A stretch of 64,000 nt of DNA. Source: Sandaracinus amylolyticus (GTDB taxonomy: Bacteria > Myxococcota_A > Polyangia > Polyangiales > Sandaracinaceae). The stretch spans positions 7,440,001-7,504,000 of the forward strand of contig NZ_CP070225.1 of assembly GCF_021631985.1 (NCBI RefSeq), written 5' to 3'. Position 1 is the first letter of the stretch. Each line of letters opens with the position of its first letter. The notes beneath the pieces are model-generated. The model was given only the letters and a program-made list of their open reading frames with translations, was not told the origin of the DNA and made no database searches. The translations under genes were made by a program, and so were the position numbers. Positions 1 through 64,000 of this stretch are shown here, piece by piece.

Positions 1-1
1 G

Positions 2-121
2 CTGCGCTGTCGGACCTGCGTGCACGACGCGACGTGCCGCGGGATGCACGTGAACTACGTGCGCGCCCACGGCTACGGCCTGATGCGCCCGATCGTCGAG
101 ACCAGCATCGCGGCCGAATGA
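2..121 (+). CDS. C-terminal end of a radical SAM protein (left-truncated)
   Basis: Only the last 39 codons lie in the window; the gene starts to the left. The fragment has a C-x2-C-x5-C-x-G motif (CRTCVHDATCRG) followed by an aromatic/Gly-rich tail. The same signature closes several complete radical SAM proteins in this window, at 1248, 10301, 14081 and 15016, where it probably binds an auxiliary Fe-S cluster. The CxxxCxxC core that would prove the family is outside the window, so the family is inferred from the tail. Its TGA overlaps the next ATG (ATGA), so the two are translationally coupled. Confidence 0.6.
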   Translation: MRCRTCVHDATCRGMHVNYVRAHGYGLMRPIVETSIAAE

Positions 122-1251
122 GCGCCGCCGAAGCCCACGCGCCGAGCACCGGGCTCGTGCTCCCGCCCGAGCACGAGGCGCCGCGCCGGCTGCTCCAGCT
201 GCGTCGGGCCGAAGCGTGGCGACTGCTCAAGGCCCACGCCGCGACCGGCGATCTCCGCATCGCGCGCCCGCTCGCCGACCTCGCGCGCAGCGCGCCCGAC
301 GACGCGGTGGACGTGCTCGCCGATCCGATCGCGAGCGTGCTCGCACGATGCGGCCGTCACGACGACGCCGCCGACGCGTGGGCGCTCGAGCTCGCGCGTC
401 GCGGTGCGCTGCCCGGGCGCCACGATCTGCACGGGAAGCACGTCGCGAATCTGGCACTGGGTGCCATCTTTTCCGGCGCGCGGATGACGCTCGCGTCGGG
501 CAAGATCGTGATCGACGGACGCACCGTCGCGCTCGGCTCGGTCGCGCCGGAGCAGTTCGTCGAGCTGCGCCCCGGCATCCGATTCGCGACCTACGACCCG
601 AACCCGCTCGCGCTGGTCGAGGCCCACCCCGACAAACGAGGCAACGCGCTCTCGCTCGGCGGTCGCGACGCGCGCGAGTGGATCGCGGCGCTGAACGAAG
701 CGCTCGCGATCGTCGAGCGGCACCTCCCGACGATCATCGACGAGATGCGTGCCCTCTCGATGGTGCTCGTGCCGGTCGGCTACGAGCCCGAGAAGCACCT
801 CTCCGCGTCGTACCGCGAGTACGTCGGCGCGTGTTACCTGACGCTGCACCCCGACGTGCGCACGATGGCCGAGGCGATCGTGCACGAGTTCCAGCACAAC
901 AAGGCGAACCTCGCCTCGTACCACGACGCGCTGCTCGAGAACGCGCTGGGCACGATGGTGCGCTCTCCGGTGCGCCCCGATCTCCGGCCGATCTGGGGCG
1001 TCCTGCTCGCGGTGCACGCGTTCGTGCCGGTCGCCGAGCTCTATCGGCGCATGCTCGCCGCGGGCGACGTTCGCATCCAATCGCGGCTCGCCGACGTGAT
1101 CGCGCGCAACGACGAAGGGCTGCGCACCGTGCGCGAGCACGCGGAGCCGACGCGCATCGGTGCCGCGCTGATCGAAGAGCTCGAGGCGCTGCACGCGACC
1201 CACCTCGCGCTCGACCTCGCGAAGCCCGCGGGTGTGTCGTGGGAAGCGTGA
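118..1251 (+). CDS. HEXXH motif-containing putative peptide modification protein
   Basis: This 377-residue cytosolic protein carries HEFQH at residues 256-260, preceded by a Leu/Glu/Ala-rich helix and followed by a Leu-rich helix. A SYREYVGACYLT-like stretch lies shortly before it. This layout matches the HEXXH putative peptide-modification family found beside radical SAM and other RiPP maturases; some members are reported as iron/2-oxoglutarate peptide hydroxylases. The ATG at 118 overlaps the previous stop. Its own TGA overlaps the GTG of the radical SAM-methyltransferase, so it sits in one transcript with two rSAM enzymes. That context supports peptide maturation rather than proteolysis. 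No precursor peptide is visible beside it; it may lie to the left of the window. Confidence 0.75.
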   Translation: MSAAEAHAPSTGLVLPPEHEAPRRLLQLRRAEAWRLLKAHAATGDLRIARPLADLARSAPDDAVDVLADPIASVLARCGRHDDAADAWALELARRGALPGRHDLHGKHVANLALGAIFSGARMTLASGKIVIDGRTVALGSVAPEQFVELRPGIRFATYDPNPLALVEAHPDKRGNALSLGGRDAREWIAALNEALAIVERHLPTIIDEMRALSMVLVPVGYEPEKHLSASYREYVGACYLTLHPDVRTMAEAIVHEFQHNKANLASYHDALLENALGTMVRSPVRPDLRPIWGVLLAVHAFVPVAELYRRMLAAGDVRIQSRLADVIARNDEGLRTVREHAEPTRIGAALIEELEALHATHLALDLAKPAGVSWEA

Positions 1252-3095
1252 TCGCGAGCGGCTGGCGAGGCCGCAAGGCGCTGGTGAAGGTCGGCTACGG
1301 GTGCAACGAGAACTGCACCTTCTGCCACACCGCCGAGGTGCGCCACATCGACGGCGCGAGCACCGAGGTCGTCGCGAAGATCCATCGCGCGAAGCAGCTC
1401 GGCCACGGCATGGTCGTGTTCTCCGGTGGCGAGCCGACGATCCGCGCCGAGCTGATGGAGTGGGCGTCGCTCACCGCGCGCCTCGGCATGGACGTGGGGC
1501 TCGTCACCAACGGGCTCGTGCTCGCCTATCCCGACAAGGTCGAGGCGCTGATCGAGCGACGCCTGCGCTACGTGTACATGTCGCTCCACGGCGTGGGCCG
1601 CATCCACGATCGACTGGTGCGCAGCGAGGCGTGGGAGGCCGCGTATCGCGCGGTGCAGAACCTCTCGGGGCGCGGCCTCGATCTCACGATCAACTGCGTC
1701 GTCACCCAGCAGAACGTCGAGCACCTGATCCCGCTCGTCGACGCGCTGCTGCCCTTCCCCGACCTGCGCCTCAAGTTCTCGATGGTGCAGCCGAAGGGTG
1801 GCGGGAAACGCCTCTTCGACGCGATCACGCCACGGGTGTCCGACGTCGCCGATCGTGCGGCGCGCGCGATCCGCCACGGCCAGGAGCAGGTCGCGAAGCG
1901 CAGCGCAGCAGGCCCGACGTTCGGGCACGACGGCATCCCGCACTGCCTGCTCCCCGGGCTCGAGCCGCTCTACGACGACCTCAAGACCCACCGCTTCGCC
2001 ACGATGTGCGACATCGGCGAGCCCGACTTCTTCCCGGTCGACGAAGCGCTCAACGTGCAGCCCGAGGACGTGTGCGGCGGGTGCCCGAAGCGCGGCCCCT
2101 GCCCCGGTCTCTTCCGCGGATACGCCGAGCAATTCGGCACGAGCGAGATCCGCGCGCCCGAGCCCGCGCCGCGCTCGAACTCGTTCACCTACACGTTCGA
2201 GGCGCAGATCGCGACCGACGCGGGCGAGGCCCACTGTCCGCTGCGCGACGGAGAGCACGGCATCATCCCGTGGGATCGCGGGCGCGAGCTCTTCGTGCGG
2301 AACCGCGCGGAGAGCGGCTATCGCATCGCGCGCTTTCGCAGCGACACCCGCGACTTCGCGGACGTCGAGATCGCGCGCACCAAACACGCGCTCGGACAGC
2401 TCTATCTCGACGTCTCGCGCAAGCCCGCGCCCGACGACTTCGCGCGTGATCTGCGCCCGCTGCGTCGCTCGACGTTGTGCGACGGATGCACCCACCGCGA
2501 GACCTGCACCGGGATGTTCGAGCCCGCGCTCGACGACGATCCGTTCACCCGCGACGACGCGCGGGTGCGCGACGTGCTGCGCGCGCTCGAGGGCGACGTG
2601 CTCGATCTCGGGTGCGGCGAGGGCCCCTACGAGGACGTGTGGGCACCGCGCGCCCTGTGCGGCCACGTGCGCTACGTCGGCGTCGATCCCCACGCCGATC
2701 TCGACGCGCTGCGCGCGCGCTGGCCGTGGGCGACGTTGGTGCGCGGCGAGGGCGAGACGTTCGTCGTCGATCGCACCTTCGATCACGCGCTGATCTTGCG
2801 GAGCTGGAACCACCTCGCCGATCCCACGGGCGTCGTCCGGCGGGTGGTCGACGCGCTGCGCGTCGGAGGGTCGCTGCTGGTCGTCGACAACGTCGCGTTC
2901 GGCCTGGCTCGTACCCGCGCCCAGACGAGCGTCGCGCACCGCGGTCCCGCGCGCTTCGAGCACTATCGCAACGACGACGCGGATCGCGCGGCGCGCACCA
3001 TCGAGAGCGCGACCGATTCGATCGCGCTGCGCGAGCGCCACGACGTCGGGCCTGGCACCGCGAACCAGTGGCTGCTGCGTTACGAGAAGCGATAG
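1248..3095 (+). CDS. Radical SAM enzyme fused to a class I SAM methyltransferase
   Basis: A 615-residue fusion. The N-terminal radical SAM core has CNENCTFC (Cys19, 23, 26) for the 4Fe-4S cluster and a SGGEPT motif for SAM binding. Two C-x2-C-x5-C-x-G motifs follow, CGGCPKRGPCPG near residue 276 and CDGCTHRETCTG near residue 411, suggesting a duplicated auxiliary-cluster domain. From about residue 430 to the end is a Rossmann methyltransferase with VLDLGCGEG near residue 451. The start chosen is GTG 1248, overlapping the upstream TGA (GTGA); GTG 1239 is an in-frame alternative. Coupling to the HEXXH gene suggests joint peptide maturation. The substrate and the methylated atom are unknown. Confidence 0.8.
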   Translation: MIASGWRGRKALVKVGYGCNENCTFCHTAEVRHIDGASTEVVAKIHRAKQLGHGMVVFSGGEPTIRAELMEWASLTARLGMDVGLVTNGLVLAYPDKVEALIERRLRYVYMSLHGVGRIHDRLVRSEAWEAAYRAVQNLSGRGLDLTINCVVTQQNVEHLIPLVDALLPFPDLRLKFSMVQPKGGGKRLFDAITPRVSDVADRAARAIRHGQEQVAKRSAAGPTFGHDGIPHCLLPGLEPLYDDLKTHRFATMCDIGEPDFFPVDEALNVQPEDVCGGCPKRGPCPGLFRGYAEQFGTSEIRAPEPAPRSNSFTYTFEAQIATDAGEAHCPLRDGEHGIIPWDRGRELFVRNRAESGYRIARFRSDTRDFADVEIARTKHALGQLYLDVSRKPAPDDFARDLRPLRRSTLCDGCTHRETCTGMFEPALDDDPFTRDDARVRDVLRALEGDVLDLGCGEGPYEDVWAPRALCGHVRYVGVDPHADLDALRARWPWATLVRGEGETFVVDRTFDHALILRSWNHLADPTGVVRRVVDALRVGGSLLVVDNVAFGLARTRAQTSVAHRGPARFEHYRNDDADRAARTIESATDSIALRERHDVGPGTANQWLLRYEKR

Positions 3096-3104
3096 AGCGC
3101 GCCG

Positions 3105-4070
3105 TCAGAAGACCACGCCCTCGACCGGCGGCGGCTTCCGGGGCAGCGGTGCCACGGGGATCTCGAAGCGCGCCATCTCCTTCAGGTTCTCCTCGATGGT
3201 CAGCGAGATCGCCGTCAGGGGCACGTCGGCGATGCGATTCTCGAAGGGGTCTTCGGTGTAGTGGGCGACGAGGTCGAGCGACAAGAAGAGGAAGTTGATC
3301 GCCAGCGCGAGCGGGATGTTCAGCCAGGTCAGCTCTTCGATGAACGCGAAGGGCACGAACGTTCCGTGGATGAAGACGAAGACGCGCGAGTAGAAGGTGT
3401 ATGGCCGCGGCAGCGGCGTGTTCTTGATGCGCTCGGCCATCCCCTGGTGGTTGTTGAGCTCGGTGAGCGTCTGGCTCATCTGGACGAAGCGGTAGTCGCT
3501 CAGCCACCCCCTGATGCTCGCGTCCTTGAGCTCCTGGCCCTGATGGAGGATCAGCTGGTTGGGCGGGTTCTTCGCCGCGAGGACCTCCGAATACTCCGTC
3601 GGGTCGAGGAAGTCCTTCATGTCCTCGTAGGTGTTCGGCTGCGGCAGGAGCGGCTCGCGCTGCCTGACGTAGCCGTTCGGCTCGCGGAGGAAGACGCGCA
3701 GGCCGTGCACGAAGGCCATGTGTCTCCGGAGCAGCCGCTGCTGCCACGCGCGCACCTCCTCGGGGCTCTCGGTCTCGTCGGGGACGACGAAGGTGAGCAC
3801 CTCACGGCCGAAGGCGCGGCTGTAGTTCACGAGGAGGCCCCAGATCTTTCGACCCTCCCACCAGCGGTCATAAGCCTGGTTGGCCTTGAAGCCGAGGTAG
3901 ATCGCGAGCGCCGTGCTCATCATCGCCACGCCGTTGAAGGGCAGCGAGATGTGCAGTCCGGCGTGATAATGCAAGACGTAGACGCCGACCGAGAGGATCG
4001 CGAAGTACGCGAGGCTCGCCCCGCTCTGATGCAGGACGTGCCGCAAGCGAACGCGATGCGAGACGATCAT
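3105..4070 (-). CDS. Bestrophin-like membrane channel protein
   Basis: A 321-residue integral membrane protein with hydrophobic segments near residues 18-35 and 40-60 and another pair around 230-270. The motif FKANQAYDRWWEGRKIW and the late EDPFENRIADVPL segment are hallmarks of the bestrophin/UPF0187 family, which forms pentameric anion or cation channels. The C-terminus is proline-rich. Start ATG 4070; a longer frame upstream runs antisense-like through the neighbouring gene and is not supported. It converges with the radical SAM-methyltransferase, 9 nt apart, and its codon use is a little less GC-skewed than the neighbours. A channel role is inferred from the family only. Confidence 0.8.
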   Translation of the reverse strand: MIVSHRVRLRHVLHQSGASLAYFAILSVGVYVLHYHAGLHISLPFNGVAMMSTALAIYLGFKANQAYDRWWEGRKIWGLLVNYSRAFGREVLTFVVPDETESPEEVRAWQQRLLRRHMAFVHGLRVFLREPNGYVRQREPLLPQPNTYEDMKDFLDPTEYSEVLAAKNPPNQLILHQGQELKDASIRGWLSDYRFVQMSQTLTELNNHQGMAERIKNTPLPRPYTFYSRVFVFIHGTFVPFAFIEELTWLNIPLALAINFLFLSLDLVAHYTEDPFENRIADVPLTAISLTIEENLKEMARFEIPVAPLPRKPPPVEGVVF

Positions 4071-4129
4071 CCCCCGGTTCCCTAGCCCCCACGACGCGCT
4101 CTCGCTCGCGGGAGGTCCGCCGGTTCGGC

Positions 4130-5221
4130 TCAGGGCGCGCCGAGAGTGCTCCAGAACGGCCAGAACGCACGGGGATTGCCGGCGCCGTGGCGCCCGTCGT
4201 CGGCGGTGATCGGACACCAGACGACGGGATAGGCGGTGGGGCAGCCGGTGTACGAGACACAGTTCCAATCGGCCGGCGCATCGGCGGTGACGTAGGGCTC
4301 GGTCTCCGTCCCCACGCAACCGTTCGCCTCGAGGATCGCGTCGCGCGCGGCCCGCGATCCGCTGTCGAACCCGGTGCGATCGTCGACGTTCTCGATGGGG
4401 TTCGCGCCGTCGTTCACGCCCGCGGTGAGGAACGCGGCGACCGGCACGCCGGAGCACGGCGGACGCTCGGATCGGAGCCCGCCCGCCTGTGTTCCGATGG
4501 CGCGGAGCACGCCACCCCGCGCACAAGCCAGCATGTACGACTCCCATGCTCCGCTGCTGAAACCGCTCGCGAAGACCTGCCCTCGATCGAAGCAATAGCG
4601 TGCGTCGAGCTCCGCCATCACCGCGTCGAAGTAGGGCAGATCGGGAGTGTCCGCCGAGCCGTCCTGGAAGCATGCACCGGCTCCGTCGGGGTACACGTAG
4701 CTGAGCCCCACTTGGACGGCGTAGTCCTGATCATCCGCTAGTGGATTGCTGCCGCCACCACTGCCGCTCAGCCCGTTGCTGGCGCCGCAGCCTCCGCCCG
4801 AGATCACGAGCGAGTACTGCCGCGAAGGATCGTAGTTGCGCGGTAGGCGCACGAAGTAGTTGCGGTGCTCGAAGTCGTACCCGCCCTGGGTGCCGTAGTC
4901 CTCGCCGCCTGCGAGGAAGCGCGCCGCGACGCCGGTCACCGTCAGCTCGTGCAGCGTCCAGCGATCGCTGGAGTCGTCGGCTGCGAGCGCGCCGCATCCT
5001 GCGCTCGGGCCCGTGGGGCCGCGCGGCGTCGGCGCGCTCGCGTCGGGGCCCTCGTCGACCGTGGCGTCGGGCGACTCGACGCCGGCGTCGCCGCCGGCTC
5101 GCGCGTCGGCGGGCACACCGCCGTCGGTGCGAGCGTCGCCGGGCGGATCGCCTCGGAGATCGCCGAAGCACGCGCTCGTCCACAACCCCAGCGCCAGCAC
5201 CACGAGCCGAAGGCGTCGCAT
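4130..5221 (-). CDS. Lipoprotein esterase/depolymerase-like alpha/beta hydrolase
   Basis: A 363-residue exported protein with a lipobox ending at Cys18 (TSAC), then a long Asp/Gly/Ala/Pro linker to about residue 85. The catalytic part resembles the polyhydroxybutyrate depolymerase / feruloyl esterase (LpqC) group. It has FVRLPRNYDPSR, an oxyanion region with ISGGGCG, the nucleophile elbow GFSSG, and a late His in DDGRHG. ATG 5221 is chosen over an upstream start because it gives a proper signal peptide. It is probably anchored in a membrane and acts on ester bonds of polymers or plant material; the substrate is not readable from sequence. Confidence 0.75.
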   Translation of the reverse strand: MRRLRLVVLALGLWTSACFGDLRGDPPGDARTDGGVPADARAGGDAGVESPDATVDEGPDASAPTPRGPTGPSAGCGALAADDSSDRWTLHELTVTGVAARFLAGGEDYGTQGGYDFEHRNYFVRLPRNYDPSRQYSLVISGGGCGASNGLSGSGGGSNPLADDQDYAVQVGLSYVYPDGAGACFQDGSADTPDLPYFDAVMAELDARYCFDRGQVFASGFSSGAWESYMLACARGGVLRAIGTQAGGLRSERPPCSGVPVAAFLTAGVNDGANPIENVDDRTGFDSGSRAARDAILEANGCVGTETEPYVTADAPADWNCVSYTGCPTAYPVVWCPITADDGRHGAGNPRAFWPFWSTLGAP

Positions 5222-5299
5222 TCGTCGTCCTCCGATGCCGTGAGTGGTCGAGAGGTCGACGGCTGATTGCACAATCTGCTCGCCCGTCCGCGTCCCGGC

Positions 5300-6247
5300 C
5301 TACGAGAAGCGATGGAGCGCAGCGTGCGGCGCGCTCACGATCGCGCGATCGTCGAGCGACAGGACACCATCGATCACCGCGACGCGCTCCGCGCGCTCGA
5401 CGAGCACGAGGAGCCGCGCGACCGCCTCGAGCGCGAGGTCGTCGAGCCGCGCGTCGGGATGACGATCACGCGCGGTGGGCCACACCTCGGCGACGCGCAA
5501 CACGTCGCGATCGATCGTGCCTCGCAGCGAGAGCTGCACGTCTTCGAAGAGCACGAGCCGATGCGCTCCGAGCGCGTCGTCGATCGCGCGCACGAACGTC
5601 TCGTGTCGGCACCCCGGCGGACACCGCGACACCGGGCGCGCCCCGCGCCCCGCCAGGAACTGAGCGTGTCGCTCCGCGATGTGCGACGCGACCGCATCGG
5701 CGTAGGCGCTCGAGAGCGCACACGACAGCGAGCACGGGATCCACGAGACGTAGTGGAACACCGCGAGATCGAGCACGTTCAGCCGCGCTCGACCGACGCC
5801 GCCCCGCGCGATCGCGTCGAGGTTGTCGCGCGGCGGAGGGACCGCGAGGTACGCCTCGACACAGCACCGCGGATATCCGAGCAATCGCCCGAGCTCGTGA
5901 TCGTGCTCGGGCGCCGCCTCGACGCGCACCGCCTCCTCGACCCGTCGTGCGTCGCGCCCGACGAAGAGCACGCGCCCGCGCGTCGACGCCGTCTCGACCC
6001 GGTGCACCGCGTCGCGCACCACGAGCCCCAGCGCCTCGAAGCGCGCGCGCGTCGCGGCGACGTCGGCATCGCGCACCACCTGGCGCAGCAGCGGCTTGAT
6101 CCCCGCGCAGAGCGCGACCTCGTCGGCCTCACCGCTGCCCAGCGCGTACACGATCGGCCGCGCTCGCACCGCGCTCCGCGCGCGCTCGGGCGCGTCGGGC
6201 AGCGCGCGCACCAGCTCCACGACGCTCTCGACGCGCTCCGTCACCAC
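5300..6247 (-). CDS. DUF483-like protein with a GYPxCC motif
   Basis: A 315-residue cytosolic protein. Its central LGYPRCCVEAYL motif is typical of DUF483-type proteins. Further Cys residues follow (IPCSLSC and CPPGC), which could hold a metal or Fe-S cluster. The start is GTG 6247, only 52 nt from the divergent GTG of the spore-photoproduct-lyase-like radical SAM gene at 6300, so the pair may share a control region. It sits between two groups of radical SAM maturases, and a role as a partner in radical chemistry is possible but unproven. The family function is not known. Confidence 0.65.
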   Translation of the reverse strand: MVTERVESVVELVRALPDAPERARSAVRARPIVYALGSGEADEVALCAGIKPLLRQVVRDADVAATRARFEALGLVVRDAVHRVETASTRGRVLFVGRDARRVEEAVRVEAAPEHDHELGRLLGYPRCCVEAYLAVPPPRDNLDAIARGGVGRARLNVLDLAVFHYVSWIPCSLSCALSSAYADAVASHIAERHAQFLAGRGARPVSRCPPGCRHETFVRAIDDALGAHRLVLFEDVQLSLRGTIDRDVLRVAEVWPTARDRHPDARLDDLALEAVARLLVLVERAERVAVIDGVLSLDDRAIVSAPHAALHRFS

Positions 6248-6299
6248 GACGCATCATCGCACTCCCGATGGGTCGCGTGATCACGATCGGAGCGCGCGC

Positions 6300-7496
6300 G
6301 TGAGCGACCTGCGCGCCCAGCTCGTCGCACTGCTCGCGCCGCACTCGCTCGGCGACGAGGTCGTGCGCGGCGCGCGCTTCGTGAACGCGTCCACCGAGCT
6401 CGGGCTGCGCCTCACGTTCGAGCTCGCGACCCCGAACGCAGCACCGCGCATCGTCCACGTCGAGGTCGCGCCCCGCGACGAAGAGGCGCGCTACGCCGCG
6501 CGCACCGAGCGCTTCGTGCTGGGCTACCGCACCGGCACCGGCAGCGGCGGCGACCACGTCGCGCCGCACGAGGGCAAGGCGCTCTGCGACGCGATCGCGA
6601 GCGTGATCGCGCGCAACGAGCGCGAGGTGATCGCGTCGATCGCCCGCGATGCGGCAGCCGCGCGCGAGAGCCGCGACGGCTCGACGAGAGTGCGCGAGGT
6701 GCACGTCTCGTCGCTGCTCGAGTCCGCCGAGTGGCATGGCACGCGGTACTACACCGTGAGCCCCTACGTCGGCTGTCTGATCGGCTGCCGCTTCTGCTAC
6801 GCGCAGACCCGCGTCGGCATGGTGCGGCGGCTCGAGGGCCTCCCCGAGGTGCCGTGGGGCTCGTACGTCGACGCGCGGGTGAACGCGCCCGAGGTGCTCG
6901 CGCGCGAGCTCGCGTCGCTGCCTCCCGGACCGATCAAGTTCTGCCCGGTGGTGAGCGATCCCTATCACGCGATCGAAGCGCGTCTCTCGCTCACCCGCCG
7001 CTGCCTCGACGCGATCCACGACGCGACGCGCGTCTTCCCGACGATGGTGCTCACGCGCTCGCGCCTGATCGAGCGCGACGCCGCGCGCCTCGCCGCCCTC
7101 CCCGTCGCCTACGCGGGCGTCTCGTTCCCGACGATCGACGACGAAGTGCGCCGCCACTTCGAGCCCCGCGGTGCCTCGATCGACGATCGCCTCGCCACGC
7201 TCGCGACCCTGCGCGCCCACGGCGTCCGCACGTTCGCGGTGGTGCAGCCGATGCTGCCCGGCTCGATCGACGCGCTCGCCGACGCGATCGCCGCGCACGC
7301 GACCTCGGCGAGCCTCGACGTCCTCACGTCGCTCGAAGGGGCCGAGCGCGACTTCGCGGATCCCCGCTACACGGTCGCGCGCGACCCGCGATGGCAGGTC
7401 GAGCGCGCCGAAGCGGTCTCCGAGGCCCTGACCGCGCGCGGTGTGGTCCTGTGGCGCGGCGAGCTCCCGCCCGAGCTCTGCGTCGATCCGCTGTAG
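6300..7496 (+). CDS. Spore photoproduct lyase-like radical SAM protein
   Basis: A 398-residue protein. About 140 residues of unknown fold precede a radical SAM core with CLIGCRFC (Cys159, 163, 166) inside SPYVGC...YAQTR, the pattern of the SplB-like rSAM group. Later strands contain KFCPVVSDPYHAIE and VLTRS, also typical of that group. It lacks the C-terminal C-x2-C-x5-C motif of the other rSAM proteins here. GTG 6300 is chosen because a GGAG sits about 8 nt upstream; no in-frame ATG precedes it. It is divergent from the DUF483-like gene. A DNA photoproduct role is not assured, since many SplB-like proteins have other, unknown substrates. Confidence 0.75.
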   Translation: MSDLRAQLVALLAPHSLGDEVVRGARFVNASTELGLRLTFELATPNAAPRIVHVEVAPRDEEARYAARTERFVLGYRTGTGSGGDHVAPHEGKALCDAIASVIARNEREVIASIARDAAAARESRDGSTRVREVHVSSLLESAEWHGTRYYTVSPYVGCLIGCRFCYAQTRVGMVRRLEGLPEVPWGSYVDARVNAPEVLARELASLPPGPIKFCPVVSDPYHAIEARLSLTRRCLDAIHDATRVFPTMVLTRSRLIERDAARLAALPVAYAGVSFPTIDDEVRRHFEPRGASIDDRLATLATLRAHGVRTFAVVQPMLPGSIDALADAIAAHATSASLDVLTSLEGAERDFADPRYTVARDPRWQVERAEAVSEALTARGVVLWRGELPPELCVDPL

Positions 7497-7572
7497 ACGA
7501 AGACCCCGCGAAGCGGCGTCGAGGGGCTCCCCGAGCCGGGTCCGCATCCGACCCTCCGGCAAGAAAGGAATG

Positions 7573-7601
7573 CACGGGAGCGCGCTCGGCGCGTTCCCGT
7601 G
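7573..7601 (+). terminator. Hairpin between the SplB-like gene and the HxS operon
   Basis: CACGGGAGCGCG (7573-7584) pairs with CGCGTTCCCGTG (7590-7601) through a 5-nt loop: 12 pairs with one G-U. No T-run follows, as is usual in this GC-rich genome. It lies 76 nt after the stop of the gene at 6300 and 47 nt before the ATG of the HxS operon, so it probably ends the first transcript, leaving room for a promoter at 7602-7640. Confidence 0.5.
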
Positions 7602-7648
7602 TAGTCGACCAGCCTGCGTTTCGGGTACCGTCCAAGGTCGGAGGTCTC

Positions 7649-8173
7649 ATGGCCGCGCTCGTAGGGATGCCTTCGGATCAGATCGACGCCGACGTGTCGG
7701 CGCACGCAGTGACGGTGACCGTCGACGAGTCCCTCTACCCGCTCGATGCGGTGTACGGCGCGGCCTACACGTTCCTCGATCGCTGCTACGTGCTGCTCGA
7801 TCGCGCGGCGTCGAATCGCGTGCGCATCACGCTCACGCCGAAGGGCACGACGCCCGCCGAGAGCGAGCTGCGCAATTGGGTCGGCGAGCTGCAGAACGAG
7901 CTCCTCAGCTGCGCGTGGCGCGCCCAGATCGTCCGCGACAACCGCGCGGTGATCGAGGCGGTGACGCTGCAGGCCGTGACCGGCGCGATGGGCCCGCCGA
8001 CGCTCGACGATCTCAAGGACTTCGACTTCTCCGAGGAGCCCTTCGAGGACCCGCTCGGCATCGGGCTCTCGTGGGAGGAGAAGTACAAGAAGAAGAAGGA
8101 CGAGCCCGCCGCGCCCGCGCTCGGTTCTTCGGAGGCTGCAGCGAAGCCGAGCGACGAGGGGAGCGCGACGTGA
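7649..8173 (+). CDS. hxsD: HxsD-like protein of a His-Xaa-Ser peptide modification system
   Basis: 174 residues. The first 110 match the HxsD pattern: a short strand, then SLYPLDAVYGAAYTFLDRC, a basic/hydrophobic strand pair, a helix with ELQNELL, and an Arg-rich helix with IVRDNRAVIEAVTLQA. The last 60 residues are an acidic then Lys-rich tail (KYKKKKDEP) of low complexity. HxsD proteins accompany the maturases HxsB/HxsC and His-Xaa-Ser precursors, and may act as a small partner or recognition protein. ATG 7649 has a clear GGAGG at 7640-7644. It is the first gene of the operon and its TGA overlaps the GTG of the next gene. Confidence 0.75.
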   Translation: MAALVGMPSDQIDADVSAHAVTVTVDESLYPLDAVYGAAYTFLDRCYVLLDRAASNRVRITLTPKGTTPAESELRNWVGELQNELLSCAWRAQIVRDNRAVIEAVTLQAVTGAMGPPTLDDLKDFDFSEEPFEDPLGIGLSWEEKYKKKKDEPAAPALGSSEAAAKPSDEGSAT

Positions 8174-8397
8174 GCGAGCTGCGCCTCCACCGCGAGCTCT
8201 ACCTCGCGAGCGCGATCGATCAGGCGATCGGGCTCTACGCCGCGCACGCCGAGATCACGCGGGGCGACGAAGCCGATCACGTGGTGCTGCGCATCGCGAG
8301 CGCGCGCCCCGGTCGCGCCGCGCGCGTCGCGCGCGAGCTCGGCAACTACGCGCTCGGTCTGACCATCCAGGCTCGGAAGACGGGAGCCGCGCAGTGA
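8170..8397 (+). CDS. Short second HxsD-like protein
   Basis: A 75-residue protein between the HxsD-like and HxsB-like genes, coupled to both by GTGA overlaps. The sequence (LHRELYLASAIDQAI, then VVLRIAS and ARELGNYAL) repeats the strand-helix-strand-helix layout of the preceding HxsD-like protein: ELYL aligns with SLYP and ELGNYAL with ELQNELL. It lacks the C-terminal helices and tail. I infer a diverged, truncated HxsD paralogue, perhaps a heterodimer partner or leader-binding subunit. No catalytic residues are evident. Its position and codon use leave little doubt that it is expressed. Confidence 0.65.
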   Translation: MSELRLHRELYLASAIDQAIGLYAAHAEITRGDEADHVVLRIASARPGRAARVARELGNYALGLTIQARKTGAAQ

Positions 8398-9986
8398 CGG
8401 ACACCATCGACTCGCAGCTCCCGCCCGGCGCGTTCCCGCTGCACGGCCTCCGCCCCTCGGCCACGTTCCCCGCGTTCTTCCGCTATCGCGCGCTCCCGAA
8501 GCAGCGCGTGCTGCTGACGAACCTCGAGGGCAATTTCCTCGTGCTCGCGGACGCCGAATTCCGCGCGTTCGTCGAAGGCAACGTCGCGCCCGAGAGCGAG
8601 CTCCACGCGCGCCTGCGCGACGGCAATTTCCTCCGCGCGCACTACGACACCAAGCGCGCCGCGGACGCCCTGCGACGTCGCAAGTCGTTCGTCGGCTACG
8701 GGCCGAACCTCCACATGCTGGTGGTCACGCTCCGCTGCAACGAGACCTGCGTCTACTGCCACGCGTCGCGCGCCGCGATGGACGCGGTGCACACCGACAT
8801 GACCCCGGAGATCGCCGAGAAGTGCGTCGACATCGCGCTCTCGTCGACGAGCCCGGGCATCACGATCGAGTTCCAGGGCGGCGAGCCGCTCGTGAACTTC
8901 CCGGTCGTGAAGCACGTCATCGAGTACGCGCGGAAGAAGAACGAGAGCATCGGCAAGGCGCTCGAGTTCACGATGGTCAGCAATCTCTCGTTGATGGACG
9001 AGGAGAAGCTCGCCTTCCTGCTCGAGAACCGCGTCCAGATCTGCACCAGCATCGACGGCCCCCAGGGCCTGCACGACAAGCAGCGCAAGCTCCCCGCGCT
9101 CAAGCTCGCCGATGGAACCAAGACCGGCGGCTCGTCGTGGGAAGCGTCGGTGAAGTGGATCCGGCGCATCAACGAGGAGTACGCGAAGCTCGGTCTCGAC
9201 ACGACGCTCTACCGCGTCGAGGCGCTGCTCACGACGACGCGCGAGACGCTGCCGCTCTGGAAGGACGTGGTCGATCAGTACGTCGACCTCGGCTGTCGCG
9301 CGCTCTTCCTGCGCCCGCTCGATCCCTTCGGGTTCGCCGAGAAGACCGGCCCGCGCCTCGAGTACCCGCGCGCCGAGTACCTCGACTACTACCGCAAGTG
9401 CGTCGACTACATGATCGAGCTGAACCTGAAGGGCGTTCAGGTGCTCGAGCGCTACGCGGCGATCTTCCTGACGAAGATCCTCAGCGGCGAGGACCCGAAC
9501 TTCCTCGACATCCGCAGCCCGTCGGGCGCGGGGATCGGCGCGCTCGCCTACAACTACGACGGCTCGATCTTCACGTGCGACGAAGGTCGCATGCTGCACG
9601 AGACGGGCGACGACACGTTCCTGCTCGGCCACGTGAACGACGCGACCTACCGCGGCCTCGTCGGCCACGAGACGGTGCGCGCGGTGGTGCTCGCCGGGAA
9701 CCTCGACGCCCGCCCCGACTGCGTGAATTGCGCCTACCAGCCCTACTGCGGCGTCGCCCCCAGCCACAGCCACAAGACCCAGGGGACGATCTTCGGGCGG
9801 ATGCGCGAGAGCAGCGTCTGCGCGGTCCACAAGGGAATCCAGGACTATCTGTTCGAGAAGATCGCCGATGCCGACCCCGGCACGATGGAGGTCTTCCGCC
9901 GCTGGACCACGAACCGACCGAGGGCCCATTTCATCCAGGGGACGTCTAGTAGTACACTCGCCGCGGACGCTTCACGGACGCCGTGA
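8394..9986 (+). CDS. hxsB: HxsB-type radical SAM/SPASM maturase
   Basis: A 530-residue radical SAM enzyme. Residues 20-105 resemble the HxsB N-terminal domain (FFRYRALPKQRVLLTNLEGN, then a HARLRDGNFL helix). The core has CNETCVYC (Cys115, 119, 122), FQGGEP and a typical barrel. The C-terminus is Cys-rich and SPASM-like: TCDEGR, CVNCAYQPYCG, then a late SSVCAVH. It would use SAM and electrons from auxiliary clusters to modify the His-Gly-Ser precursor encoded 36 nt downstream. The start is GTG 8394, overlapping the previous stop. The last 15 codons contain a run of rare codons and a hairpin, described separately. Confidence is high for rSAM/SPASM and good for the HxsB assignment. Confidence 0.85.
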   Translation: MTDTIDSQLPPGAFPLHGLRPSATFPAFFRYRALPKQRVLLTNLEGNFLVLADAEFRAFVEGNVAPESELHARLRDGNFLRAHYDTKRAADALRRRKSFVGYGPNLHMLVVTLRCNETCVYCHASRAAMDAVHTDMTPEIAEKCVDIALSSTSPGITIEFQGGEPLVNFPVVKHVIEYARKKNESIGKALEFTMVSNLSLMDEEKLAFLLENRVQICTSIDGPQGLHDKQRKLPALKLADGTKTGGSSWEASVKWIRRINEEYAKLGLDTTLYRVEALLTTTRETLPLWKDVVDQYVDLGCRALFLRPLDPFGFAEKTGPRLEYPRAEYLDYYRKCVDYMIELNLKGVQVLERYAAIFLTKILSGEDPNFLDIRSPSGAGIGALAYNYDGSIFTCDEGRMLHETGDDTFLLGHVNDATYRGLVGHETVRAVVLAGNLDARPDCVNCAYQPYCGVAPSHSHKTQGTIFGRMRESSVCAVHKGIQDYLFEKIADADPGTMEVFRRWTTNRPRAHFIQGTSSSTLAADASRTP

Positions 9987-9987
9987 G
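9944..9987 (+). promoter_or_regulatory. AT-rich island and hairpin before the HxS precursor gene
   Basis: Bases 9944-9957 (TCTAGTAGTACACT) form an AT-rich patch inside the end of hxsB, giving four consecutive codons (TCT AGT AGT ACA) that are rare here. Just downstream, TCACGG-ACG-CCGTGA (9972-9986) forms a 6-bp hairpin covering the hxsB stop codon. Both lie 40-80 nt upstream of the precursor ATG. The patch could be an internal promoter, and the hairpin an mRNA end or processing site that makes precursor mRNA more abundant than maturase mRNA. This is inference. Confidence 0.35.
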
Positions 9988-10022
9988 CGGGTGCTTTCCC
10001 TGGGAGCGGTAGGAGGCGGGGC

Positions 10023-10301
10023 ATGGCCGACGACGACGACGTTCTTCCGAGCTTCCGGCGCAACGCGGGCGGTCTGATGGATCCGACCGAACGCGCGATC
10101 GCCGATCGTGCGCTGGAAGAGGCCGATCTCGCCAAACCCAACACGCGAGACGACATCCTGCTGGCGCAGCACTGCTCGCACGGCTCGCATGGCTCGCACG
10201 GGTCCCACGGCTCGCACGGCTCGCACGGGTCCCACGGCTCGCACGGGTCGCACGGCTCGCACGGCTCGCACGGCTCGCACGGGTCCCACGGGAGCTGGTG
10301 A
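10023..10301 (+). CDS. His-Gly-Ser repeat RiPP precursor (HxsA-like)
   Basis: A 92-residue protein in two parts. Residues 1-49 are a polar, acidic leader (ADDDD near the start, a helix with ERAIADRALEEADL) without a signal peptide. Residues 50-92 are H-C-S, then thirteen exact H-G-S triplets, then a single Trp. His-Xaa-Ser triplet arrays define the HxsA precursors of radical SAM systems, and the flanking genes are HxsD-like, HxsB-like and a second rSAM. AGGAGG sits just upstream of ATG 10023, suggesting strong translation. The TGA overlaps the next ATG by one base. The repeat could be cross-linked, bind metal, or both. The only Cys (51) lies at the leader/core boundary. Confidence 0.85.
   Translation: MADDDDVLPSFRRNAGGLMDPTERAIADRALEEADLAKPNTRDDILLAQHCSHGSHGSHGSHGSHGSHGSHGSHGSHGSHGSHGSHGSHGSW
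10170..10298 (+). repeat. Tandem 9-nt coding repeat for His-Gly-Ser
   Basis: Fourteen tandem 9-nt units: one His-Cys-Ser and thirteen His-Gly-Ser, followed by a Trp codon. Ser codons alternate TCG/TCC with a final AGC, Gly codons GGC/GGG, and His is CAC except one CAT. The patterned synonymous changes point to expansion by duplication of blocks of several units while the amino acid triplet stayed invariant. Confidence 0.9.
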
Positions 10302-11368
10302 TGACGAGGGCGGTGCTCAGCTCTCCGTCGAGCAGAGCGGAGGCCGAGCACTCCTCGATCGACGAGCGCATCGCGCGCAAGGACGAGCGCGTGCACGTGC
10401 TCACCGGCGCGGTGTGCAACAACAACTGCGTCTTCTGCATGGAAGAGGATCGTGACGCTCGCTACGTCACGAACAGCCAGACCGACGACGCGCTCGTGCG
10501 GTTCATCCTCGAGCAGAAGAAGGGCGCCGAGGAGATCTGCTTCACGTCGGGCGAGCCCACGACGAACCCTCGACTGCCGCACTGGGTGCGGTGGGCGAAG
10601 GAAGCGGGGATCCGCCGCGTCAGCGTGATGACGAACGGGCGCTCGCTCTCGTACGAGAAGTACGCGCGCATGCTGATCTCGGCGGGGATGAACCGCTTCT
10701 ACGTCAGCATCCACGGCCACACGCAGAAGCTGCACGACGGACTGACGCGCACGCCCGAGAGCTTCGACCAGACGGTCGCGGGGCTCGACGTGATCACGAA
10801 GTACAAGCGGTATGGAGTCGAGCTCCACACCAGCACCGTGATCACGAAGCGCAATCTCCCGCACATGGGAGAGATCTATCGATTCCTGCGCGCGCACGGC
10901 GTCGATCAGGTCGTGTTCAACGTGATGCAGGCCAATGGCCGCGCGAACACGTACTTCGAGCACATCTTCCCGACCTACACCGAGATCGCCGAGACCGCGC
11001 GGGTCTTCCTCGAAGAGCAGGCGAAGACCGAGCCGCGGGTGATGGCGTTCCTGGTCGACATCCCGCTGTGCACGACGACGAAGCTGCCGGACTTCAACCG
11101 CGGCTACGTCGAGAGCTACGTGCACTACGAGCCCGCGGCGAACGCCGAGAAGCTGGTGCCCGCAGAGGCGCTGCTCGGACGAAAAGAGGCGCTCGCCGAT
11201 CAGAGCGAGACGCGCGAGCTCGTGGCGATCCGCCGCGCCGACCTCGACGACTCCGAGCGCCAGAAGCGCGCGGAGTGCGCGACCTGCAAGCACGAGAAGA
11301 GCTGCGAAGGCGTCTGGGGCAACTACCTCAAGCGCTACGGCTGGGACGAATTCGTTCCGGTTGTGTGA
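10301..11368 (+). CDS. Second radical SAM maturase of the HxS operon
   Basis: A 355-residue radical SAM protein with CNNNCVFC (Cys39, 43, 46), TSGEPT and a C-terminal CATCKHEKSCEGVWG (C-x2-C-x5-C-x-G) auxiliary motif ending in GWDEFVPVV. It occupies the place where canonical systems encode HxsC. Its core wording (SIHGHTQKLHDGLTR, SVMTNGR) is instead closest to the other CxxC-tailed rSAM proteins in this window. ATG 10301 is chosen because GGAG lies 6 nt upstream; GTG 10298 is an in-frame alternative. It overlaps the precursor stop by one base. Likely role: a second modification of the His-Gly-Ser core. The reaction is unknown. Confidence 0.85.
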   Translation: MTRAVLSSPSSRAEAEHSSIDERIARKDERVHVLTGAVCNNNCVFCMEEDRDARYVTNSQTDDALVRFILEQKKGAEEICFTSGEPTTNPRLPHWVRWAKEAGIRRVSVMTNGRSLSYEKYARMLISAGMNRFYVSIHGHTQKLHDGLTRTPESFDQTVAGLDVITKYKRYGVELHTSTVITKRNLPHMGEIYRFLRAHGVDQVVFNVMQANGRANTYFEHIFPTYTEIAETARVFLEEQAKTEPRVMAFLVDIPLCTTTKLPDFNRGYVESYVHYEPAANAEKLVPAEALLGRKEALADQSETRELVAIRRADLDDSERQKRAECATCKHEKSCEGVWGNYLKRYGWDEFVPVV

Positions 11369-11408
11369 TCGGCAGCGCCTCGGCGAGCGAATCGAACCAC
11401 GGAGATCG

Positions 11409-11464
11409 CAGAGGGCCGCAGAGAGATTGTTCTCGCGTGCTTCCGACTCCTCTGCGGCCCTCTG
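11409..11464. terminator. Long inverted repeat between convergent genes
   Basis: CAGAGGGCCGCAGAG (11409-11423) pairs perfectly, over 15 bp, with CTCTGCGGCCCTCTG (11450-11464); the loop is 26 nt. A degenerate extra copy of the right arm follows at 11465-11477. It lies 40 nt after the HxS operon stop and 45 nt before the stop of the convergent GH43 gene, so it can terminate both. No T-run is present. Confidence 0.55.
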
Positions 11465-11509
11465 TGGCCCTCTGCGGTTGAATCCCGATCGTCAAATCAG
11501 GATCCGAGT

Positions 11510-13036
11510 CTAGTCGCGCCCCGGCCATGCGCGCGGCGACTGACCCGGGGTTCCATCTCCGATCCTCGGCCAGTCGCCTTCCCACGTGATCGGATCGAGG
11601 AGCCCGAAGCGCCCGCGCGATCCGTCGTGGCCGCCGCCCGCGGTCGCGTTCCATGCGTGATAGAAGAACCAGTCCTGGTCGCCGACGCGCAGCACCGTGC
11701 CGTGGCCGGGGCCGACCCAGCGCGCGTCGTTCGTGAGGATCGGCGCGCCGTGCTTCTCGTAGGGGCCGGTCACGCTGCGCGACCGCGCGACGCCGGTGCG
11801 ATATCGACCGTCGTAGACGTTGCCGCTGTAGAACAAGTAATAGAAATCACCGCGGCGCACCGTCCACGACGCCTCGACGACTCCGCCTTCCCACGTTCCC
11901 GGGTCGTTCCGCAGCACCTCGACTGCCACGCTCCCCGGCGTGAACGAGAGTCCGTCAGCCGCCAATTCACGCACGAAGATCGGAGTCGGGCGGCCGTGGG
12001 CATTGCCGTCGATCTTGTAGAAGAGATAGTGACGCCCGTCGTCGTCGCGGAAGTAATTGCCGTCGATCACTCCGTCGGGATGCTCGACCAGCGGCGCGTC
12101 GGTGACGGTGTACGGACCGAGCGGATCGTCCGCCCACGCCGCGCCGATCGAGAGCACGTTCGCGCCGTTCACCGACGTGAAGTACGCGACGTAGCGGTCG
12201 CCCACGCGATGCAGCTCGGGCGCCCAGTTGCGGTGTCCGTTCGCCGCCCAGGGTGGCGCGCCGCTCGGGATCACCGCCGCGCCGGTGTCGCTCCAGCGCA
12301 CCAGATCGCGCGAGCGACGAATGGGAAAACGGCCTCCGGTGCAGACCATGTAATACGCGCTCTCGTCCGCGAGCACGCCGGGATCGGGGCAGTCGAAGGG
12401 CACCACCGGGTTCGTGTAGTGCGGCGCGGGCGGCGGGAGCTCGGCCGAGAGCGGCACTGCGAGCGCGTGGGTCTCGTCGATCGGCGACTCGGTGCCTCCC
12501 GGCGGCGTCCACAGCACGCGCAGCTGCGCCGCGAGATCGATCTCGAAGTAGTCGACGCGCAGCCTCACCGGCGTGCCCGCGACGAGCTCGATCGTCCCCT
12601 CGTGTCGCTCGACGAGATGACCGCGCCAGTCGTCGATCACGAGCGCATCGTCGATCCACACCCGCACGCCGTCGTCGTTCTCGGTGGCGATGGTGTACGT
12701 GCCGGTCGCGGGCGGCGTGAGCAGCGCGGTGAAGCGCGCCGAGACGAAGTCCGAGGGCGCGCCCTCGCCGAGCGGCGCGTCGCCCCACACGAAGTCGATC
12801 GCCGGCACGACACCGACGTGCGCGGGAGCGTGGTAGTCGTCGAAGCGCGCGAGCAGCAGCCCGCGAGGCGGTCCCGCATCGGGTGTGCCGGAGTCCGGCG
12901 TGCCCGCGTCGATCGCGGCATCGACCGCTGGCGCGGCGGCGTCGATCCTGCGGTCGTCGTCGCCCAGCTGCCCACTGCACGCCGTCGATCCCAGCGCCAG
13001 CACGGCCGCGCACCACCCGCGAGCTGTCCCAGTCAT
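11510..13036 (-). CDS. Lipoprotein with PA14 domain and GH43-like five-bladed propeller
   Basis: 508 residues. A lipobox ends at Cys20 (GSTAC), then a short Asp/Ala/Pro linker. A PA14-like domain (about 55-185) contains TGTYTIATENDDGVRVWIDD. From about residue 205 is a GH43-type propeller. Candidate catalytic residues are the Asp in DCPDPGVL, the Asp in DGVIDGNYF and the Glu in WEGGVVEASW. The family includes arabinanases, arabinofuranosidases and xylosidases. PA14 domains often bind sugars, so a surface-anchored plant-polysaccharide hydrolase is likely. ATG 13036. The exact substrate is not readable. Confidence 0.8.
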   Translation of the reverse strand: MTGTARGWCAAVLALGSTACSGQLGDDDRRIDAAAPAVDAAIDAGTPDSGTPDAGPPRGLLLARFDDYHAPAHVGVVPAIDFVWGDAPLGEGAPSDFVSARFTALLTPPATGTYTIATENDDGVRVWIDDALVIDDWRGHLVERHEGTIELVAGTPVRLRVDYFEIDLAAQLRVLWTPPGGTESPIDETHALAVPLSAELPPPAPHYTNPVVPFDCPDPGVLADESAYYMVCTGGRFPIRRSRDLVRWSDTGAAVIPSGAPPWAANGHRNWAPELHRVGDRYVAYFTSVNGANVLSIGAAWADDPLGPYTVTDAPLVEHPDGVIDGNYFRDDDGRHYLFYKIDGNAHGRPTPIFVRELAADGLSFTPGSVAVEVLRNDPGTWEGGVVEASWTVRRGDFYYLFYSGNVYDGRYRTGVARSRSVTGPYEKHGAPILTNDARWVGPGHGTVLRVGDQDWFFYHAWNATAGGGHDGSRGRFGLLDPITWEGDWPRIGDGTPGQSPRAWPGRD

Positions 13037-13201
13037 TCGCGCGCGATCATCGCACGTCGCATGCCGCGCTCACTGCGGTCTCGTGCCCGGAACGTGCTGC
13101 ATCGAGGCCGCATCTCCGTGACGATCGCGCCCGGATCCATATCCTGACACAAGGCTGACATTGCGCCGATCCACTCTCGGTTCGTCACGAAGGAGATGCA
13201 C

Positions 13202-13642
13202 ATGGATCCGATCACGTTGCGCGGCGTCTGCACCGTCGTCCTCCACGCCGACGATCACGCTGCGGCGAAGCGCTGGTACAGCGAGCTGCTCGGCGTCGAG
13301 CCCTACTTCGATCGCCCGGGCTACGCCGAGTTCCGCATCGGCGACTACCAGCACGAGCTCGGCCTGCTCGACGCGCGCTTCCGTCACGCGCTGGGCGGCA
13401 CCGAGGGCACCGCGACCGGCCCGACCGGTGTCGTGACGTACTGGTACGTCGACGACGTGCCGAAGATGATCGAGCGGCTCGTGTCGATGGGCGCGAAGCT
13501 GCATCACCCGCCGCGCGACTTCGGCGCGGGGTTCATCGGCGCGTCGGTGATCGACCCCTTCGGGAACATCCTCGGGGTGATGTTCAACCCGCACTACCTC
13601 GAGGTGCTGGAGGGGAAGAAGCGCGCCGCCGCGAGCGCATGA
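13202..13642 (+). CDS. Glyoxalase/VOC family protein
   Basis: A 146-residue protein of the vicinal oxygen chelate fold. The first beta-alpha-beta unit has VVLHADDHAAAKRWYSELLG. The second runs from a WYVDDVPKMIERLVSMGAKL helix to IDPFGNILGVMFNPHY. VOC proteins bind a metal and act as lyases, dioxygenases or resistance proteins; the substrate is unknown. ATG 13202 is preferred over the in-frame ATG 13196, because AGGAG at 13191-13195 is then correctly spaced. No operon partner is visible. Confidence 0.8.
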   Translation: MDPITLRGVCTVVLHADDHAAAKRWYSELLGVEPYFDRPGYAEFRIGDYQHELGLLDARFRHALGGTEGTATGPTGVVTYWYVDDVPKMIERLVSMGAKLHHPPRDFGAGFIGASVIDPFGNILGVMFNPHYLEVLEGKKRAAASA

Positions 13643-13725
13643 GCACGGGGATCCGAGGGGCGATTTTTTTCGCGCGCACGCGCGCGCGCGCGTCAGTCGG
13701 GAAGGGTCCCGAACGACTGACGGGC

Positions 13726-14061
13726 ATGACCAGCAAGACCGAGATTTCGCCCCAGATCCCTGCGTTTCGCGCCCTCGCCCGCCACTGGGTCGACCGTCGC
13801 CTGTGTGGGGACATCCAGGGGGCGCGGCGCGCCCTCGCCGCGTTCGTCGCGCGGCTCGGGCGCTCGTTCACCGCGCCCGAGCGCGAGGCGTTCTTCGCCT
13901 CGATCGAGCACTGCCTGGGCGAGCACGTCGTGCGGCTCGAGCAGCGCAAGACACGCATCGACGCGCTCGCGCAGGAGCTCGCCGCCGCGAACCACACGTT
14001 CGACGAGCGCCCGACGATCATCGTCGCGCGGCGCGCCGATCGCTTCAGCTTCTCGGCGTGA
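13726..14061 (+). CDS. Small hypothetical protein
   Basis: 111 residues, not recognised. It is predicted helical and charged, with Arg/Ala-rich helices, a central CLGEHVVRLEQRK segment that may form a short coiled coil, and a basic C-terminus. Codon third positions are almost all G or C, as in true genes here. ATG 13726 is chosen. A longer frame from 13639 would run through a CG-repeat stretch (13677-13694) and overlap the glyoxalase stop. It converges with the radical SAM gene ending at 14081, 19 nt away. No function is proposed. Confidence 0.5.
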   Translation: MTSKTEISPQIPAFRALARHWVDRRLCGDIQGARRALAAFVARLGRSFTAPEREAFFASIEHCLGEHVVRLEQRKTRIDALAQELAAANHTFDERPTIIVARRADRFSFSA

Positions 14062-14080
14062 TCGCCTCGCTGGAGTGCTT

Positions 14081-15016
14081 TCAGTCCGGCTCGGCTCTGA
14101 CCTTCGCGATGATGGCGTCGCGATCGACGAACACCGGGTGCAGCTCGCCGAGGTCGTAGTGATCGCCCAGCTCGAAGAGCCCGCCGCAGATCGAGTCGAG
14201 CGTGCACGAGCGACAGACTTCGCTCTTGGGATGGCGGAAGTCGGTCTGTCGCACCGTTCCCTTCTCGTCGAGGAAGTGCACGATGCGCTCCTCGCCCTTG
14301 ATGATCTTCCGGGTCTCCGTCGAGCAGTGCGCGAACTCGGTCATGTAACAGAGCGGCACGCGCTCGACGCGGAAGGTGCGACCGGTCGAGTGCAGGAACC
14401 GCAGCGCGCGCGCGAGCGAGAGCTCGAAGTCCGCGAGGCGATGGGCGGTGTCGCGGTTCGTCTCGGCGCGGCCCATCGAGGGGTCGAGGTTGTTCCACAC
14501 GAAGTGGCGCAGGAACGGGAAGCGCCCGACGAAATAGCGGACGTTCTTGTCGAGGTGATCCGCGTTGAAGCGATTGATCACCGTATTGATGTTCACCGTC
14601 GCGCCCACGCGCCCGAGGTTCTCGAGCGCGTCCATCGCGAGCGCGTGGCTGCCCTTCACGCCGGTGAGGAAGTCCTCGAGCTGCTCGTCGCACGAGTGGA
14701 TGCTGACGTGGAAGTGGCGGAGCCCGGCCTCGTAGTACGACTCGGCGAGGCCGGGCTTCGCGAGCCGTGATCCGTTGGTGATCATCCGGACGTGGAGCCC
14801 GCGCGCGACCGCGTGCTTCGTGATGTCGGGGATCAGATCGGAGAGCGAGGGCTCGCCGCCGGTGAGGATGATCCCGAAGTAGCCGCGCTCCGCGAAGTCG
14901 TCGACCGCGCGCAGCGCGGTGTCGAGGTCCAGCATGTAGCCGCTCGCCGGGTTCGAGCAGAAGCGGCAGTACTGGTTGCACCCGCGGACGACCTGCAGAT
15001 ATCCGATGTTCGCCAT
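14081..15016 (-). CDS. Radical SAM protein with C-terminal CxxC motif
   Basis: A 311-residue radical SAM protein with CNQYCRFC (Cys13, 17, 20) very near the N-terminus, LTGGEPS, HVSIHS and a late CRSCTLDSICGG (C-x2-C-x5-C-x-G) motif, so it probably holds an auxiliary cluster. It is the last gene of a three-gene minus-strand operon. Its ATG 15016 shares one base with the stop of the preceding rSAM gene (TGATG), so the two are translationally coupled and may act together. The likely substrate is the twin-arginine-signal protein at the operon head or an unseen peptide. The core is clear; the function is inferred. Confidence 0.8.
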   Translation of the reverse strand: MANIGYLQVVRGCNQYCRFCSNPASGYMLDLDTALRAVDDFAERGYFGIILTGGEPSLSDLIPDITKHAVARGLHVRMITNGSRLAKPGLAESYYEAGLRHFHVSIHSCDEQLEDFLTGVKGSHALAMDALENLGRVGATVNINTVINRFNADHLDKNVRYFVGRFPFLRHFVWNNLDPSMGRAETNRDTAHRLADFELSLARALRFLHSTGRTFRVERVPLCYMTEFAHCSTETRKIIKGEERIVHFLDEKGTVRQTDFRHPKSEVCRSCTLDSICGGLFELGDHYDLGELHPVFVDRDAIIAKVRAEPD

Positions 15017-16074
15017 CAGCCGTCCTCTTCGCGTTCGAACAGCGCGGGGAGGATCTCGCGCAGCGCCTCGCCGCTCTTCGCGCTGCGAGTCGCCGCCTCG
15101 TTCACCCCGCGGCGCGCGCGCCCGTACATCGGCAGCGCCTTGCGCGCGGTCTGCACCGGCTCGTGCACGCTGCGCGCGCGGATCGGCAGGAGCTCGCCGG
15201 CGCCGACGAAGAGCGACGCGACCGGCTCGTGATCGGCGCCGCTCGGGCGATCCTCGCGCGCGCGCAGCTCGTCGCCGTCGAAGCGCGCGAGATAGATCGG
15301 ATCGATCCCCGGGCACACCTCGCGCGCTGCGCACCCGTCGCAGCGCGCGTGGAAGGTGCGCGCTCCATCGCGCTCGGGATGCGCGATCGAGCGCGACGCG
15401 AGCGGCCCGAGCAGACAGAGCGGCGCACCGCTCACGTACGCGCGCAGCCCGACACGACGCGCGATCTCGAGCGCGTGCAGCGCGAACGGCAGCGCGAGCG
15501 CGAGGCGCGGATAGACACGATCGAAGTGCTCCGACGCGACACCGCGGGCGAGCGGGACCGCGACCTGCCACGCCTCGACGCCGCGCGCCTGGAGCAGCAT
15601 CGGGATCTCGGAGAGCACGCGGAAGTCGCTGCGCGTGAGCACCGTCGTCGCGACCACGCGAAGCCCTGCGGCGCGCGCCGCGGCGACCGCGTTCCACAGC
15701 ACGTCGAAGCTGCCCTCGCGGCCGGTGTGGTAGTCGTGCACGCGCGCGTCGGCGCCGTGCAGCGAGACGTGCACGTCGGTGAGCCCGGCGCTCGCGAGCG
15801 AGCCCGCGATCGCCGCGAGACCGTGCCCGTTGGTCTGCACGCCGATCGCGGTGAAGCCCACGTCGCGCGCGGCGCGCACCGCGGCCTCGAGCACGTCGGG
15901 CGCGAGCGTCGGCTCACCACCGCCGAGCGTGATCGCGCTCGAGGCCTCGCGCAGCGCGCGCAGCCGATCGAGCGAGGGCACCGCGAGCTCGGCGCGCGGC
16001 GCATCGTCGCGCAGCCCGCAGAAGATGCACGCGTTCGAGCAGGTCGATCCGAGCGAGAGCGTCGCGCGTCGCAT
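15016..16074 (-). CDS. Radical SAM protein, partner of the downstream rSAM
   Basis: 352 residues: CSNACIFC (Cys12, 16, 19), LGGGEPT, DVHVSLHG and a CDGCAAREVCPG auxiliary motif about residue 240. An 85-residue Arg-rich tail with no clear fold follows. ATG 16074 lies 27 nt after the stop of the twin-arginine-signal gene; no good Shine-Dalgarno is visible. It is the middle gene of the operon, overlapping the next rSAM by one base. Two different rSAM enzymes in tandem suggest two sequential or cooperative modifications. Confidence 0.8.
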   Translation of the reverse strand: MRRATLSLGSTCSNACIFCGLRDDAPRAELAVPSLDRLRALREASSAITLGGGEPTLAPDVLEAAVRAARDVGFTAIGVQTNGHGLAAIAGSLASAGLTDVHVSLHGADARVHDYHTGREGSFDVLWNAVAAARAAGLRVVATTVLTRSDFRVLSEIPMLLQARGVEAWQVAVPLARGVASEHFDRVYPRLALALPFALHALEIARRVGLRAYVSGAPLCLLGPLASRSIAHPERDGARTFHARCDGCAAREVCPGIDPIYLARFDGDELRAREDRPSGADHEPVASLFVGAGELLPIRARSVHEPVQTARKALPMYGRARRGVNEAATRSAKSGEALREILPALFEREEDG

Positions 16075-16100
16075 ACCGCGGGACGGCCGCGCCGCTCCGT

Positions 16101-16646
16101 TCAGATCGAGGCCGTGTGATCGGGCTCGAAGTCGACGTCGAAGCACGCGCCCGCGTGATGGGCACGACGCTCGGCGAACGTCGCGAGCGCCGGCAGCTCG
16201 ACGCCGGTCTCGACACGCCGCTCGAGCACGGCGCCGAGCGCGCGCGCACCGCGCTCGCAGGTCGCCGCGTGCTCGGGCGCGATGCGGCCGTGCACGAAGA
16301 GGCTGAAGTGCTCGCCCTCGGACAGCGCACCGCTCGCAACCGACGCGTCGCGACGCAGCACGTCGATCTGGAAGCGCTGGCCCTCGCCTTCGAGCACGAA
16401 GGGCAGCGCGCCGTAGTACGGCCCGAAGGCGCGCACCACGGTGAAGCCGCCGGCGAGCTCGAGATCGCGTGCGATCGCGCCCGGCGGCATGAGTTGATCC
16501 GCGTGCGGTCCTGCGACGTAGCCCGAAGGCGTGCGTCGCTCGGGCACTGCAGCTCGGTCTTCGGCGTGCGCGGTCTCTTCCGGCACGATCGACAGCACGA
16601 CGGGAGTGATCGCGACCGCGGAGAGAAAACGGCGCCGCTGAAGCAT
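16101..16646 (-). CDS. Twin-arginine-signal protein heading an rSAM operon
   Basis: A 181-residue protein of unknown family. The N-terminus (LQRRRFLSA, a hydrophobic stretch, then AHA|ED near residue 28) is a Tat-type signal peptide, implying export of a folded or cofactor-bearing protein. The mature part has only two Cys (ATCERG, GACFDV) and several His late in the chain. The gene is 27 nt upstream of two coupled radical SAM genes, so it may be their modified substrate, exported by Tat after modification. ATG 16646 is chosen; GTG 16688 is possible but would bury the signal. Homology was not recognised. Confidence 0.6.
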   Translation of the reverse strand: MLQRRRFLSAVAITPVVLSIVPEETAHAEDRAAVPERRTPSGYVAGPHADQLMPPGAIARDLELAGGFTVVRAFGPYYGALPFVLEGEGQRFQIDVLRRDASVASGALSEGEHFSLFVHGRIAPEHAATCERGARALGAVLERRVETGVELPALATFAERRAHHAGACFDVDFEPDHTASI

Positions 16647-16781
16647 GAAAAGAAGGTAAGAGATTTTTCTCGGCGCCGTCAACGGCACGACCAGCGTGCG
16701 GAAAACACGCGGTCACCCACTCGAAATCGAACGGGCCCTTCGATACGATGCCTGTCGAGTCGTCGCTCCGGAGGGGTTTTC

Positions 16782-19157
16782 ATGGGGCCAGTGCGCTCTT
16801 TCGCTCGCCTGCTGGTGGTGCTGGGTCCACTCCTCCTGGCGAGCATCGCCGGATGCGCGGACGGCGGAGATCCACCCCGCCGTGACGCGGGTGGACGCAT
16901 GGACGGTTCGGCCGGTGACTCGGGTCAAGGCGGGACCGATGCGTTCGTGCCGCCGGTCGACAGCGGCGGGCCGGACACCGGCGTCGACGCCGAGGTGCCC
17001 GATCCCGTCGGCACCTGCGAGGCGTGCGACGGCAACGAGGACTGCGAGATCGGCAGCTACTGCGCGACGCTCTCGAACGGCGCGGGCCGCGCGTGTCTGC
17101 CCGGCTGCGTCCCGGATCTGCCGGAGTGCCCCCGGACGACCTGCCCGCCGGGCGGAACGCCGCCGTGCTCGTTCAACTGCATCTACGACGCGACGGGCAC
17201 CGGCGTCGACGCGAACATCTGCGCGCCGGTCGGCGGCGTGTGCTGCGTCGACGAGGACGGCGACGGATACGGCGTCGGCATCGGCTGTCTCGGCGAGGAC
17301 TGCAACGACGCGGATCCCGAGGTGCACCCGGACCGCACCGAGATCTGCGACGGCATCGACACGAACTGCAATCGCACCGTCGACGAGAACCCGAACGACT
17401 GCGACACCGGCCGCTGCACCGACGACGGCGACGGCACGTACACGGCGATCGCGGGCGGCACCTGCGCGTCGGCGACGTGCGGCGACGGAACGATCACGAA
17501 CTGCGAGCTCTACACCTGCAGCGAGGGCGGCGACGAAGGCACGACCTGCGCGACGGCGTGCGCGCCCGCGGGCACCAACGACGACACGTTCTGCATCGCG
17601 AGCGCGCACTGCGAGGACGGCACCTGCGCCGCGGACGTGCCCGACGGCGGCGCGTGCAACGAGGACACCGACTGCAGCGCGGGCCACTGCGACAACGGCT
17701 ACTGCTGCTCGAGCGGCACCTGCTGCAACGGCGACGTCGCGACGTGCCCGGGCGGCGGCGCGGTGACGCGCATCTGCACCGACACCGAAGACTGCCAGGG
17801 CTCGCGCGGCATGACGGAGTGCAACGCGCAGTTCCAGTGCGTGACGGTCGACGGCATCGCCGACGATCGCGGCTGCACGAGCACCACGCGCGCGCAGGAC
17901 TGCGGTCTCTACAATCCGATCTACTGCGACGGGACCGAGGTGCAGACCCCTCGCATGTGCCCGATCAGCTGCACGGTCGACAGCGAGTGCATCGCGCAGG
18001 CGCACTGCGACGTCGGCTTCTGCGTCCCCGACCTGCCGCCCGGCCGCAACTGCAGCCGCAACCAGGACTGCCAGGACGGGCTCACGTGCACCGACGGCGT
18101 GTGCTGCAACAGCGTGTGCAACGGCAGCTGCGAGGCGTGCGACGTGCCCGGGTTCGCAGGGACGTGCACCGCTGTCCCCGCGGGCGCGGATCTCGACGGC
18201 GAGTGCGCGGGCTTCGCGTGCAGCGGCTACTACGACGGATTCAGCGGAGGCGACGAGTGTTATCGCCGCCAGGACGTCAGTGACGCGGCCGCGGTGTGCA
18301 ACGGCGCGCGTGCGTGCGTGAGCCCCGACGTGATGTGCCCGACGCAGCCGCGCGGCCCGCTGCAGATCAACTGCCAGGATCAGTGTCAGGCGCCGACCGC
18401 GGGCACGTGCACCGGCACGATCGCGGGCAGCTGCGGCAACCTCGACAACCCGGCGATCCGCACCGAGTGCGGCACCGGCGAGTGTCGCCGTGACGTGCAG
18501 CGCTGCATCAACGGCATGCCGCAGACCTGCATGCCCGGACCGATGGTGCTCGAGACCTGCAACGGGCTCGACGACGACTGCAACGGCACGCCCGACAACG
18601 GCTCTCCCGCCGCGCTCTGCCCCGCGGCGGCGGGCGCCGAGAGCTACGCGTGCAACTCCGGCACGTGCTCGTTCACGTGCGCGGCGGGCCGCGTCGATCT
18701 CAACGGCTCGTACAACGACGGCTGCGAGTGCATCGACGACCCCTCGGCCGGCGCGTGCGCCGCGGCGACGGCGGTCGGCAACATCAACGCGGGCGGCAAC
18801 ACGATGGTCGGCGGGCTGATCACGTCCACGACCGACGAAGACTGGTACTCGGTGAACTTCCCGCTGAGCTCGCGCGGTCCCGGCGGAGGCTCGCCGTGGA
18901 TCCGCCTCACCGGCGCGAACGCGAGCAACTTCGAGCTCGACTTCTACCGCGGGTGCTCGACGGTGATGGTCTGCGGCTCGGGCGCGCCGACCGGCGTCTC
19001 GGAGCTCCGATTCGTCGACGACCAGTCGAGCGGCAACAACCAGTACAGCGGCGGGCACACCACCGACTGGCCCGCGACGGTGGTGTTCCGAGTGCGTCGC
19101 GTCGCGGCGACGACGCAGTGCTCGAGCGCGACCTACTCGATCGCCATCTCGCGCTGA
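16782..19157 (+). CDS. Cys-rich MopE-like lipoprotein
   Basis: 791 residues. A lipobox ends at Cys25 (SIAGC), followed by an Asp/Gly/Ser linker. The rest is Cys-rich. It includes MopE-type putative metal-binding motifs, one with DEDGDGYG then CNDADPEVHPDRTEICDG, and a second with ETCNGLDDDCNG. Many C-x(2-8)-C segments are like those of myxobacterial surface proteins. The last 130 residues (EDWYSVNF onward) resemble a bacterial pre-peptidase C-terminal beta domain. ATG 16782 has an excellent GGAGGGG 6 nt upstream. It is probably outer-membrane anchored; a ligand or metal role is family-based inference. Confidence 0.75.
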   Translation: MGPVRSFARLLVVLGPLLLASIAGCADGGDPPRRDAGGRMDGSAGDSGQGGTDAFVPPVDSGGPDTGVDAEVPDPVGTCEACDGNEDCEIGSYCATLSNGAGRACLPGCVPDLPECPRTTCPPGGTPPCSFNCIYDATGTGVDANICAPVGGVCCVDEDGDGYGVGIGCLGEDCNDADPEVHPDRTEICDGIDTNCNRTVDENPNDCDTGRCTDDGDGTYTAIAGGTCASATCGDGTITNCELYTCSEGGDEGTTCATACAPAGTNDDTFCIASAHCEDGTCAADVPDGGACNEDTDCSAGHCDNGYCCSSGTCCNGDVATCPGGGAVTRICTDTEDCQGSRGMTECNAQFQCVTVDGIADDRGCTSTTRAQDCGLYNPIYCDGTEVQTPRMCPISCTVDSECIAQAHCDVGFCVPDLPPGRNCSRNQDCQDGLTCTDGVCCNSVCNGSCEACDVPGFAGTCTAVPAGADLDGECAGFACSGYYDGFSGGDECYRRQDVSDAAAVCNGARACVSPDVMCPTQPRGPLQINCQDQCQAPTAGTCTGTIAGSCGNLDNPAIRTECGTGECRRDVQRCINGMPQTCMPGPMVLETCNGLDDDCNGTPDNGSPAALCPAAAGAESYACNSGTCSFTCAAGRVDLNGSYNDGCECIDDPSAGACAAATAVGNINAGGNTMVGGLITSTTDEDWYSVNFPLSSRGPGGGSPWIRLTGANASNFELDFYRGCSTVMVCGSGAPTGVSELRFVDDQSSGNNQYSGGHTTDWPATVVFRVRRVAATTQCSSATYSIAISR

Positions 19158-19176
19158 GCGTCCCGCTCGTGATCTC

Positions 19177-19209
19177 GACGCCCGCGGCGCCTCGTGCGTC
19201 GCGGGCGTC
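19177..19209 (+). terminator. Hairpin after the MopE-like gene
   Basis: GACGCCCGCG (19177-19186) pairs perfectly with CGCGGGCGTC (19200-19209) across a 13-nt loop. It lies 20 nt beyond the stop at 19157 and about 40 nt before the dioxygenase start, consistent with a terminator for the lipoprotein gene. Confidence 0.45.
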
Positions 19210-19250
19210 GTCGTCTCCGCACCCTCGACACTGAACGGAACATCAGTAGA

Positions 19251-19922
19251 GTGAGCCGGGTGTCGGCTCAGCAGCTGTCGTGGCTGGACGCGCTCGAAGC
19301 GCCTCGCACGGACGACGTCGAGACGCCGGACATCGACGCGACGTTCGCGCGCGCCACCCGCATCGACGTCGGCGCGCACGCGAACGGCGAAGCACCTTCG
19401 TGGATCGAGATCGTGCCGGGCTGGGTGCGCGGACACGCAGCGCTCTTCGCCGAGCTCGAGCGGACGATCCGTTGGCGCGCCGAGCGCCGCATGATGTACG
19501 AGCGCATGGTCGACGTGCCGCGCCTCTTCGCGCGCGTGCCCGACGACGGCGAAGCATCACCGCTGCTCGATCGCATGCGCGAGGTGCTGACGGCGCGATA
19601 CGAGGCGCCGCTCGACTCCACGACGCTCGCGCTCTACCGGGACGGCGCCGACAGCGTCGCGTGGCATCGCGATCACGGGCATCGTGATCGTGCACGCAGC
19701 GTGGTCGCGGTCGCGACGCTCGGTGCGACGCGGAAGTTCTTGGTGCGCCCGTATCGCAAGTCCGGTCCGTCGCGCGTGATCGTGATCCGCGGCGGCGATC
19801 TCGTGGTGATGGGCGGCGCGTGCCAGCGCACGGTCGAGCACTGCGTGCCCAAGACCAAGCACGCGCTTCCGCGCATCGCGCTGATGTTCCGGCACTCCGA
19901 GCCGATCGCGCCGAAGGTCTGA
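19251..19922 (+). CDS. AlkB-like 2-oxoglutarate/Fe(II) dioxygenase
   Basis: A 223-residue protein of the AlkB (ALKBH2/3-like) family, which oxidatively removes alkyl groups from DNA or RNA bases. It has LALYRDGADSVAWHRD with the HxD iron ligands, a distal His in RTVEHCVPK, and PRIALMFR with the Arg residues that hold 2-oxoglutarate. The 55-residue N-terminus is divergent. The start is uncertain: GTG 19251 is chosen, GTG 19260 is equally possible. It is a single gene between two lipoprotein genes. Confidence 0.8.
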   Translation: MSRVSAQQLSWLDALEAPRTDDVETPDIDATFARATRIDVGAHANGEAPSWIEIVPGWVRGHAALFAELERTIRWRAERRMMYERMVDVPRLFARVPDDGEASPLLDRMREVLTARYEAPLDSTTLALYRDGADSVAWHRDHGHRDRARSVVAVATLGATRKFLVRPYRKSGPSRVIVIRGGDLVVMGGACQRTVEHCVPKTKHALPRIALMFRHSEPIAPKV

Positions 19923-20003
19923 TCGCGATGAGCGCCCGCGGTCGGCGCTCGTCGCGCGCGGCTGTCATGATGCGGACTCGTGCGGGGATCGTGGCGGGTG
20001 ACT

Positions 20004-21668
20004 ATGTGTCGGCGTCGTATGCGGGCTGTGCTGGTGGGGCTCTGCGCGACGCTGATGGGCGTCCTCGCAGGATGTCAGTGCGCGTCTCGCGCGCGTCCGA
20101 CGCGTGATCCGAGCGCGTCGTTGAGGACACCGATCGGGACCAACCTCGACTTCCTCAACGACTGGTCGACCGCGATGCCCTTCGTGGATCTCATGAAGAC
20201 GTCGCGGTCGTGGATCTCGGGGACGACCTCGTCGTTCGATGGTGGAGGTCCGCTCGACGTCGACGAGCGCGGCTGGGTCCGGTCGCTGCGCGAAGGACAG
20301 GTCGCGCGGACGCTGATGGTCTGGGACATCACCACGCACCCCGCGGGCCGCTACGTCGTGCTCTGGGAGGGCGAGGGCGAGATCGAGTACGGCGCAGGCG
20401 CGCACCAGCGGCTCGTGGAGAGCGAGTCGCGCCCCGGCCGTGACGTGCTCGACATCGATCCTCGGCGCTTCGGCCCGGGCATCGAGCTCAACATCGTTCG
20501 CACGAACCCGCGGAACCCGGTGCGCAACATCCGCGTGCTGGTGCCCGGCGGTGCGTGCAGCGGGGACGAGGCGCGGTATTGCGACGAGCGTCGTGCGTGT
20601 GGCGATGCGGGCGAGTGCCGCCCGTTCGAGCAGATCCATCGAGAGCAGGTGTTCCATCCCGATTTCCTGCGCTCGATGCGCGGATATTCGGCGATCCGAT
20701 TCATGAACTGGGCGGACGCGAACTCGACGATGACGCCCGAGTTCGAAGTGCGGTGGAGTGATCGCACCGAGCTCGAGGACGCGCGGTGGGCGCCGCGCGC
20801 GCCGCTCGAGGTGATGATCGATCTCGCCAATCGAGTGCACGCGGAGCCGTGGATCAACCTCCCTTCGCGCGCCGACGACGACTACGCGCGACGGGCGGGT
20901 GAGCTCTTCCGCGCGCGGCTCGACCCCGGCTTGCGCGTCTGGGTCGAGTACTCGAACGAAGTGTGGAACTCGATGTTCCCGCAGCACGAGTACGCGGCGG
21001 AGCACGGGCTGCAGCTCGGGCTCTCGTCGGATCGCTACGAGGCGGTGCTCCGTTATTACTCGCGGCGCACCGGCGAATTGCATCGCGCGTTCGGCGCAGG
21101 GTTCGGCGATGCGGGACGGATGGTGCGCGTCTACGCGGGACAGAGCGCGAGCGCGTGGGTCGCGGAGACGATCCTCGGGTTCGAGAGCGCGGGATCGCGC
21201 GCGGATGCGTGGGCGATCGCGCCGTACTTCGGCACGACGGTGACGGGCGAGACGCTGTCGCAGTGGGCGAGCCTGACCCCGGACGACTTCTTCGCGCGAG
21301 AGCAGGAGTCGGCGATCGAGGTGGTGCGCGAGCACGTGAGAGGCAATCTGGACGTCGCGCAGCAGTACGGACTCCCGCTCGTCGGATACGAAGGTGGACA
21401 GCACTACGTCGGATACGACGCGGCGCAGACCGACCAGCGCATCGAGCAGCTCTTCGCGGCGGTCAATCGCGACGCGCGGATGGAAGGGTTCTATCTGCGC
21501 TATCTCGACGCCTGGCGCGACGCGGGTGGTGGGCTGTTGATGCACCACGTCGACTGCGCGGGCGGCGGACGATACGGGTACTGGGGCGCGTCGGAGTACC
21601 TCGGTCAGCCCGACGAAGAAGCGCCGAAGCGCAGAGCGCTGATGCGGTGGTCGCACGCGTCGCGGTAG
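20004..21668 (+). CDS. Lipoprotein, glycoside-hydrolase-like (clan A type)
   Basis: 554 residues. A lipobox ends at Cys24 (VLAGC). The body has PWINLPSRADDDYARR, then VWVEYSNEVWN, where SNE fits the acid/base of clan-A glycoside hydrolases, and later VGYEGGQHY with a candidate nucleophile Glu. A Cys-rich insert (CSGDEARYCDERRACGDAGEC) sits near residue 190. Similar proteins are annotated as cellulose-binding or as unknown hydrolases. ATG 20004 gives a normal signal; ATG 20019 and an upstream GTG are alternatives. It is a probable surface enzyme or binder acting on beta-glycans; the activity is inferred. Confidence 0.65.
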   Translation: MCRRRMRAVLVGLCATLMGVLAGCQCASRARPTRDPSASLRTPIGTNLDFLNDWSTAMPFVDLMKTSRSWISGTTSSFDGGGPLDVDERGWVRSLREGQVARTLMVWDITTHPAGRYVVLWEGEGEIEYGAGAHQRLVESESRPGRDVLDIDPRRFGPGIELNIVRTNPRNPVRNIRVLVPGGACSGDEARYCDERRACGDAGECRPFEQIHREQVFHPDFLRSMRGYSAIRFMNWADANSTMTPEFEVRWSDRTELEDARWAPRAPLEVMIDLANRVHAEPWINLPSRADDDYARRAGELFRARLDPGLRVWVEYSNEVWNSMFPQHEYAAEHGLQLGLSSDRYEAVLRYYSRRTGELHRAFGAGFGDAGRMVRVYAGQSASAWVAETILGFESAGSRADAWAIAPYFGTTVTGETLSQWASLTPDDFFAREQESAIEVVREHVRGNLDVAQQYGLPLVGYEGGQHYVGYDAAQTDQRIEQLFAAVNRDARMEGFYLRYLDAWRDAGGGLLMHHVDCAGGGRYGYWGASEYLGQPDEEAPKRRALMRWSHASR

Positions 21669-21737
21669 CCGCGCTCAGCGCAGCTCGTCAGAGCAGTCGG
21701 GGTCGAAGTGCGCTCGATCCATTCTCTCGCGCGCTGA

Positions 21738-22076
21738 TCAGCGATGCGCGGAGGTGCCCTTCGACTTCGCGGCACCCTTCTTCTTCGACGGCTCGACGGT
21801 CTCGCGCTTGACCAGCTTGTTGAAGTTGCTGATCTGCCCGTCCGCCGTCTTCTCCTGCACGAGCAGCGCGAGCCCGTTCGCGTCGAACTTCTCGAACCAC
21901 TCGTCCCACTCGATCGGCGAGAGCGTTCCCTCGCCGCTGTACCCCGGGAAATCGAGCCGGATGATCCCGACGTCGTCGTCGGTCGCCGTGCTCGCGACGT
22001 CCGACGGAATCGCGCCGCGCTTCTCGGCCCAGGCCCAGATCTCGTCGTGGTCGGTCAGCACCTTCGCTGCAGACAT
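21738..22076 (-). CDS. Small conserved protein of unknown function
   Basis: 112 residues. The first 90 form a compact acidic domain (VLTDHDEIWAWAEKRGA, then IRLDFPGYSGEGTL, WDEWFEKFDANGLALLVQE and GQISNFNKLV). I recognise this as a widespread short protein often mislabelled as glucan branching enzyme. The tail is Lys/Ser-rich. Length and order fit the family. A strong GAGGAGG precedes ATG 22076. No catalytic residues are known. It stands alone, 55 nt from the dehydrogenase gene upstream of it on the same strand, and may be co-transcribed with it. Confidence 0.7.
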   Translation of the reverse strand: MSAAKVLTDHDEIWAWAEKRGAIPSDVASTATDDDVGIIRLDFPGYSGEGTLSPIEWDEWFEKFDANGLALLVQEKTADGQISNFNKLVKRETVEPSKKKGAAKSKGTSAHR

Positions 22077-22130
22077 CGTGGGTTCCTCCTCTCGTCCATT
22101 CGTGCAAGCGGCGGTCCGCGCGCGCGCGGA

Positions 22131-23144
22131 TCACACCGCGCGCGACTCGGCGACCCGCGAGGCGACGCGCATCAGCCCGATCGCGACGAGCACCGCGCCG
22201 ACCCCGGCCACCACCGCGCCCATCGCCGGCGCCCTGCGTGCGGTCACGTCCGCGCTGCGCCGTCGCACCATCCCGCGGTGATCGCCGCGCTCCGAGCCGG
22301 GACCGAGCACCCGCGGCTCGTGCGGCTCGCGCCGCATCTGCGGCTCGAACATCCGACGCTCGACGATCTTGTCGGAGAGCGCCGGCATCCACCTCGCGAG
22401 CAGGAGCTGCGCGCGCCCGCTCGTGCCGACCGCGACCTCGCGCTTCGGGCGCACCGCGCAGTCGAGCAGCGCACGCGCGACGATCTCGGGCGCGTACACC
22501 GGCGGCGGCGCGGCCGGCACTCCGTCGTCGAGACGGTTCCTCGCGTGCGCGAAGAACGGCGTGTCGATCGACGCCGGCTTCAGCAGCGTGATCTGCACCG
22601 GCACTCCGTCGTGCTCGAGCTCCACGCGCAGCGCGTCGGTGAACCCCTTCACCGCGTGCTTCGCCGCCGAGTTCGCGCCCTGCAGCGGCATCGCGTGATC
22701 CGAGACCACACCACCGACGTTGATCAGCGTGCCCCCGAGATCGCGCATGCGCTCCACCGCGACCCGCGAGCCGTAGACGGTGCCCCAGAAGTCCGTGTCG
22801 AAGAGCTCGCGCATGTCGTCGACCGGCACCTCGAGCGCGCGTCCGTACACCGACGTGCCCGCGTTGTTGATCCACGTGTCGATGCGCCCGAAGCGAGCCT
22901 CGGCGACGTCGGCGACGTGCCTCACGTCGTGCTCGCTCGACACGTCGGCGACGACCGCCTCGGCGCGTCCTCCTTCACCGCGGAGCTGCTCCGCGAGCTG
23001 CTCGATCTCGGGGCTGCGTGCGGCCATCACCACCCGCGCACCGCGCGAGGCCGCGAGCCGCGCCGTGCTGAGGCCGATGCCGCTCGATGCGCCGGTGATC
23101 ACGACGACCTGCTCCTCGATCGGCTTCTGCGTCCGGAATCCCAT
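22131..23144 (-). CDS. Short-chain dehydrogenase/reductase with C-terminal membrane anchor
   Basis: 337 residues. The Rossmann fold starts with TGASSGIG for NAD(P) binding. NNAG follows, and an ANSAAKHAVKG segment stands where YxxxK is usual: the Tyr is replaced by Asn-Ser while the Lys is kept. The C-terminal 80 residues extend beyond a normal SDR and end in a hydrophobic helix (VVAGVGAVLVAIGLM), suggesting a membrane anchor. ATG 23144 has GAGGGA upstream. The substrate is unknown, and the changed catalytic Tyr may mean altered or lost activity. It is divergent from the carbamoyltransferase across a region holding an operator-like palindrome. Confidence 0.75.
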   Translation of the reverse strand: MGFRTQKPIEEQVVVITGASSGIGLSTARLAASRGARVVMAARSPEIEQLAEQLRGEGGRAEAVVADVSSEHDVRHVADVAEARFGRIDTWINNAGTSVYGRALEVPVDDMRELFDTDFWGTVYGSRVAVERMRDLGGTLINVGGVVSDHAMPLQGANSAAKHAVKGFTDALRVELEHDGVPVQITLLKPASIDTPFFAHARNRLDDGVPAAPPPVYAPEIVARALLDCAVRPKREVAVGTSGRAQLLLARWMPALSDKIVERRMFEPQMRREPHEPRVLGPGSERGDHRGMVRRRSADVTARRAPAMGAVVAGVGAVLVAIGLMRVASRVAESRAV

Positions 23145-23364
23145 GTTCGTCCCTCGCTCTTCGCTGGCTCCTCGAGCAGCGACCGTGCCCGTCACTCGCG
23201 CTCGGATGTGCGGGAGCGCCACGCTCGTCGCGCAGGATCGAGACGCGCTGCCACGCCCTGCGTGGCGGGACCGCAGCGTGCGCGACGCGCCACGGTGGTA
23301 CGCGCGCTGCACTCGGGGCCACTGCGCGCGAGTCGTCCGCATCGCGCGACGAGGGAGGCGCACG

Positions 23365-23577
23365 ATGATCGCTCCGAACCGCAGGACGTGCTCCATCGCC
23401 GCGTGGCTCGCGCCGCCGCGGCGCGGCACGCCGATGTCCGAGCCCGAGCCCCGTCCAGCCGATCACGAGGCGACACGCGAGGAGCGACGACGCGAGGCGG
23501 CGCGCATCGCGCCGGCGCCCCTGCGTCGCACCGCTCGTGGTCGCGCCGCGACGCGACGAGCGCTCTCGCGCGCTTGA
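23365..23577 (+). CDS. Possible small Arg/Ala-rich protein
   Basis: A 70-codon frame preceded by GAGGGAGG 6 nt before ATG 23365, a better site than many real genes here. The product is rich in Arg, Ala, Pro and Glu, with a charged stretch (EATREERRREAARIA) and no hydrophobic segment; it matches no family I know. The frame ends inside the palindrome at 23573-23590. High-GC frames are often open by chance, so this is a weak call resting on the ribosome binding site alone. Confidence 0.25.
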   Translation: MIAPNRRTCSIAAWLAPPRRGTPMSEPEPRPADHEATREERRREAARIAPAPLRRTARGRAATRRALSRA

Positions 23578-23590
23578 ACGATCGTTCAAG
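23573..23590. promoter_or_regulatory. Perfect 18-bp palindrome, operator-like
   Basis: CTTGAACGATCGTTCAAG is perfectly self-complementary and AT-richer than its surroundings. It lies 17 nt before the carbamoyltransferase ATG. Size and symmetry fit a homodimeric repressor operator, for instance of TetR type. No regulator gene of that family is adjacent, so the binding protein would be encoded elsewhere. Confidence 0.5.
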
Positions 23591-23607
23591 AACCCAGGAG
23601 CACCCCG

Positions 23608-25464
23608 ATGATCGTCCTCGGTTACCACGGAGGCATCGAAGGCCCGTTCGCGAGCGGTCGCGCGGGACGCGACGCCGCGGCCGCGATCGTCGACGAGGGG
23701 CGCGTGGTCGCAGCGTGCGAAGAAGCGCGCCTGGCCCGCGCGGCGCGCGGCGCCACCGTGCCCGAGCGCGCGATCCGTCACTGCCTCGACGCAGTGGGCC
23801 TCGCCACGCTCGACGGCGTCGACCTCGTCGCGTGCTCGCACGCGAGCGATCAGCGGTGGCGATCGGAGATGGTGACGCAGAGCCGCGAGCGACTCCCCGT
23901 GTTGACCCGCGCCGCGATGGGCGCGGCGCTCGCGGCGCTCCGCGGCGCGGAGCGCGCGCTCGGCGGAGACGAGCACGAGCGGCGCCTCCTCGAGCAGCGG
24001 CTCGGCGCATCGATCCCGCCCGAGCGCTTCGTCGCGGTGCCCCACGACGTCGCTCACGCCGCGAGCGCGTTCTTCACGTCACCGTTCGATCGCGCGCTCT
24101 GCTTGGTCGCGGACGCGCACGGCGAGAGCGCGGCGACGAGCGCGGCGATCGGTCGCGGCACGCGCATCGAGGTGGTCGATCGCATCTACGCGCCCGACAG
24201 CCTCGGCGCGCTCTACTCGCTCTTCGCGCGTTATCTCGGGTTCGAGCCGGGCGAGGAGCACGAGGTGATGTTGCTCGCCGCGCACGGCGATCCCTCGCAC
24301 CACCGGCGCTTCTTCCGGCGCGTGGTGCAGATCCGGCGCGACGGGATCGCGTCGGTCGATCCCGCGCTCGTCGTGCGCCTCGCGCTCCGCGATGCGATCG
24401 CAGCGCGTCTCCTCGGGGGCGGCGCCGCGCTCTATCCCCGCGCGATGATCCGCGCGCTCGGCCCGGCGCGGCTCCCCGGCGAGCCCCTCACCGGACGTCA
24501 CGCCCACATCGCCGCGGCGCTGCAGGAGGCGCTCGAGCTCGCGCTGCTCGCGTCGCTCGCGACGCTGCGCGCCCGCACCGGCGAGCGCGATCTCTGCCTC
24601 GCGGGTGACCTCGCGCTCAACGCGGCGGCGAACGCGCGCATCGCGCGCAGCGGGCTCTTCGATCGCATCCACGTGCAGCCGGCGGCGCACGACGCGGGCA
24701 CCGCGCTCGGCGCCGCGCTCTACGCGCTGCACCACATGCTCGGGATCGGTCGCGAGGGGAGCGCGATGCCCACGCCGTTCCTCGGCGCGGCCGCCGACGA
24801 CGTGCTCGTCGATCGTGCGCTCCTCGACTTCGCCGATCACGTGCGCGCGACCATGCCCCGTGATCTCGAGGGCACCGTCGCCGAGGCGCTCGCCGCGGGG
24901 CGCGTCGTGGGTTGGCTCCAGGGCCGCGCGGAGTGGGGCGCGAAGGCGCTCGGCGCACGCAGCGTGCTCGCCGATCCGCGAAGGGCCGAGAGCCGCGCGC
25001 GGGTGAGCGCGATCCTCCAGCGGCGCGAGCACGATCGATCGTTCTCGCCCACGGTGCCGCTCGAGCTCGCGCACGTGTGGTTCGACATGACCGGCGTCGA
25101 CGAGAGCCCGCACAAGCTCTTCAGCGTGCCGGTGCGCGCCGAGCGCGTCGCGCGCCTGCCCGCGGTCACCCACGTCGACGGCACCGCGCGCGTGCAGACG
25201 GTCTCGTGGGAGCAGAGCCCGCGCCTCCACGCGCTCCTCCACGCGTTCGGCGCGATCACCGGCGTGCCGGTGCTGCTCAACACGAGCTTCCGCGTGGGGC
25301 GCGAGCCGCTCGTGAACCTCCCCGACGACGCGCTCCGCGCCTTCCTCGCGAGCGACCTCGACGCGCTGGTGATCGGCGATCGCTGGATCGAGCGTCGCGG
25401 CGACGCGCTCGCCCCCGAGACACCGAAGCGCGTGCGCGAGGCGCACGCGACGCCGTTCGTGTGA
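23608..25464 (+). CDS. Carbamoyltransferase (NodU/TobZ family)
   Basis: 618 residues with both domains of the family. The N-terminal Kae1-like part ends with HDVAHAASAFF and later LCLAGDLALNAAANARI. The YrdC-like C-terminal part has GRAEWGAKALGARSVLADPR and VLLNTSFRVGREPLVN. These enzymes make carbamoyl-adenylate from carbamoyl phosphate and ATP and transfer the carbamoyl group to a hydroxyl of a sugar, antibiotic or other metabolite. ATG 23608 has AGGAG upstream, with an operator-like palindrome just before it. No biosynthetic cluster surrounds it, so the acceptor is unknown. Confidence 0.85.
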   Translation: MIVLGYHGGIEGPFASGRAGRDAAAAIVDEGRVVAACEEARLARAARGATVPERAIRHCLDAVGLATLDGVDLVACSHASDQRWRSEMVTQSRERLPVLTRAAMGAALAALRGAERALGGDEHERRLLEQRLGASIPPERFVAVPHDVAHAASAFFTSPFDRALCLVADAHGESAATSAAIGRGTRIEVVDRIYAPDSLGALYSLFARYLGFEPGEEHEVMLLAAHGDPSHHRRFFRRVVQIRRDGIASVDPALVVRLALRDAIAARLLGGGAALYPRAMIRALGPARLPGEPLTGRHAHIAAALQEALELALLASLATLRARTGERDLCLAGDLALNAAANARIARSGLFDRIHVQPAAHDAGTALGAALYALHHMLGIGREGSAMPTPFLGAAADDVLVDRALLDFADHVRATMPRDLEGTVAEALAAGRVVGWLQGRAEWGAKALGARSVLADPRRAESRARVSAILQRREHDRSFSPTVPLELAHVWFDMTGVDESPHKLFSVPVRAERVARLPAVTHVDGTARVQTVSWEQSPRLHALLHAFGAITGVPVLLNTSFRVGREPLVNLPDDALRAFLASDLDALVIGDRWIERRGDALAPETPKRVREAHATPFV

Positions 25465-25489
25465 CGGAGCGTGCGAGGGAGGACGAGCG

Positions 25490-26005
25490 ATGAGGACGAA
25501 GGTGGTCAGCGGAGTGTTCTCGACGCGGCGCGAAGCGCAGCACGCGGTCGATCGCCTCGTCGACGCAGGCTTCCGCCGCGAGGACGTCAGCGTGCTGATG
25601 TCCGACCTGACGCGCGCACGCGAGATCGAGGGCGCGCCTCCGGTCGTCACGCCTGCCGCGAACCGCGCGGCCGAAGGCGCGACCGCGGGCGGCACGATCG
25701 GCGGCACCCTCGGCGCGGTGGTCGGGGGCCTCGCTGCGGTCGGCTCGATCGCGATCCCGGGCGTCGGCTTGGTCGCCGCGGGCCCGATCGTCGCGGCATT
25801 CGCGGGCGCGGGCGCGGGCGGCGCCGCGGGCGGGCTGATCGGCGCGCTCGTCGGCCTCGGCGTGTCGGAGAGCGAGGCGACCGACATCCGCGATCGCATC
25901 CGCGAGGGCCGCATCGTCGTGACCGTCGAGTGCTCCCGCGAGCGCGCCGCGCGCGCGATCGCGATCCTTCGCGGCGAAGGCAGCATCGAGATCACCGCGG
26001 TGTGA
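25490..26005 (+). CDS. General-stress-type glycine-rich protein
   Basis: 171 residues. An N-terminal alpha/beta domain (VVSGVFSTRREAQHAVDRLVDAGF) resembles the YflT/general stress protein 17M domain. A long Gly/Ala-rich hydrophobic stretch (about 65-125) with repeated GG and GAG motifs could be one or two glycine-zipper membrane helices. A second small beta-alpha unit (IVVTVECSRERAARAIAILR) closes the chain. ATG 25490 has GAGGGAGG 8 nt upstream and follows the carbamoyltransferase by 25 nt, so the two may be co-transcribed. The role is probably stress-related; the mechanism is unknown. Confidence 0.65.
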   Translation: MRTKVVSGVFSTRREAQHAVDRLVDAGFRREDVSVLMSDLTRAREIEGAPPVVTPAANRAAEGATAGGTIGGTLGAVVGGLAAVGSIAIPGVGLVAAGPIVAAFAGAGAGGAAGGLIGALVGLGVSESEATDIRDRIREGRIVVTVECSRERAARAIAILRGEGSIEITAV

Positions 26006-26017
26006 TCGCGCTGGACC

Positions 26018-28327
26018 TCACGGAGGCTCGACGGGCGCGGAGCGCGGCAATCGAACGATGAACGTCGCGCCCTCGCCGCGCTGGCTCTCGACCGAGATCG
26101 TCCCGCCGTGCGCCGCCACGATCTGCCGCGAGATGTGGAGACCGAGGCCGAGACCGCCGAAGTGCCGCGCCGACACCGCGCGACCGAAGCGCTCGAAGAT
26201 GCGCGCGTGCTCCGAAGGATCGATCCCCATGCCGTGATCGCGCACCCGGAGCTCGACGGCCTCGACGGTGGTCGACACCGCGATCTCGACCGTGCGACCC
26301 GCGCCGAACTTGAGCGCGTTCGACAGTAGGTTGGACACCACCTGCTCGATGCGCGCGCGATCCCAGAGGCCCTGCGCCGGCCCCTCGTGCGCGTCGACGA
26401 TCAGCTCGCACCCCGCGGCCTGCGCGTCGTGCTGGAACGCGGCGACCACCTCTCGCACCACGGCCCCGAGATCCACCTCGCTCGGCTCGATCCGCAGCTT
26501 GCCCGCCTCGATGCGCGTCACGTCGAGGAGCTGCTGGATCTGCCGGATCATCCTGCGCCCCTGACGCTCCACGAGATCGAGCGCGCGCGTGAGGGACGCG
26601 GGGTCCACCGCGCCGCGCGCGCTGCTCGCCTTGAGCACCTGCACCGTCAGCAAGAGGGACGTCATCGGCGTGTAGAGCTCGTGCGACGCGATCGCGAGGA
26701 ACTCGTCGCGCAGGCGGATCGCCGCGCACGCGTCGCGATAGGAGCGCGCGTTGTCGATCGCGAGCGCGCCGCGACGCGCGAGCTCCTCCGCGAGCTGCAG
26801 ATCCGCGGCGCCGTAGCGCCGCTCCGCCGACGCCATCGTCAGCACGCCGATCAGCCGCTCGCGCGCCCGCAGCGGGACGACCATCGCGGAGCGCGTGCCG
26901 AGGTCGCGCAGGATGCGCGCGTGCTCGGCGTCGATCGTGGTGTCGCGGATGACGGCGTCGTCCACGTCGGTGAGCAGCAGCGATCGCCCGGTGCGCAGCG
27001 CGCCAGCGGCCGGGTGCGGCGAGTCGAGCGCGGGTGGATAGCGTCGCGCGAGCTCCTCGAGCCGCTGGCTCTTCGCCGGATCGGCGTGCGCGCCCGCGAC
27101 CCGCCGGACTCCGTCGTCGGCCACGAGATCGAACTCGCACCAGTCGGCGACCGTGCTCACCACGAGGCGCGCGAGGTGCCCGAGGATCTCCTCGTGCTCG
27201 AGCGAGCCCGAGAGCAAGAGCCCCGCGTCGGCGAGGAACGCGTTCCGCGCCTCGCGCCTGCGTATGTCCTCGCGCAACGCCATCTCGATCCGGTGCATGC
27301 CCCAGAGCAGCAGCGTCAGACCGAACGCGAGCACCACGCCGCCGAGCGCGATCGTGACCGCGAGCTCGCTGCGAAGGTGCTCGAGGTGACGCGCGATCGC
27401 GATCGACACCGCGCCGACCGCGATCGGCGCGACGAGGAGATCGGGCGCGAGCACGTGATCGAGCGCGCGGTGCGGATGCGCCTCGGTCCCCCACTCCTCC
27501 TCGGCAGCAGCCCAGATCACCAGCGCGAAGGTGATGATCCAGAACACGTCGAGCGTGTCGCCTGCCTCGTACGAGTGCGTGAGGAGCGAGCCGGCGTAGT
27601 ACGTCGTGACGCCGGCGAGCACGGCCACCGCGGCGAGCAGGATCGCGGTGATGCGACGACGACTCCCCGGCGGCTGGTGCCAGAGCGTGATCAGCGCGAA
27701 CGCGAGCGCGCCGAGACCGAGCACCGGATATCCGAGCGCCGTGACCAGATAGACGGGGTCCGACGTGATCCGCGACGCGGCGGGATGGAGCATCACGGTG
27801 CTCGCGGTCGCGAGACACGCGACGACGACGATGAGATCGCCGAGCTGCTTGAGCGAGAGCGCACGGCTCGGCGCGTCGACTCGCAGGTTGAAGAAGCCCG
27901 CGGCGAACCAGCACGGCAGTGCGAGGAACCCGATCTCCGCGATCGTGGGAAATGGCGTGAACGTGTGGTCGACGAGCTCGTACCAGTCCCACGCGAGCAT
28001 GCCTGCGAACCAGAACGCCGAGCCCAACGCGAAGCAGCGCCACGCGTCGCGCTGGTGCCGTCGCTCGCGCGTCGCGGCCGTGCGCCAGCACCGGAGCGCC
28101 GCGACGAGAGAGACGAGCGTCCAGAGCGCGTCCGCCCAGACGTGGAGTGCGTACCTGTGATCGGCGAGGACGATCTCGCCGACCACGAAGGCGATGACGA
28201 CCGCAGCGAGCGTGATCAGGAGGCGCGCCCGCGGTGCTTCGCGCCCCACCGGCCGATCCTTCGCCACATCCGCGGGATCGTCGTGAGATCCGATGTCGCT
28301 CGGTGCACGACGCGCGAGGTCGGTCAC
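26018..28327 (-). CDS. Membrane sensor histidine kinase with GAF domain
   Basis: 769 residues. Roughly residues 35-350 hold eight or nine hydrophobic segments forming an integral membrane sensor. A GAF domain (about 375-520) follows, then a dimerisation domain with the phospho-acceptor His549 in SHELYTPM (usually SHELRTPL), and a HATPase with NLLSNALKF, DHGMGID and GLGLGLHIS. The kinase motifs are complete, so activity is expected; the signal is unknown. The start is GTG 28327. No response regulator is adjacent, so it is an orphan kinase, as is common in myxobacteria. Confidence 0.85.
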   Translation of the reverse strand: MTDLARRAPSDIGSHDDPADVAKDRPVGREAPRARLLITLAAVVIAFVVGEIVLADHRYALHVWADALWTLVSLVAALRCWRTAATRERRHQRDAWRCFALGSAFWFAGMLAWDWYELVDHTFTPFPTIAEIGFLALPCWFAAGFFNLRVDAPSRALSLKQLGDLIVVVACLATASTVMLHPAASRITSDPVYLVTALGYPVLGLGALAFALITLWHQPPGSRRRITAILLAAVAVLAGVTTYYAGSLLTHSYEAGDTLDVFWIITFALVIWAAAEEEWGTEAHPHRALDHVLAPDLLVAPIAVGAVSIAIARHLEHLRSELAVTIALGGVVLAFGLTLLLWGMHRIEMALREDIRRREARNAFLADAGLLLSGSLEHEEILGHLARLVVSTVADWCEFDLVADDGVRRVAGAHADPAKSQRLEELARRYPPALDSPHPAAGALRTGRSLLLTDVDDAVIRDTTIDAEHARILRDLGTRSAMVVPLRARERLIGVLTMASAERRYGAADLQLAEELARRGALAIDNARSYRDACAAIRLRDEFLAIASHELYTPMTSLLLTVQVLKASSARGAVDPASLTRALDLVERQGRRMIRQIQQLLDVTRIEAGKLRIEPSEVDLGAVVREVVAAFQHDAQAAGCELIVDAHEGPAQGLWDRARIEQVVSNLLSNALKFGAGRTVEIAVSTTVEAVELRVRDHGMGIDPSEHARIFERFGRAVSARHFGGLGLGLHISRQIVAAHGGTISVESQRGEGATFIVRLPRSAPVEPP

Positions 28328-28414
28328 GGCGAGCCACTCCCGCGCTCGCGGCGCTGCATCGCCAGTACATAACGACGCGCTTGGACGTCCCGAGTCGCGC
28401 GATCGCGTGCACGC

Positions 28415-28951
28415 TCAGGCGCTCGTCTTCCGCCGCCCCACGATCGGCCCGATCGCACGCGAGATCCACCACCACCGCCCGCGCTCCTTCGCGCACGTCT
28501 CGCGCACGTTCTCGATCGTCTCTCCCGCCGCGAGCCGATCGAGCACGTAGGGCAGGTGACGCCCGTAGACCGCGCGGTTGCCTGCGCCGAGCACGAACGA
28601 CACGAGCACCGCGTCGAGCCCTTCGAACCCGGTCTGCGCGACCTTCAGCGTCGTCGCCGGACGCGCGAAGACGATCGCGGGCTCGAGCTCGAACGTGACC
28701 ACGGTGTCGATCGGCCCGCCCTTCCACGACCAGCGCATCCGTCGCGGCGCGTCGAGCTCGAGCACCTCGCACTTCACGATCCCGTCGAACCCCGGCGCAG
28801 GATCGGTGCGCATCGTGAACCGATGACCGAGCTCGGCGCGGAAGTCGTTCGGCATCAGCCACTCCGCGATCAGCGCGGGATCGGTGAGCGCACGCCAGAC
28901 GATCTCGGGCGGGTGCGGGTACGTGCGCTCGATGTGGATGTCTCGCTTCAT
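28415..28951 (-). CDS. SRPBCC (AHSA1-type) protein
   Basis: 178 residues. The fold starts with IERTYPHPPEIVWRALTDPALIAEWLMP, the typical opening of the AHSA1-like START/Bet v1 superfamily, and continues with beta strands including RMRWSWKGG and VTFELEP. The C-terminal 40 residues are basic. It is the last gene of a three-gene operon. ATG 28951 overlaps the ArsR stop (ATGA). ArsR plus AHSA1 plus a VOC protein is a recurrent bacterial set. The ligand is unknown. Confidence 0.85.
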   Translation of the reverse strand: MKRDIHIERTYPHPPEIVWRALTDPALIAEWLMPNDFRAELGHRFTMRTDPAPGFDGIVKCEVLELDAPRRMRWSWKGGPIDTVVTFELEPAIVFARPATTLKVAQTGFEGLDAVLVSFVLGAGNRAVYGRHLPYVLDRLAAGETIENVRETCAKERGRWWWISRAIGPIVGRRKTSA

Positions 28952-29289
28952 CGATCGTCCTTCTTCTTCTTCGGCTTGGTCTTCGCGGCCTCGCGCGCGA
29001 GCACCGCACCGAGCGCGTCGAGCTTCGTGCTCCAGAAGCGCTCGTAGTGCGCCGACCAGTCGTGCACCTCGCGCAGCGGATCGGCGTGGAGCGCGTAGAT
29101 CCGCTGTCGCCCTTCGGCGCGCACCACCACGAGCCCCGCGTCCCGCAGCACTGCGAGGTGCTGCGAGATCGCGGGCTGGCTCACGTCGAAGCGCGCGCAG
29201 AGCTCGCTCACCGAGCGCTCGCCCTCGGCGAGCACGTCGAGGATCGCGCGGCGCGTCGGGTCGGCGATGGCGCGGAACGGATCGCTCAC
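28948..29289 (-). CDS. ArsR-family winged-helix repressor
   Basis: 113 residues: FRAIADPTRRAILDVL, then CARFDVSQPAISQHLAVLRDAGLV, the recognition helix of ArsR/SmtB-type regulators, and a C-terminal Lys-rich tail. No metal-binding Cys pair is visible, so it belongs to the non-metal subset often paired with AHSA1 proteins. GTG 29289 overlaps the stop of the glyoxalase-like gene (GTGA). It probably represses its own operon; no obvious operator was identified. Confidence 0.85.
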   Translation of the reverse strand: MSDPFRAIADPTRRAILDVLAEGERSVSELCARFDVSQPAISQHLAVLRDAGLVVVRAEGRQRIYALHADPLREVHDWSAHYERFWSTKLDALGAVLAREAAKTKPKKKKDDR

Positions 29290-29783
29290 TTCGTCTCGCC
29301 GCCGAAGTGCTTCTGCGCGCCGGCGTCGAGCTCGTCCTTGGTCGCGACCTTCGCGCGCGTCGCGAGCGACCAGCGGTGCCCGAACGGGTCCTCGAGGATG
29401 CCGTACTCGTCGCCCCAGAACTGCAGCGCGAGCGGCATCTTCACCTGCGCGCCGGCCTCCACCGCGCGTGCCCACGTCGCCTTCACGTCGGGGAGATCGA
29501 GGTGCAGCGTGACCGGCGATCCACCGAGCGACTTCGGCGTGCTCGACACGCCGCCCTTCATCTCCGGGCTCTGTCCCTCGGGAAGCAGAGCGTCGGCGAG
29601 CATGAAGGTCCCGCCGTTCGGCAGCGCGAGCGCGGCGTGGATCAGCTTGCTTCCGTCGGGCGTCGCCTGGCGCGCGAGCTCCTTCGCGCCGAACGCGCGC
29701 ACGTAGAAGTCGATCGCGGCCTTCGCGTCGTGGACCGTCAGATAGGGCGAGAGCGGGGGCGGCGTGTGGCTCGCTGCGGACAT
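29286..29783 (-). CDS. PhnB-like glyoxalase/VOC protein
   Basis: 165 residues. VOC fold: SPYLTVHDAKAAIDFYVRAFGAKEL at the start, a beta segment with SPVTLHLDLPDVK, and YGILEDPFGHRWSLATR at the end, as in PhnB/YdhE-like proteins. A variable Gly/Ser loop spans about 70-95. It is the first gene of the operon with ArsR and SRPBCC genes; ATG 29783 has GGAGGAG upstream. Likely a small-molecule binding or resistance protein; the substrate is unknown. Confidence 0.8.
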   Translation of the reverse strand: MSAASHTPPPLSPYLTVHDAKAAIDFYVRAFGAKELARQATPDGSKLIHAALALPNGGTFMLADALLPEGQSPEMKGGVSSTPKSLGGSPVTLHLDLPDVKATWARAVEAGAQVKMPLALQFWGDEYGILEDPFGHRWSLATRAKVATKDELDAGAQKHFGGETK

Positions 29784-29827
29784 CGTTCTGTCTCCTCCGT
29801 CGATGTCCGCGACGTATAAGCGATCGA

Positions 29828-30184
29828 TTATATGAACGCAAGCTCCAGCAACGGCAGGTGCGCGACGTGGAACGTCATCACCGACGCGTAGAGCACGAGC
29901 GCCGCACTCAGCCCTGCGCCGACGAGCCGTCGCGCGCGCTGCGTGAAGCGCGCGCGAAGTCGGATGAGCACGAGCGCCGCGCCCGAGACCATCGCGAGCT
30001 TCGCGGCCATGAAGCTCACCGGGCCGCCACGCAGCGCGAGCTCGACGAGCGGGTTCGCCTCGAGCGCGAGCCCGGTCTCGATCCACACCAGCGTGAGGAT
30101 CGCGTCGGCGACGTTCATCACGAGCAGCGCTGCGAGCGCGAACGAGAAGAACCGCGCGAAGCGAGGAGCACGAACTGCGTGCAT
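29828..30184 (-). CDS. Small membrane protein, DUF5658-like
   Basis: 118 residues with three or four hydrophobic helices (about 10-35, 50-75, 85-110). The segment LLVMNVADAILTLVWIETGLALEANPLVELAL has the D-x-x-x-T and E-x-N-P pattern of the DUF5658 family, whose function is unknown. ATG 30184. It lies upstream of the ArsR operon on the same strand, 44 nt from the glyoxalase gene. It may be the first gene of that transcript, though a promoter could sit between them. Confidence 0.7.
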   Translation of the reverse strand: MHAVRAPRFARFFSFALAALLVMNVADAILTLVWIETGLALEANPLVELALRGGPVSFMAAKLAMVSGAALVLIRLRARFTQRARRLVGAGLSAALVLYASVMTFHVAHLPLLELAFI

Positions 30185-30372
30185 GGGCCCACCTCAGCAC
30201 GCGCCATGCCCGCATTTTCGGCCGATTCTCGCGCCCACATCGGAGCCGAGGGCGCTCCGCGCGCCGAACGCACGAAGGCCGCGCTCCCTCTCGGCAGCGC
30301 GGCCTCCGTTCGTCGATGTCACGTCCCTCGCCACAGCAGTGCTGACGAGGGCAAGTGGGGCTGGGCCCGGAA

Positions 30373-30396
30373 GGAGGGGTCTTCCAAGACCCCTCC
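30373..30396 (-). terminator. Terminator hairpin of the sigma-54 activator gene
   Basis: GGAGGGGTCTT (30373-30383) pairs perfectly with AAGACCCCTCC (30386-30396) with a 2-nt nominal loop. It lies 7 nt beyond the stop of the minus-strand activator gene, a classic terminator position, and separates it from the next gene on that strand. Confidence 0.7.
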
Positions 30397-30403
30397 CGCA
30401 AGC

Positions 30404-32383
30404 TCAGCCCGGCGAGACGTCGAGCAGCTTCCGGATCTCCGCGGCGAGACGATCGGGCGGCACCGGACGCGCGAGGCTCGCGTTGAACACCTCGTCGTTC
30501 GCGCGCTGATCGCGGCTCGTGAGCGCGATCGCCGGCGTGCCCGCGAGGCCCTGCGCGACGTCCTCGCCCGACCCGTCGGGCAGCGCGAGGTCGGTCACGA
30601 CCACGTCCACGTCGCCCACTGCGAGCGCCTCCTTGACCGAGCCCGCGGTGCGCACCGAGAAGCCCTCGCGCGCCAGCAGCATCTCGAGGAGATCGCGCGC
30701 ATCGGCGTCGTCGTCGACCAGGAGCACGCTCGCACGCGCCGCGTCGTCGACGTGCGAGTGCCCGTTGCCGCCGTGGCCATTGCCGCTCGGCATGCCGCCG
30801 CTCGGCATGCCGCCGCTCGGCGCACCGCCGTAGCCGCTCGCGCTCGACGGCGGCACGTAGGTGCCGGGCGACGAAGGCGGACGCGCCCACGCGGGCTGGC
30901 TCGGAGGCTCGCGCTCCGGCATGCCGAGATCGCGATCCTCGTAGTCGCGATCGCGACCCGGAGGCGTGATGCCGCCGCCGCGATCGTCGGGCGGCGAGCT
31001 CTGACGACGCACGCCCGTCGTCTGGCCCTCGGCCTCCATGCGCTCGAGCTTGCGGTAGAGCGTGCGCCGGTCGTAGCCGAGGATGCGCGCCGCGCGCGAC
31101 TTGTTGCCGTTCACGACCTTGAGCACGTGCAGCAGGTAACGCCGCTCGAGCTCCTCGACCGTGACCAGCTCCTCCGCGGTCTCCGGCATCATCACCATCG
31201 TGTCGGGCCGGTGCGCGCGGATGCGCTCGGGCAGGTCCTCCACGTTGATGTGATCGAACTGGGTCAGCGCGACCGCGCGCTCCACCGAGTTCTCGAGCTC
31301 GCGCACGTTGCCCGGCCAGTGATAGGCGACGAGCTTCGCGGCCGCGGGCGCGCTGATGCCGACGACGTGCTTGCCGTGTCGCGCCGCGAAGCGCTCGAGG
31401 AAGCGCTGCGCCAGGAGCGGCACGTCACCCTCGCGCTCGCGCAGCGGCGGAACGTGCACGGTCACGACGTTGATGCGGTAGTAGAGGTCCTCGCGGAACC
31501 GCTTCTCGTGCACCTCGGTCTCGAGGTCGCGGTTGGTCGCCGCGATGACGCGCGCGTTGAACGGCGACTCGGTGTTGCCGCCGACCGCGCGCACGGTGCG
31601 CTCCTGCAGGGCGCGCAGCAGCTTCACCTGCATCTCGAGCGGCATCTCGCCGATCTCGTCGAGGAAGAGCGTGCCGTTGTCGGCCTCGAGGAAGAGACCC
31701 TTGCGAGCAGCCTTTGCGTCGGTGAACGCGCCGCGCGCGTGACCGAAGAGCTCGCTCTCCAATAGCGTCGCGGGGACCGCGGCACAGTTGATCGCGACGA
31801 AGGGACCTTCGCGGCGATTGCTGCGCTCGTGGATCGCTCTCGCCACGAGCTCCTTGCCGGTGCCGCTCTCGCCGGTCACCAGCACGGTCGCATCGGTGAG
31901 CGCGACGCGCGTGATCACGTCGAACACGCGCTTCATCGCGGTCGACTGACCGAGCAGCTTCTCGAAGCCGCGCGCCTCGTCGACCTCGTCGCGCAGGCGC
32001 TTCACCTCCGCGCGCAGCTTGTGGTGCTGCACCGCGCGGTCGACGGTGATGCCGAGCAGCTCGAGATCGATCGGCTTCGTGACGAAGTCGTGCGCCCCTG
32101 CGCGCATCGCCGCGATCGCCGCCTCGAGGCTGGCATGACCGGTGACGACGATGACCGGGAGGTCGGGGCGAACGCCGAGGATGCGCTCGCAGACCGCCAG
32201 CCCGTCCATGTCGTCGAGCTGGAGATCGGTGAGGACGACGTCGAAGTCTTCGGCGCCCACCTTGTCCAGCGCATCGCGTGCTCGCGTCTCCGCGCGCACC
32301 GTGTACCCACGACCCGAGAGCGCAGCCTCCATCAGGCCGCAGGCATCGGGGTCGTCGTCCAGGACCAGGACCTTGCCGCTCAT
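30404..32383 (-). CDS. Sigma-54 activator with receiver domains at both ends
   Basis: 659 residues. An N-terminal receiver (Asp53, Lys103 in VTKPI) is followed by an AAA+ sigma-54 interaction domain with GESGTGKE (171-178), GAFTDA (218-223) and DEIGEMPLE. A Fis-type helix-turn-helix comes next (GNKSRAARILGYDRRTLYRKL). A disordered Pro/Gly/Arg linker contains PSGGM repeats. A second receiver closes the chain (VLLVDDDAD, VVVTDLALPDG), with Arg-Pro where Lys-Pro is usual. REC-AAA-HTH is the standard NtrC layout; the extra C-terminal receiver is unusual. ATG 32383 has GGAG upstream. The partner kinase is not adjacent. Confidence 0.9.
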   Translation of the reverse strand: MSGKVLVLDDDPDACGLMEAALSGRGYTVRAETRARDALDKVGAEDFDVVLTDLQLDDMDGLAVCERILGVRPDLPVIVVTGHASLEAAIAAMRAGAHDFVTKPIDLELLGITVDRAVQHHKLRAEVKRLRDEVDEARGFEKLLGQSTAMKRVFDVITRVALTDATVLVTGESGTGKELVARAIHERSNRREGPFVAINCAAVPATLLESELFGHARGAFTDAKAARKGLFLEADNGTLFLDEIGEMPLEMQVKLLRALQERTVRAVGGNTESPFNARVIAATNRDLETEVHEKRFREDLYYRINVVTVHVPPLREREGDVPLLAQRFLERFAARHGKHVVGISAPAAAKLVAYHWPGNVRELENSVERAVALTQFDHINVEDLPERIRAHRPDTMVMMPETAEELVTVEELERRYLLHVLKVVNGNKSRAARILGYDRRTLYRKLERMEAEGQTTGVRRQSSPPDDRGGGITPPGRDRDYEDRDLGMPEREPPSQPAWARPPSSPGTYVPPSSASGYGGAPSGGMPSGGMPSGNGHGGNGHSHVDDAARASVLLVDDDADARDLLEMLLAREGFSVRTAGSVKEALAVGDVDVVVTDLALPDGSGEDVAQGLAGTPAIALTSRDQRANDEVFNASLARPVPPDRLAAEIRKLLDVSPG

Positions 32384-32596
32384 TGTGTCTCCACACGCCG
32401 GACCCGCCCGTCCAGCCGCGACCCTGCTGAGCACCCGGGATGCCAGGTCTCGGTGCGCCAGATCACAGGGGTTTTTCGCGTTGCCCCAGCGCCGCGCGAG
32501 GCATCCTGCCACATGACCGCGCGCCGACCGGGGCGTCACGTCACAACGCGGTCGTGCGCAACGTGGCGTCCGCGACCCGGCGTCCTCGATCGCGCC

Positions 32597-33616
32597 TCAC
32601 TCGGGCTCCCCTGCCCCGGTGACCTTCGCGTCGGATGAGGGCGCAGCGTCGGCATCCGCCTCGGGTGCCACCAGCACCCGCGTCGCCCCCGGCAGCACGC
32701 GATAGCGCGCGCGCTCGATCACGGCCACCTCGCCGTCGACGTTCACGTGCGTCGGCCGGTCGAACCGCAGATCGATCTCCGACGCGCGGAAGCCCACGAC
32801 ACGGTCGTCCTCGAGGTGCGTGCCTCCCGAGATCTCGAGCAGCACGCGCGCGAGCCCGAGCGTGTTCGCGTCCTGCACCACGAACGCATCGAGCCATCCG
32901 TCGTCGCACTGCGCGAAGGGCGCGAGCGGCTTGCCGCCGCCGAACGTCTGCGCGTTGCACACCGCGAACATCGCGATCGTGCCGCGCCACGTGAGCATCC
33001 CCTCGGGTGTCTTCGCGGTGAGCTCGACGCCGACGCCCGCGTGATCGAGCAGCGCACGCGAGCCCGCGACCAAGTACGCGAGCCGGCCCGCGAGCGACTT
33101 CGCCTCCTGGGACGTCGCCTCGGACGCCTCGGCGAAGAGGCCACCGGCCGAGACGTTCGCGAACAGGCGATCGTCGAGCAGCCCGAGATCGATGATCCGT
33201 GCCTCGCTGCGCGCGAGCCGATCCGCGGCCTCCTCGAGCGAGGTGCCGAGCCCGAGCGTGCCCGCGAGATCGTTGCCGGTGCCGGCCGGGAGCACACCGA
33301 ACACGCTGCGCGCGAGCGCGCCCGGCACCGACGCGACGCCGTTGATCACGTTGTTGAGCGTCCCGTCCCCGCCGAGCACCACGAACGTGCGCACGTCGCG
33401 GAGCGCGGCCTCGCGGGCGATCGCCTCGGCGTCGTGCTCGAGCGTGCAGATCTCCGCGTCGAGCGAGGGCCAGCGCGCGCGCAGCCGCTCGACGAGCAGC
33501 GCGTGCATCGTCGCGCCGAGCCCCTTCCCGGAGCTCGGGTTCACGATCATCGTCGCGCGCTCGCGCTCCTTCTCGGGCTCGGGACGAACCGGAGAGATCG
33601 AGGCGTCGGGCGTCAT
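32597..33616 (-). CDS. Diacylglycerol/lipid kinase family protein
   Basis: 339 residues. The family signatures are INVNPSSGKG-like (here MIVNPSSGKGLG) and GGDGTLNNVINGV, then LPAGTGNDLAGTLG, and a C-terminal beta domain (VNVDGEVAVIERARYRVLPG). These enzymes phosphorylate diacylglycerol or related lipids with ATP and help recycle membrane lipids. The C-terminus ends in an acidic/Ala tail. ATG 33616 is taken; the ribosome binding site is weak. It sits in a regulatory stretch but is not clearly in an operon. Confidence 0.85.
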   Translation of the reverse strand: MTPDASISPVRPEPEKERERATMIVNPSSGKGLGATMHALLVERLRARWPSLDAEICTLEHDAEAIAREAALRDVRTFVVLGGDGTLNNVINGVASVPGALARSVFGVLPAGTGNDLAGTLGLGTSLEEAADRLARSEARIIDLGLLDDRLFANVSAGGLFAEASEATSQEAKSLAGRLAYLVAGSRALLDHAGVGVELTAKTPEGMLTWRGTIAMFAVCNAQTFGGGKPLAPFAQCDDGWLDAFVVQDANTLGLARVLLEISGGTHLEDDRVVGFRASEIDLRFDRPTHVNVDGEVAVIERARYRVLPGATRVLVAPEADADAAPSSDAKVTGAGEPE

Positions 33617-33845
33617 CACGGAGCGTGGAGTTGCAGCGCACGTGCCGCGCGGAGACGCATGATCGCGGGCTCGCGCGAGCGTGCGGAGACCAGCGCGACA
33701 CACGTGGGGCGCAAGCCCCCGCCGCCTTTCGAGCGCGTGGCGCGCACTCGACGGCGCGACGCGCTGCGGCACCGCGATTGCTCGGTGTCCACGCGGACGC
33801 TTCGTCGCGAACGACGCGCGAACGTACCGGACAGAGAGGCCACCA

Positions 33846-34013
33846 ATGACTCGACTCTTCGTGCTCCTCACGTTCCTCGCGTTCGCTCCACCGGGGCTCG
33901 GCTTCTCGCGCTCGCAGCACGACGAGCCCCGACACGAACGAATGGACGAGCGCGTGCGCTCCGCCGCGGCGGCGGACGGCGCAGAGGTCGATCACGACCA
34001 CGAGGTCCCCTGA
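33846..34013 (+). CDS. Small secreted hypothetical protein
   Basis: 55 residues: a signal peptide (LFVLLTFLAFAPPGLGF) followed by a highly charged, His/Asp/Glu-rich mature part ending in DHDHEVP, which might bind metal. It lacks a lipobox Cys. It is followed after 37 nt by the histidine kinase gene at 34051. The frame has high-GC third positions, but the size is small, so the call is tentative. Confidence 0.4.
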   Translation: MTRLFVLLTFLAFAPPGLGFSRSQHDEPRHERMDERVRSAAAADGAEVDHDHEVP

Positions 34014-34050
34014 GCGCGCGGCGGTGTGCGCGCACGTACGGGAGGCAACG

Positions 34051-34752
<702 letters not shown>

Positions 34753-34776
34753 GCACGCGCGAGACGGAGGACCGAG

Positions 34777-35808
34777 ATGGCTGGAGCACAGCACACCGAG
34801 CTCCCGCGCACGACCATTCCGCGCGCGACGCTCTCGCGGGCGGCCGAGCTCGACGAGGCGCTCGCTCGCGTCGAGCAGGTCTGGCATCGCGTGCTCGGCA
34901 CGCGCGAGGCGCCGCGCGCGCTCGATGCCGCGCACCACGACCTCGACATCGCGCTGATCGGACGGCTCGGCTACTACGTCGACGCGCACGCGAAGGGGCG
35001 GCCGATCGTGCTGCTCCACGGCATCCACGCGGCCGCGTCGGCGTACGACGTGAAGCCGCTCTTCGATGCGTTCCGCGGCGAGCGCCCGGTGTACGCGCCC
35101 GATCTGCCGGGCTTCGGCACGTCCGAGCGCGGCCCGAACCAGTACTGCCCGATGCTCTACGCGAAGGCGCTCAAGCGCTTCCTCGTCGACGTCGTGACGC
35201 CGCGCGAGGAGCCGGTCGACGTGGTCGCGCTGTCGCTGTCCAGCGAGATCGCGGCGCGCGTCGCGATCGACTCCCCGCACCTCTTCCGCACGCTGACGAT
35301 GATCTCGCCGACCGGGCTCGGCTCGCGCACGCCGCGCATCGATCCCCGGCGCGCGGCGCGCATCGAGCGGATGCTCGATCTCCCGCTCTGGGCCTCACCG
35401 CTCTATCGCGTGCTCACGTCGCGCCGGAGCGTGAAGTACTTCCTCGACAAGAGCTTCCACGGCCGCGCGCCCAAGGCGTACGTCGATCACGCGGTGCGCA
35501 CGGCGCGCGTGCACGGGGCGCATCACGCGCCCTTCGCGTTCGTCGCGGGGCAGCTCTTCACGAGCAACGCGCGCGAGACGCTCTACGAGCGCCTCCGCGT
35601 GCCCACGCTCGTGCTCTACGACCGCGACCCCCACAGCGACTTCGCGCAGCTCGACGGGCTCGAGCGGCGCAACCGCGCGGTGCGCGCGCACCGCGTTCCC
35701 GGCACGCGTGGACTGCCGCACTTCGAGCGGTGCCACGAGGTCGTGCAGACCATCCGCGATCTCCAGGAGGAGACCCGGCGTGGAGAGGAATCGGAGATTC
35801 GTGCGTGA
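34777..35808 (+). CDS. Alpha/beta hydrolase with atypical nucleophile elbow
   Basis: 343 residues. An N-terminal helical extension of about 65 residues precedes a standard fold: GRPIVLLHGIHAAASAYD (HG oxyanion motif), YAPDLPGFGTSERG, and a strand-turn VVALSLSSEIAARVA where GxSxG is expected; the first and last Gly are lost. Candidate acid and His residues are in YDRDPHSDF and GLPHFERC. ATG 34777 has GGAGG upstream. The gene overlaps the phospholipase D-like gene, so the two probably act on related lipids. The substrate is unknown. Confidence 0.75.
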   Translation: MAGAQHTELPRTTIPRATLSRAAELDEALARVEQVWHRVLGTREAPRALDAAHHDLDIALIGRLGYYVDAHAKGRPIVLLHGIHAAASAYDVKPLFDAFRGERPVYAPDLPGFGTSERGPNQYCPMLYAKALKRFLVDVVTPREEPVDVVALSLSSEIAARVAIDSPHLFRTLTMISPTGLGSRTPRIDPRRAARIERMLDLPLWASPLYRVLTSRRSVKYFLDKSFHGRAPKAYVDHAVRTARVHGAHHAPFAFVAGQLFTSNARETLYERLRVPTLVLYDRDPHSDFAQLDGLERRNRAVRAHRVPGTRGLPHFERCHEVVQTIRDLQEETRRGEESEIRA

Positions 35809-37336
35809 CATCGTGAAGGTCGGCGAGACGTGCAGCGCGCTCGCTCCCTCGTGGAGCGGCGTGATCGTCGATGCCGACGACTACTACCGAGCGCTCGCCG
35901 ACGCGATCGAGTCGGCGCGCGCGTACGTGCTGATCGCGGGCTGGCAGCTCGAGAGCAGCGTGTGGATGCGACGGCGCGACGAGGACGAGGAGCGCCCGCG
36001 CACGTTCCGCGAGATCGTGCGCGCCGCGGTGACGCGCAACCCCGAGCTGCGCGTGTACGTGCTCGCGTGGGACTGGTCGAGCGTCTACGCGCTCGATCGC
36101 GAGTGGGCGACGTCGGACAAGCTGCGCTCGGCGGGCCGAGGGCGCCTCCGCTTCCTCTACGACGCGAACCACGCGCCCGGCGCGAGCCACCACGAGAAGC
36201 TCGCGATCGTCGACGGCCACACCGCGTGGGTCGGGGGCATCGACGTCAGCGAGCACCGCTGGGATCAGCGCAGCCACTTCGATCAGAACCCGATGCGCTT
36301 CGACGGCAAGGGCGCGCTCTACCTGCCCTACCACGACGTGCAGGCGGTCACGCGCGGGCCGATCGTCCGGCACCTCGTCGAGCACTTCGTCGACCGCTGG
36401 GTCGCGGCGGGCGGCGATCCGATGGTGCTCGTGCCCGAGCCGATCCCGGAGTCCCCTCCGTTCGCGCACGTTCCGCTCGGACAGGGAGCCGTGGCGCTCA
36501 CCCGCACGCGCGGCGCGACGGTGGTGCCGATGCGCGAGCCGGTGCGCGAGATCCGCGCGCTCTACGATCGCGTGCTGCGTGGCGCGCAGCGACTCGTCTA
36601 CATCGAGTCGCAGTACGTCACCGCGCGCGTGATCGTCGAGGCGCTCGCCGATCGCATGCGCGATCGCAGCCGCGGCCCGCTCGAGGTCGTCGTGGTGGTC
36701 CCGTGGTGCCTCGAGGGGCGCATGGAGAAGGCGGCGATCGAGGGCCCGCAGCGCATCGCGCTCTCGGTGCTGGGGCGCATCGCGAAGGAGAACGGCCACG
36801 CGATGGGCGTCTACTCGCCGTGCGTTCCGCGCAAGGAGGAGGGCGAGCGCGGGCCCTGCCCGACCTACATCCACAGCAAGCTGATGATCGTCGACGATCG
36901 ATTCCTCACGATCGGCTCGGCGAACGCGACGAATCGCAGCATGGGGCTCGACACCGAGCTCAACCTCGCGTGGGCCACCGACGACGAGCACGACGAGATC
37001 GCGCGCGGCATCCGCACGCTGCGCGTCTCGCTCATGGCCGAGCACGCCGGGGTCACGCCGGACGAAGCGGTGCGCGATCTCGGGCCCATCGAGGGGCTCG
37101 TCGCGCGCGTCGACGCGCTCACCGCGGGCGAGCGGCCGCGGATACGCCCCGCGCCCCTCGATCCCGATCTGGCGCTGGCCGATCAGGGCCCGATGGACGA
37201 TCTCTTCGCGAGCATCGGCGACCCCGAGACCGCGGCGTTCGACGAGGGCCTCTTCGAAGAGATCCTCGAGCGCCCGCACGGCATCGTCGCGCGCGTCGTC
37301 ACCGCGCTGCAGTCGGTCGCCGGCGCGCGCGGATGA
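35780..37336 (+). CDS. Phospholipase D/cardiolipin synthase-like protein
   Basis: 518 residues with two HKD motifs: HHEKLAIVDGHTAWVGG near residue 138 and YIHSKLMIVDD near residue 365. Both H, K and D residues are present in each, so it should be active as a phosphatidyltransferase or hydrolase. There is no transmembrane helix, so it is probably a cytosolic PLD-type enzyme rather than the membrane ClsA form. GTG 35780 is chosen (AGGAGG upstream); GTG 35801 is possible. It overlaps the hydrolase gene by 29 nt, suggesting coupling. Confidence 0.85.
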   Translation: MERNRRFVRDIVKVGETCSALAPSWSGVIVDADDYYRALADAIESARAYVLIAGWQLESSVWMRRRDEDEERPRTFREIVRAAVTRNPELRVYVLAWDWSSVYALDREWATSDKLRSAGRGRLRFLYDANHAPGASHHEKLAIVDGHTAWVGGIDVSEHRWDQRSHFDQNPMRFDGKGALYLPYHDVQAVTRGPIVRHLVEHFVDRWVAAGGDPMVLVPEPIPESPPFAHVPLGQGAVALTRTRGATVVPMREPVREIRALYDRVLRGAQRLVYIESQYVTARVIVEALADRMRDRSRGPLEVVVVVPWCLEGRMEKAAIEGPQRIALSVLGRIAKENGHAMGVYSPCVPRKEEGERGPCPTYIHSKLMIVDDRFLTIGSANATNRSMGLDTELNLAWATDDEHDEIARGIRTLRVSLMAEHAGVTPDEAVRDLGPIEGLVARVDALTAGERPRIRPAPLDPDLALADQGPMDDLFASIGDPETAAFDEGLFEEILERPHGIVARVVTALQSVAGARG

Positions 37337-37350
37337 CGACTCGTGAGGAG

Positions 37351-37449
37351 GAGGAGAGCAGGAGTCTCAGAAAGACCACCGACTCGAGCACATTCGGATT
37401 CGAGCCGTGCTCGTGTGTTCCCGAGATCGTTCGTCCTCCTGCTCTCCTC
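37351..37449. terminator. Nested inverted repeats between convergent genes
   Basis: An outer pair GAGGAGAGCAGGAG (37351-37364) and CTCCTGCTCTCCTC (37436-37449) encloses an inner pair CGAGCAC (37385-37391) and GTGCTCG (37407-37413). The structure fills the gap between the stop of the PLD-like gene and the stop of the convergent TrpB2 gene, fitting a two-way terminator. Confidence 0.55.
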
Positions 37450-37473
37450 GGCGGAATTCCTCTTCTCTGCTCG

Positions 37474-38829
37474 TCAGAGATCGATCTTCGGGAGGTGCTC
37501 CATCGCCTTTGCGACTGCCTCGCTCGGATAGTCGTAGTCCTCGAGCTGGCCTGCGAGATAGGCGTCGTACGCGCCGAGATCGAAATGACCGTGGCCGCTC
37601 AGGTTGAAGAGCACGACGCGCGTCGTGCCCTCGGCGTCGGCCTTCTTCGCCTCTTCGATCGCGGCGCGCACCGCATGTGACGACTCGGGCGCGGGCACGA
37701 TGCCCTCCGACCGCGCGAACGTGAGCGCGGCCTCGAAGCACGCGCGCTGCGGGTGCGCGACCGCCTCGATCAAGCCCATGTCGAGCAGCTTCGACACCAG
37801 CGGCGCCGCGCCGTGATAACGCAGGCCGCCGGCGTGGATGCCCGGCGGCATGAAGTCGTGACCGAGCGTGTGCATCTTCACGATCGGCGTCATTCCGACC
37901 GTGTCGCCGTAGTCGAACGCATAGACACCCTTCGTCAGCGAAGGGCAGCTCGTCGGCTCCGACGCGACCAGCCGCACGTTCTTGCCGTTCATCTTGTCGC
38001 GCACGAACGGGATCGCGATGCCCGCGAAATTGCTGCCACCGCCGTGGCATCCGATGACGACGTCGGGATACTCACCCGCCAGCTTCATCTGCAGCTGCGC
38101 CTCGAGCCCGATCACGGTCTGATGCAGACACACGTGATTGAGCACCGAGCCCAGCGCGTACTTCGTGTCGTCGTGCGTCGCCGCGTCCTCGACCGCCTCG
38201 GAGATCGCGATGCCCAGCGATCCCTGGCTGTCTGGCGTGACCTCGAGGATCTTCCGCCCGGCGTGGGTGCGCGAGCTCGGCGACGCGAACACCTCCGCGC
38301 CCCACACCTGCATCATCGAGCGTCGATAGGGCTTCTGCTGATGGCTCACCTTCACCATGTAGACGGTGACCTGCAGCCCGAATCGCGACGCTGCGAACGA
38401 GAGCGACGAGCCCCACTGTCCCGCACCCGTCTCGGTCGCGAGCCGCTTCACGCCCTCTCGCGCGTTGTAATAGGCCTGCGCGACTGCGGTGTTGGGCTTG
38501 TGACTGCCCGACGGACTGACACCCTCGTATTTGTAATAGATGTGCGAGCGAGTCCCGATCGCGCGCTCCAGCGCATGCGCGCGGAAGAGCGGAGTCGGGC
38601 GCCAGAGCCCGAGCACGTCGCGCACCTCGTCGGGGATCGCGATCTCGCGCTGGCCGCTCATCTCCTGCTCGATGATCGCCATCGGGAAGAGCGGCGCGAG
38701 ATCGCTCGGACCGACCGGCTGCTTCGTCGCGGGGTGCAGCACCGGCGCGGGCGGCGATCCGAGATCCGCGAGGATGTTGTACCAGTGGCGCGGGATCTCG
38801 GTCTCGGGCAACAAATACTTGGTCGTCAA
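37474..38829 (-). CDS. trpB2: TrpB2-type tryptophan synthase beta-like enzyme
   Basis: 451 residues, the usual length of the TrpB2 (TrpB-related) group, longer than ordinary TrpB. The PLP Lys111 lies in [18 protein letters not shown] and [11 protein letters not shown] form the active-site and phosphate loops. These enzymes condense indole with serine, or in some species phosphoserine, to give tryptophan. The start is TTG 38829, preceded by GAGGAGGGG at good spacing; no ATG is available nearby. No trpA is adjacent, as is usual for this group. It lies downstream of metK on the same strand behind a hairpin. Confidence 0.85.
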
Positions 38830-38905
38830 GGTCCCCTCCTCGGCGTGGGCCGAGCGGAGATGGTCGACGACCCCGCGGACGACGCGCAACAGGGCCCCAG
38901 ACGCG

Positions 38906-38970
38906 CGAAGGCCGCGCCCGGATCGCCCGGTGCGCGGCCTTCGTGGTGCTCTCGCTCGCTCGAGCGAGCG
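38906..38970 (-). terminator. metK terminator hairpin and adjacent palindrome
   Basis: CGAAGGCCGCGC (38906-38917) pairs perfectly with GCGCGGCCTTCG (38932-38943), a 12-bp stem with a 14-nt loop. Closer to the metK stop, CGCTCGCTCGAGCGAGCG (38953-38970) is a perfect 18-bp palindrome. The hairpin should end the metK transcript, 36 nt after its stop. The palindrome could contribute a second stem. Confidence 0.65.
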
Positions 38971-38978
38971 CGTCGCGA

Positions 38979-40247
38979 TCAGGCCTCCGCGGCCTTGCCC
39001 GACGCCTTCTTCTTCGCGGGCTTCGCGGCCTTGTCGCCGTGCGCGCCGTTCGAGATCGACGTCGCCTTCGCCGCCTTCTTGCCGCCGAGGAGGCGATCCG
39101 CGAGCTCCGCCGCGCGATCGGTCTTCTCCCAGGTGAACGAGCCCTTCTCGGTGCGGCCGAAGTGACCGTACGCCGCCGTCGGGCGGTACATCGGCTTCAG
39201 CAGATCGAGCGTCTCGATCAGCGCGCGCGGGCGGAAGTCGAACATGTCGCTGACCGCCGCGGCGATCTTCGCGTCCTCGACCTTGCCGGTGCCGAACGTC
39301 GACACGTACACGCCCATCGGCTTCGCCACGCCGATCGCGTACGCGACCTGCACCTCGGCGCGCGATGCGACGCCGCTCGCGACGATGTTCTTCGCGACGT
39401 AGCGCGCGAAGTACGCGGCCGAGCGATCGACCTTGCTCGGATCCTTGCCGCTGAACGCGCCGCCACCGTGACGGCCCATGCCGCCGTAGGTGTCCACGAT
39501 GATCTTGCGCCCGGTGAGGCCGGCGTCGCCGACCGGGCCACCGATGACGAAGCGACCCGTCGGGTTGACGAAGATCTTCGTCTTCTTGTCGATCATGTTC
39601 GCCGGGCAGACCTTGAGGATCACTTCCTCGGTCATCGCCTCGACGATCTTCTTCGTCTTGATGTCGGGCGAGTGCTGCGTGCTGACGACGATCGCGTCGA
39701 GGCGCGCGGGCTTGCCGTCGGGGCCGTACTCGACGGTGACCTGGGTCTTGCCGTCGGGGCGGAGCCACGGGAGCGTGCCGTTCTTGCGAACCTTCGCGAG
39801 GCGCTGCGCGAGGCGGTGCGCCAGCTGGATCGGCATCGGCATCAGCTCGGGCGTCTCGTCGCACGCGTAGCCGAACATGAGGCCCTGGTCGCCCGCGCCC
39901 TGGTCCTTCGAGAGCGAGGTCTCGATGTTCACGCCCTGCGCGATGTCCGGCGACTGCTGCTCGATCGCGGTCAGGATCGCGCAGTGCTCCCAGTCGAAGC
40001 CGCACTCCGCCGTGTAGCCGATCTCCTTGATCGCGGCGCGGATGATCTTCGGGAAGTCGATCACGGCCTTCGTCGTGATCTCGCCCGCGACGATCGCGTA
40101 GCCGGTCTTCACCATCGTCTCGCACGCAACGCGCGCGCGCGCGTCCTTCTCGAGGATCGCGTCGAGGACGGAGTCGGAGATCGCGTCGCAGAGCTTGTCG
40201 GGATGGCCTTCGGTGACCGACTCCGAGGTGAAGAGATATCCGGACAT
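38979..40247 (-). CDS. metK: S-adenosylmethionine synthetase
   Basis: 422 residues containing all MetK signatures: [23 protein letters not shown] at the N-terminus, [12 protein letters not shown], and [16 protein letters not shown]. The enzyme makes SAM from methionine and ATP, the cofactor for the radical SAM enzymes and methyltransferases at the left of this window. The last 30 residues are a Lys/Ala extension ([16 protein letters not shown]) beyond the usual end. ATG 40247. The 190-nt divergent region to the next gene has no confident SAM riboswitch. Confidence 0.95.
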
Positions 40248-40437
40248 CTGAGCTTCGACCCTTTCTTCTTCGCGCGTCGAACGTGCGTGGCGGCCCGGGC
40301 TCCGGGCGGCGCGTTCATAAGGGGATTCGCGGGCGCAGTCAATGTGCGCACCTCTCTCTGCGAGCGCGCTCCCCCCCGTGGTGGGGGCGAGGTGCATTCG
40401 TGTACTCTCGCTGCCCTAGCCGAGAGGTGGATCGGGG

Positions 40438-42618
40438 ATGTCTTTGCGAGCATTGGGTTGGCTCGTTCTCTTGACTTGTGCAGGCGCAAGCATCGCGGGC
40501 TGCGCCGACGGAGGAGACGGAGGAGGCGGAGGTCGACGCGACGCATCGAGCGGGCAGACCGACGGAGGCACACGAGACTCGGGCAGCACCGGCGAGTGCA
40601 CGCGCGACGACGAGTGCGAGGACGACGGGATCTTCTGCAACGGCACGGTCATCTGCCGGGAGTCCCGCTGCATCGCGAGCGGGATCCCGACCTGCGACGA
40701 CGCGGTCGCGTGCACCGTCGACAGCTGCGACCCGACCGCGGACGCCTGTCAGAACGTGCCCGACGACTCGGCGTGTCCCGACGAGCTGACGTGCTTCTTG
40801 CGCGTGGGCTGCAGCGACGCGCCCGCGTGCGAGTTCGACAGCGACTGCGCGGACGACGGCGTCTTCTGCAACGGCGTCGAGACCTGCGTCGAGATGGAAG
40901 GCCGACGTCAGTGCCGCAGCTCGGGCACGCGCGACTGCGCCGACGCGAACAGCTGCAGCGCGGACGAGTGCAACGACGCGTTGGCCGCCTGCGTGAACAC
41001 GGTCTACCCCGACGTGCTGACGAATCCCGCGCACTGCGGCACGGGCTCCGACGACTGCGTGGTGTGCCCGGCTCCTGCCACGGGCGCGATGCACGTCGTG
41101 ACGGCCTGCACCGAAGGCGGGTGCGGGTTCTTGTGCGAGGAGGGTTGGTTCGACACCGACTCGAACCTCGCGAACGGCTGCGAGTGCGGCTCGGATCCCG
41201 GATCGGTCGACGATCCCGACGACTCGTTCACCGACACGAACTGCGACGGCATCGACGGCGACGCCGCGCACGCGATCTTCGTCGCGCCGAGCGGTCGCGA
41301 CACGCAGCCGGGCACGCGCACGCAGCCCAAGCGCACGCTCGCGGCGGCGATCACCGCCGCGACGGCGATGGGCTTCGATGTCTACGTCGGCGTCGGTGAC
41401 TACACGATCACGTCGACGCTCCAGCTCGCGAACGGCGTGAGCATCTACGGCGGCTACGACGCCGCGGCGAGCTGGGCGCGCTCCGACTCGACGATCGCGC
41501 ACATCTCGGGCCCTGCCACGGCCGTCCGCGCACAGGGCATCTCGACGCCGACCGTCGTCGATCGCATCGACGTGACCGCGGCGAGCAACGTGGCGCCGGG
41601 CGGGGCGAGCATCGCGGTGCACGCGATCGACGCGCCGGGGCTGATCTGGCGCGTGGGCGTCGTCGAGGCGGGCCAGGGCGGCGCGGGCACCGGAGGCACC
41701 GGCGGCACGCGCGGCGACCCGGGCGGCGACGGAAACCCGAGCGTCGGCGGCGTGGAGTACGGCGGCGGCTGCCTCGGGATCGGCTGCTCGACGAACACGC
41801 GACCGGGCCAGCAGCCCGGCGGGACGAGCAGCTGTGGTCGTACCGGCGGCAACGGAGGCACCGGCGGCGGCGCGAACGGCGGCGGCAGCAACGGCACGAC
41901 CGGCGCGGGCGGCACGATGGCGGGCCCGGGCGCGGGCAGCGCCGAGCAGAACGGCGGCTCGGGCGCCAACGGAACGGGCGGCGGCGCAGGCACCGAGGGC
42001 GGGGCAGGAAGCGCGGCGGGCTCGATCGTCGGCGACGGATGGCAGCCCGGCAACGGCGGCAACGGCGGCACCGGCACGCACGGCAACGGCGGCGGCGGTG
42101 GCGGTGGCGGTGGCGGTGACACGCCCGGCGCGTGCGAGTGCAACTCGAGCGGCGACACCGGTGCGGGCGGCGGCGCGGGCGGGTGCGGCGGCACCGGCGG
42201 CAATGGCGGTGGTGGCGGCGGAGCGTCGTTCGGCTTCTTGATCGTGCGCTCCGATCTCACGCTCGAGCTGCTCGAGATTCGCACCAGCGTGGGCGGCGAC
42301 GGCGGCACCGGCGGCACCGGCGGCAACGGCGGTGACGGGGGGGACGGCGGGCTCGGCAGCGCCGAGGCCGGCTGGACCGGATCGCGCGACGACGACTCGC
42401 AGGGACGCGGCGGTGGAGGCGGTGACGGCGGCAACGGTGGCCGCGGCGGTCATGGCGGTGGCGGTGGCGGCGGCCCGACCGCCGGCATCGCACGCGACGC
42501 GGGCTCCTCGATCTCCGTCTCGCTGATCAGCTACACCCGCGGCAGCTCGGGCATCGGCGGAGACAGCGCGGGCAACCGCGGCCAGCGCGGCGCGAGCATG
42601 GACGAGCTGGTGCTCTGA
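40438..42618 (+). CDS. Gly-rich lipoprotein with Cys-rich and parallel-beta regions
   Basis: 726 residues. A lipobox ends at Cys22 (SIAGC), then a Gly/Asp/Ser linker. A Cys-rich part (55-230) has repeats of the type EDDGIFCNGTVIC and ADDGVFCNGVETC. A DUF1565-like segment (APSGRDTQPGTRTQPKRTL, then VSIYGGYDAA) suggests a right-handed beta-helix. From about 405 to 700 the chain is extremely Gly-rich, with GG/GTGG/GNGG repeats like mycobacterial PGRS regions. ATG 40438. It is probably a surface structural or adhesion protein. Function is not assigned. Confidence 0.75.
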   Translation: MSLRALGWLVLLTCAGASIAGCADGGDGGGGGRRDASSGQTDGGTRDSGSTGECTRDDECEDDGIFCNGTVICRESRCIASGIPTCDDAVACTVDSCDPTADACQNVPDDSACPDELTCFLRVGCSDAPACEFDSDCADDGVFCNGVETCVEMEGRRQCRSSGTRDCADANSCSADECNDALAACVNTVYPDVLTNPAHCGTGSDDCVVCPAPATGAMHVVTACTEGGCGFLCEEGWFDTDSNLANGCECGSDPGSVDDPDDSFTDTNCDGIDGDAAHAIFVAPSGRDTQPGTRTQPKRTLAAAITAATAMGFDVYVGVGDYTITSTLQLANGVSIYGGYDAAASWARSDSTIAHISGPATAVRAQGISTPTVVDRIDVTAASNVAPGGASIAVHAIDAPGLIWRVGVVEAGQGGAGTGGTGGTRGDPGGDGNPSVGGVEYGGGCLGIGCSTNTRPGQQPGGTSSCGRTGGNGGTGGGANGGGSNGTTGAGGTMAGPGAGSAEQNGGSGANGTGGGAGTEGGAGSAAGSIVGDGWQPGNGGNGGTGTHGNGGGGGGGGGGDTPGACECNSSGDTGAGGGAGGCGGTGGNGGGGGGASFGFLIVRSDLTLELLEIRTSVGGDGGTGGTGGNGGDGGDGGLGSAEAGWTGSRDDDSQGRGGGGGDGGNGGRGGHGGGGGGGPTAGIARDAGSSISVSLISYTRGSSGIGGDSAGNRGQRGASMDELVL

Positions 42619-42629
42619 TCGAGTGACAT

Positions 42630-42662
42630 TCGAGGCCCGGCGGGGTGCCCGCCGGGCCTCGA
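42630..42662. terminator. Strong 15-bp hairpin between convergent genes
   Basis: TCGAGGCCCGGCGGG (42630-42644) pairs perfectly with CCCGCCGGGCCTCGA (42648-42662) through a GTG loop. It begins 12 nt after the Gly-rich lipoprotein stop. It is the most stable hairpin noticed in the window and probably terminates the rightward transcript. Confidence 0.75.
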
Positions 42663-42800
42663 CGCGCTCGAGTGCTGTGCGGTTGTCGCCACCCGCAACG
42701 TGGCGTCGAATTCGCCGCAACGCGTAAGCGCGGGCGGCTCCGTACCGCACTGCGTGACGAGCACCGTACGAACCGGATCCGCCCGCGGAACGATCGCTCG

Positions 42801-45257
42801 TCACGGCCGCAGCACGAGCTCCCACGCGTCGGTCAGCGACGACGAGCCGCTGACGCGATTGCGACCACCCGCGACGACGAGTCGCTCCGTGGTCGATGAA
42901 AGCGAGCGGTGGAGGATCGACGTGTGTCCGGTGCGGCCGCTCGGTCGGGACGTCGTCGTCGGTTCGATCCGAGCCCACTCGAGCACGTCCGGGCTGCGGA
43001 TCGTGAGCCGCCACGCGTCGTCGTAGTAGCTGCTCGTGTCGAGATCGGCGTCGCGATCGATCCCGCCGAAGTACACGATCTCCGCGAGCCCATCGCGCTC
43101 GACGGCAGCCGCCGAGTGCCCCGATCGCGGCGGCGGTGCGTCCCCGTCTGGCATGACTGCGGAGAACGTTCCACCGCACGTGTCGAGGAACCACACGTCG
43201 CTCGCGGAGCTCTGCGCTCCGGTGCTCCCACCGAACATCCACGCACCGACCACCGGCTGGGTCGTTGCGACGATCGCGGTGCGCGCACGCGCGCTCGGCC
43301 AAATAGCGGACGTGGATGCGGCGCGGATCTCACATTGTCGTTCGTTGGGCTCGCGACACGCAACTTCCCAGAGCTCGTCCAACAGCGCTCCGGTGCCCGT
43401 CCGGGTGCCCCCGAAGAGCCAGGTGGTAGCTCGGCAGCTCGCGCGGACCGCCGAGCTGCCGGTGCGCTGCGGCAGCGAGAGCATGCTCGTCGGCCCCCCG
43501 GGCTCCGTGGCGAACGCCAACCGACGCCACGTGAGCCCCGGAGCCTCGACGACGGTCCAAGCACCGTCGTCCACCGGCATGCCTTCGGCATCGGTGCCGA
43601 GATAGACGAGGTCGCTCCTTGCGCTCCCGACGCTGCGGATTCCCTCACGTACGAGGGGGCGGCCGCTCAGTGGGTCGGCAGCTATCGGAATCGACGTCCA
43701 GCGGGCGCGCTCGGGATCGAGCTGCCAATACCGTTCGCTGGACGCCCCGTCTCTGACCGCGAGCGTTCGATCGGGGCCGAGGTGGTACGACGTCTCGGAC
43801 AGCCCGACCGGAACGTCGAGCGACGCCAGCAACACCGCCGCAGCGCTGCCTTCGAGCCGCGCGAGGCTCACCGTGCTCGACCTCGGATCGGGCGCGACGC
43901 GAAAGTACTGGAGGGCTTGCCCGGGGCCCGCGGGGTCGCGAGCGACGACGCCGAGGAAATCCGCGCTCTCGAAGCTCTCGAGCTGTGTGTTCAGCATGGA
44001 CGCAGAGGGATCGAACCGAACGAGACCCCGCTGCGCACCCTCCGACGACAGCGCACCCACACCGCCCGCGACGAAGATCGCGCCGTCGGCGACAGCCGCC
44101 GACGCGCCGACGAGGCCGCTGGGGAGCGTCACGCCCTCGACCAACTCGCCGCGGGGATCGGCGGGATCGAGCGACAGCCGCACCACCTGGTCGGAGATCG
44201 TCCCGTCAGGCATCAGACCGCCGAACGCATAGGCCACCGACGGCTCACTCGGCGCGAGCGCGACGGCGGCGCCTCCGCGCGCCTCGATTCCGGGTGGCGT
44301 CGGGAACGAGCGCCACTCGGGTATCTCCCGGCGCACGTCGAGCGCATGCACGGTCGCGAGTTCTCCGCCGTCGTCGAAGCCCGGGAGGAGCCAGAGCACC
44401 TCTGTCGCCGGATCGAAGAGAACCGAGATGAAGCGCGAGTGCTCGGAAACCGACCCCGAGGCATCGAGCTTCGTCCAGCGCTCGTGCCCGCGGTCGGCCA
44501 GGTCGAGCGCGAACACGTCGACTGCCGCGGAGATCCCAGGCTGAATCGCGACGACGTACATGCGATCGTGAATCGGATCGATGGTCGCGCCGAGAACGAC
44601 GTGCATCGCCACAGGCCCGGCTCCGGTCGTCGCGAGTGGAGTGAATCGCAGGACACCAGCTTCGACCCGCGTCTCCCACGCAACGCCGAGCGACACGACG
44701 ATCCAACGCGAATGCCGCTCGTCGTACGAGACCGCCACCGAGGAGAACGAAAGGTGCGGCAGCAGCGGTCGCCATGCAGGCGCCGCCTGTACCGTCACGG
44801 GCCCTACCCTGACGCGCGGGCCATCGATCTCGCCTGCTCTTGCCCACGCTTCGAGATGGACCTGCTGCCCGGCGTCCAGCGCTGCCGTATCGAGGCGAGA
44901 CTCAGTTCCACTCGAGACATCGTCGATGAACCACTCGTATTCGACGTCGATGCCGGACAGCCCGGCACCGGCGATCGCACCAGGATGGGCCCGCAGGAGC
45001 TCGCCCGCGATCGGCTGATACGACGAGAGCCCAACAGTAGTCAGCACGGGAACCGACGAGATCGCCGCATCGAGCGACGCGTCTGCCGCGACCCCGGCGT
45101 CGCCGCCCGCTGGCTCGTACACGCATACCTCCCCCGTCCAGACGCGTGGCTCGCGGCAGACGCACCGCTTTTCGCTGCGGTCGTACTCGGTGCCCGCACT
45201 GCAGAGCGGGTCTTCACAGGCTGCGAGCAACAGAGCGAGCGCGAGAAATCGACGCAC
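42801..45257 (-). CDS. Kelch-like repeat lipoprotein
   Basis: 818 residues. A lipobox ends at Cys14 (LLAAC), then a short EGF-like Cys segment (CSAGTEYDRSEKRCVCREP) and an Ala/Asp linker. The body is made of beta-propeller (kelch-like) repeats with recurring GG plus aromatic turns such as AYAFGGLMPDG, TWLFGGTRTGTG, AWMFGGSTG and EIVYFGGIDRDAD. This suggests a surface-anchored propeller for ligand or polymer binding. GTG 45257 has GGGGAGG upstream. Codon use is less strictly GC-ended than in neighbouring genes, hinting at fast divergence or transfer. No enzyme motif is seen. Confidence 0.75.
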   Translation of the reverse strand: MRRFLALALLLAACEDPLCSAGTEYDRSEKRCVCREPRVWTGEVCVYEPAGGDAGVAADASLDAAISSVPVLTTVGLSSYQPIAGELLRAHPGAIAGAGLSGIDVEYEWFIDDVSSGTESRLDTAALDAGQQVHLEAWARAGEIDGPRVRVGPVTVQAAPAWRPLLPHLSFSSVAVSYDERHSRWIVVSLGVAWETRVEAGVLRFTPLATTGAGPVAMHVVLGATIDPIHDRMYVVAIQPGISAAVDVFALDLADRGHERWTKLDASGSVSEHSRFISVLFDPATEVLWLLPGFDDGGELATVHALDVRREIPEWRSFPTPPGIEARGGAAVALAPSEPSVAYAFGGLMPDGTISDQVVRLSLDPADPRGELVEGVTLPSGLVGASAAVADGAIFVAGGVGALSSEGAQRGLVRFDPSASMLNTQLESFESADFLGVVARDPAGPGQALQYFRVAPDPRSSTVSLARLEGSAAAVLLASLDVPVGLSETSYHLGPDRTLAVRDGASSERYWQLDPERARWTSIPIAADPLSGRPLVREGIRSVGSARSDLVYLGTDAEGMPVDDGAWTVVEAPGLTWRRLAFATEPGGPTSMLSLPQRTGSSAVRASCRATTWLFGGTRTGTGALLDELWEVACREPNERQCEIRAASTSAIWPSARARTAIVATTQPVVGAWMFGGSTGAQSSASDVWFLDTCGGTFSAVMPDGDAPPPRSGHSAAAVERDGLAEIVYFGGIDRDADLDTSSYYDDAWRLTIRSPDVLEWARIEPTTTSRPSGRTGHTSILHRSLSSTTERLVVAGGRNRVSGSSSLTDAWELVLRP

Positions 45258-45355
45258 GAGAGAGCCTCCCCGGTGAACGGGCGCGCCATCGACCCACGTC
45301 GCGCGCCGTTGCCCCGCGCGAGCGGTAGCACCCGCACTCTTGCGCGTCAGCGCGA

Positions 45356-46102
45356 TCAGTCGCTCTCGATCGACGCCAGCGCGGTGCGGGCTCGCCGCAG
45401 CTCTTCGCGCAGCGTGATCGTCTTCGTCTCGTCGGGGGCCGCGTGCCTGCGCAGCCACGCGCGCAGGTGCACCGCGGCCTTGCGGCGATCGCCGAGCTCG
45501 TACGCGATCATCCCGAGCAGCCACTGGCCGTAGCCTTCGCGCGCCGGGCTCTTCTGCAGCGCCATCACGATCGCGTCGAGCTCGGGGACCGCGATGTCCG
45601 CCGTGAGCCTCACGTACGCGGAGTGCGCGCGGACCATCGCGCGGTCTCGCGTCGCCCATCGCTCGGCCCTCCGCAACGAGCGCAGCGCGTCGTCGACGTC
45701 GCCGGCCCAGTGCTGGAAGGTACCTAGGCTCCAGTGGTGGAAGCTGCGTCGCTCCGCCGGCGCATGACGCGCCGCGAGGCGTTGCTGCGCGATCGCCTCC
45801 GACAGCTCGCCCAGCGCGGCGAGGACGCGCGCGGCGTCGTGGTGAGCGATGTCGCGCAGAGGGCCGATCGAGGCCATCTGCTCGGCCACTTCGACCGCCT
45901 TGCGCAAGCGTCGTGCTTCGACGTGCGACAGGTAGAGCTGTCGCAGGAGCAACACCTGCGTATCGGGGTCGAGGTCGGAGGAATCGAGGGCGAGCCCCGC
46001 GCGCGCCCATCGCGCTCGCGCCTTCGCGTCGGATGCCGAGAGCGCCAGCCGGAGGAAATCTTCCGCCGACTCCGGTGCCTCGGCCTCCTTGGGCCGCGTC
46101 AC
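45356..46102 (-). CDS. TPR-repeat protein
   Basis: 248 residues, almost all helical, with several tetratricopeptide-like repeats, for example AARVLAALGELSEAIAQQRLAARHAP and WSLGTFQHWAGDVDDALRSLRRAERW. No signal peptide is evident at GTG 46102, which has AGGAG upstream, so it is probably a cytosolic protein-interaction factor. It lies 98 nt upstream of the kelch-like lipoprotein gene on the same strand and may be co-transcribed with it. Confidence 0.7.
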   Translation of the reverse strand: MTRPKEAEAPESAEDFLRLALSASDAKARARWARAGLALDSSDLDPDTQVLLLRQLYLSHVEARRLRKAVEVAEQMASIGPLRDIAHHDAARVLAALGELSEAIAQQRLAARHAPAERRSFHHWSLGTFQHWAGDVDDALRSLRRAERWATRDRAMVRAHSAYVRLTADIAVPELDAIVMALQKSPAREGYGQWLLGMIAYELGDRRKAAVHLRAWLRRHAAPDETKTITLREELRRARTALASIESD

Positions 46103-46306
46103 GTCGCACGCTCCTGGAGCAAACGTCGCAAGCGGATTCCTCAGTGATAGCACAGGGGGATCCACTGTCGAATCATGGGTGGATCCGCGTACTTCCAGAG
46201 ATCTATCCACAGCGTGTCCACGGGGGCCCACAGGATGTGGATCAGACGACGTACCGTACGTGATCTGCGCAGGCCGAGCAGGCCACGCGCGTGCGTCTTC
46301 CCGCGC
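46103..46306. other. Intergenic region with DnaA-box-like 9-mers
   Basis: Between the TPR gene start and the patatin stop. It contains CTATCCACA (46203-46211) and, inverted, TGTGGATCA (46236-46244), each one mismatch from the DnaA-box consensus. GGATCCACT and GGTGGATCC half-matches lie near 46160 and 46180. A 6-1-6 palindrome ACGTAC-C-GTACGT spans 46249-46261. No replication gene is near, so these may instead be binding sites for another regulator. Confidence 0.35.
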
Positions 46307-47572
46307 TCAATCGAGCGGCGGGTCGACGATGTCGTCGTGGGGCGGCGGCGGCGGCGCGTCGGGGTCGAAGAAGAAGCGTGCGAGCTCTTCCTCGCGGGCG
46401 CGCGCGTCCTCGAGGCCCATGCGCATCAGGTCGCGCGCGTAGTGGCCGTCGAAGAGCAGGTAGCTCACGAGGTCGGCGTCGCTGCCCTCGCCGATGTCGA
46501 GCAGCTTGAGCAGGCCGCGGCCGAGCAGGCGCCCGAAGCGCACGTGGTTCTTGCGCAGGTGATCGTTCGCGACGCGCCCGATGTCTTCGCGCGGATAGAT
46601 CGCGAGCGAGTGGATGCGGTGGCGCGCGGGGCGTCCCATCGCGACCGCGCGCGCGTTCATCATGTCGACGAACTGCGGGCCGAAGAGCGCGACGCCGTCG
46701 TCGAGGAAGCGGTTCTGTCGCTCGAGCTCGAGGAAGTCGGCGTTCACGTGATCGAGCAGGAACGCATTGAGGATCTTCCCGAGGAGGAACGCGACGCCGG
46801 GGTACACGCCGGGCGCGAACGCGGGCGTCGGCGTGAGCGGCTGGCTCGCGAGCGAGACGACGAGCAGGCGCCGCGCGCCGAGGTGGATCGCCGGCGACAT
46901 CGGCGTGTTGAGGCGCAGGCCGCCGTCGACGAAGAGCTCGCCGCGCACCGCGACCGGCGGGAAGAGCATCGGGATCGCGGCGGACGCGAGCACGTGCTGC
47001 GGGCCGATGCGATCGGGGCGCAGCACGACGTTCGGCGGCAGACCGACCGGGAGCTCCACGTCGGGCGCGCGATCGACGAAGATCCACGGGCGTCCGGTCG
47101 CCACGTGCGTCGCGCTGATCGTCAGCGCCTTGAGCACGCCGCGCCGCAGGTTCCGCACGAGGCGCTGCCAGCGCATGTTCTCGTCGACGATCCGCGTGAG
47201 CGGCGTCGCGTCGAAGAGCCCGGCGCCGCTGCGGCCGCCCATCACGACGCGCCCGAGCTTGGTCGCCTGCATCACGCCGAAGCCGATCACCTGATCGAGC
47301 TCGAGCGCGCTCCAGAGCTGCCCGAGACGCTCGACGCCCGGGATCGGATCGTCGAGCACCGACGCGAGATAGCCGCCGTTGATCGCGCCGACGCTGGTGC
47401 CGCAGACGATGTCGATGCGTGGTGCGCCGCAGCGCCGCGCGAGCTCACCGAAGACGTACGAGAGGACGCCCGCTTCGTACGCGCCACGCGCTCCACCACC
47501 GGCGAGGACGATCGCGGAGTGACCGCGGTGGGTGGACGGAGGCGGGATGCTCGCGTGGATCGGGATCGGCAC
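46307..47572 (-). CDS. Patatin-like phospholipase
   Basis: 421 residues. Patatin domain: AIVLAGGGARGAYEAGVLSYV (oxyanion GGGxRG), the serine nucleophile in CGTSVGAING, and the dyad Asp in FVDGGLRLNTP. It lacks a signal peptide. The C-terminal 130 residues hold helices and a Pro/Asp-rich tail (PPPPPHDD). Such lipases hydrolyse phospholipids or neutral lipids, and some contribute to predation or lipid recycling. GTG 47572 lacks a good ribosome binding site. It is a single gene. Confidence 0.85.
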   Translation of the reverse strand: MPIPIHASIPPPSTHRGHSAIVLAGGGARGAYEAGVLSYVFGELARRCGAPRIDIVCGTSVGAINGGYLASVLDDPIPGVERLGQLWSALELDQVIGFGVMQATKLGRVVMGGRSGAGLFDATPLTRIVDENMRWQRLVRNLRRGVLKALTISATHVATGRPWIFVDRAPDVELPVGLPPNVVLRPDRIGPQHVLASAAIPMLFPPVAVRGELFVDGGLRLNTPMSPAIHLGARRLLVVSLASQPLTPTPAFAPGVYPGVAFLLGKILNAFLLDHVNADFLELERQNRFLDDGVALFGPQFVDMMNARAVAMGRPARHRIHSLAIYPREDIGRVANDHLRKNHVRFGRLLGRGLLKLLDIGEGSDADLVSYLLFDGHYARDLMRMGLEDARAREEELARFFFDPDAPPPPPHDDIVDPPLD

Positions 47573-47618
47573 GTGGCCGTCATCCTAGCCGAGAACACGG
47601 AGGCATCGGGGATGATCG

Positions 47619-49640
47619 TCAGGGCTCGTCGACGAGCTGGCGCAGGCGCTCGTTGGCGAGCGTGGAGCCGCCGATCGGACGGCCGTCGAGGCTCGAGAGA
47701 TCGACGCGCGAGAGCTCGACGCGCGCGCTCCACACCTCGCGATGCACCTCGCGCGCGAGGCGCTGCGGGAGCGTGAGCGTGGCGAGCTCGGGGTCGCGCT
47801 CGACCTCGGCGGCGCGCGCTTCGTCGGACTCGGGCGGCGCGCTCGCTTCGACGCAGCGGAGCTCGTTGCCGCTCGCGGTGCGCAGGCACGCGCGGAGGCC
47901 GCGCGCAGTGGGCTCGACGTCGAGCGCCAGCGCTCCGTCGCGCTCGGTGATGCGCGGTGACGACGCGAGGAGCGACGCGGCGAGCTCGGAGTCACCGCCG
48001 CGATGCGAGATCGCGACCGGCAGCGCGATGCCGAGGCGACGCAGCACGCCGGGATCGAGCTCCATCGCGGTCGCGTAGAGCTCGTACGCCTGCGACTCCA
48101 TCCCCGCGTCGTCGGCAGCCGCCGCGGCGATCGCGGCGACCCGCGCGCGCACCAGCGCGAAGCCGCGCGCCGACTCGAGCTGCGGAAGAACCCGCTGCGC
48201 GAGCGCGACCGCGGTCTCGCCATCACCGCGCGCGGCGGCGATCTCGACGTCGAGCGCGTCGTAGAACGCGATCGCGCGCGCCTCCTGTCCGTCGCGCGCA
48301 CGCGCATCCGCGAGCGCGACCGCGACGATCGCAGGGCCGAGCACCGACACGAGCTCGCCGGTGAGCCACGGCGAGAGCCCGGTGACGCCGCCCGCCATGT
48401 ACGGGCGCAGCGTGTCGATCAATCGCTCGTCGTCGGCGAGCACGCCGAGGATGCGCTCGTCGTCGGGCCAGCGCGCGACGCGTCGCGGGATCGACTCGGC
48501 GAACCTCGAGACGCGCGCGCCGAGACCGGTCCACGACGCGCGCTCCGCGCGCTCCTCCTCGAGCGTGCGGCGGACGATGCGACGCAGCAGCGCGTGGCGT
48601 CCGCGCGCCTGCTCGGCGCCGTCGGTGGTGAGGCCGCGGCGATCGGGGCGCGCGAGGGCGCGATCGATGCGCTCCTCGGCGCGCGCGGTCTCGCCCGCGA
48701 GCAACATCACGATCGCGGCGACCGCCTCGGTCTCGGCGCGACCTTGATCGCGCATCGACGCGGGCTGTCGATCGTTCCACCGCACCATCGACGCGAACGC
48801 GCCGAGGGCGTCGTCCATGCGCCCCTCGCTCAGGTAGAGCTCGACCAGGAGCTGCCAGGGATCGGCGCCGGTGGGCTCGAAGCGCTGCACACCTTCGAGC
48901 GCGTAACGCTCCGCCTCTTCGAAGCGCAGCGCGACCGTCGCGGCGAGCGCGGCGTTGTACGCGTCGACCGCGATGCCGGGCTGCTCTTCGTCCGCGGCGG
49001 CGCGCTCGACCCCGCGGCGCGCGTCCTCGAGCGCGGCGAGGCACGCGTTGAAGTAGGGCTCACGCGTGCGCGCTTCGCCCTCGAGCGCGCACATCGCGTT
49101 GAGGCCCGCCGAGCGCTGCCACGGGTTCGGCGAATTCTCCGCGACCGATGCGAACTGGCGCGCTTCGTCCTGTCGCCCGAGCTTCATCAGCGGCCAGCAG
49201 CGCTCCGCGACGAGGTCGGGATCGTAGAGGTGGTCGTAGTAGCCGAGGAGCTCGAGCTGGTAGTCGTAGAGCTCCATCTGACCGGCGAGCCGCGACGTCG
49301 TGTAGAGCAGCTCCTGGTGGAACGGCGAGTGCGGATCGAGCGTGCCGTGCTCGTGCAGCTCGCGCGCGCGACCGAGGTGGAACATCGCGCGACCGAGCGA
49401 GCCCTCGGCCTCGAAGAGCACGCGGCCGAGCACGTAGTGACCCACGATCGAGTCGGGGTCGCGGCGCAGCACGCGCTCGGCCTGGGTGCGCGCGCCCACC
49501 GCCATTCCGTCGGACAAGAGCTGCAGCGCTTCGTCCTCGTCGGGCGCGTGCGCGTCGGGAAGGGACGCGTCCTGCGCTTCGCCGATCGACACCAGCGCGG
49601 TGACGATCGCGATCACCGCGATCGATCTACCGCGCGACAC
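47619..49640 (-). CDS. Secreted TPR-rich protein of the MoxR operon
   Basis: 673 residues. A signal peptide (SIAVIAIVTALVSIGEAQ) is followed by a mostly helical chain with TPR-like repeats, for example VGHYVLGRVLFEAEGSLGRAMFHLGRA, then YDYQLELLGYYDHLYDPDL, and later WQLLVELYLSEGRMDDALGAFAS. The last 100 residues are more acidic. GTG 49640 overlaps the end of moxR by 14 nt, so it is the last gene of the operon. Periplasmic TPR proteins often accompany MoxR/DUF58/transglutaminase sets. The partner is unknown. Confidence 0.75.
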   Translation of the reverse strand: MSRGRSIAVIAIVTALVSIGEAQDASLPDAHAPDEDEALQLLSDGMAVGARTQAERVLRRDPDSIVGHYVLGRVLFEAEGSLGRAMFHLGRARELHEHGTLDPHSPFHQELLYTTSRLAGQMELYDYQLELLGYYDHLYDPDLVAERCWPLMKLGRQDEARQFASVAENSPNPWQRSAGLNAMCALEGEARTREPYFNACLAALEDARRGVERAAADEEQPGIAVDAYNAALAATVALRFEEAERYALEGVQRFEPTGADPWQLLVELYLSEGRMDDALGAFASMVRWNDRQPASMRDQGRAETEAVAAIVMLLAGETARAEERIDRALARPDRRGLTTDGAEQARGRHALLRRIVRRTLEEERAERASWTGLGARVSRFAESIPRRVARWPDDERILGVLADDERLIDTLRPYMAGGVTGLSPWLTGELVSVLGPAIVAVALADARARDGQEARAIAFYDALDVEIAAARGDGETAVALAQRVLPQLESARGFALVRARVAAIAAAAADDAGMESQAYELYATAMELDPGVLRRLGIALPVAISHRGGDSELAASLLASSPRITERDGALALDVEPTARGLRACLRTASGNELRCVEASAPPESDEARAAEVERDPELATLTLPQRLAREVHREVWSARVELSRVDLSSLDGRPIGGSTLANERLRQLVDEP

Positions 49641-50679
49641 GCCGCACCAGCTTCTCGAGCGGGCCTGCGACGAGCTCGTCGGTGAGCGCGTAGACCTCGC
49701 CCGCGCCGGGCGCGAGCTCGAGGCGATGGCAGAAGATGAAGTGCGCGAGCGCGCGCACGTCCTCGTCGGTCACGTAGTTGCGGCGACGCGTGAGCGCGCG
49801 GGCCTGGAGCGCCGGGATCATCAGCACCAGCGCGCGCGTCGAGAGACCCTGCAGCACCCGCGGATCGCGGCGTGTCGTCTCCGCGATGTCGACCAGGCAC
49901 TCGCGGATCTCGGGCGCCATGTGGATCTGCGACTCGACGACCTCGCGCGCGTCGAGGATCTCGGTGCGCGTGATGCGCGGGATGTCGTCCTCCGCGCCGC
50001 CCGCGTGGCGCCGCGCGCGGATCGACGCGAGCACCTCGAGCTCGGCGTCGCGCGGGATGTGCTTCATCTTGATCTTGAAGAGGAAGCGATCGAGCTGCGC
50101 GCTCGGCAGCGGGAACGTGCCGCTGAAGTCGAGCGGGTTCTGGGTCGCGATCACGAAGAAGAGCGGGTCGAGCTTGCGCGTGCGGTTGTCGACCGTGACC
50201 TGCTTCTCGCCCATCGCCTCGAGCAGCGCGCTCTGCACCTTCGGCGACGTGCGGTTGATCTCGTCGGCGAGCACGACGTGCGCGAACACCGGGCCCGGGC
50301 GGAAGAAGAACTTGTTGGTGTTGGGATCGAAGATCGTCGTGCCGGTGACGTCGCTCGGGAGCAGATCGGGCGTGAACTGGATGCGGCGGATCGCGACGAT
50401 GTCGTCGTCGGGACGATCGTCGATGATGCAGTCGCCGAGCGCCTTCGCGAGCGTCGTCTTGCCCGAGCCGGGGAAGTCCTCGAGCAGCACGTGCCCGTCG
50501 GCCAGCATCGCGATGATGATCGTGTCGATCACGTCGTCGCGTCCGCGCACCGCGCGCGCGAGCCGGCCGCGCATGCGCTGCACGACGCCGTAGGCGCCGT
50601 CGAGCGTCTCGATGCGGGGCGCGGGCGTGTAGGTGATGTGCTCGCTCTGGATGCCGCCGTGATCGGTCTCTCTGCCCAT
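49627..50679 (-). CDS. MoxR-family AAA+ ATPase
   Basis: 350 residues: Walker A in DFPGSGKTTLAKAL (Lys74), Walker B VVLADEINRTSPKVQSALLEAMGEKQV, sensor 1 FFVIATQNPLD and a C-terminal helical lid. MoxR ATPases act as chaperones for metal or protein assembly, typically beside DUF58 and transglutaminase genes, as here. ATG 50679 has GAGGTGA upstream and is preferred over GTG 50688. It follows the transglutaminase gene and overlaps the TPR gene. Confidence 0.9.
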   Translation of the reverse strand: MGRETDHGGIQSEHITYTPAPRIETLDGAYGVVQRMRGRLARAVRGRDDVIDTIIIAMLADGHVLLEDFPGSGKTTLAKALGDCIIDDRPDDDIVAIRRIQFTPDLLPSDVTGTTIFDPNTNKFFFRPGPVFAHVVLADEINRTSPKVQSALLEAMGEKQVTVDNRTRKLDPLFFVIATQNPLDFSGTFPLPSAQLDRFLFKIKMKHIPRDAELEVLASIRARRHAGGAEDDIPRITRTEILDAREVVESQIHMAPEIRECLVDIAETTRRDPRVLQGLSTRALVLMIPALQARALTRRRNYVTDEDVRALAHFIFCHRLELAPGAGEVYALTDELVAGPLEKLVRRVAR

Positions 50680-50689
50680 TGGGATCACC

Positions 50690-53287
50690 TCATCGCGAGT
50701 CGAGGAACGAGAGCGGATGCGCGAGGCCGAGCAGGCGTCGCCACGTCTTGGTCGAGGTGCGCAGCTCGCGCTTCATCGATGCGGTCGCGTCGCGCCATGC
50801 CGAGGCATCGGAGGGCGGTGCGCCGGGATGGCCGAGGCGCGATGCGAGCAACAATGCGGTCGCGCGCTCGAACGCGGGCGCGAGGCGCGCGGCCCGGGCC
50901 GCGAACTGCTCGCGCGTCTCGCCGTGCTCGCGCACCAGGCCCACCTCGGCGAGGCGATCGAGCGCGGCGCGGTACGCGAGGCGCGGGCGCGTGCGATTCG
51001 ATGCGAAGGTGGGCGCGACGCGGCGCCAGAGCTTGATCGTGTAGAGCGCAGCGAGCACCAGCGCGAGGGCGAGCGCGAAGAGGATCCACATCGCGGTCGC
51101 GAGCGAGCCCTGCTGCCTTCGCGTCTGCTGCGGCTCGATCTCGTCCTCGGGATCCGGCGGCTGCTCGCGCGCCATCTCGCCGAGGCGCTGCTGGAGCTCT
51201 TCGTCCTGCGGCGGGCGCGGCGGGTCGAGGTTCTCGTGCGCGGCGATGTCGAGGACGATCCAGCCCACACCCTCGACGTAGACCTCGGGCCACGCGTGCG
51301 CGTCGCCCGCTTGGATCACCAGCGACGAGCCGCCGCGACGGTTCGCCTCTTCGCTCATGTACCCGATGCCGATGCGCGAGGGCACGCCCGCGGCGCGGAA
51401 CAGGAACACCGCCGCGTGCGCGAAGTGCACGCAGTAGCCGATGCGGTTGCCGAAGAAGAAGTCGACCACGGGATCGGCCGCGTCGGCGTGGCGCTCGCGC
51501 GTGGAGTACGTGAGCATGCCGTCGAGGCGCAGCTTGATCGCGACCGCGCGCGCGAAGGGATCGTCGCGGCGCGCCTCGGGCATCGACGCGATCGTCTCGT
51601 CGGCGAACTGCTGGAAGCGCGGATCGGGATGCGTCGTGAGGTAGAGCGCGCGCACCTCGGCGGGCCACGCGGGATCGCCGGTACCTCGTCCGAGCAGATC
51701 TTGGTACCCGATGGTCTGTGCCAGGGAGAAGAACCGATATGCGCGGCGGAATTGGCCGGGATTCGGGTTGCGTGCCTCGGCGAACCACACCGGTGACTCG
51801 AGCGCGAAGGGCAGCGGGTGGTTGATCAGCAGCGCGACGGTCGCGGGCACCCGATCACGACCGAGCTCGGGCGGCGGCGCGCTCACCGGAGCGCGGGAGG
51901 TCGGCATCGCGCGCGCGAGATCGCCGTCGGCTCCGTCGCGCGTGGTGGGCACGAGGCGCGCGCCCTCGAGCTCGGTCCACGCCTCTTGGCGGAAGTAGTA
52001 GTTGCCCGAGGGCGGCGAGTAGTCGCGCTCGAAGAGCACCACGGCGACCGGTGAGGATCCGCCGCCGCCGCTGGGCGGAGGTCGATCCTGGAGATCGCTG
52101 GGATCGACCGGGCCGCCCTGCTCGCCCTGATCGCCGGTCTCGCGCGGCGGCGGGAGCTCGTGATCGCCGACGCCGGCGTCCCACGCGCTCGGCTGGCCGC
52201 CGCCGCCGCCGTCGCGCTGCGAGCCTCCGCCTCCGCCGCTGGTCGACGCGTCGCCACCAGCGCCCGCGCCGCCTCCGCCATCGGAGATCGACGCGTCACC
52301 ACCACCGCCGCTGCTCGCACCGCCGTCGATCGACGCGTCGCCACCGCCGCCGCTCGCGCCGCCGTCGATCGACGCATCGGCGCGGCCGCCCGCGCCGCCG
52401 TCGAGGCCACCGTCGCTGCTGCCGCCTCCGCCGCCGTCGACCCGTCCCGCGTCGCCGCTGCCTCCACCGTCGCGCGGCACGCCGCCGTCGAGGCCGCTGC
52501 TGGTGCCGCCTTGGTCGTCGCCTTCTTCGCCGGTGTCGTTGCCCTGCTGATCGCTGTCGATCGAGTCGGGCGAGCTCTCGCCGAGCTCGGCCTGCTCGCG
52601 CGTGATCTCGAAGCACGACACCGCGAGCATCGCGACGAGCGGCACCAGCGGGAGCGCGGCGAGGCTGAGGCGTCCCTTGCGCTCGAAGAGCAGGAGCGAG
52701 ATCGCGACGAGCGCGGAGCCGACGCCGATCGCGAGGATGACGTCGGCCGGATCGATCCCGCGGCGCCACGCGAAGTCGCTGAGCCAGAGCGGGCGCACCA
52801 CGATGCCGCCGCGATGCGCAGCGAGCGCAGCCGCGACCGAGAGCACGAGGAACGCGAGCTCGAGCGCGATCCACGAGGGATGTCGCTTCGCCGTCGCGCG
52901 CATCGCCGCGGTCGCGAAGAACGCGACGCTGCCGTAGGAGACGAAGCTCGTGAGGTGCAGCGAGAGGCCGGTGCCGAGCGCGGCGACGATGCCCTCGACG
53001 CGCACGATCGTCCCGCCGATCGCGAGGCCGATGCCCGCGACCGCGGCGAGCCCGCCGAGCACCCACGAGAGGCGCAGCGGGGTGCGCGCGAGCAGCTCGC
53101 CCGCGAGCACGCCCGCCATCGCGCCGAGCACCGCCGCGGTGATGCCGGTGCCCATCGCGACGTCGGCGACCAGGCAGAACGTCGCGATGCCCATCGTGAC
53201 GACGCGCAGCGGATGCCGCGCGCTGCGCACGAAGCGCGTGAAGAGCGTGTCGCGATCGGCCTCGCGCGCGCGGTCGACCTTCTGCAT
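50690..53287 (-). CDS. Membrane transglutaminase-like protein with a long repetitive linker
   Basis: 865 residues. Six or seven transmembrane helices (about 30-240) are followed by a long Gly/Asp/Ser linker with DGG and GGG repeats (about 250-400). The transglutaminase-like domain has the Cys in GYCVHFAHAAV, His in DAHAWPEVYV and Asp in WIVLDIA. A last membrane helix (MWILFALALALVL) and a cytosolic helical tail end the chain. It is probably a membrane cysteine protease or transglutaminase. ATG 53287 shares a base with the DUF58 stop (TGATG). It belongs to the MoxR/DUF58 operon. Confidence 0.85.
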   Translation of the reverse strand: MQKVDRAREADRDTLFTRFVRSARHPLRVVTMGIATFCLVADVAMGTGITAAVLGAMAGVLAGELLARTPLRLSWVLGGLAAVAGIGLAIGGTIVRVEGIVAALGTGLSLHLTSFVSYGSVAFFATAAMRATAKRHPSWIALELAFLVLSVAAALAAHRGGIVVRPLWLSDFAWRRGIDPADVILAIGVGSALVAISLLLFERKGRLSLAALPLVPLVAMLAVSCFEITREQAELGESSPDSIDSDQQGNDTGEEGDDQGGTSSGLDGGVPRDGGGSGDAGRVDGGGGGSSDGGLDGGAGGRADASIDGGASGGGGDASIDGGASSGGGGDASISDGGGGAGAGGDASTSGGGGGSQRDGGGGGQPSAWDAGVGDHELPPPRETGDQGEQGGPVDPSDLQDRPPPSGGGGSSPVAVVLFERDYSPPSGNYYFRQEAWTELEGARLVPTTRDGADGDLARAMPTSRAPVSAPPPELGRDRVPATVALLINHPLPFALESPVWFAEARNPNPGQFRRAYRFFSLAQTIGYQDLLGRGTGDPAWPAEVRALYLTTHPDPRFQQFADETIASMPEARRDDPFARAVAIKLRLDGMLTYSTRERHADAADPVVDFFFGNRIGYCVHFAHAAVFLFRAAGVPSRIGIGYMSEEANRRGGSSLVIQAGDAHAWPEVYVEGVGWIVLDIAAHENLDPPRPPQDEELQQRLGEMAREQPPDPEDEIEPQQTRRQQGSLATAMWILFALALALVLAALYTIKLWRRVAPTFASNRTRPRLAYRAALDRLAEVGLVREHGETREQFAARAARLAPAFERATALLLASRLGHPGAPPSDASAWRDATASMKRELRTSTKTWRRLLGLAHPLSFLDSR

Positions 53288-54561
53288 CACGCGCCCGCCG
53301 CCGGATGCACGTGACCGCCGCGGCGATCGACGATCACGATCTTCGCGCGCAGCTTGCCGAGCTCGGCGACGACCTGCTGGAGCTCGCTCTGCGCGACCGC
53401 GATCTCGCGCTCCTCGCGATCCTGGAGCGCGAGCTTCGCGAGGCCGGAGCGCGGCTTCGCGCGATCGACTCCGTCGGTGCACACGACGAACTCGATCGGC
53501 GCGCGGCCGGCGACGTCGAGCGGGAGCTCCTTCGCGGCGTGCACCACACCGGCGAGCCACGGACCGGGCCTGCCGGGCACGAACACCACCGCGCGCCCTG
53601 CCCCGTCCTTGCTCGCCTTGCGGAGGAACGCGCCGAGCCCGCTGCCCGCGCGCTCGTGCGGTGCGGACGCGCTCTTCGCGAGCGCCTCGAGCGCGGCGTC
53701 GCGCGTGGTCGCGGGCGCATCGACTCCGTCGGCACCGAACGCCCAGTCGCCGCCGAGCGCACCGACGTCGACCGCGACGCGCGCCGCGCCCGCCGCGGGC
53801 TCGTCGGCGGGACCGGTCACGAGATACGCGAGCGTGCGGCGCGCCGCGGAGAGCGCCTTCTCGGGGGTGCGGATCACGAGCTCGCGGGTGCGCGCGAACA
53901 CGCTCCACAGCACGAAGCGGATCGGATCGCCGGGCGCGTACTGGCGCAGATCGAGGCGCTCGCCGTCGGGCGATCCCGCGGGATGCGTGATGTCGCTGCC
54001 GCCCGAGAGCGTGTGCACGACGTGCATCTGCTTGAGCCCGCCGACCGACGGCAGGATGTGCACCGGGCGCGTCTCGACGTGCTCCATCGCGATCGCGCAG
54101 AGGCCGAACGCGTCGCCGACCTCGATGCGTCGAGTGAGCGAGTCGCTCCACCGGCGCGCACGCGGCGTGACCTCTTCGTCGATCCACGCGCCCGCTTCGA
54201 GCATCCGCAAGTCGGCGTGCGGCGCGATCCAGCGCCACGTCACGCGCGCGCCGGGGAGCCAGCGCAGGCGCGGGAGCCGAAAGCCGGTGCGCGCCGGGAA
54301 GCCGCACTCGATCGAGAGCGCGTTGCCCGCATCGATGCGGCGCAGCGCGATCGCGACGCGCCATCGCGCGATGACCACGGTCAGGATTCCGAGCGCCAGC
54401 GCGACGCCGACGATCGCGCTCGCGCCGAGGAGCACGAGGTCGACCTGGCGCACGCCGATCCAGAGCGCGAGCGACACCAGCGCGACCACGACGACGCCAA
54501 GCCGCGTGAGCGGGAACACGTCGCGCGCGCGGCGAGCGAATCGTGCGAGGCGCGCATTCAT
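53287..54561 (-). CDS. DUF58 protein of the MoxR operon
   Basis: 424 residues. Two N-terminal membrane helices (about 20-65), a beta-rich stretch, then the DUF58 signature LDLRQYAPGDPIRFVLWSVFARTRELVIRTPE, followed by a von Willebrand A-like domain with VVFVPGRPGPW and VVCTDGVD. DUF58 proteins are the usual partners of MoxR ATPases. ATG 54561 lies just after the stop of the upstream secreted protein, and the stop overlaps the transglutaminase ATG. Confidence 0.85.
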   Translation of the reverse strand: MNARLARFARRARDVFPLTRLGVVVVALVSLALWIGVRQVDLVLLGASAIVGVALALGILTVVIARWRVAIALRRIDAGNALSIECGFPARTGFRLPRLRWLPGARVTWRWIAPHADLRMLEAGAWIDEEVTPRARRWSDSLTRRIEVGDAFGLCAIAMEHVETRPVHILPSVGGLKQMHVVHTLSGGSDITHPAGSPDGERLDLRQYAPGDPIRFVLWSVFARTRELVIRTPEKALSAARRTLAYLVTGPADEPAAGAARVAVDVGALGGDWAFGADGVDAPATTRDAALEALAKSASAPHERAGSGLGAFLRKASKDGAGRAVVFVPGRPGPWLAGVVHAAKELPLDVAGRAPIEFVVCTDGVDRAKPRSGLAKLALQDREEREIAVAQSELQQVVAELGKLRAKIVIVDRRGGHVHPAAGA

Positions 54562-54563
54562 CG

Positions 54564-55241
54564 TCAGAGCCAGCCGCAGCCGCGCATCTCCGGATAGAAC
54601 GCGGGCGGGCGCGGGTTCACCGAGGGCGACTGCGCGCTCTCGACGGGAGGACAGCGGATGCGGCGGAACACCGCGGGCTCGTCGACGGCGCGTCCTCCGT
54701 CGTTGTTGACGGATTGGAACTCGAGGATCGACGGGTCGATCACGCCGGTGAAGTTGTCGAGGTTGTAGCCGCCGGGGCCGCCCTGACAGCGCACCTCGTC
54801 GAGGCGCCACATGCCGACGCCCCCGAAGAACACGCGGTTGTCGGGACCGACCGAGCCGCGCGCGTCCATCGACACGATCCAGTCGTAGCCGCCGCGCGAG
54901 CAGGGAGGCGGCTCCTCGTCCTGCGGCGTGCCGCTCCACTGGTGGTTCTGGATCGTGCCGACGAGCTGTCCCGGCTGCCCGGGCACGCGACGCATCGTGA
55001 GCGTGAACACGGTCCAGTCGCGATAGACCTCGCTGTACGTGTGCGATCGCCAGACGCCCGCGACGTACTCGTCGTCGCACTCGGCGGCGGGAGGAAGACG
55101 CGCGCGTTGCTCTTCGATCGTGCCGTGGCCGAGGCTCGGCACGAGCCACGCCGAGGCGAAGCAGGTCGCGGCGACGACGAGCGAGATGCGGCGGCGTGCG
55201 CGTCGCGGATCTCGCGGGGGCGCGGAGGTCGCCTGCGTCAT
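54564..55241 (-). CDS. Exported protein heading the MoxR/DUF58 operon
   Basis: 225 residues, not recognised. An Arg-rich start, a hydrophobic segment (LVVAATCFASAWLVPSLG) and an Ala/His border suggest a signal peptide or anchor. The mature part is beta-rich with four or more Cys (AECDDEYV, PPCSRGG, VRCQGG, RIRCPP), likely disulfide-bonded. It precedes DUF58 with 2 nt between them and is very probably part of the same operon. Function is unknown. Confidence 0.65.
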   Translation of the reverse strand: MTQATSAPPRDPRRARRRISLVVAATCFASAWLVPSLGHGTIEEQRARLPPAAECDDEYVAGVWRSHTYSEVYRDWTVFTLTMRRVPGQPGQLVGTIQNHQWSGTPQDEEPPPCSRGGYDWIVSMDARGSVGPDNRVFFGGVGMWRLDEVRCQGGPGGYNLDNFTGVIDPSILEFQSVNNDGGRAVDEPAVFRRIRCPPVESAQSPSVNPRPPAFYPEMRGCGWL

Positions 55242-55312
55242 CGACGCGTGACGCTATCACGACGTGCAGGCCCCACGCGCGGCGATCGAGTAGAGTCGAC
55301 GCGCCGGATGGG

Positions 55313-58300
55313 ATGACCGCGAGCGCCGACGACGCGACGGGCGAGACGCTGGCGAGCGGGCGCTTCGAGCTGCTGCGCAAGCTGGGCGCGGGTGGGTTCG
55401 GCACCGTGTACGAGGCGCGCGATCGCGCGCGCGAGGCGGTCGTCGCGCTGAAGGTGCTCGATCGCGCATCGCCTACCGCGCTCGCCCAGCTGAAGCGCGA
55501 GTTCCGCGAGCTCGCCGACCTCGCGCACCCGAACCTGGTGCGGCTCGACGAGCTCCACGTCGCCGGAGATCGCTACTTCTTCACGATGGAGCGGGTCGAG
55601 GGCGTCGACGTGCGGCGCTGGGTGCTCGGGCTCTCGGATCGCAGCGAGCAGACGACGCGCGTCGCGGTGCGCGGGACGCGCGGCGACGCGACCGAGGAGA
55701 TCGACGATCCGGAAGAGCCGCCGCGCACGCGCGTCGCGCCCGATCTCGATCGGCTGCGCCAGGCGCTCGTGCAGATCGTGCGCGGCCTCGCGCACCTCCA
55801 CGCGCAGGGGATGCTGCACTGCGACGTGAAGCCCTCGAACGTGCTGGTCGACACCGAGCACGCGCGCGTGGTGCTCGTCGACTTCGGGCTCGTGAGCGAC
55901 GCGGATCGCACCCAGCGCGCACGCGCTGCGGCGGGAACGCCGCGCTACATGTCGCCCGAGATGATCGCCGGCGAGCCGCTCGGCCCGGCGAGCGACCTCT
56001 ATCAAGTCGGGGTGATCGCGCACGAGCTGCTCACGGGCGCGACGCCCTTCGTCGGCCCGGCCGCGCAGGTGCTCGCGGCGAAGGTGTTCGGCCCGGCACC
56101 GCGCATCGTCGACACCGAGGGCCTGCCCGAGGATCTCGTCGCGCTCACCGAGGCGCTGCTCGCGCGCGATGCGAGCGAGCGTCCCGACGCCGCGGCAGTG
56201 CTGCGCGCGCTGGGCGACGACCACGTGGTGGCGCGTCCGGCGCGTGCCGCGTTCGTCGGGCGCACGCGCGAGCTCGAGGCGCTCGGCGCGGCCGCGTCGT
56301 CGGCGCGCTCGGGACGCGCCGTGGTGGTCTCGGTGCGCGGGCCGAGCGGCATCGGCAAGACGCGCCTCGTCGAGCGCTTCACCAGCGATCTCGTGCGGCG
56401 CGAGGCGCGCACGCTGGTGCTCGCGGCGCGCTGTCGCGAGCAGGACTGGCTGCCGTACAAGGCGATCGATCCCGCGATGGACACGCTGCTCGAGTGGTTG
56501 CTCGAGCTGCCGCAGGCGGAGCGCAGCGCCGCGATCGGCGACGACGAGGTCGCCGCGCTCTCGCAGGTGTTCCCGTCGTATCGCGAGCTGCTCGCGGGGC
56601 GCAGCTCCGCACCGCCCGCGGTGAGCCCGAGCGAGCGACGCCGCGCGCTCGCAGGCGCGCTGCGCGCGGTCATCGGCCGCATCGCGCGCGCGCGACGGCT
56701 CGTCTTGTGGATCGACGACGCCCAGTGGGCCGATGCCGACAGCGCGCGGCTGCTCGCCGATGCGCTCGAGGGGCCCGCGCTGCCGGTGCTGGTGATCGTC
56801 TCGCGCCGTGGCACCGAGATCGCGAGCGCGTTCGAGGAAGTGCTCGCGCGCGACGCGCCCGGCCTCGAGCGACGGGGCGTCGAGGTCGCGCCGCTCTCGC
56901 GCGACGACGCGCGCACCCTCGTGCAGCACCTCGCTGCGTCGGCGGGCGACACCACGCCGCTGCGCCGCCTGGTCGACGTCGCCGACGGCAATCCGTTCCT
57001 GCTCGTCGAGCTCGCGGAGCAAGCGCGCGTCGATCGCGCGGTGCTCGAGGAGACGACGGGCGCGGAGACGGTGCTGCTCCACCGCGTGGATCGCCTCGAG
57101 CCGCATGCGCGCGCGATGCTCGAGACGGTCGTCACCGCGGGCAAGCCGATCGCACGCCGGATCGCCGGTCGGATCGCGGGTGTGCGGGGTGACGACGAGC
57201 TCGCCGCGCTCGCCGCGCTGCGCGCCGCGCGCTTCGTCACGGTGCACGTCGCGCCGGGCGTGGAGCGCATCGAGGCCTCGCACGATCGGGTGCGCGAGCT
57301 GACCTACGCCGCGCTCGATCCGATGCGCCGTCGCGCGCTGCACGGCGCGCTCGCGGTCGCACTCGGCGAGAGCGGGCACGTCGATCCCGAGACGCTCTCC
57401 TTCCATCACGAGCGCGCCGGTGATCTCGGCGCCGCGGCCCGCGAGGCCGAGCGCGCCGGCGATCTCGCGGTGCGCGCCCTCGCGTTCCAGCGCGCCGCGG
57501 AGTCCTATCGCCGCGCGCTCGCGCTGCGCGATCACGACGGGCCCACGCGCGCACGCCTGCTCGAGCGCGTCGGCGACGCACACGCCCACGCCGGTCGCGC
57601 CGCCGATGCCGCGCGCGCGTTCACGCAGGCCGCCGCGCTCGCGCCCGGCCGTGCCCACGCGCTCGATCTGCGACGCCGCGCCGCCGCGCTCCTGCTCACC
57701 GCAGGTCACGTCGAAGAAGGCCTCCACGATCTGCGCGAGGTGCTCGCCGCGGTCGGGCTCACGATCCCCAGCTCGCGCGCCGCGATCCTCGCGCGCGCGC
57801 TCGCGGCGCGCGGCGTGCTCGAGCTGCGCGGCTTCGACTTCGTCGAGCGCCCCGCGGCGCTGGTGCCCGAGGAAGAGCTGCTCGCGGTCGACGCGGCGTA
57901 CTCCGCGGCGTCGGGGCTCTCGCTGATCGACACCGCGGCGGGCGCGTACTTCTCCACGCTGCACGTCGAGCGCGCGCTGCGCGCCGGTGAGCTCTCGCGC
58001 GTCGCGCGTGCTCTCTCGCTCGAGGTCCCGTACCTCGCGGGGATCGGAGGCGCGGGTCGCTCGCCGCGCGAGCGCCGCGTCCTCGAGCTCGCGCGCTCGC
58101 TCGCGGCGCGCACCGAGGACGCCGAGACCACCGCGCGCCTCCGCTTCTGCGAAGGCTCTGCGTCGTTCCTCCACGCCGAGTGGGCCGAGGCCGCGCGCAT
58201 GCTCGAGCTCGCCGCGATCGAGCTGCGGGCCGCGGAGCGCGGTCTCTTCCACGAGATCGTCACCGCCGAGCACTTCACGCTCGCCGCGCTCGGGTGGCTC

Positions 58301-59032
58301 GGCGAGTGGCGCGAGCTCACGCGTCGTCTGCCCGACGTGCTGCTCCGCGCGCGCGACGCCGGCGATCTCTACGCGGAGACCACGATCGCGACCGCGGTCG
58401 GCCACTACACCGCGCTCGCCGCGGACGATCCGCGCGCCGCGCGCGCGACGCTCGAGGACGGCATCGGTCGCTGGCCTCGCGCGGGCTTCTTCATCCAGCA
58501 CTACGACGTGCTCATCTCGCAGACCGACGTCGATCTCTACGAGTCCCTCGGTCGCGGCGAGGACGCGCTGCATCGCGTGCGCGCGAGCTGGAGCGCGCTG
58601 CGCGGCTCGCTCCTCCGCTTCGTGCAGGTCATCCGCGTGGAGTCGGACTACGGGCTCGGTCGTGTGCTCGTCGCCGCGGCGGCGTCGCGCGAAGCGGGCC
58701 TCGGGCGTGCGGCGTTGCTGCGCGAGGCGCGCTCGTGCGCGCGCTCGCTCTCGCGCGAGGGCATCCCGTGGGCCCGCGGGCTCGGCGCGTTGATCGAGGC
58801 CGCGTGCGAGATCACGGTGCGCGACGAGCGCGCCGCGATCCACGCGCTGCGCACGGCCGAGCGCGCGCTGAGCGAGTCGCACTGCACGCTGCTCGCGGCA
58901 GCGGCGGCCTGGCGTCGTGCCGCGATCGAAGAGGACGCGCGCACCGTCGCGATCGCGCGCGAGCGCTTCACCGCGCAGGGCATCCGCGCGCCCGAGCGGC
59001 TCGTCGCGATGATGTGCCCCGGCGCGTGGTGA
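55313..59032 (+). CDS. Ser/Thr protein kinase fused to AAA ATPase and TPR-like region
   Basis: 1239 residues. A PknB-type kinase (about 17-300) has GAGGFGTVYEA, Lys47, DFG at 190-192 and SPEM. The catalytic loop reads HCDVKPSN, so the usual Arg of HRD is Cys. From about 312 a predicted AAA ATPase has GPSGIGKT (343-350) and LVLWIDDAQWAD. The C-terminal half is helical and TPR-like, as in large signalling ATPases of myxobacteria. ATG 55313 lies next to an AGTAGAGT-like patch. It is divergent from the MoxR operon. The kinase is probably active, since HxD kinases with Cys at that place are known. Confidence 0.85.
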   Translation: MTASADDATGETLASGRFELLRKLGAGGFGTVYEARDRAREAVVALKVLDRASPTALAQLKREFRELADLAHPNLVRLDELHVAGDRYFFTMERVEGVDVRRWVLGLSDRSEQTTRVAVRGTRGDATEEIDDPEEPPRTRVAPDLDRLRQALVQIVRGLAHLHAQGMLHCDVKPSNVLVDTEHARVVLVDFGLVSDADRTQRARAAAGTPRYMSPEMIAGEPLGPASDLYQVGVIAHELLTGATPFVGPAAQVLAAKVFGPAPRIVDTEGLPEDLVALTEALLARDASERPDAAAVLRALGDDHVVARPARAAFVGRTRELEALGAAASSARSGRAVVVSVRGPSGIGKTRLVERFTSDLVRREARTLVLAARCREQDWLPYKAIDPAMDTLLEWLLELPQAERSAAIGDDEVAALSQVFPSYRELLAGRSSAPPAVSPSERRRALAGALRAVIGRIARARRLVLWIDDAQWADADSARLLADALEGPALPVLVIVSRRGTEIASAFEEVLARDAPGLERRGVEVAPLSRDDARTLVQHLAASAGDTTPLRRLVDVADGNPFLLVELAEQARVDRAVLEETTGAETVLLHRVDRLEPHARAMLETVVTAGKPIARRIAGRIAGVRGDDELAALAALRAARFVTVHVAPGVERIEASHDRVRELTYAALDPMRRRALHGALAVALGESGHVDPETLSFHHERAGDLGAAAREAERAGDLAVRALAFQRAAESYRRALALRDHDGPTRARLLERVGDAHAHAGRAADAARAFTQAAALAPGRAHALDLRRRAAALLLTAGHVEEGLHDLREVLAAVGLTIPSSRAAILARALAARGVLELRGFDFVERPAALVPEEELLAVDAAYSAASGLSLIDTAAGAYFSTLHVERALRAGELSRVARALSLEVPYLAGIGGAGRSPRERRVLELARSLAARTEDAETTARLRFCEGSASFLHAEWAEAARMLELAAIELRAAERGLFHEIVTAEHFTLAALGWLGEWRELTRRLPDVLLRARDAGDLYAETTIATAVGHYTALAADDPRAARATLEDGIGRWPRAGFFIQHYDVLISQTDVDLYESLGRGEDALHRVRASWSALRGSLLRFVQVIRVESDYGLGRVLVAAAASREAGLGRAALLREARSCARSLSREGIPWARGLGALIEAACEITVRDERAAIHALRTAERALSESHCTLLAAAAAWRRAAIEEDARTVAIARERFTAQGIRAPERLVAMMCPGAW

Positions 59033-59512
59033 TCACCGGAAGCGCGACCAATCGAAGTCGCTCCCGTCGATCGGCTCGGCGTCCACCACGAGCTGGGGCC
59101 GCGGATATCCCTCGCGCGCCGCGATCGCGAGCAGGGGCCGCAGCGCGCCCCACTCGGTTCGTCGATCGGCCTGGATCATCAGGGTGCCCGGGAATCGCTC
59201 GCAGGGATGCAGGACCGACCAGTTGCGTCGTTGCGCTGCGAGCTCGCCCGCGATCGTCGTCTCGTCGGCGCGCCGTCCGTCGAGGGTCGGCACCCCGGAG
59301 CGCGGCACCACCAACGTCGGTGCGAGCTCGAGATCCAGCCCGTGCTCGGCGCGCGGGAGATCGATCGCGATCCGCCCGCACCCGCACACCTCACCGGTCG
59401 CGCGGAAGAACGGCAGCTCCCACACGATCACGCACAGGCACACGACGAGGAGCGTCCACGCACAGCCCGAGATGCTCGGATCGACCCGCACGCGCCGCGA
59501 TCGCCGCTTCAT
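59033..59512 (-). CDS. ExbD/TolR-like membrane protein
   Basis: 159 residues with one N-terminal helix (TLLVVCLCVIVWELPFF) and a periplasmic domain ending in LMIQADRRTEWGALRPLLAIAAREG, the conserved last strand-helix of ExbD/TolR proteins. The region after the helix has Cys-Gly-Cys. No exbB or tolQ gene is near. The helix lacks the usual charged Asp of ExbD, so proton coupling is doubtful. ATG 59512. It converges exactly with the end of the kinase gene. Confidence 0.65.
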   Translation of the reverse strand: MKRRSRRVRVDPSISGCAWTLLVVCLCVIVWELPFFRATGEVCGCGRIAIDLPRAEHGLDLELAPTLVVPRSGVPTLDGRRADETTIAGELAAQRRNWSVLHPCERFPGTLMIQADRRTEWGALRPLLAIAAREGYPRPQLVVDAEPIDGSDFDWSRFR

Positions 59513-59558
59513 ACGAAGCGCTCCGACCGCGCGCGGCGCGCCGGGTTCCCGCTCGTGA

Positions 59559-60722
59559 TCACGCCTTCGGCGGGAAGAGCTCGGCGTAGCTCGGGCCCCA
59601 TCCGCGCTCCGCGCGGCGCAACAGCACCGAGTAGCTCGCCGCACCGAGCGCGACGTGGAGTCGCTGCGCGAGCCGCGAGTCGCACGGCTCGAGGGGCTGC
59701 GGCGGCGCGAAGAGCCGATACGCCGCGCCGCCCGGCTGATCGGCGAACATCACGCGCAGCTGCGTCACCTGCTGCTTGCGCATCAACGCGTCGGCGATCG
59801 CCGCCCCCGGCCGGAACCCCACGCCGAGCCCGATGTACGACGCGACGCCGAGCGCGGTCACCGCGTCGTAGAGCACGTCGCGCTTGGGATCGATCCGGAA
59901 GTCGAGCTGCTCCACGCCGGGCTGCGGCTGCGCGTGCGTCATCGGCGTGCCGAAGAAGCGCACCAGCGTGCCGCCGAGATCCTGCGCCGACATCGGCGTG
60001 AGCCAGCGCCCCTCGCGCATCGCCGGCGCGCTCGCCCCGGTGCGGTGCGCGAGCACCACCCGCGCGACGAGATCACGACCGAGCTCCGCCGGCATGCCCG
60101 CGTGCCGCACGTTGCGATCGATCGTCTCGAGCGCCTGTCGTGCGAGCGGATCGTCGTTCCACAGCCCCTGTGCCGCGGCGTGTGCGCCCGCGGGGTCCGT
60201 CTCGCTCGGCGAGGGCCACGCAGTGGGCGGCTCGATGCGCTCGCCGGGCGCGATCTGCGTCGTGAGCGCCTGATAGAACGCACCGAGCGGCTGCACGAGC
60301 TCGCCGAAGATCAGCTCGTGCTTGGTGCTGCCCGCGAAGAGCGCCGCGTGGTTCGTGAGCATCCCCGTCTTCGTCTCGGCGCGCGTCAGCTCCGCGTGCG
60401 TCACCGAGAACCGCCGGCTGTTGAACGACCCGGGCCCGCTGATCGACGACCACCCCGACACCGCGGTGCGGCGATCCGTGATCGCCATCGCGAGCCGGTG
60501 CTCGTAGCCCTTCGGTCGATCGACGAGCAGCGCCGACGCGAGGATGCGCTCGCCCGCGTGGAGCTCGAGCCCGACCCCCGAGCCCGTGATCGCCTCGACG
60601 CCCGCGTCCCGCGCATCGGCGAAGAGCGCCATCGAGAGCTCCGAGGTGTCGATCATCCCCGGCTTGCGGTGGAAGGGCTTCAGCGTCTGCGCGACGAGGC
60701 GACGAACGGGCGAGTCGGTCAC
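59559..60722 (-). CDS. Hypothetical protein coupled to a hybrid histidine kinase
   Basis: 387 residues, not recognised; no signal peptide or clear transmembrane helix. The first 150 residues (GSGVGLELHAGERILASALLV, then RLAMAITDRRTAVSG) recall a PH-like beta domain. The remainder is mixed helix/strand with a GLGVGFRPGAA loop. GTG 60722 overlaps the stop of the upstream PAS histidine kinase (GTGA), so the two are probably translated together and act in one pathway. Function is unknown. Confidence 0.6.
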   Translation of the reverse strand: MTDSPVRRLVAQTLKPFHRKPGMIDTSELSMALFADARDAGVEAITGSGVGLELHAGERILASALLVDRPKGYEHRLAMAITDRRTAVSGWSSISGPGSFNSRRFSVTHAELTRAETKTGMLTNHAALFAGSTKHELIFGELVQPLGAFYQALTTQIAPGERIEPPTAWPSPSETDPAGAHAAAQGLWNDDPLARQALETIDRNVRHAGMPAELGRDLVARVVLAHRTGASAPAMREGRWLTPMSAQDLGGTLVRFFGTPMTHAQPQPGVEQLDFRIDPKRDVLYDAVTALGVASYIGLGVGFRPGAAIADALMRKQQVTQLRVMFADQPGGAAYRLFAPPQPLEPCDSRLAQRLHVALGAASYSVLLRRAERGWGPSYAELFPPKA

Positions 60723-63073
60723 GGGCTCTGTCTACCTCCGGGCGCGACGTCGCGTTCCCTCCGAGCGCGCGCGGCTCCGTCGCGATCACGATCGAGCGTC
60801 TCGCGTACGGTGCGCAAGAGCCCATCGGGCCCGTACGGCTTCGCGAGCATCGGAGGGGTCCGCGTCCGGACCGCGGAGGTGCGCTCGTCGCGCTCCTCGA
60901 GCGCGTGCTCGGGGATCGCCGACGCCGAGTACCCGCTGGTCAGGATCACCCTCACGTCGGGCGCGATCGCGCGGATCTGCTGGTGCGCGCGCCACCCGTC
61001 GAGCCGCGGCATGATCACGTCGAGCATCACGAGATCGATCTCGTGCCCGCGCGCCCGGAAGACCTCGACCGCTTCCGCGCCGTCGGTCGCCTCGACGACG
61101 CGATAGCCCGCGGCCTCCAGCGTGCGCTTCGCCATCCGCAGCACGAGCGGCTCGTCGTCGGCGACCAGGATCGTCTCGTGCCCACCGCGCGGCGCGGGCT
61201 GCGCCGCGGGCACCATCGCGCGCGCTCCCTGCTGGCGCGGCAGCCGCACGATCATGCGCGTGCCGAGGCCCGGCGCGCTCACCACGTCGATCGCCCCGCC
61301 GTGCTGTCGCACGATGCCGTGCGCGACCGCGAGCCCGAGCCCGGTCGCCGTGCCCACCGGCTTCGTCGTGTAGAAGGGCTCGAAGATGCGCAGTCGCTCG
61401 CTCTCCGGGATGCCGACGCCGGTGTCGGTGACCTCGATCAGCACGTCGTGATCGACCACGTTCGTCGAGAGCGTCAGGCGCCCTCCCGACGCCATCGCGT
61501 CGCGCGCGTTCACGCAGAGGTTGAGCAGCACCTGCTCGAGCCGGTGCAGATCGCCGCGCACCACCGCGTCGCCCTCGACGCGCCCGAGCACCACCTCGAT
61601 CGAGCGCGGCAGCACGCGCTGCATCATCGACGCGATCGCGCTCACCAGCGCCGGCACGTCGACGTCCTCGAGCTGCAGCGCGCTCCGCCGCCCGAACGCG
61701 AGCAGCTGCTGGGTCAGCGAGGCCGCGCGCTGCGACGCCTCCACGATCTCCTGCAGCTCGTCGTCCGGCGACTGGCCGTTCGCGGCGCGTCGTCGCGCGC
61801 ACTCCGCGCCCGCCGAGATCACGGTGAGCAGGTTGTTGAAGTCGTGCGCGATGCCGCCCGCGAGCAGCCCGATGCTCTCGAGCCGCTGCACCTGCTCGAG
61901 CTTGCGCTCGAGCTCGCGCCGCTCGAGCTCCGCGAGACGGATCGCGGTCACGTCGATGATCGTGCCCACCACGGTCGCGCCGGTGGCGCGCTCCTCGAGC
62001 CGCGCGCAGCTGAGCACGTGCAGCCACGCGCCGCTGCGCGTGTCCTGCACGCGGTACTCGTGCTCGTAGCTGTCGGAGCGCCCGGCGATCAGCGCGTCCA
62101 TCGCGGTCCGCATGCGCTCGACGTCGTCGGGATGCACCAGCCCGAGCCAGCGTGCGCGCGTGAGCCGTTCGTTCTGATCGCCGAGCACGCGCCCGACCCA
62201 CCCGACGTGCTGCACCTCGCCGCTCGCGACGTCGAGCTCCCACAGCGCGACGTTGCCCGCGCGCAGCGCGCGCTCGAGGCGCGACTCGCTGTCGTGCAGC
62301 GCCGAGAGCGCCTGCTGCTCGCGCGAGACGTCCTTCGCGACGAGGAGCGCGCGCGCGATCTCGCCCGGCATGCGGATCGCGTGCACGACGTACGCGCCAC
62401 CATCGACCGTGCTCTGCGCGGTCCAGCGCACGTCCTGTCCGGTCGCGAAGAGACGCTCGAGCTTCTGCGAGACCTCTTCGCGCATGTCGGGCTGCGCGAG
62501 ATCGTCGATGCGCTTGCCGATCACCGCGTCCTCGGTGGTGTCGTGCCGGGTGCGGTTCACGAAGCGGATGCGGTGGTCGCGATCGAGCTCGAGCACGTAG
62601 TCCGGCAGTCGCTCCAGGATCTCGTGCACGCGCCGCTCGCTCGCGCGCAGCTCGAGCTCGGCGCGCTTCTGCGCGGTCACGTCGGTGGTGAGCAACATGA
62701 CGCGCGGCTCGCCGTTCTCGGGCGGCGCGATCACCACGCGCACGCGATGCCAGCGCGGCTCCACGCCGTCGCCGCTCGCGAGGAGCTCGAGCTCGTCGGG
62801 CGCGCCCGTCTCGAGCACGCGCTCGATCGCCTCGATGGTGCGCGCGCGCGCCGAGGGCTCGACGTAGTCCTCGACCCGCGCGCCTCCGATCATCGCGTCG
62901 CGCGGGACGCCGGGCGGTGTGCGGTTCACCCAGCGGAAGCGGCGCTCGCGATCGACGATGCAGACGTAGTCCGGCAGGTACGACGCGAGCTCGCGATAGC
63001 GCTGCTCGGCGCGCGCATCGATGTCGGTCGCGGCGCCGGCGCCGTCGTCCTCGCCTTCGCGAACGCGCTGCAT
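60719..63073 (-). CDS. Hybrid PAS-histidine kinase with C-terminal receiver
   Basis: 784 residues, cytosolic. Three PAS domains (about 25-135, 145-250, 262-378) precede a dimerisation domain with His410 in AHDFNNLL. A complete HATPase follows (NLCVNARDAM, DTGVGIPE, GLGLAVAHG), and then a receiver with VADDEP and MLDVIMPRLDG (about 655-780). AHDFNNLL-type kinases pass the phosphate to the attached or separate receivers. PAS domains suggest a redox, light or small-ligand signal. ATG 63073. The stop overlaps the next gene, with which it forms an operon. Confidence 0.9.
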   Translation of the reverse strand: MQRVREGEDDGAGAATDIDARAEQRYRELASYLPDYVCIVDRERRFRWVNRTPPGVPRDAMIGGARVEDYVEPSARARTIEAIERVLETGAPDELELLASGDGVEPRWHRVRVVIAPPENGEPRVMLLTTDVTAQKRAELELRASERRVHEILERLPDYVLELDRDHRIRFVNRTRHDTTEDAVIGKRIDDLAQPDMREEVSQKLERLFATGQDVRWTAQSTVDGGAYVVHAIRMPGEIARALLVAKDVSREQQALSALHDSESRLERALRAGNVALWELDVASGEVQHVGWVGRVLGDQNERLTRARWLGLVHPDDVERMRTAMDALIAGRSDSYEHEYRVQDTRSGAWLHVLSCARLEERATGATVVGTIIDVTAIRLAELERRELERKLEQVQRLESIGLLAGGIAHDFNNLLTVISAGAECARRRAANGQSPDDELQEIVEASQRAASLTQQLLAFGRRSALQLEDVDVPALVSAIASMMQRVLPRSIEVVLGRVEGDAVVRGDLHRLEQVLLNLCVNARDAMASGGRLTLSTNVVDHDVLIEVTDTGVGIPESERLRIFEPFYTTKPVGTATGLGLAVAHGIVRQHGGAIDVVSAPGLGTRMIVRLPRQQGARAMVPAAQPAPRGGHETILVADDEPLVLRMAKRTLEAAGYRVVEATDGAEAVEVFRARGHEIDLVMLDVIMPRLDGWRAHQQIRAIAPDVRVILTSGYSASAIPEHALEERDERTSAVRTRTPPMLAKPYGPDGLLRTVRETLDRDRDGAARARRERDVAPGGRQSP

Positions 63074-63158
63074 GGACCGGCGAGCCTATCAGCGCGATGT
63101 GCGCGTGGCATCGCTCCGACGGGTGACGCTCCGCGCGCGGGGACACCGATTCGCAGGC

Positions 63159-63986
63159 TCACGGAGCGGGTCGCGACCCGCGCTCGAGCGCGCGTGTCGT
63201 GGTCTCGCGGACCGACGCGCGGAGGGCCTCGTCGTCGCACAGCGCGGGCCACGGCGTGGGCTCCTCGAGCACCCACCACGACGCCTCACCGGCGCGCGAC
63301 CAGCCCTCGCGCGCGACGATGCGCGCGAGCCGCGCGGCGCAGGTCTCGGGCCGCTCCCAGGTGCGCTTCACCATCGAGAGCAACGCGCCGACGAGCCCGC
63401 TCCGCGCGCCGAGATCGGTGCGCACCACGCCGGGGTGGAGCACGAGGAAGTCGACGCTCGGATGCGCGGCCGCGTCGTCGCGCGTCGCGAGCGCGAAGCA
63501 GAGCTTGGTGGTCGCGTAGGTCGTGATCGCAGAGAAGTCGTCGCCGCTCGGGGTGCGCGCCGCATCGAAGCGTCCCTTGATCAGCAGGCCCGCGCTCACC
63601 ACGAGCACGCGCGCGAGCAGCGCACGCTCGAGCAAGGCGCGCTGCACCACCAGCGGCCCGAGGTGGTTCGTGACGAACGCCTGCTCGAGCCCGTCGGGGC
63701 CGAGCGCGCGCGATGCCGGCCAGATGCCCGCGTTCTGCACCAGCGTCGCGCCGGGCGAGAGGCGCTCGCCGAGCGCCGCCACGAGACGTCGCGCGCCCTC
63801 GAGCGAGCCCACGTCGCCGGGAACGATCTCGGCGCGCCCTCCCCGCGCGATCACGTCGTCGCGGGTCGTCGCGAGCGCGCGCTCGTCGCGCGCGACGAGC
63901 ACCAGCGTGCATCCGGTGGGCGCGAGGGCACGGGCGAGCGCGGCGCCGATGCCGCGCGACGCGCCGGTGATCACGAGCTGCTTCAT
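63159..63986 (-). CDS. Short-chain dehydrogenase/reductase
   Basis: 275 residues. Rossmann start VITGASRGIGAALA, then NAGIWP, a catalytic Ser region (VLVVSAG) and YATTKLCFA, matching the YxxxK pair. HPGVVRTDLG is typical of the group. It should be NAD(P)-dependent; the substrate is unknown. Unlike the other SDR in this window, the catalytic Tyr is present. ATG 63986. It reaches within 15 nt of the right end of the window, so its upstream partners are unknown. Confidence 0.85.
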   Translation of the reverse strand: MKQLVITGASRGIGAALARALAPTGCTLVLVARDERALATTRDDVIARGGRAEIVPGDVGSLEGARRLVAALGERLSPGATLVQNAGIWPASRALGPDGLEQAFVTNHLGPLVVQRALLERALLARVLVVSAGLLIKGRFDAARTPSGDDFSAITTYATTKLCFALATRDDAAAHPSVDFLVLHPGVVRTDLGARSGLVGALLSMVKRTWERPETCAARLARIVAREGWSRAGEASWWVLEEPTPWPALCDDEALRASVRETTTRALERGSRPAP

Positions 63987-64000
63987 CTCGGCGAGCCTGC

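Follow-up and report, generated by a model that had tools for sequence, protein, structure and literature searches.

A radical SAM and class I methyltransferase fusion protein, a predicted member of an HxsA4-type His-Xaa-Ser RiPP system in Sandaracinus amylolyticus

The fusion gene and its genomic surroundings

The window analysed here is a stretch of 64,000 nucleotides of the S. amylolyticus genome. It begins with the 3' end of a radical SAM gene (1..121, + strand; whole gene G000:C1:7438295-7440121), whose product of 608 aa has an active radical SAM half and another half which lacks CxxxCxxC but possesses its own four-Cys site. The next gene codes for an aKG-HExxH-type peptide beta-hydroxylase (118..1251, + strand; TIGR04267, 84.9 bits, cut-off 40), and its stop overlaps by 4 bases with the GTG start of the gene for the fusion protein P0001 (1248..3095, + strand). 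P0001 is encoded in a single open frame of 615 aa with no internal stops.

A set of HXS genes was found further along the + strand, within 9 kb of P0001. It comprises HxsD (7649..8173; TIGR03976, 49.5 bits against a cut-off of 50, E 4e-13), a HxsD-related protein (8170..8397; NF038315, 64.1 bits, cut-off 41), the radical SAM maturase HxsB (8394..9986; TIGR03978, 542 bits, cut-off 370), the HxsA4 precursor of 92 aa with 13 His-Gly-Ser repeats and a C-terminal Trp (10023..10301; NF038313, 115.5 bits, cut-off 55) and the radical SAM protein HxsC4 (10298..11368; NF038332, 630.6 bits, cut-off 500). Four of these five (HxsB, HxsA4, HxsC4 and the HxsD-related protein) exceed the curated cut-offs, and the HxsA4 precursor, HxsB and the HxsC-type partner HxsC4, all expected of an HXS system of the HxsA4 subtype, are present. 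The fusion operon and the hxsD operon are separated in the window by genes on the opposite strand. Two HxsC-like radical SAM proteins (14081..15016 and 15016..16074, both - strand) are conserved near some homologues of the fusion.

The locus is part of a region very rich in radical SAM genes. Among the 57 PF04055 matches of the genome, 25 lie within G000:C1:7387-7456 kb (69 kb, 0.6% of the genome; binomial tail 8e-40). The same stretch carries tandem and half-dead radical SAM genes, three WelO5-like genes and many other tailoring genes. Several borders of neighbouring genes come from a simple codon-usage gene caller, by which at least one radical SAM frame was missed, near 7400751. It may be that the three-gene operon upstream acts on a different precursor encoded in the 69-kb cluster.

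In P0001, PF04055 matched residues 14-165 (E 1e-21, 78.2 bits, cut-off 29.5) and Methyltransf_11 (PF08241) matched residues 452-544 (E 3.8e-7, 31.1 bits, cut-off 21.2), in agreement with the earlier note, which had proposed a radical SAM core and a class I methyltransferase in one polypeptide. The CxxxCxxC motif, C19-N-E-N-C-T-F-C26 (1302..1325, + strand), is situated within the PF04055 domain and its three cysteines are invariant, which places the protein in the radical SAM superfamily. The Rossmann domain with SAM motif of class I SAM methyltransferases was recognised by both Pfam and structural matches. The Pfam search gave no match to a B12-binding domain, which sets P0001 apart from the class B (B12-dependent) radical SAM methyltransferases. 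Against the HxsC4 and HxsC models it scored 82.9 bits (cut-off 500) and 52.1 bits (cut-off 267.9), both failing, and no model for a radical SAM-methyltransferase fusion was found in the NCBIfam scan.

Three parts can be distinguished in the protein: a radical SAM half of a barrel and one C-terminal auxiliary-cluster site (residues 1-302; 1248..2153, + strand), a middle domain (residues 303-436; 2154..2555, + strand) and a class I methyltransferase core (residues 449-548; 2592..2891, + strand) whose fold extends to residue 615. The AlphaFold2 model, built on 32 aligned sequences, had a pLDDT of 93.2 and a pTM of 0.90. Its residues 4-342 were closest to the sactipeptide maturase SkfB (6efn; Z 20.9, 3.0 A over 244 residues), followed at lower ranks by SuiB, anSME and other peptide-modifying enzymes. 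The methyltransferase half matched class I methyltransferases (Z about 17-19), among them CgnL (7pd7), the RiPP methyltransferase of crocagin, and phmmer against PDB gave weak class I methyltransferase matches only. The middle domain modelled alone had a pLDDT of 88.7. Foldseek gave no clear match to its fold (best E 0.69), and the best VIA hit, glutamine synthetase (Z 2.6 over 77 residues), was not taken as a relationship. The missing structural match does not demonstrate a new fold.

Matches to P0001 at E <= 1e-40 were present in 59 of 183 genomes of the order, and about 40 of them span the whole length. The closest homologues in this search across the order belong to the Sandaracinus family; one full-length homologue with 94% identity is encoded by another member of the genus whose genome is a single contig. 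No shift in GC3 is seen along the frame, and the radical SAM, middle and methyltransferase parts, all three under purifying selection, have dN/dS values of 0.16-0.21. It is hardly conceivable that two ordinary genes were merged by a frameshift or assembly join near 2500, a doubt raised in the earlier note: the halves do occur as separate genes, but such a join is ruled out by the full-length homologues, including the nearly identical one in another complete genome, by the even GC3 and by the purifying selection, and the place where the halves naturally separate is not 2500 but about residue 302 (window ~2150).

Two four-cysteine sites

Residue conservation analysis in 20 full-length homologues (53-93% identity) revealed eleven invariant cysteines, namely C19/C23/C26, C233/C276/C279/C285 and C330/C411/C414/C420. 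Two C-x2-C-x5-C-x-G motifs reported in the earlier note are found at residues 276-287 (2073..2108, + strand) and 411-422 (2478..2513, + strand), exactly 135 residues apart as it had claimed. C233 (1944..1946, + strand) and C330 (2235..2237, + strand) were absent from its list. As both are also invariant, the two motifs extend to sites of four cysteines each, with C233 and C330 as the probable fourth ligands of site 1 and site 2, respectively.

Site 1 has the layout usual in the HxsC-like family: a P-x-C, the position occupied by C233, followed by one C-terminal C-x2-C-x5-C-x-G, is shared by most paralogues in this genome. In comparison with SPASM/twitch proteins, the four cysteines of site 1 are invariant and the fold is SkfB-like, but a PF13186 match is absent in P0001.

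Site 2 follows the other half of the protein. It is invariant across the 44 fused proteins aligned and also in the stand-alone methyltransferase proteins, wherever these have an aligned residue. Among 29 middle domains of fusions, down to 22% identity, only its four cysteines were invariant. The site is lost in L163, L164, L170-L172 and L178, which keep the methyltransferase, and in L177, where the radical SAM half still looks active. These losses suggest that the second site is unneeded for the radical reaction. Judged by the alignments, it is part of a domain of about 130 residues that accompanies the methyltransferase, and it does not represent an additional cluster of the radical half. The earlier proposal of a duplicated auxiliary motif is not supported by this comparison, and two auxiliary clusters in one radical SAM domain are ruled out by the association of the second site with the methyltransferase half.

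Comparison of profiles of the two sites aligned a Cys hairpin of 24 columns with a probability of 86, against 1.5 for the reversed control. This hairpin, together with the tandem radical SAM and radical SAM-pseudo-radical SAM genes of the same cluster, would fit a middle domain which is the C-terminal remnant of an additional radical SAM module of which nothing else is left, making the Cys motif a true duplicate by descent. Such an origin is quite improbable, as the likeness is confined to the hairpin, the global alignment has a probability of 3%, and RSNSF, TRDF, GQ-Y-D-S-K and DDF-DL of the middle domain have no visible counterpart in the radical SAM half. Motif 2 as a plain duplicate of motif 1 was likewise rejected on the limited extent of the alignment.

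Link to HXS systems and modularity of the halves

HxsB was present in 58 of the 59 genomes with a P0001 match (E <= 1e-40) and in 9 of the 124 without one (Fisher p 8.6e-37, related genomes not being independent). Around 49 fusion loci, not all of them independent, HxsD was found within reach in 19, HxsB in 16, HxsA4 in 12 and HExxH in 8. The fusion gene runs straight into hxsD-hxsDr-hxsB-hxsA4-hxsC4 in L083, L086 and L101, and its stop shares 4 bases with the start of hxsD in L088 and L101. Several genomes have the fusion in translational coupling with hxsD-hxsDr-hxsB. As other HXS loci of the order (e.g. in G123, G145, G146 and G163) have no fusion, it appears to mark the HxsA4 subtype. On the basis of gene content and order, P0001 is assigned to the HxsA4-type His-Xaa-Ser (HXS) RiPP system. 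In many Polyangiaceae genomes the fusion or the methyltransferase is far from HxsB/HxsA4, beside its own hxsD/hxsDr copy and another radical SAM gene; in view of this placement its substrate there may not be HxsA4, and it could have a second one.

Separate-gene versions of the halves, for which the earlier note had proposed a search, were found near the homologues. Free-standing methyltransferase halves of about 300 residues occur in the order hxsD-hxsDr-MT-rSAM (methyltransferase, then radical SAM) in several Polyangiales genomes, and genomes with this form have no close radical SAM half (best 30-34%). A free-standing radical SAM half of 298 residues is flanked by two other conserved radical SAM genes in L109, while in L045, L047 and L057 it is joined to a radical SAM protein elsewhere found as its neighbour. 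The methyltransferase half is joined in L166 and L167 to a different radical SAM protein with a long N-terminal part, B12-binding-like by eye. In L168, L176 and L181 the CxxxCxxC is gone from the radical SAM half and the methyltransferase is kept, giving pseudo-radical SAM-methyltransferase fusions. On a tree of 71 methyltransferase halves, 9 changes between the fused and the separate state are needed, and well-supported branches make at least 6 of these unavoidable; free-standing forms are nested among fused ones (L060/L061, L044). As separate, swapped and repeatedly fused or split forms exist, the halves are modular and neither requires the other in cis.

Proposed role and relation to known systems

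P0001 is probably, with moderate confidence, a two-module HXS tailoring enzyme whose modules act independently on the same peptide, likely HxsA4 or a sister precursor. Module 1 (residues 1-302) would be a peptide-modifying radical SAM enzyme of HxsC/SkfB type. The observed motifs and their invariance point to a SAM-cleaving [4Fe-4S] cluster on C19/C23/C26 and a putative auxiliary site of C233, C276, C279 and C285. Module 2 (residues 303-615) is a class I SAM methyltransferase placed after its own four-Cys domain of about 130 residues (C330, C411, C414, C420). The most likely role of this domain is to hold one Fe-S cluster or Zn as a structural or peptide-recognition element, apart from the radical chemistry. 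Co-occurrence and operons make HxsA4, with its (His-Gly-Ser)n repeats, the likely substrate, unless a different precursor from the cluster takes this place; modification would occur in the cytoplasm, where HxsB, HxsC4, HxsD and the HExxH hydroxylase would also act. The radical SAM half is expected to abstract a peptide hydrogen, leading to a carbon-centred modification. The methyltransferase half would methylate a heteroatom; as a guess from its fold and general knowledge, His N or Ser/hydroxyl O is most plausible. Fusion would secure the co-delivery of both modules, and it is presumably dispensable for catalysis since the halves are repeatedly separate.

Two other accounts of the fusion were considered. 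The two halves might serve different substrates of the large cluster and be fused only for co-expression, for which speak the 69-kb setting with 25 radical SAM matches and many tailoring genes and the recombination of the halves with varied partners. This is rather unlikely, as the radical SAM half, the methyltransferase half and the upstream-type radical SAM protein are interlinked in several arrangements, which points to a shared substrate.

The earlier note had instead suggested two-step radical then polar chemistry on one substrate. Worked out in full, this model has both halves acting in turn on the same residue: a radical part equipped with two auxiliary clusters makes a group there and the methyltransferase caps it. 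That both activities belong to one pathway is borne out by the fusion, by conserved adjacency and by co-occurrence; this link, and a fusion kept in about 40 genomes with both halves under purifying selection, speak for the model. The obligate coupling is weakened: the second four-Cys site accompanies the methyltransferase, the methyltransferase occurs without a close radical SAM half in many genomes and with a dead one in L168, L176 and L181, and the radical SAM half occurs without the methyltransferase in L109 and, fused to a different radical SAM protein, in L045, L047 and L057. Sequential action on one residue through two radical-part clusters is accordingly improbable, and an obligate two-step reaction is unlikely because the halves occur apart, change partners and were joined and parted repeatedly. 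A coupled two-step scheme in the fused form is possible, but the evidence does not require it. The reading with two independent modules on one peptide is preferred.

The HXS systems are known from bioinformatic prediction (Haft and Basu, cited in PMC9062424), and predicted roles for HxsB and HxsC are described in PMC9062424. No description of an HXS product was found in the open-access literature searched, nor any radical SAM-methyltransferase fusion of this architecture, including in myxobacterial radical SAM clusters. The passages retrieved by keyword from the RiPP methyltransferase review PMC11285071 include none that describes a radical SAM enzyme with a class I methyltransferase joined to it. 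The HXS system itself is known but still uncharacterised. Genes of its HxsA4/HxsC4 subtype (HxsA4, HxsC4, HxsB, HxsD and HxsD-related; NF038313, NF038332, TIGR03978, TIGR03976, NF038315) are present in the window and co-occur with the fusion across the order, but the NCBIfam scan yielded no model for such a fusion, and P0001 is far under the HxsC and HxsC4 cut-offs.

Like SkfB and other sactipeptide maturases, the radical SAM half has a barrel with a short Cys-bearing C-terminal extension; these maturases are without methyltransferase, and P0001 does not join their family at the sequence level. The class A-C radical SAM methyltransferases (e.g. B12-rSAM or HemN-like; PMC11285071) also combine radical SAM and methyl transfer in one protein, whereas in P0001 it would be the task of a distinct class I (polar) methyltransferase domain to transfer the methyl group. 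In cyclopropane formation of yatakemycin type, cited in PMC9062424, a HemN-like radical SAM enzyme and a separate SAM methyltransferase act on one substrate, but these are two proteins, of another radical SAM family, with a non-peptide substrate. CgnL shares the class I fold of the methyltransferase half and has no radical SAM fusion. CgnL is also not known to have a four-Cys N-terminal domain.

A more far-reaching and doubtful view takes the whole 69-kb stretch as one assembly line on one (His-Gly-Ser)n peptide, with the methyltransferase half carrying a new peptide-presenting metal-binding domain. It would count some fifteen HxsC-like radical SAM enzymes, the fusion, the HExxH hydroxylase and several WelO5-like enzymes. 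If true, such a line would yield one of the most heavily radical-modified RiPPs.

As a near-invariant extra tailoring enzyme of one HXS subtype, the fusion leads one to expect a His-Gly-Ser repeat peptide that is both methylated and radical-modified, and the individual steps can be dissected with natural variants that have a single half. It would also be unusual in RiPP enzymology to find, as a module, a class I methyltransferase that has a four-Cys domain of its own and is freely swapped among radical partners.

Radical SAM genes around the fusion

The radical SAM-methyltransferase fusion gene (window 1248-3095, plus strand) is located in a 69-kb stretch, G000:C1:7387000-7456100 (loci L009-L012 and window 1-16100). 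Across the entire genome Pfam gives 57 radical SAM matches, and 25 of them fall within this stretch. The upstream radical SAM gene (L012:13295-15121, with its 3' end at window 1-121) is conserved next to the fusion in many genomes. Its N-terminal half is an active radical SAM module while the C-terminal half possesses no CxxxCxxC and retains its own four-cysteine site, and this half is a parallel to the extra four-cysteine domain of the fusion. A tandem gene of 601 aa (L010:11602-13407, G000:C1:7401602-7403407) comprises two complete radical SAM modules, each with CxxxCxxC and one C-x2-C-x5-C-x-G motif. It is kept in other myxobacteria with about 50% identity (L117, L118, L123, L125, L127).

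The same stretch contains a carbamoyltransferase gene (L011:9174-10865) and three genes in all matching the WelO5 halogenase/oxygenase family (PF22814; L011:3523-5169 and L011:8265-9071). A fourth gene, G000:C1:7408893-7410200, appeared similar to them by eye.

Beside the His-Xaa-Ser (HXS) genes of the window lies a DUF483 gene (5300-6247, minus strand). A 1080-aa radical SAM protein of the same cluster (L010:5485-8727) contains a weak DUF483-like region. Immediately before hxsD, a further radical SAM gene (6096-7496, plus strand) resembles the PA0069/Rv2578c-type and mobile-pair radical SAMs, with scores far below those cut-offs.

Variant fusions and distant relatives

In proteins of about 800 aa encoded at L166:9632-12067 and L167:9532-11934, a different, B12-type-looking radical SAM is the fusion partner of the methyltransferase half. 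Three pseudo-radical SAM-methyltransferase fusions (L168:8763-10505, L176:9512-11380 and L181) have lost CxxxCxxC but retain the barrel and the auxiliary cysteine motif.

Multi-radical SAM clusters of Elusimicrobia and other MAGs (L126, L130, L136, L139) possess relatives of the upstream radical SAM and of the HxsC-like radical SAM at window 14081-15016; L126 and L136 additionally have HxsB and HxsA4-like repeats. A 29% identical fusion was found in a MAG labelled Nanoarchaeota (L111:9995-11413), and its methyltransferase part contains a masked run of N.

Precursor-like and secreted proteins

The N-terminal twin-arginine-like stretch in the HxsA4-like precursors at L102:5165-5518 (RRDFVETSASLLLLG) and L106:13755-14189 (RRDLLSSSWKVALLA) suggests that they would be exported by Tat once modified. 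In the window, a possible Tat-signal protein (16101-16688, minus strand; LQRRRFLSAVAI) adjoins the radical SAM gene at 15016-16074, and a cysteine-rich secreted protein is encoded at 16116-19157 (plus strand). As genes resembling these two were found upstream of hxsD-hxsDr-methyltransferase in L042, L043 and L055, their products may be alternative substrates.

Follow-up and report, generated by a model that had tools for sequence, protein, structure and literature searches.

A His-Gly-Ser repeat operon of the HxsA4/HxsC4 subtype in Sandaracinus amylolyticus that seems to belong with a larger set of radical SAM enzymes

An operon of Sandaracinus amylolyticus encodes a precursor peptide with thirteen His-Gly-Ser (HGS) units together with two radical SAM enzymes, and raises the question of whether it is a distinct kind of His-Xaa-Ser system, which genes belong to it and what is made from the repeat. 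The five genes occupy positions 7649-11368 of the window, the 64,000-nucleotide stretch of DNA that was analysed, and all are on the + strand. hxsD (7649-8173, 174 aa) is followed by the gene for HxsD_rel, also called E (8170-8397, 75 aa, GTG start), by hxsB for a radical SAM/SPASM maturase (8394-9986, 530 aa, GTG start), by hxsA4 for the precursor (10023-10301, 92 aa) and by hxsC4 for a twitch-like radical SAM protein (10301-11368, 355 aa, ATG start). The reading frames bear out the gene order and the overlaps described by an earlier, sequence-only reading. hxsD and HxsD_rel overlap by 4 nt, as do HxsD_rel and hxsB, while hxsA4 and hxsC4 overlap by 1 nt, or by 4 nt if the alternative GTG start of hxsC4 at 10298 is used. 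The sole gap, 36 nt (9987-10022), separates hxsB from hxsA4.

Four of the five proteins scored above the NCBIfam cut-offs, namely HxsD_rel (NF038315, 64.1 bits, cut-off 41), HxsB (TIGR03978, 542.4 bits, cut-off 370), HxsA4 (NF038313, 115.5 bits, cut-off 55) and HxsC4 (NF038332, 630.6 bits, cut-off 500). HxsD fell 0.3 bits short of TIGR03976 (49.7 bits, cut-off 50; E 3.5e-13). The canonical HxsABCD system (TIGR03979, TIGR03978, TIGR03977, TIGR03976), which PMC9062424 credits to Haft and Basu (2011), resembles the operon in that it comprises HxsB, an HxsD domain, a His-x-Ser repeat precursor and two radical SAM enzymes. However, with 88.8 bits on HxsC (cut-off 267.9) for the second radical SAM protein and 22.6 bits on HxsA (cut-off 121.65) for the precursor, both scored far too low to be canonical members. 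Moreover, the middle residue is fixed as Gly, and HxsD_rel and four further co-occurring enzymes are additional. The leader of HxsA4 is acidic and inspection by eye revealed no signal peptide, in agreement, as far as such inspection goes, with what had been claimed.

The earlier doubt that the second enzyme is HxsC was thus justified, and the combination is distinct from canonical Hxs, as had been proposed. The suggestion that it might be undescribed does not hold at the level of the catalogues, where HxsC4, HxsA4 and HxsD_rel have NCBIfam entries. The HxsC cut-off, chosen beforehand as the score at which the idea of a separate subtype would be given up, was not reached, yet the subtype had already been named. 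Judged by these profile scores, the five genes are the HxsA4/HxsC4 subtype of the His-Xaa-Ser radical SAM peptide system. The names HxsA4, HxsC4, HxsA2 and HxsA3 were not found in the literature searched, which includes few subscription journals, nor was a product of any His-Xaa-Ser system since their bioinformatic definition. The part of PMC8446631 available to us only lists Hxs gene names. PADLOC gave generic viperin-type radical SAM matches for HxsB and HxsC4 and none for the other three proteins. What is new here is that the operon, its five genes already catalogued, seems to work within a wider group of enzymes.

The precursor core consists of HCS, 13 HGS units and a final Trp, with 14 His in all. 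The core and Trp are encoded at 10170-10298, as 9-nt units (10170-10295) followed by TGG and the stop codon. A DNA pattern of three HGS units matched hxsA4 alone in the host genome, and the reversed-pattern control gave 0 matches. The core of the subtype is almost invariant, with HGS at 1020 of 1029 internal positions of the repeat, and the repeat number varies from 9 to 20, with a single case of 53. The precursor of a same-genus genome (G315) is identical over 85 aligned residues although many codons differ, and it has 11 HGS units rather than 13; between the two genomes, hxsB has a dN/dS of 0.08 and hxsC4 one of 0.077. Identical residues with differing codons, a differing unit count and low dN/dS indicate that the repeat is kept by selection on the protein and is not a bare DNA repeat.

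The precursor also scored 30 bits against Pfam Collagen (cut-off 27.2), which could be explained if the repeat protein were an unmodified structural or storage protein and the radical SAM enzymes acted on something else. We regard this as very improbable. The collagen-like reading was dismissed, as the match reflects nothing but a composition with Gly at every third position. Furthermore, among 317 genomes of the class, HxsA4 was found in 89, together with HxsB in 86 of these. Apart from the window, 18 of 120 loci had a C4-like gene together with D, E, B and A on a single fetched stretch. HxsC4 was present in 70 genomes, 69 of which have HxsB; 43 of 78 loci with HxsC4-like genes had no precursor in the fetched stretch.

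The two small proteins are related. Profile comparison identified HxsD_rel as a homologue of HxsD (probability 90.7, E 1.3e-6). The models of HxsD (mean pLDDT 82.1) and HxsD_rel (mean pLDDT 96.3) have the same beta-alpha-beta-beta-alpha order, and HxsD has a C-terminal tail with the consensus DDPLGIA.SWEEKY. An RRE-like winged helix was considered for HxsD and was not seen. Foldseek found no match to the PDB at E ≤0.001 for either protein. With VIA-align the best match of HxsD_rel was aIF2-alpha (Z 8.8, rmsd 1.7, 68 aligned residues), a score that the tool's own note rates as middling; KH and Pcc1 domains near aIF2-alpha were also among the matches.

Both radical SAM proteins carry the CxxxCxxC motif and conserved auxiliary-cluster cysteines, and are predicted to bind the corresponding clusters. 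In HxsB, Cys115/119/122 and the C-terminal Cys443/446/452/476 are present in 95-97% of 40 aligned rows. In HxsC4, Cys39/43/46 and Cys257/326/329/335 are shared by 98% or more of 66 aligned rows, and this twitch-like set predicts one auxiliary cluster. The best PDB match of HxsB is the radical SAM protein 5wgg (E 1e-20), which we take to be the thioether enzyme CteB. The anaerobic sulfatase maturase anSMEcpe (4k37, E 3e-10) is also among the nearest solved structures, with an alignment that spans the radical SAM part and most of the SPASM part. Asp396 of HxsB, which follows a SPASM Cys, aligns with an Asp of anSME that is presumably its catalytic base; the Asp is at least 97% conserved and its Cys only 70%. 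The possibility was therefore considered that HxsB is of the maturase type and converts each core Ser to formylglycine, an aldehyde that may react with His or bind metal. This is a decidedly unlikely reading, since 5wgg is the better match, an Asp at this position is not unique to anSME, and it would not explain why the HxS spacing is strict or why His is required.

The five-gene border drawn by the sequence-only reading proved too tight, for four more genes co-occur with the operon across genomes, and all but one of these lie entirely within the window. The first is a radical SAM-methyltransferase fusion (MT; 1275-3095, + strand, provisional start codon) with 59% identity over residues 2-608 to P0006, which matches Pfam Radical_SAM and Methyltransf_23. 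The second, an aKG-HExxH-type peptide beta-hydroxylase (118-1251, + strand), contains HEFQH and scored 85.3 bits with TIGR04267 (cut-off 40), only a generic domain model. X, a twitch-type radical SAM protein (14081-15016, - strand), came nearest to HxsC among NCBIfam models, with 88.1 bits against 267.9. The fourth, radical SAM R3, has its 3' end at 1-121 (+ strand); the gene runs from position -1723 to 121 of the window (L274:14277-16121) and overlaps the hydroxylase gene by 4 nt. Unlike the three window proteins assigned to NF038313, NF038332 and NF038315, MT and X were above no cut-off among their best 25 NCBIfam models, and R3 above none among those listed, its best being HxsC4 (121.2 bits, cut-off 500).

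The survey of 317 genomes comprised 104 with HxsB and 213 without. MT was found in 92 of the former and 2 of the latter, so that 92 of 94 MT genomes have HxsB; it is absent from 12 of the 104. Counts for R3, the hydroxylase, the controls and the genes Y and PA0069-like described below refer to 80 hand-picked genomes, 40 with and 40 without HxsB. In this sample R3 was present in 40/40 vs. 1/40 and the hydroxylase in 36/40 vs. 2/40, four HxsB genomes lacking it. X was likewise present in 40/40 vs. 1/40, and then in 52 of the remaining 64 HxsB genomes. Sorting all 104 HxsB genomes by gene content showed X in 92 of the 97 that also carry A4, C4 or MT and in none of the 7 that lack all three, so that the occurrence of X goes with the A4 subtype rather than with HxsB in general. 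The five exceptions are G036, G120, G151 and G182 (81-89% complete) and G134 (95%). Gene content, and not the scores alone, sets the A4 subtype apart from other systems with HxsB. Taken together, the gene counts suggest that MT, X, R3, the hydroxylase and the five-gene operon form one larger enzyme set.

Alternatively, the operon alone may be the system, and the four genes may serve other radical SAM/RiPP pathways kept by the same large-genome bacteria. Eight related radical SAM genes lie in the host region, where other pathways may sit. Moreover, each of the extra genes was within 20 kb of hxsA4 or hxsB in at most half of the genomes, namely X in 19/40 (and farther away or on another contig in 21/40), MT in 17/38, R3 in 12/40 and the hydroxylase in 12/36. 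This degree of linkage also counts in favour of the larger set, beside an unrelated control gene that was within 20 kb in 3/27, two of these being the host and its same-genus relative. A PA0069/Rv2578c-like gene for a radical SAM protein, which lies shortly before hxsD (6300-7496, + strand; NF033668, 86.7 bits, cut-off 360) failed as a control because it co-occurs too (29/40 vs. 1/40; within 20 kb in 5/29), so lineage or life style may account for part of the signal. The single good control gene, a carbamoyltransferase, was present in 27/40 vs. 16/40, indicating that the HxsB genomes are somewhat nearer the host in general, and the Fisher p-values for co-occurrence ignore phylogeny. However, a restriction to the operon is unlikely given that MT is so rare outside HxsB genomes, that X follows the A4 subtype, and that X separates 18/18 from 0/21 genomes inside one family (f11) of the sample. 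Furthermore, contig 13 of genome G144 has a contiguous array of about 11.5 kb with HExxH, the C-terminal half of MT, hxsB, hxsA4, R3, X and Y, as well as hxsD and HxsD_rel (L131).

The membership of two genes is uncertain. One is the PA0069-like gene; the other is radical SAM Y, which adjoins X (15019-16074, - strand) and gave 36/40 vs. 1/40 at a loose threshold of E 1e-20, where the matches include HxsC4 itself. Neighbour clustering was limited to ORFs of at least 170 aa within 6 kb after 11 near-duplicate loci were dropped, and the largest clusters obtained resemble artefacts from the antisense strand of GC-rich genes.

The gene content probably represents a RiPP-type system of the HxsA4/HxsC4 subtype with this enlarged membership, in which the precursor is matured. 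HxsD and HxsD_rel could pair and hold or thread the precursor for the radical SAM enzymes. HxsB, HxsC4 or both would then modify His and Ser in unit after unit of the core, since Gly has no side chain and a side-chain bond can involve only the outer two residues. By analogy, the most likely reaction, proposed tentatively, would link the imidazole of His by a C-C bond to the beta carbon of the Ser two residues on, giving a three-residue cyclophane per unit. The HxS spacing fits a bond from an aromatic residue i to residue i+2. In the part of PMC11002830 available to us, 3-CyFE enzymes are reported to link a residue i to residue i+2, with Phe-Ser (MscB) and C2(His)-Cbeta (HaaB, YhhB) among the bonds formed, and these triceptide enzymes are likewise of the SPASM type. 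The differences are that the operon has a long uniform repeat and encodes putative maturases that score below the cyclophane-family cut-offs. HxsB scored 45.9 bits with DynA (cut-off 450), 45.4 with YhhB (445), 36 with GrrM/OscB (310) and 34.6 with XyeB (450), and HxsC4 scored 42.5 with DynA (450), 41.7 with AmcB (425) and 39.6 with GrrM/OscB (310); no cyclophane cut-off was reached among the best 25 of about 60 families for each.

The hydroxylase may later act on His, and the methyltransferase may add methylation. According to the portion of PMC12636437 that was consulted, a HEXXH domain fused to a radical SAM domain beta-hydroxylates Asp and His of a cyclophane-bearing peptide, so that one cyclophane system has a partner like the aKG-HExxH protein. 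The product would be a stiffened, His-rich and probably metal-binding polypeptide. The full scheme, which is speculative as a whole, would convert (HGS)n to a ladder of His-Ser cyclophanes that is hydroxylated and methylated by at least five radical SAM enzymes (HxsB, HxsC4, X, R3 and MT) and the aKG-HExxH protein, with genes often scattered and yet inherited as one system, and with a repeat polymer RiPP and not a small molecule as its product.

It is also conceivable, if improbable, that epimerisation, methylation or hydroxylation occurs without cross-links, yielding a His-rich metallophore or metal buffer with a capacity set by the repeat number. The variable repeat number, the 14 His of the core and the presence of MT and the hydroxylase in the same gene set would agree with such a product, but the Ser at every third position and the usual pairing of two radical SAM families would be left unexplained.

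Among His-Xaa-Ser systems, the HGS subtype is the easiest one in which to look for the product, since its units are near-invariant, Gly leaves only His and Ser for a side-chain bond, and any mass shift would be multiplied by the number of repeats. The co-occurrence of X, R3, MT and HExxH tells which genes an expression host should receive; hxsB and hxsC4 alone might fail. A precedent for repeated modification is TvgAB, for which PMC9062424, as far as its accessible text goes, describes one radical SAM enzyme that modifies a short repeat many times to give a poly-cyclopropylglycine peptide, and places HxsB and HxsC in other SSN clusters (2 and 33) as putative maturases only. TvgB chemistry takes place on Val methyls, whereas the HGS core contains no Val, and cyclopropylglycine formation was excluded on this ground.

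The five frames of the Hxs locus, their order, the overlaps and the one 36-nt gap were all as described in the sequence-only reading: hxsD (7649-8173), HxsD_rel (8170-8397), hxsB (8394-9986), the hxsA4 precursor gene (10023-10301) and a second radical SAM (rSAM) gene, hxsC4 (10301-11368). When compared with the NCBIfam profiles, HxsD scored 49.7 bits (cut-off 50), HxsD_rel 64.1 bits (cut-off 41), HxsB 542.4 bits (cut-off 370), the precursor 115.5 bits against HxsA4 (cut-off 55) and the second rSAM protein 630.6 bits against HxsC4 (cut-off 500). Against the canonical models, the second rSAM protein (HxsC, 88.8 bits, cut-off 267.9) and the precursor (HxsA, 22.6 bits, cut-off 121.65) fell below the cut-offs. 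The proposal that the five-gene layout is an undescribed subtype was not borne out, since NCBIfam already has HxsA4, HxsC4 and HxsD_rel models. The locus is a real operon of a catalogued subtype and no new kind. New in this analysis are a co-occurring wider enzyme set and a near-invariant HGS core, which together render the question of the Hxs product directly testable.

Profile searches of 317 genomes of the class Polyangia found HxsC4 above the cut-off in 70, HxsA4 (E <=1e-12) in 89 and HxsB (E 1e-70 or better) in 104, 102 of these above the cut-off; none of the three exceeded its cut-off in 14 control genomes. HxsB was present in 86 of the 89 HxsA4 genomes and in 69 of the 70 HxsC4 genomes. 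The three genomes with HxsA4 and no HxsB match were G135 (86% complete), G113 (72% complete) and G260, where the match (L144) is a repeat without a following W, seemingly inside another protein. A close HxsC4 match was also seen in an uncultured Sandaracinus (L215).

The five genes were annotated in 120 loci, 80 fetched around HxsC4-like matches and 40 around HxsA4 matches. All five, with a C4-like gene, occurred in one stretch in 18 loci, the window not counted and the near duplicates L059 and L060 included. Most of the 18 had the window-like order D-E-B-A-C4, E being HxsD_rel; in L068, L076 and L078, C4 is reversed and a few kb away. Other stretches contained A-C4 only (e.g. L039, L046-L048, L050, L051), D-E-B-A without C4 (e.g. 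L120, L125, L129) or D-E-A with B not adjoining (L149, L153). Of the 78 loci whose HxsC4-like gene scored above 200 bits, 28 showed a second signature, N[NS]SAM, and an H-x-S precursor was absent from the fetched stretch in 26 of these 28. The HxsC4 model may combine two enzyme groups. Many genes of the N[NS]SAM group (e.g. L070-L073, L077, L081, L082, L086, L094) exceed the NCBIfam cut-off.

Further genes were suggested by neighbour clustering around the loci. An rSAM-methyltransferase fusion (MT; window copy 1275-3095, 4.5 kb 5' of hxsD) lies immediately 5' of hxsD in several loci, e.g. L041, L058 and L064; its best NCBIfam match is HxsC4, at 91.1 bits against a cut-off of 500. The window copy is preceded by a gene for an aKG-HExxH-type peptide beta-hydroxylase (HExxH; 118-1251; 85.3 bits, cut-off 40), itself preceded, with a 4-nt overlap, by the rSAM gene R3, which starts beyond the window edge. 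Another rSAM gene, X (14081-15016, minus strand), lies 2.7 kb past hxsC4. MT (E 1e-60 or better) was found in 94 of the 317 genomes, 92 of them with HxsB (Fisher p 1.6e-63). In some genomes the match is to one half of MT alone, and the two halves may therefore be encoded separately in those genomes.

The other three genes were sought in 40 HxsB+ and 40 HxsB- genomes, hand-picked, at least 90% complete and mostly one per genus; this sample was fixed with the MT result already known but none yet for X, R3 or HExxH. X and R3 were each present in 40/40 HxsB+ and 1/40 HxsB- genomes, the exception in both cases being G148, and HExxH in 36/40 and 2/40. X matches had at least 43% identity and best R3 matches at least 54%, second copies excluded; in about half of the genomes R3 aligns in one piece over only the first ~300 residues. 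The orthology of HExxH is less certain than that of X or R3 because identity was 40-54% (host genus and G155 left out), often with domain-only coverage. X was also found in 52 of the remaining 64 HxsB+ genomes. X tracks the A4 subtype and not HxsB generally, because it was present in 92/97 HxsB+ genomes with A4, C4 or MT vs 0/7 with none of these above threshold (p 3.7e-8). Among genomes with an A4, C4 or MT match and no HxsB found, G101, G113, G135 and G239 (65-86% complete) have X and G260 lacks it; X was tested in 45 of the 213 HxsB- genomes.

Two control genes were evaluated in the same sample. A PA0069-like rSAM gene adjoining hxsD was present in 29/40 HxsB+ vs 1/40 HxsB- genomes, indicating either that it too is a member of the system or a lineage effect. 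A carbamoyltransferase gene (23608-25461) was present in 27/40 vs 16/40 (p 0.024). Within a single family (f11), X was found in 18/18 HxsB+ vs 0/21 HxsB- genomes and the carbamoyltransferase in 14/18 vs 10/21. Linkage to hxsA4 or hxsB at a distance of up to 20 kb was seen for X in 19/40, MT in 17/38, R3 in 12/40, HExxH in 12/36, the PA0069-like gene in 5/29 and the carbamoyltransferase in 3/27.

The 92-residue window precursor ends in HCS(HGS)13W and is the sole match to a three-unit HGS DNA pattern in the host genome (10,963,797 bases in two contigs; window at C1:7440001-7504000). Core statistics were drawn from 82 precursor frames found by repeat-pattern search, hence preselected for H-x-S units and some from close relatives. 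Of 1029 internal units, 1020 were HGS, 4 HAS, 4 HGQ and 1 HSS; the opening unit was HCS in 65/82, HAS in 12, HGS in 4 and HSS in 1. W directly followed the final unit in 80/82 frames; it does not in L144 or in L148, whose frame lies at a contig end. Cores had 9 to 20 units, with one case of 53 (L131:7929-8624, G144). That precursor lies in a compact array with HExxH, the C-terminal half of MT, hxsD, HxsD_rel, hxsB, R3, X and a further rSAM gene, Y. The leaders were much more variable than the core. Those of L139-L143, L145 and L152 resemble exported proteins, judged by eye, and given these signal-peptide-like leaders the HGS core seems to occur in both exported and cytoplasmic versions.

An HGS-like six-unit DNA pattern gave at least 115 stretches in 84,980 species genomes. 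Among the matches listed, 80 loci were read: some code for other repeats (HGT, HGR, HGW), and 29 also have an HxsB-like frame of at least 200 bits, several Elusimicrobia included, which indicates that HGS cores extend beyond Polyangia. HGS repeat proteins accompanied by HxsB-like frames (L162, L164, L167, L168, L174 and others), from Elusimicrobia and one Patescibacteria bin, terminate for example in W, Y or RGGWC. W-terminated HGS arrays, one with rSAM genes of Hxs type, were also found on two contigs titled Klebsiella pneumoniae MAG (L206, L212), titles that suggest metagenome bins with wrong labels.

In a comparison of the host with G315, a genome of the same genus, dN/dS was 0.08 for B, 0.077 for C4, 0.062 for X, 0.17 for MT, 0.22 for HExxH, 0.21 for E and 0.35 for D, and the core protein was conserved with different codons. 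Together, these results point to genes kept in use.

HxsB conserves the rSAM and C-terminal SPASM cysteines. HxsC4 conserves Cys39/43/46 and a second set, Cys257/326/329/335, that by sequence would suffice for one auxiliary cluster. HxsD and HxsD_rel are homologous, with a common beta-alpha-beta-beta-alpha fold in predicted models; because two relatives are co-encoded, a heterodimer may present the precursor. With Gly as the middle residue, a bond or oxidation is restricted to His, Ser or the backbone. Three-residue i to i+2 cyclophanes are described for Phe-Ser and His-Ala/Arg motifs (PMC11002830), and a HEXXH enzyme is described as hydroxylating Asp and His after the cyclophane is in place (PMC12636437). 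By analogy with these precedents, the most economical guess would be a His-Ser cyclophane in the core, with hydroxylation and methylation afterwards. By NCBIfam score HxsB and HxsC4 fall in no cyclophane family, and the main chemical rival is that Ser is oxidised in a sulfatase-maturase-like manner.

Other genes near the operon were also noted. A fusion of a B12-type rSAM protein with a twitch rSAM domain, for which HxsC4 is the best match at 96.5 bits, is encoded in the host region at L274:9782-12091 on the minus strand (window -6218 to -3909). It is one of 8 related rSAM genes, HxsB and HxsC4 among them, that form a run between window -9.5 kb and 16.8 kb. Y (15019-16074, minus strand) adjoins X, lies side by side with R3 and X in G148 and is near hxsA4 and hxsB in G144. 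Additionally, a DUF483 protein with several Cys (5303-6247, minus strand; 26.9 bits, cut-off 25) is encoded between MT and hxsD.
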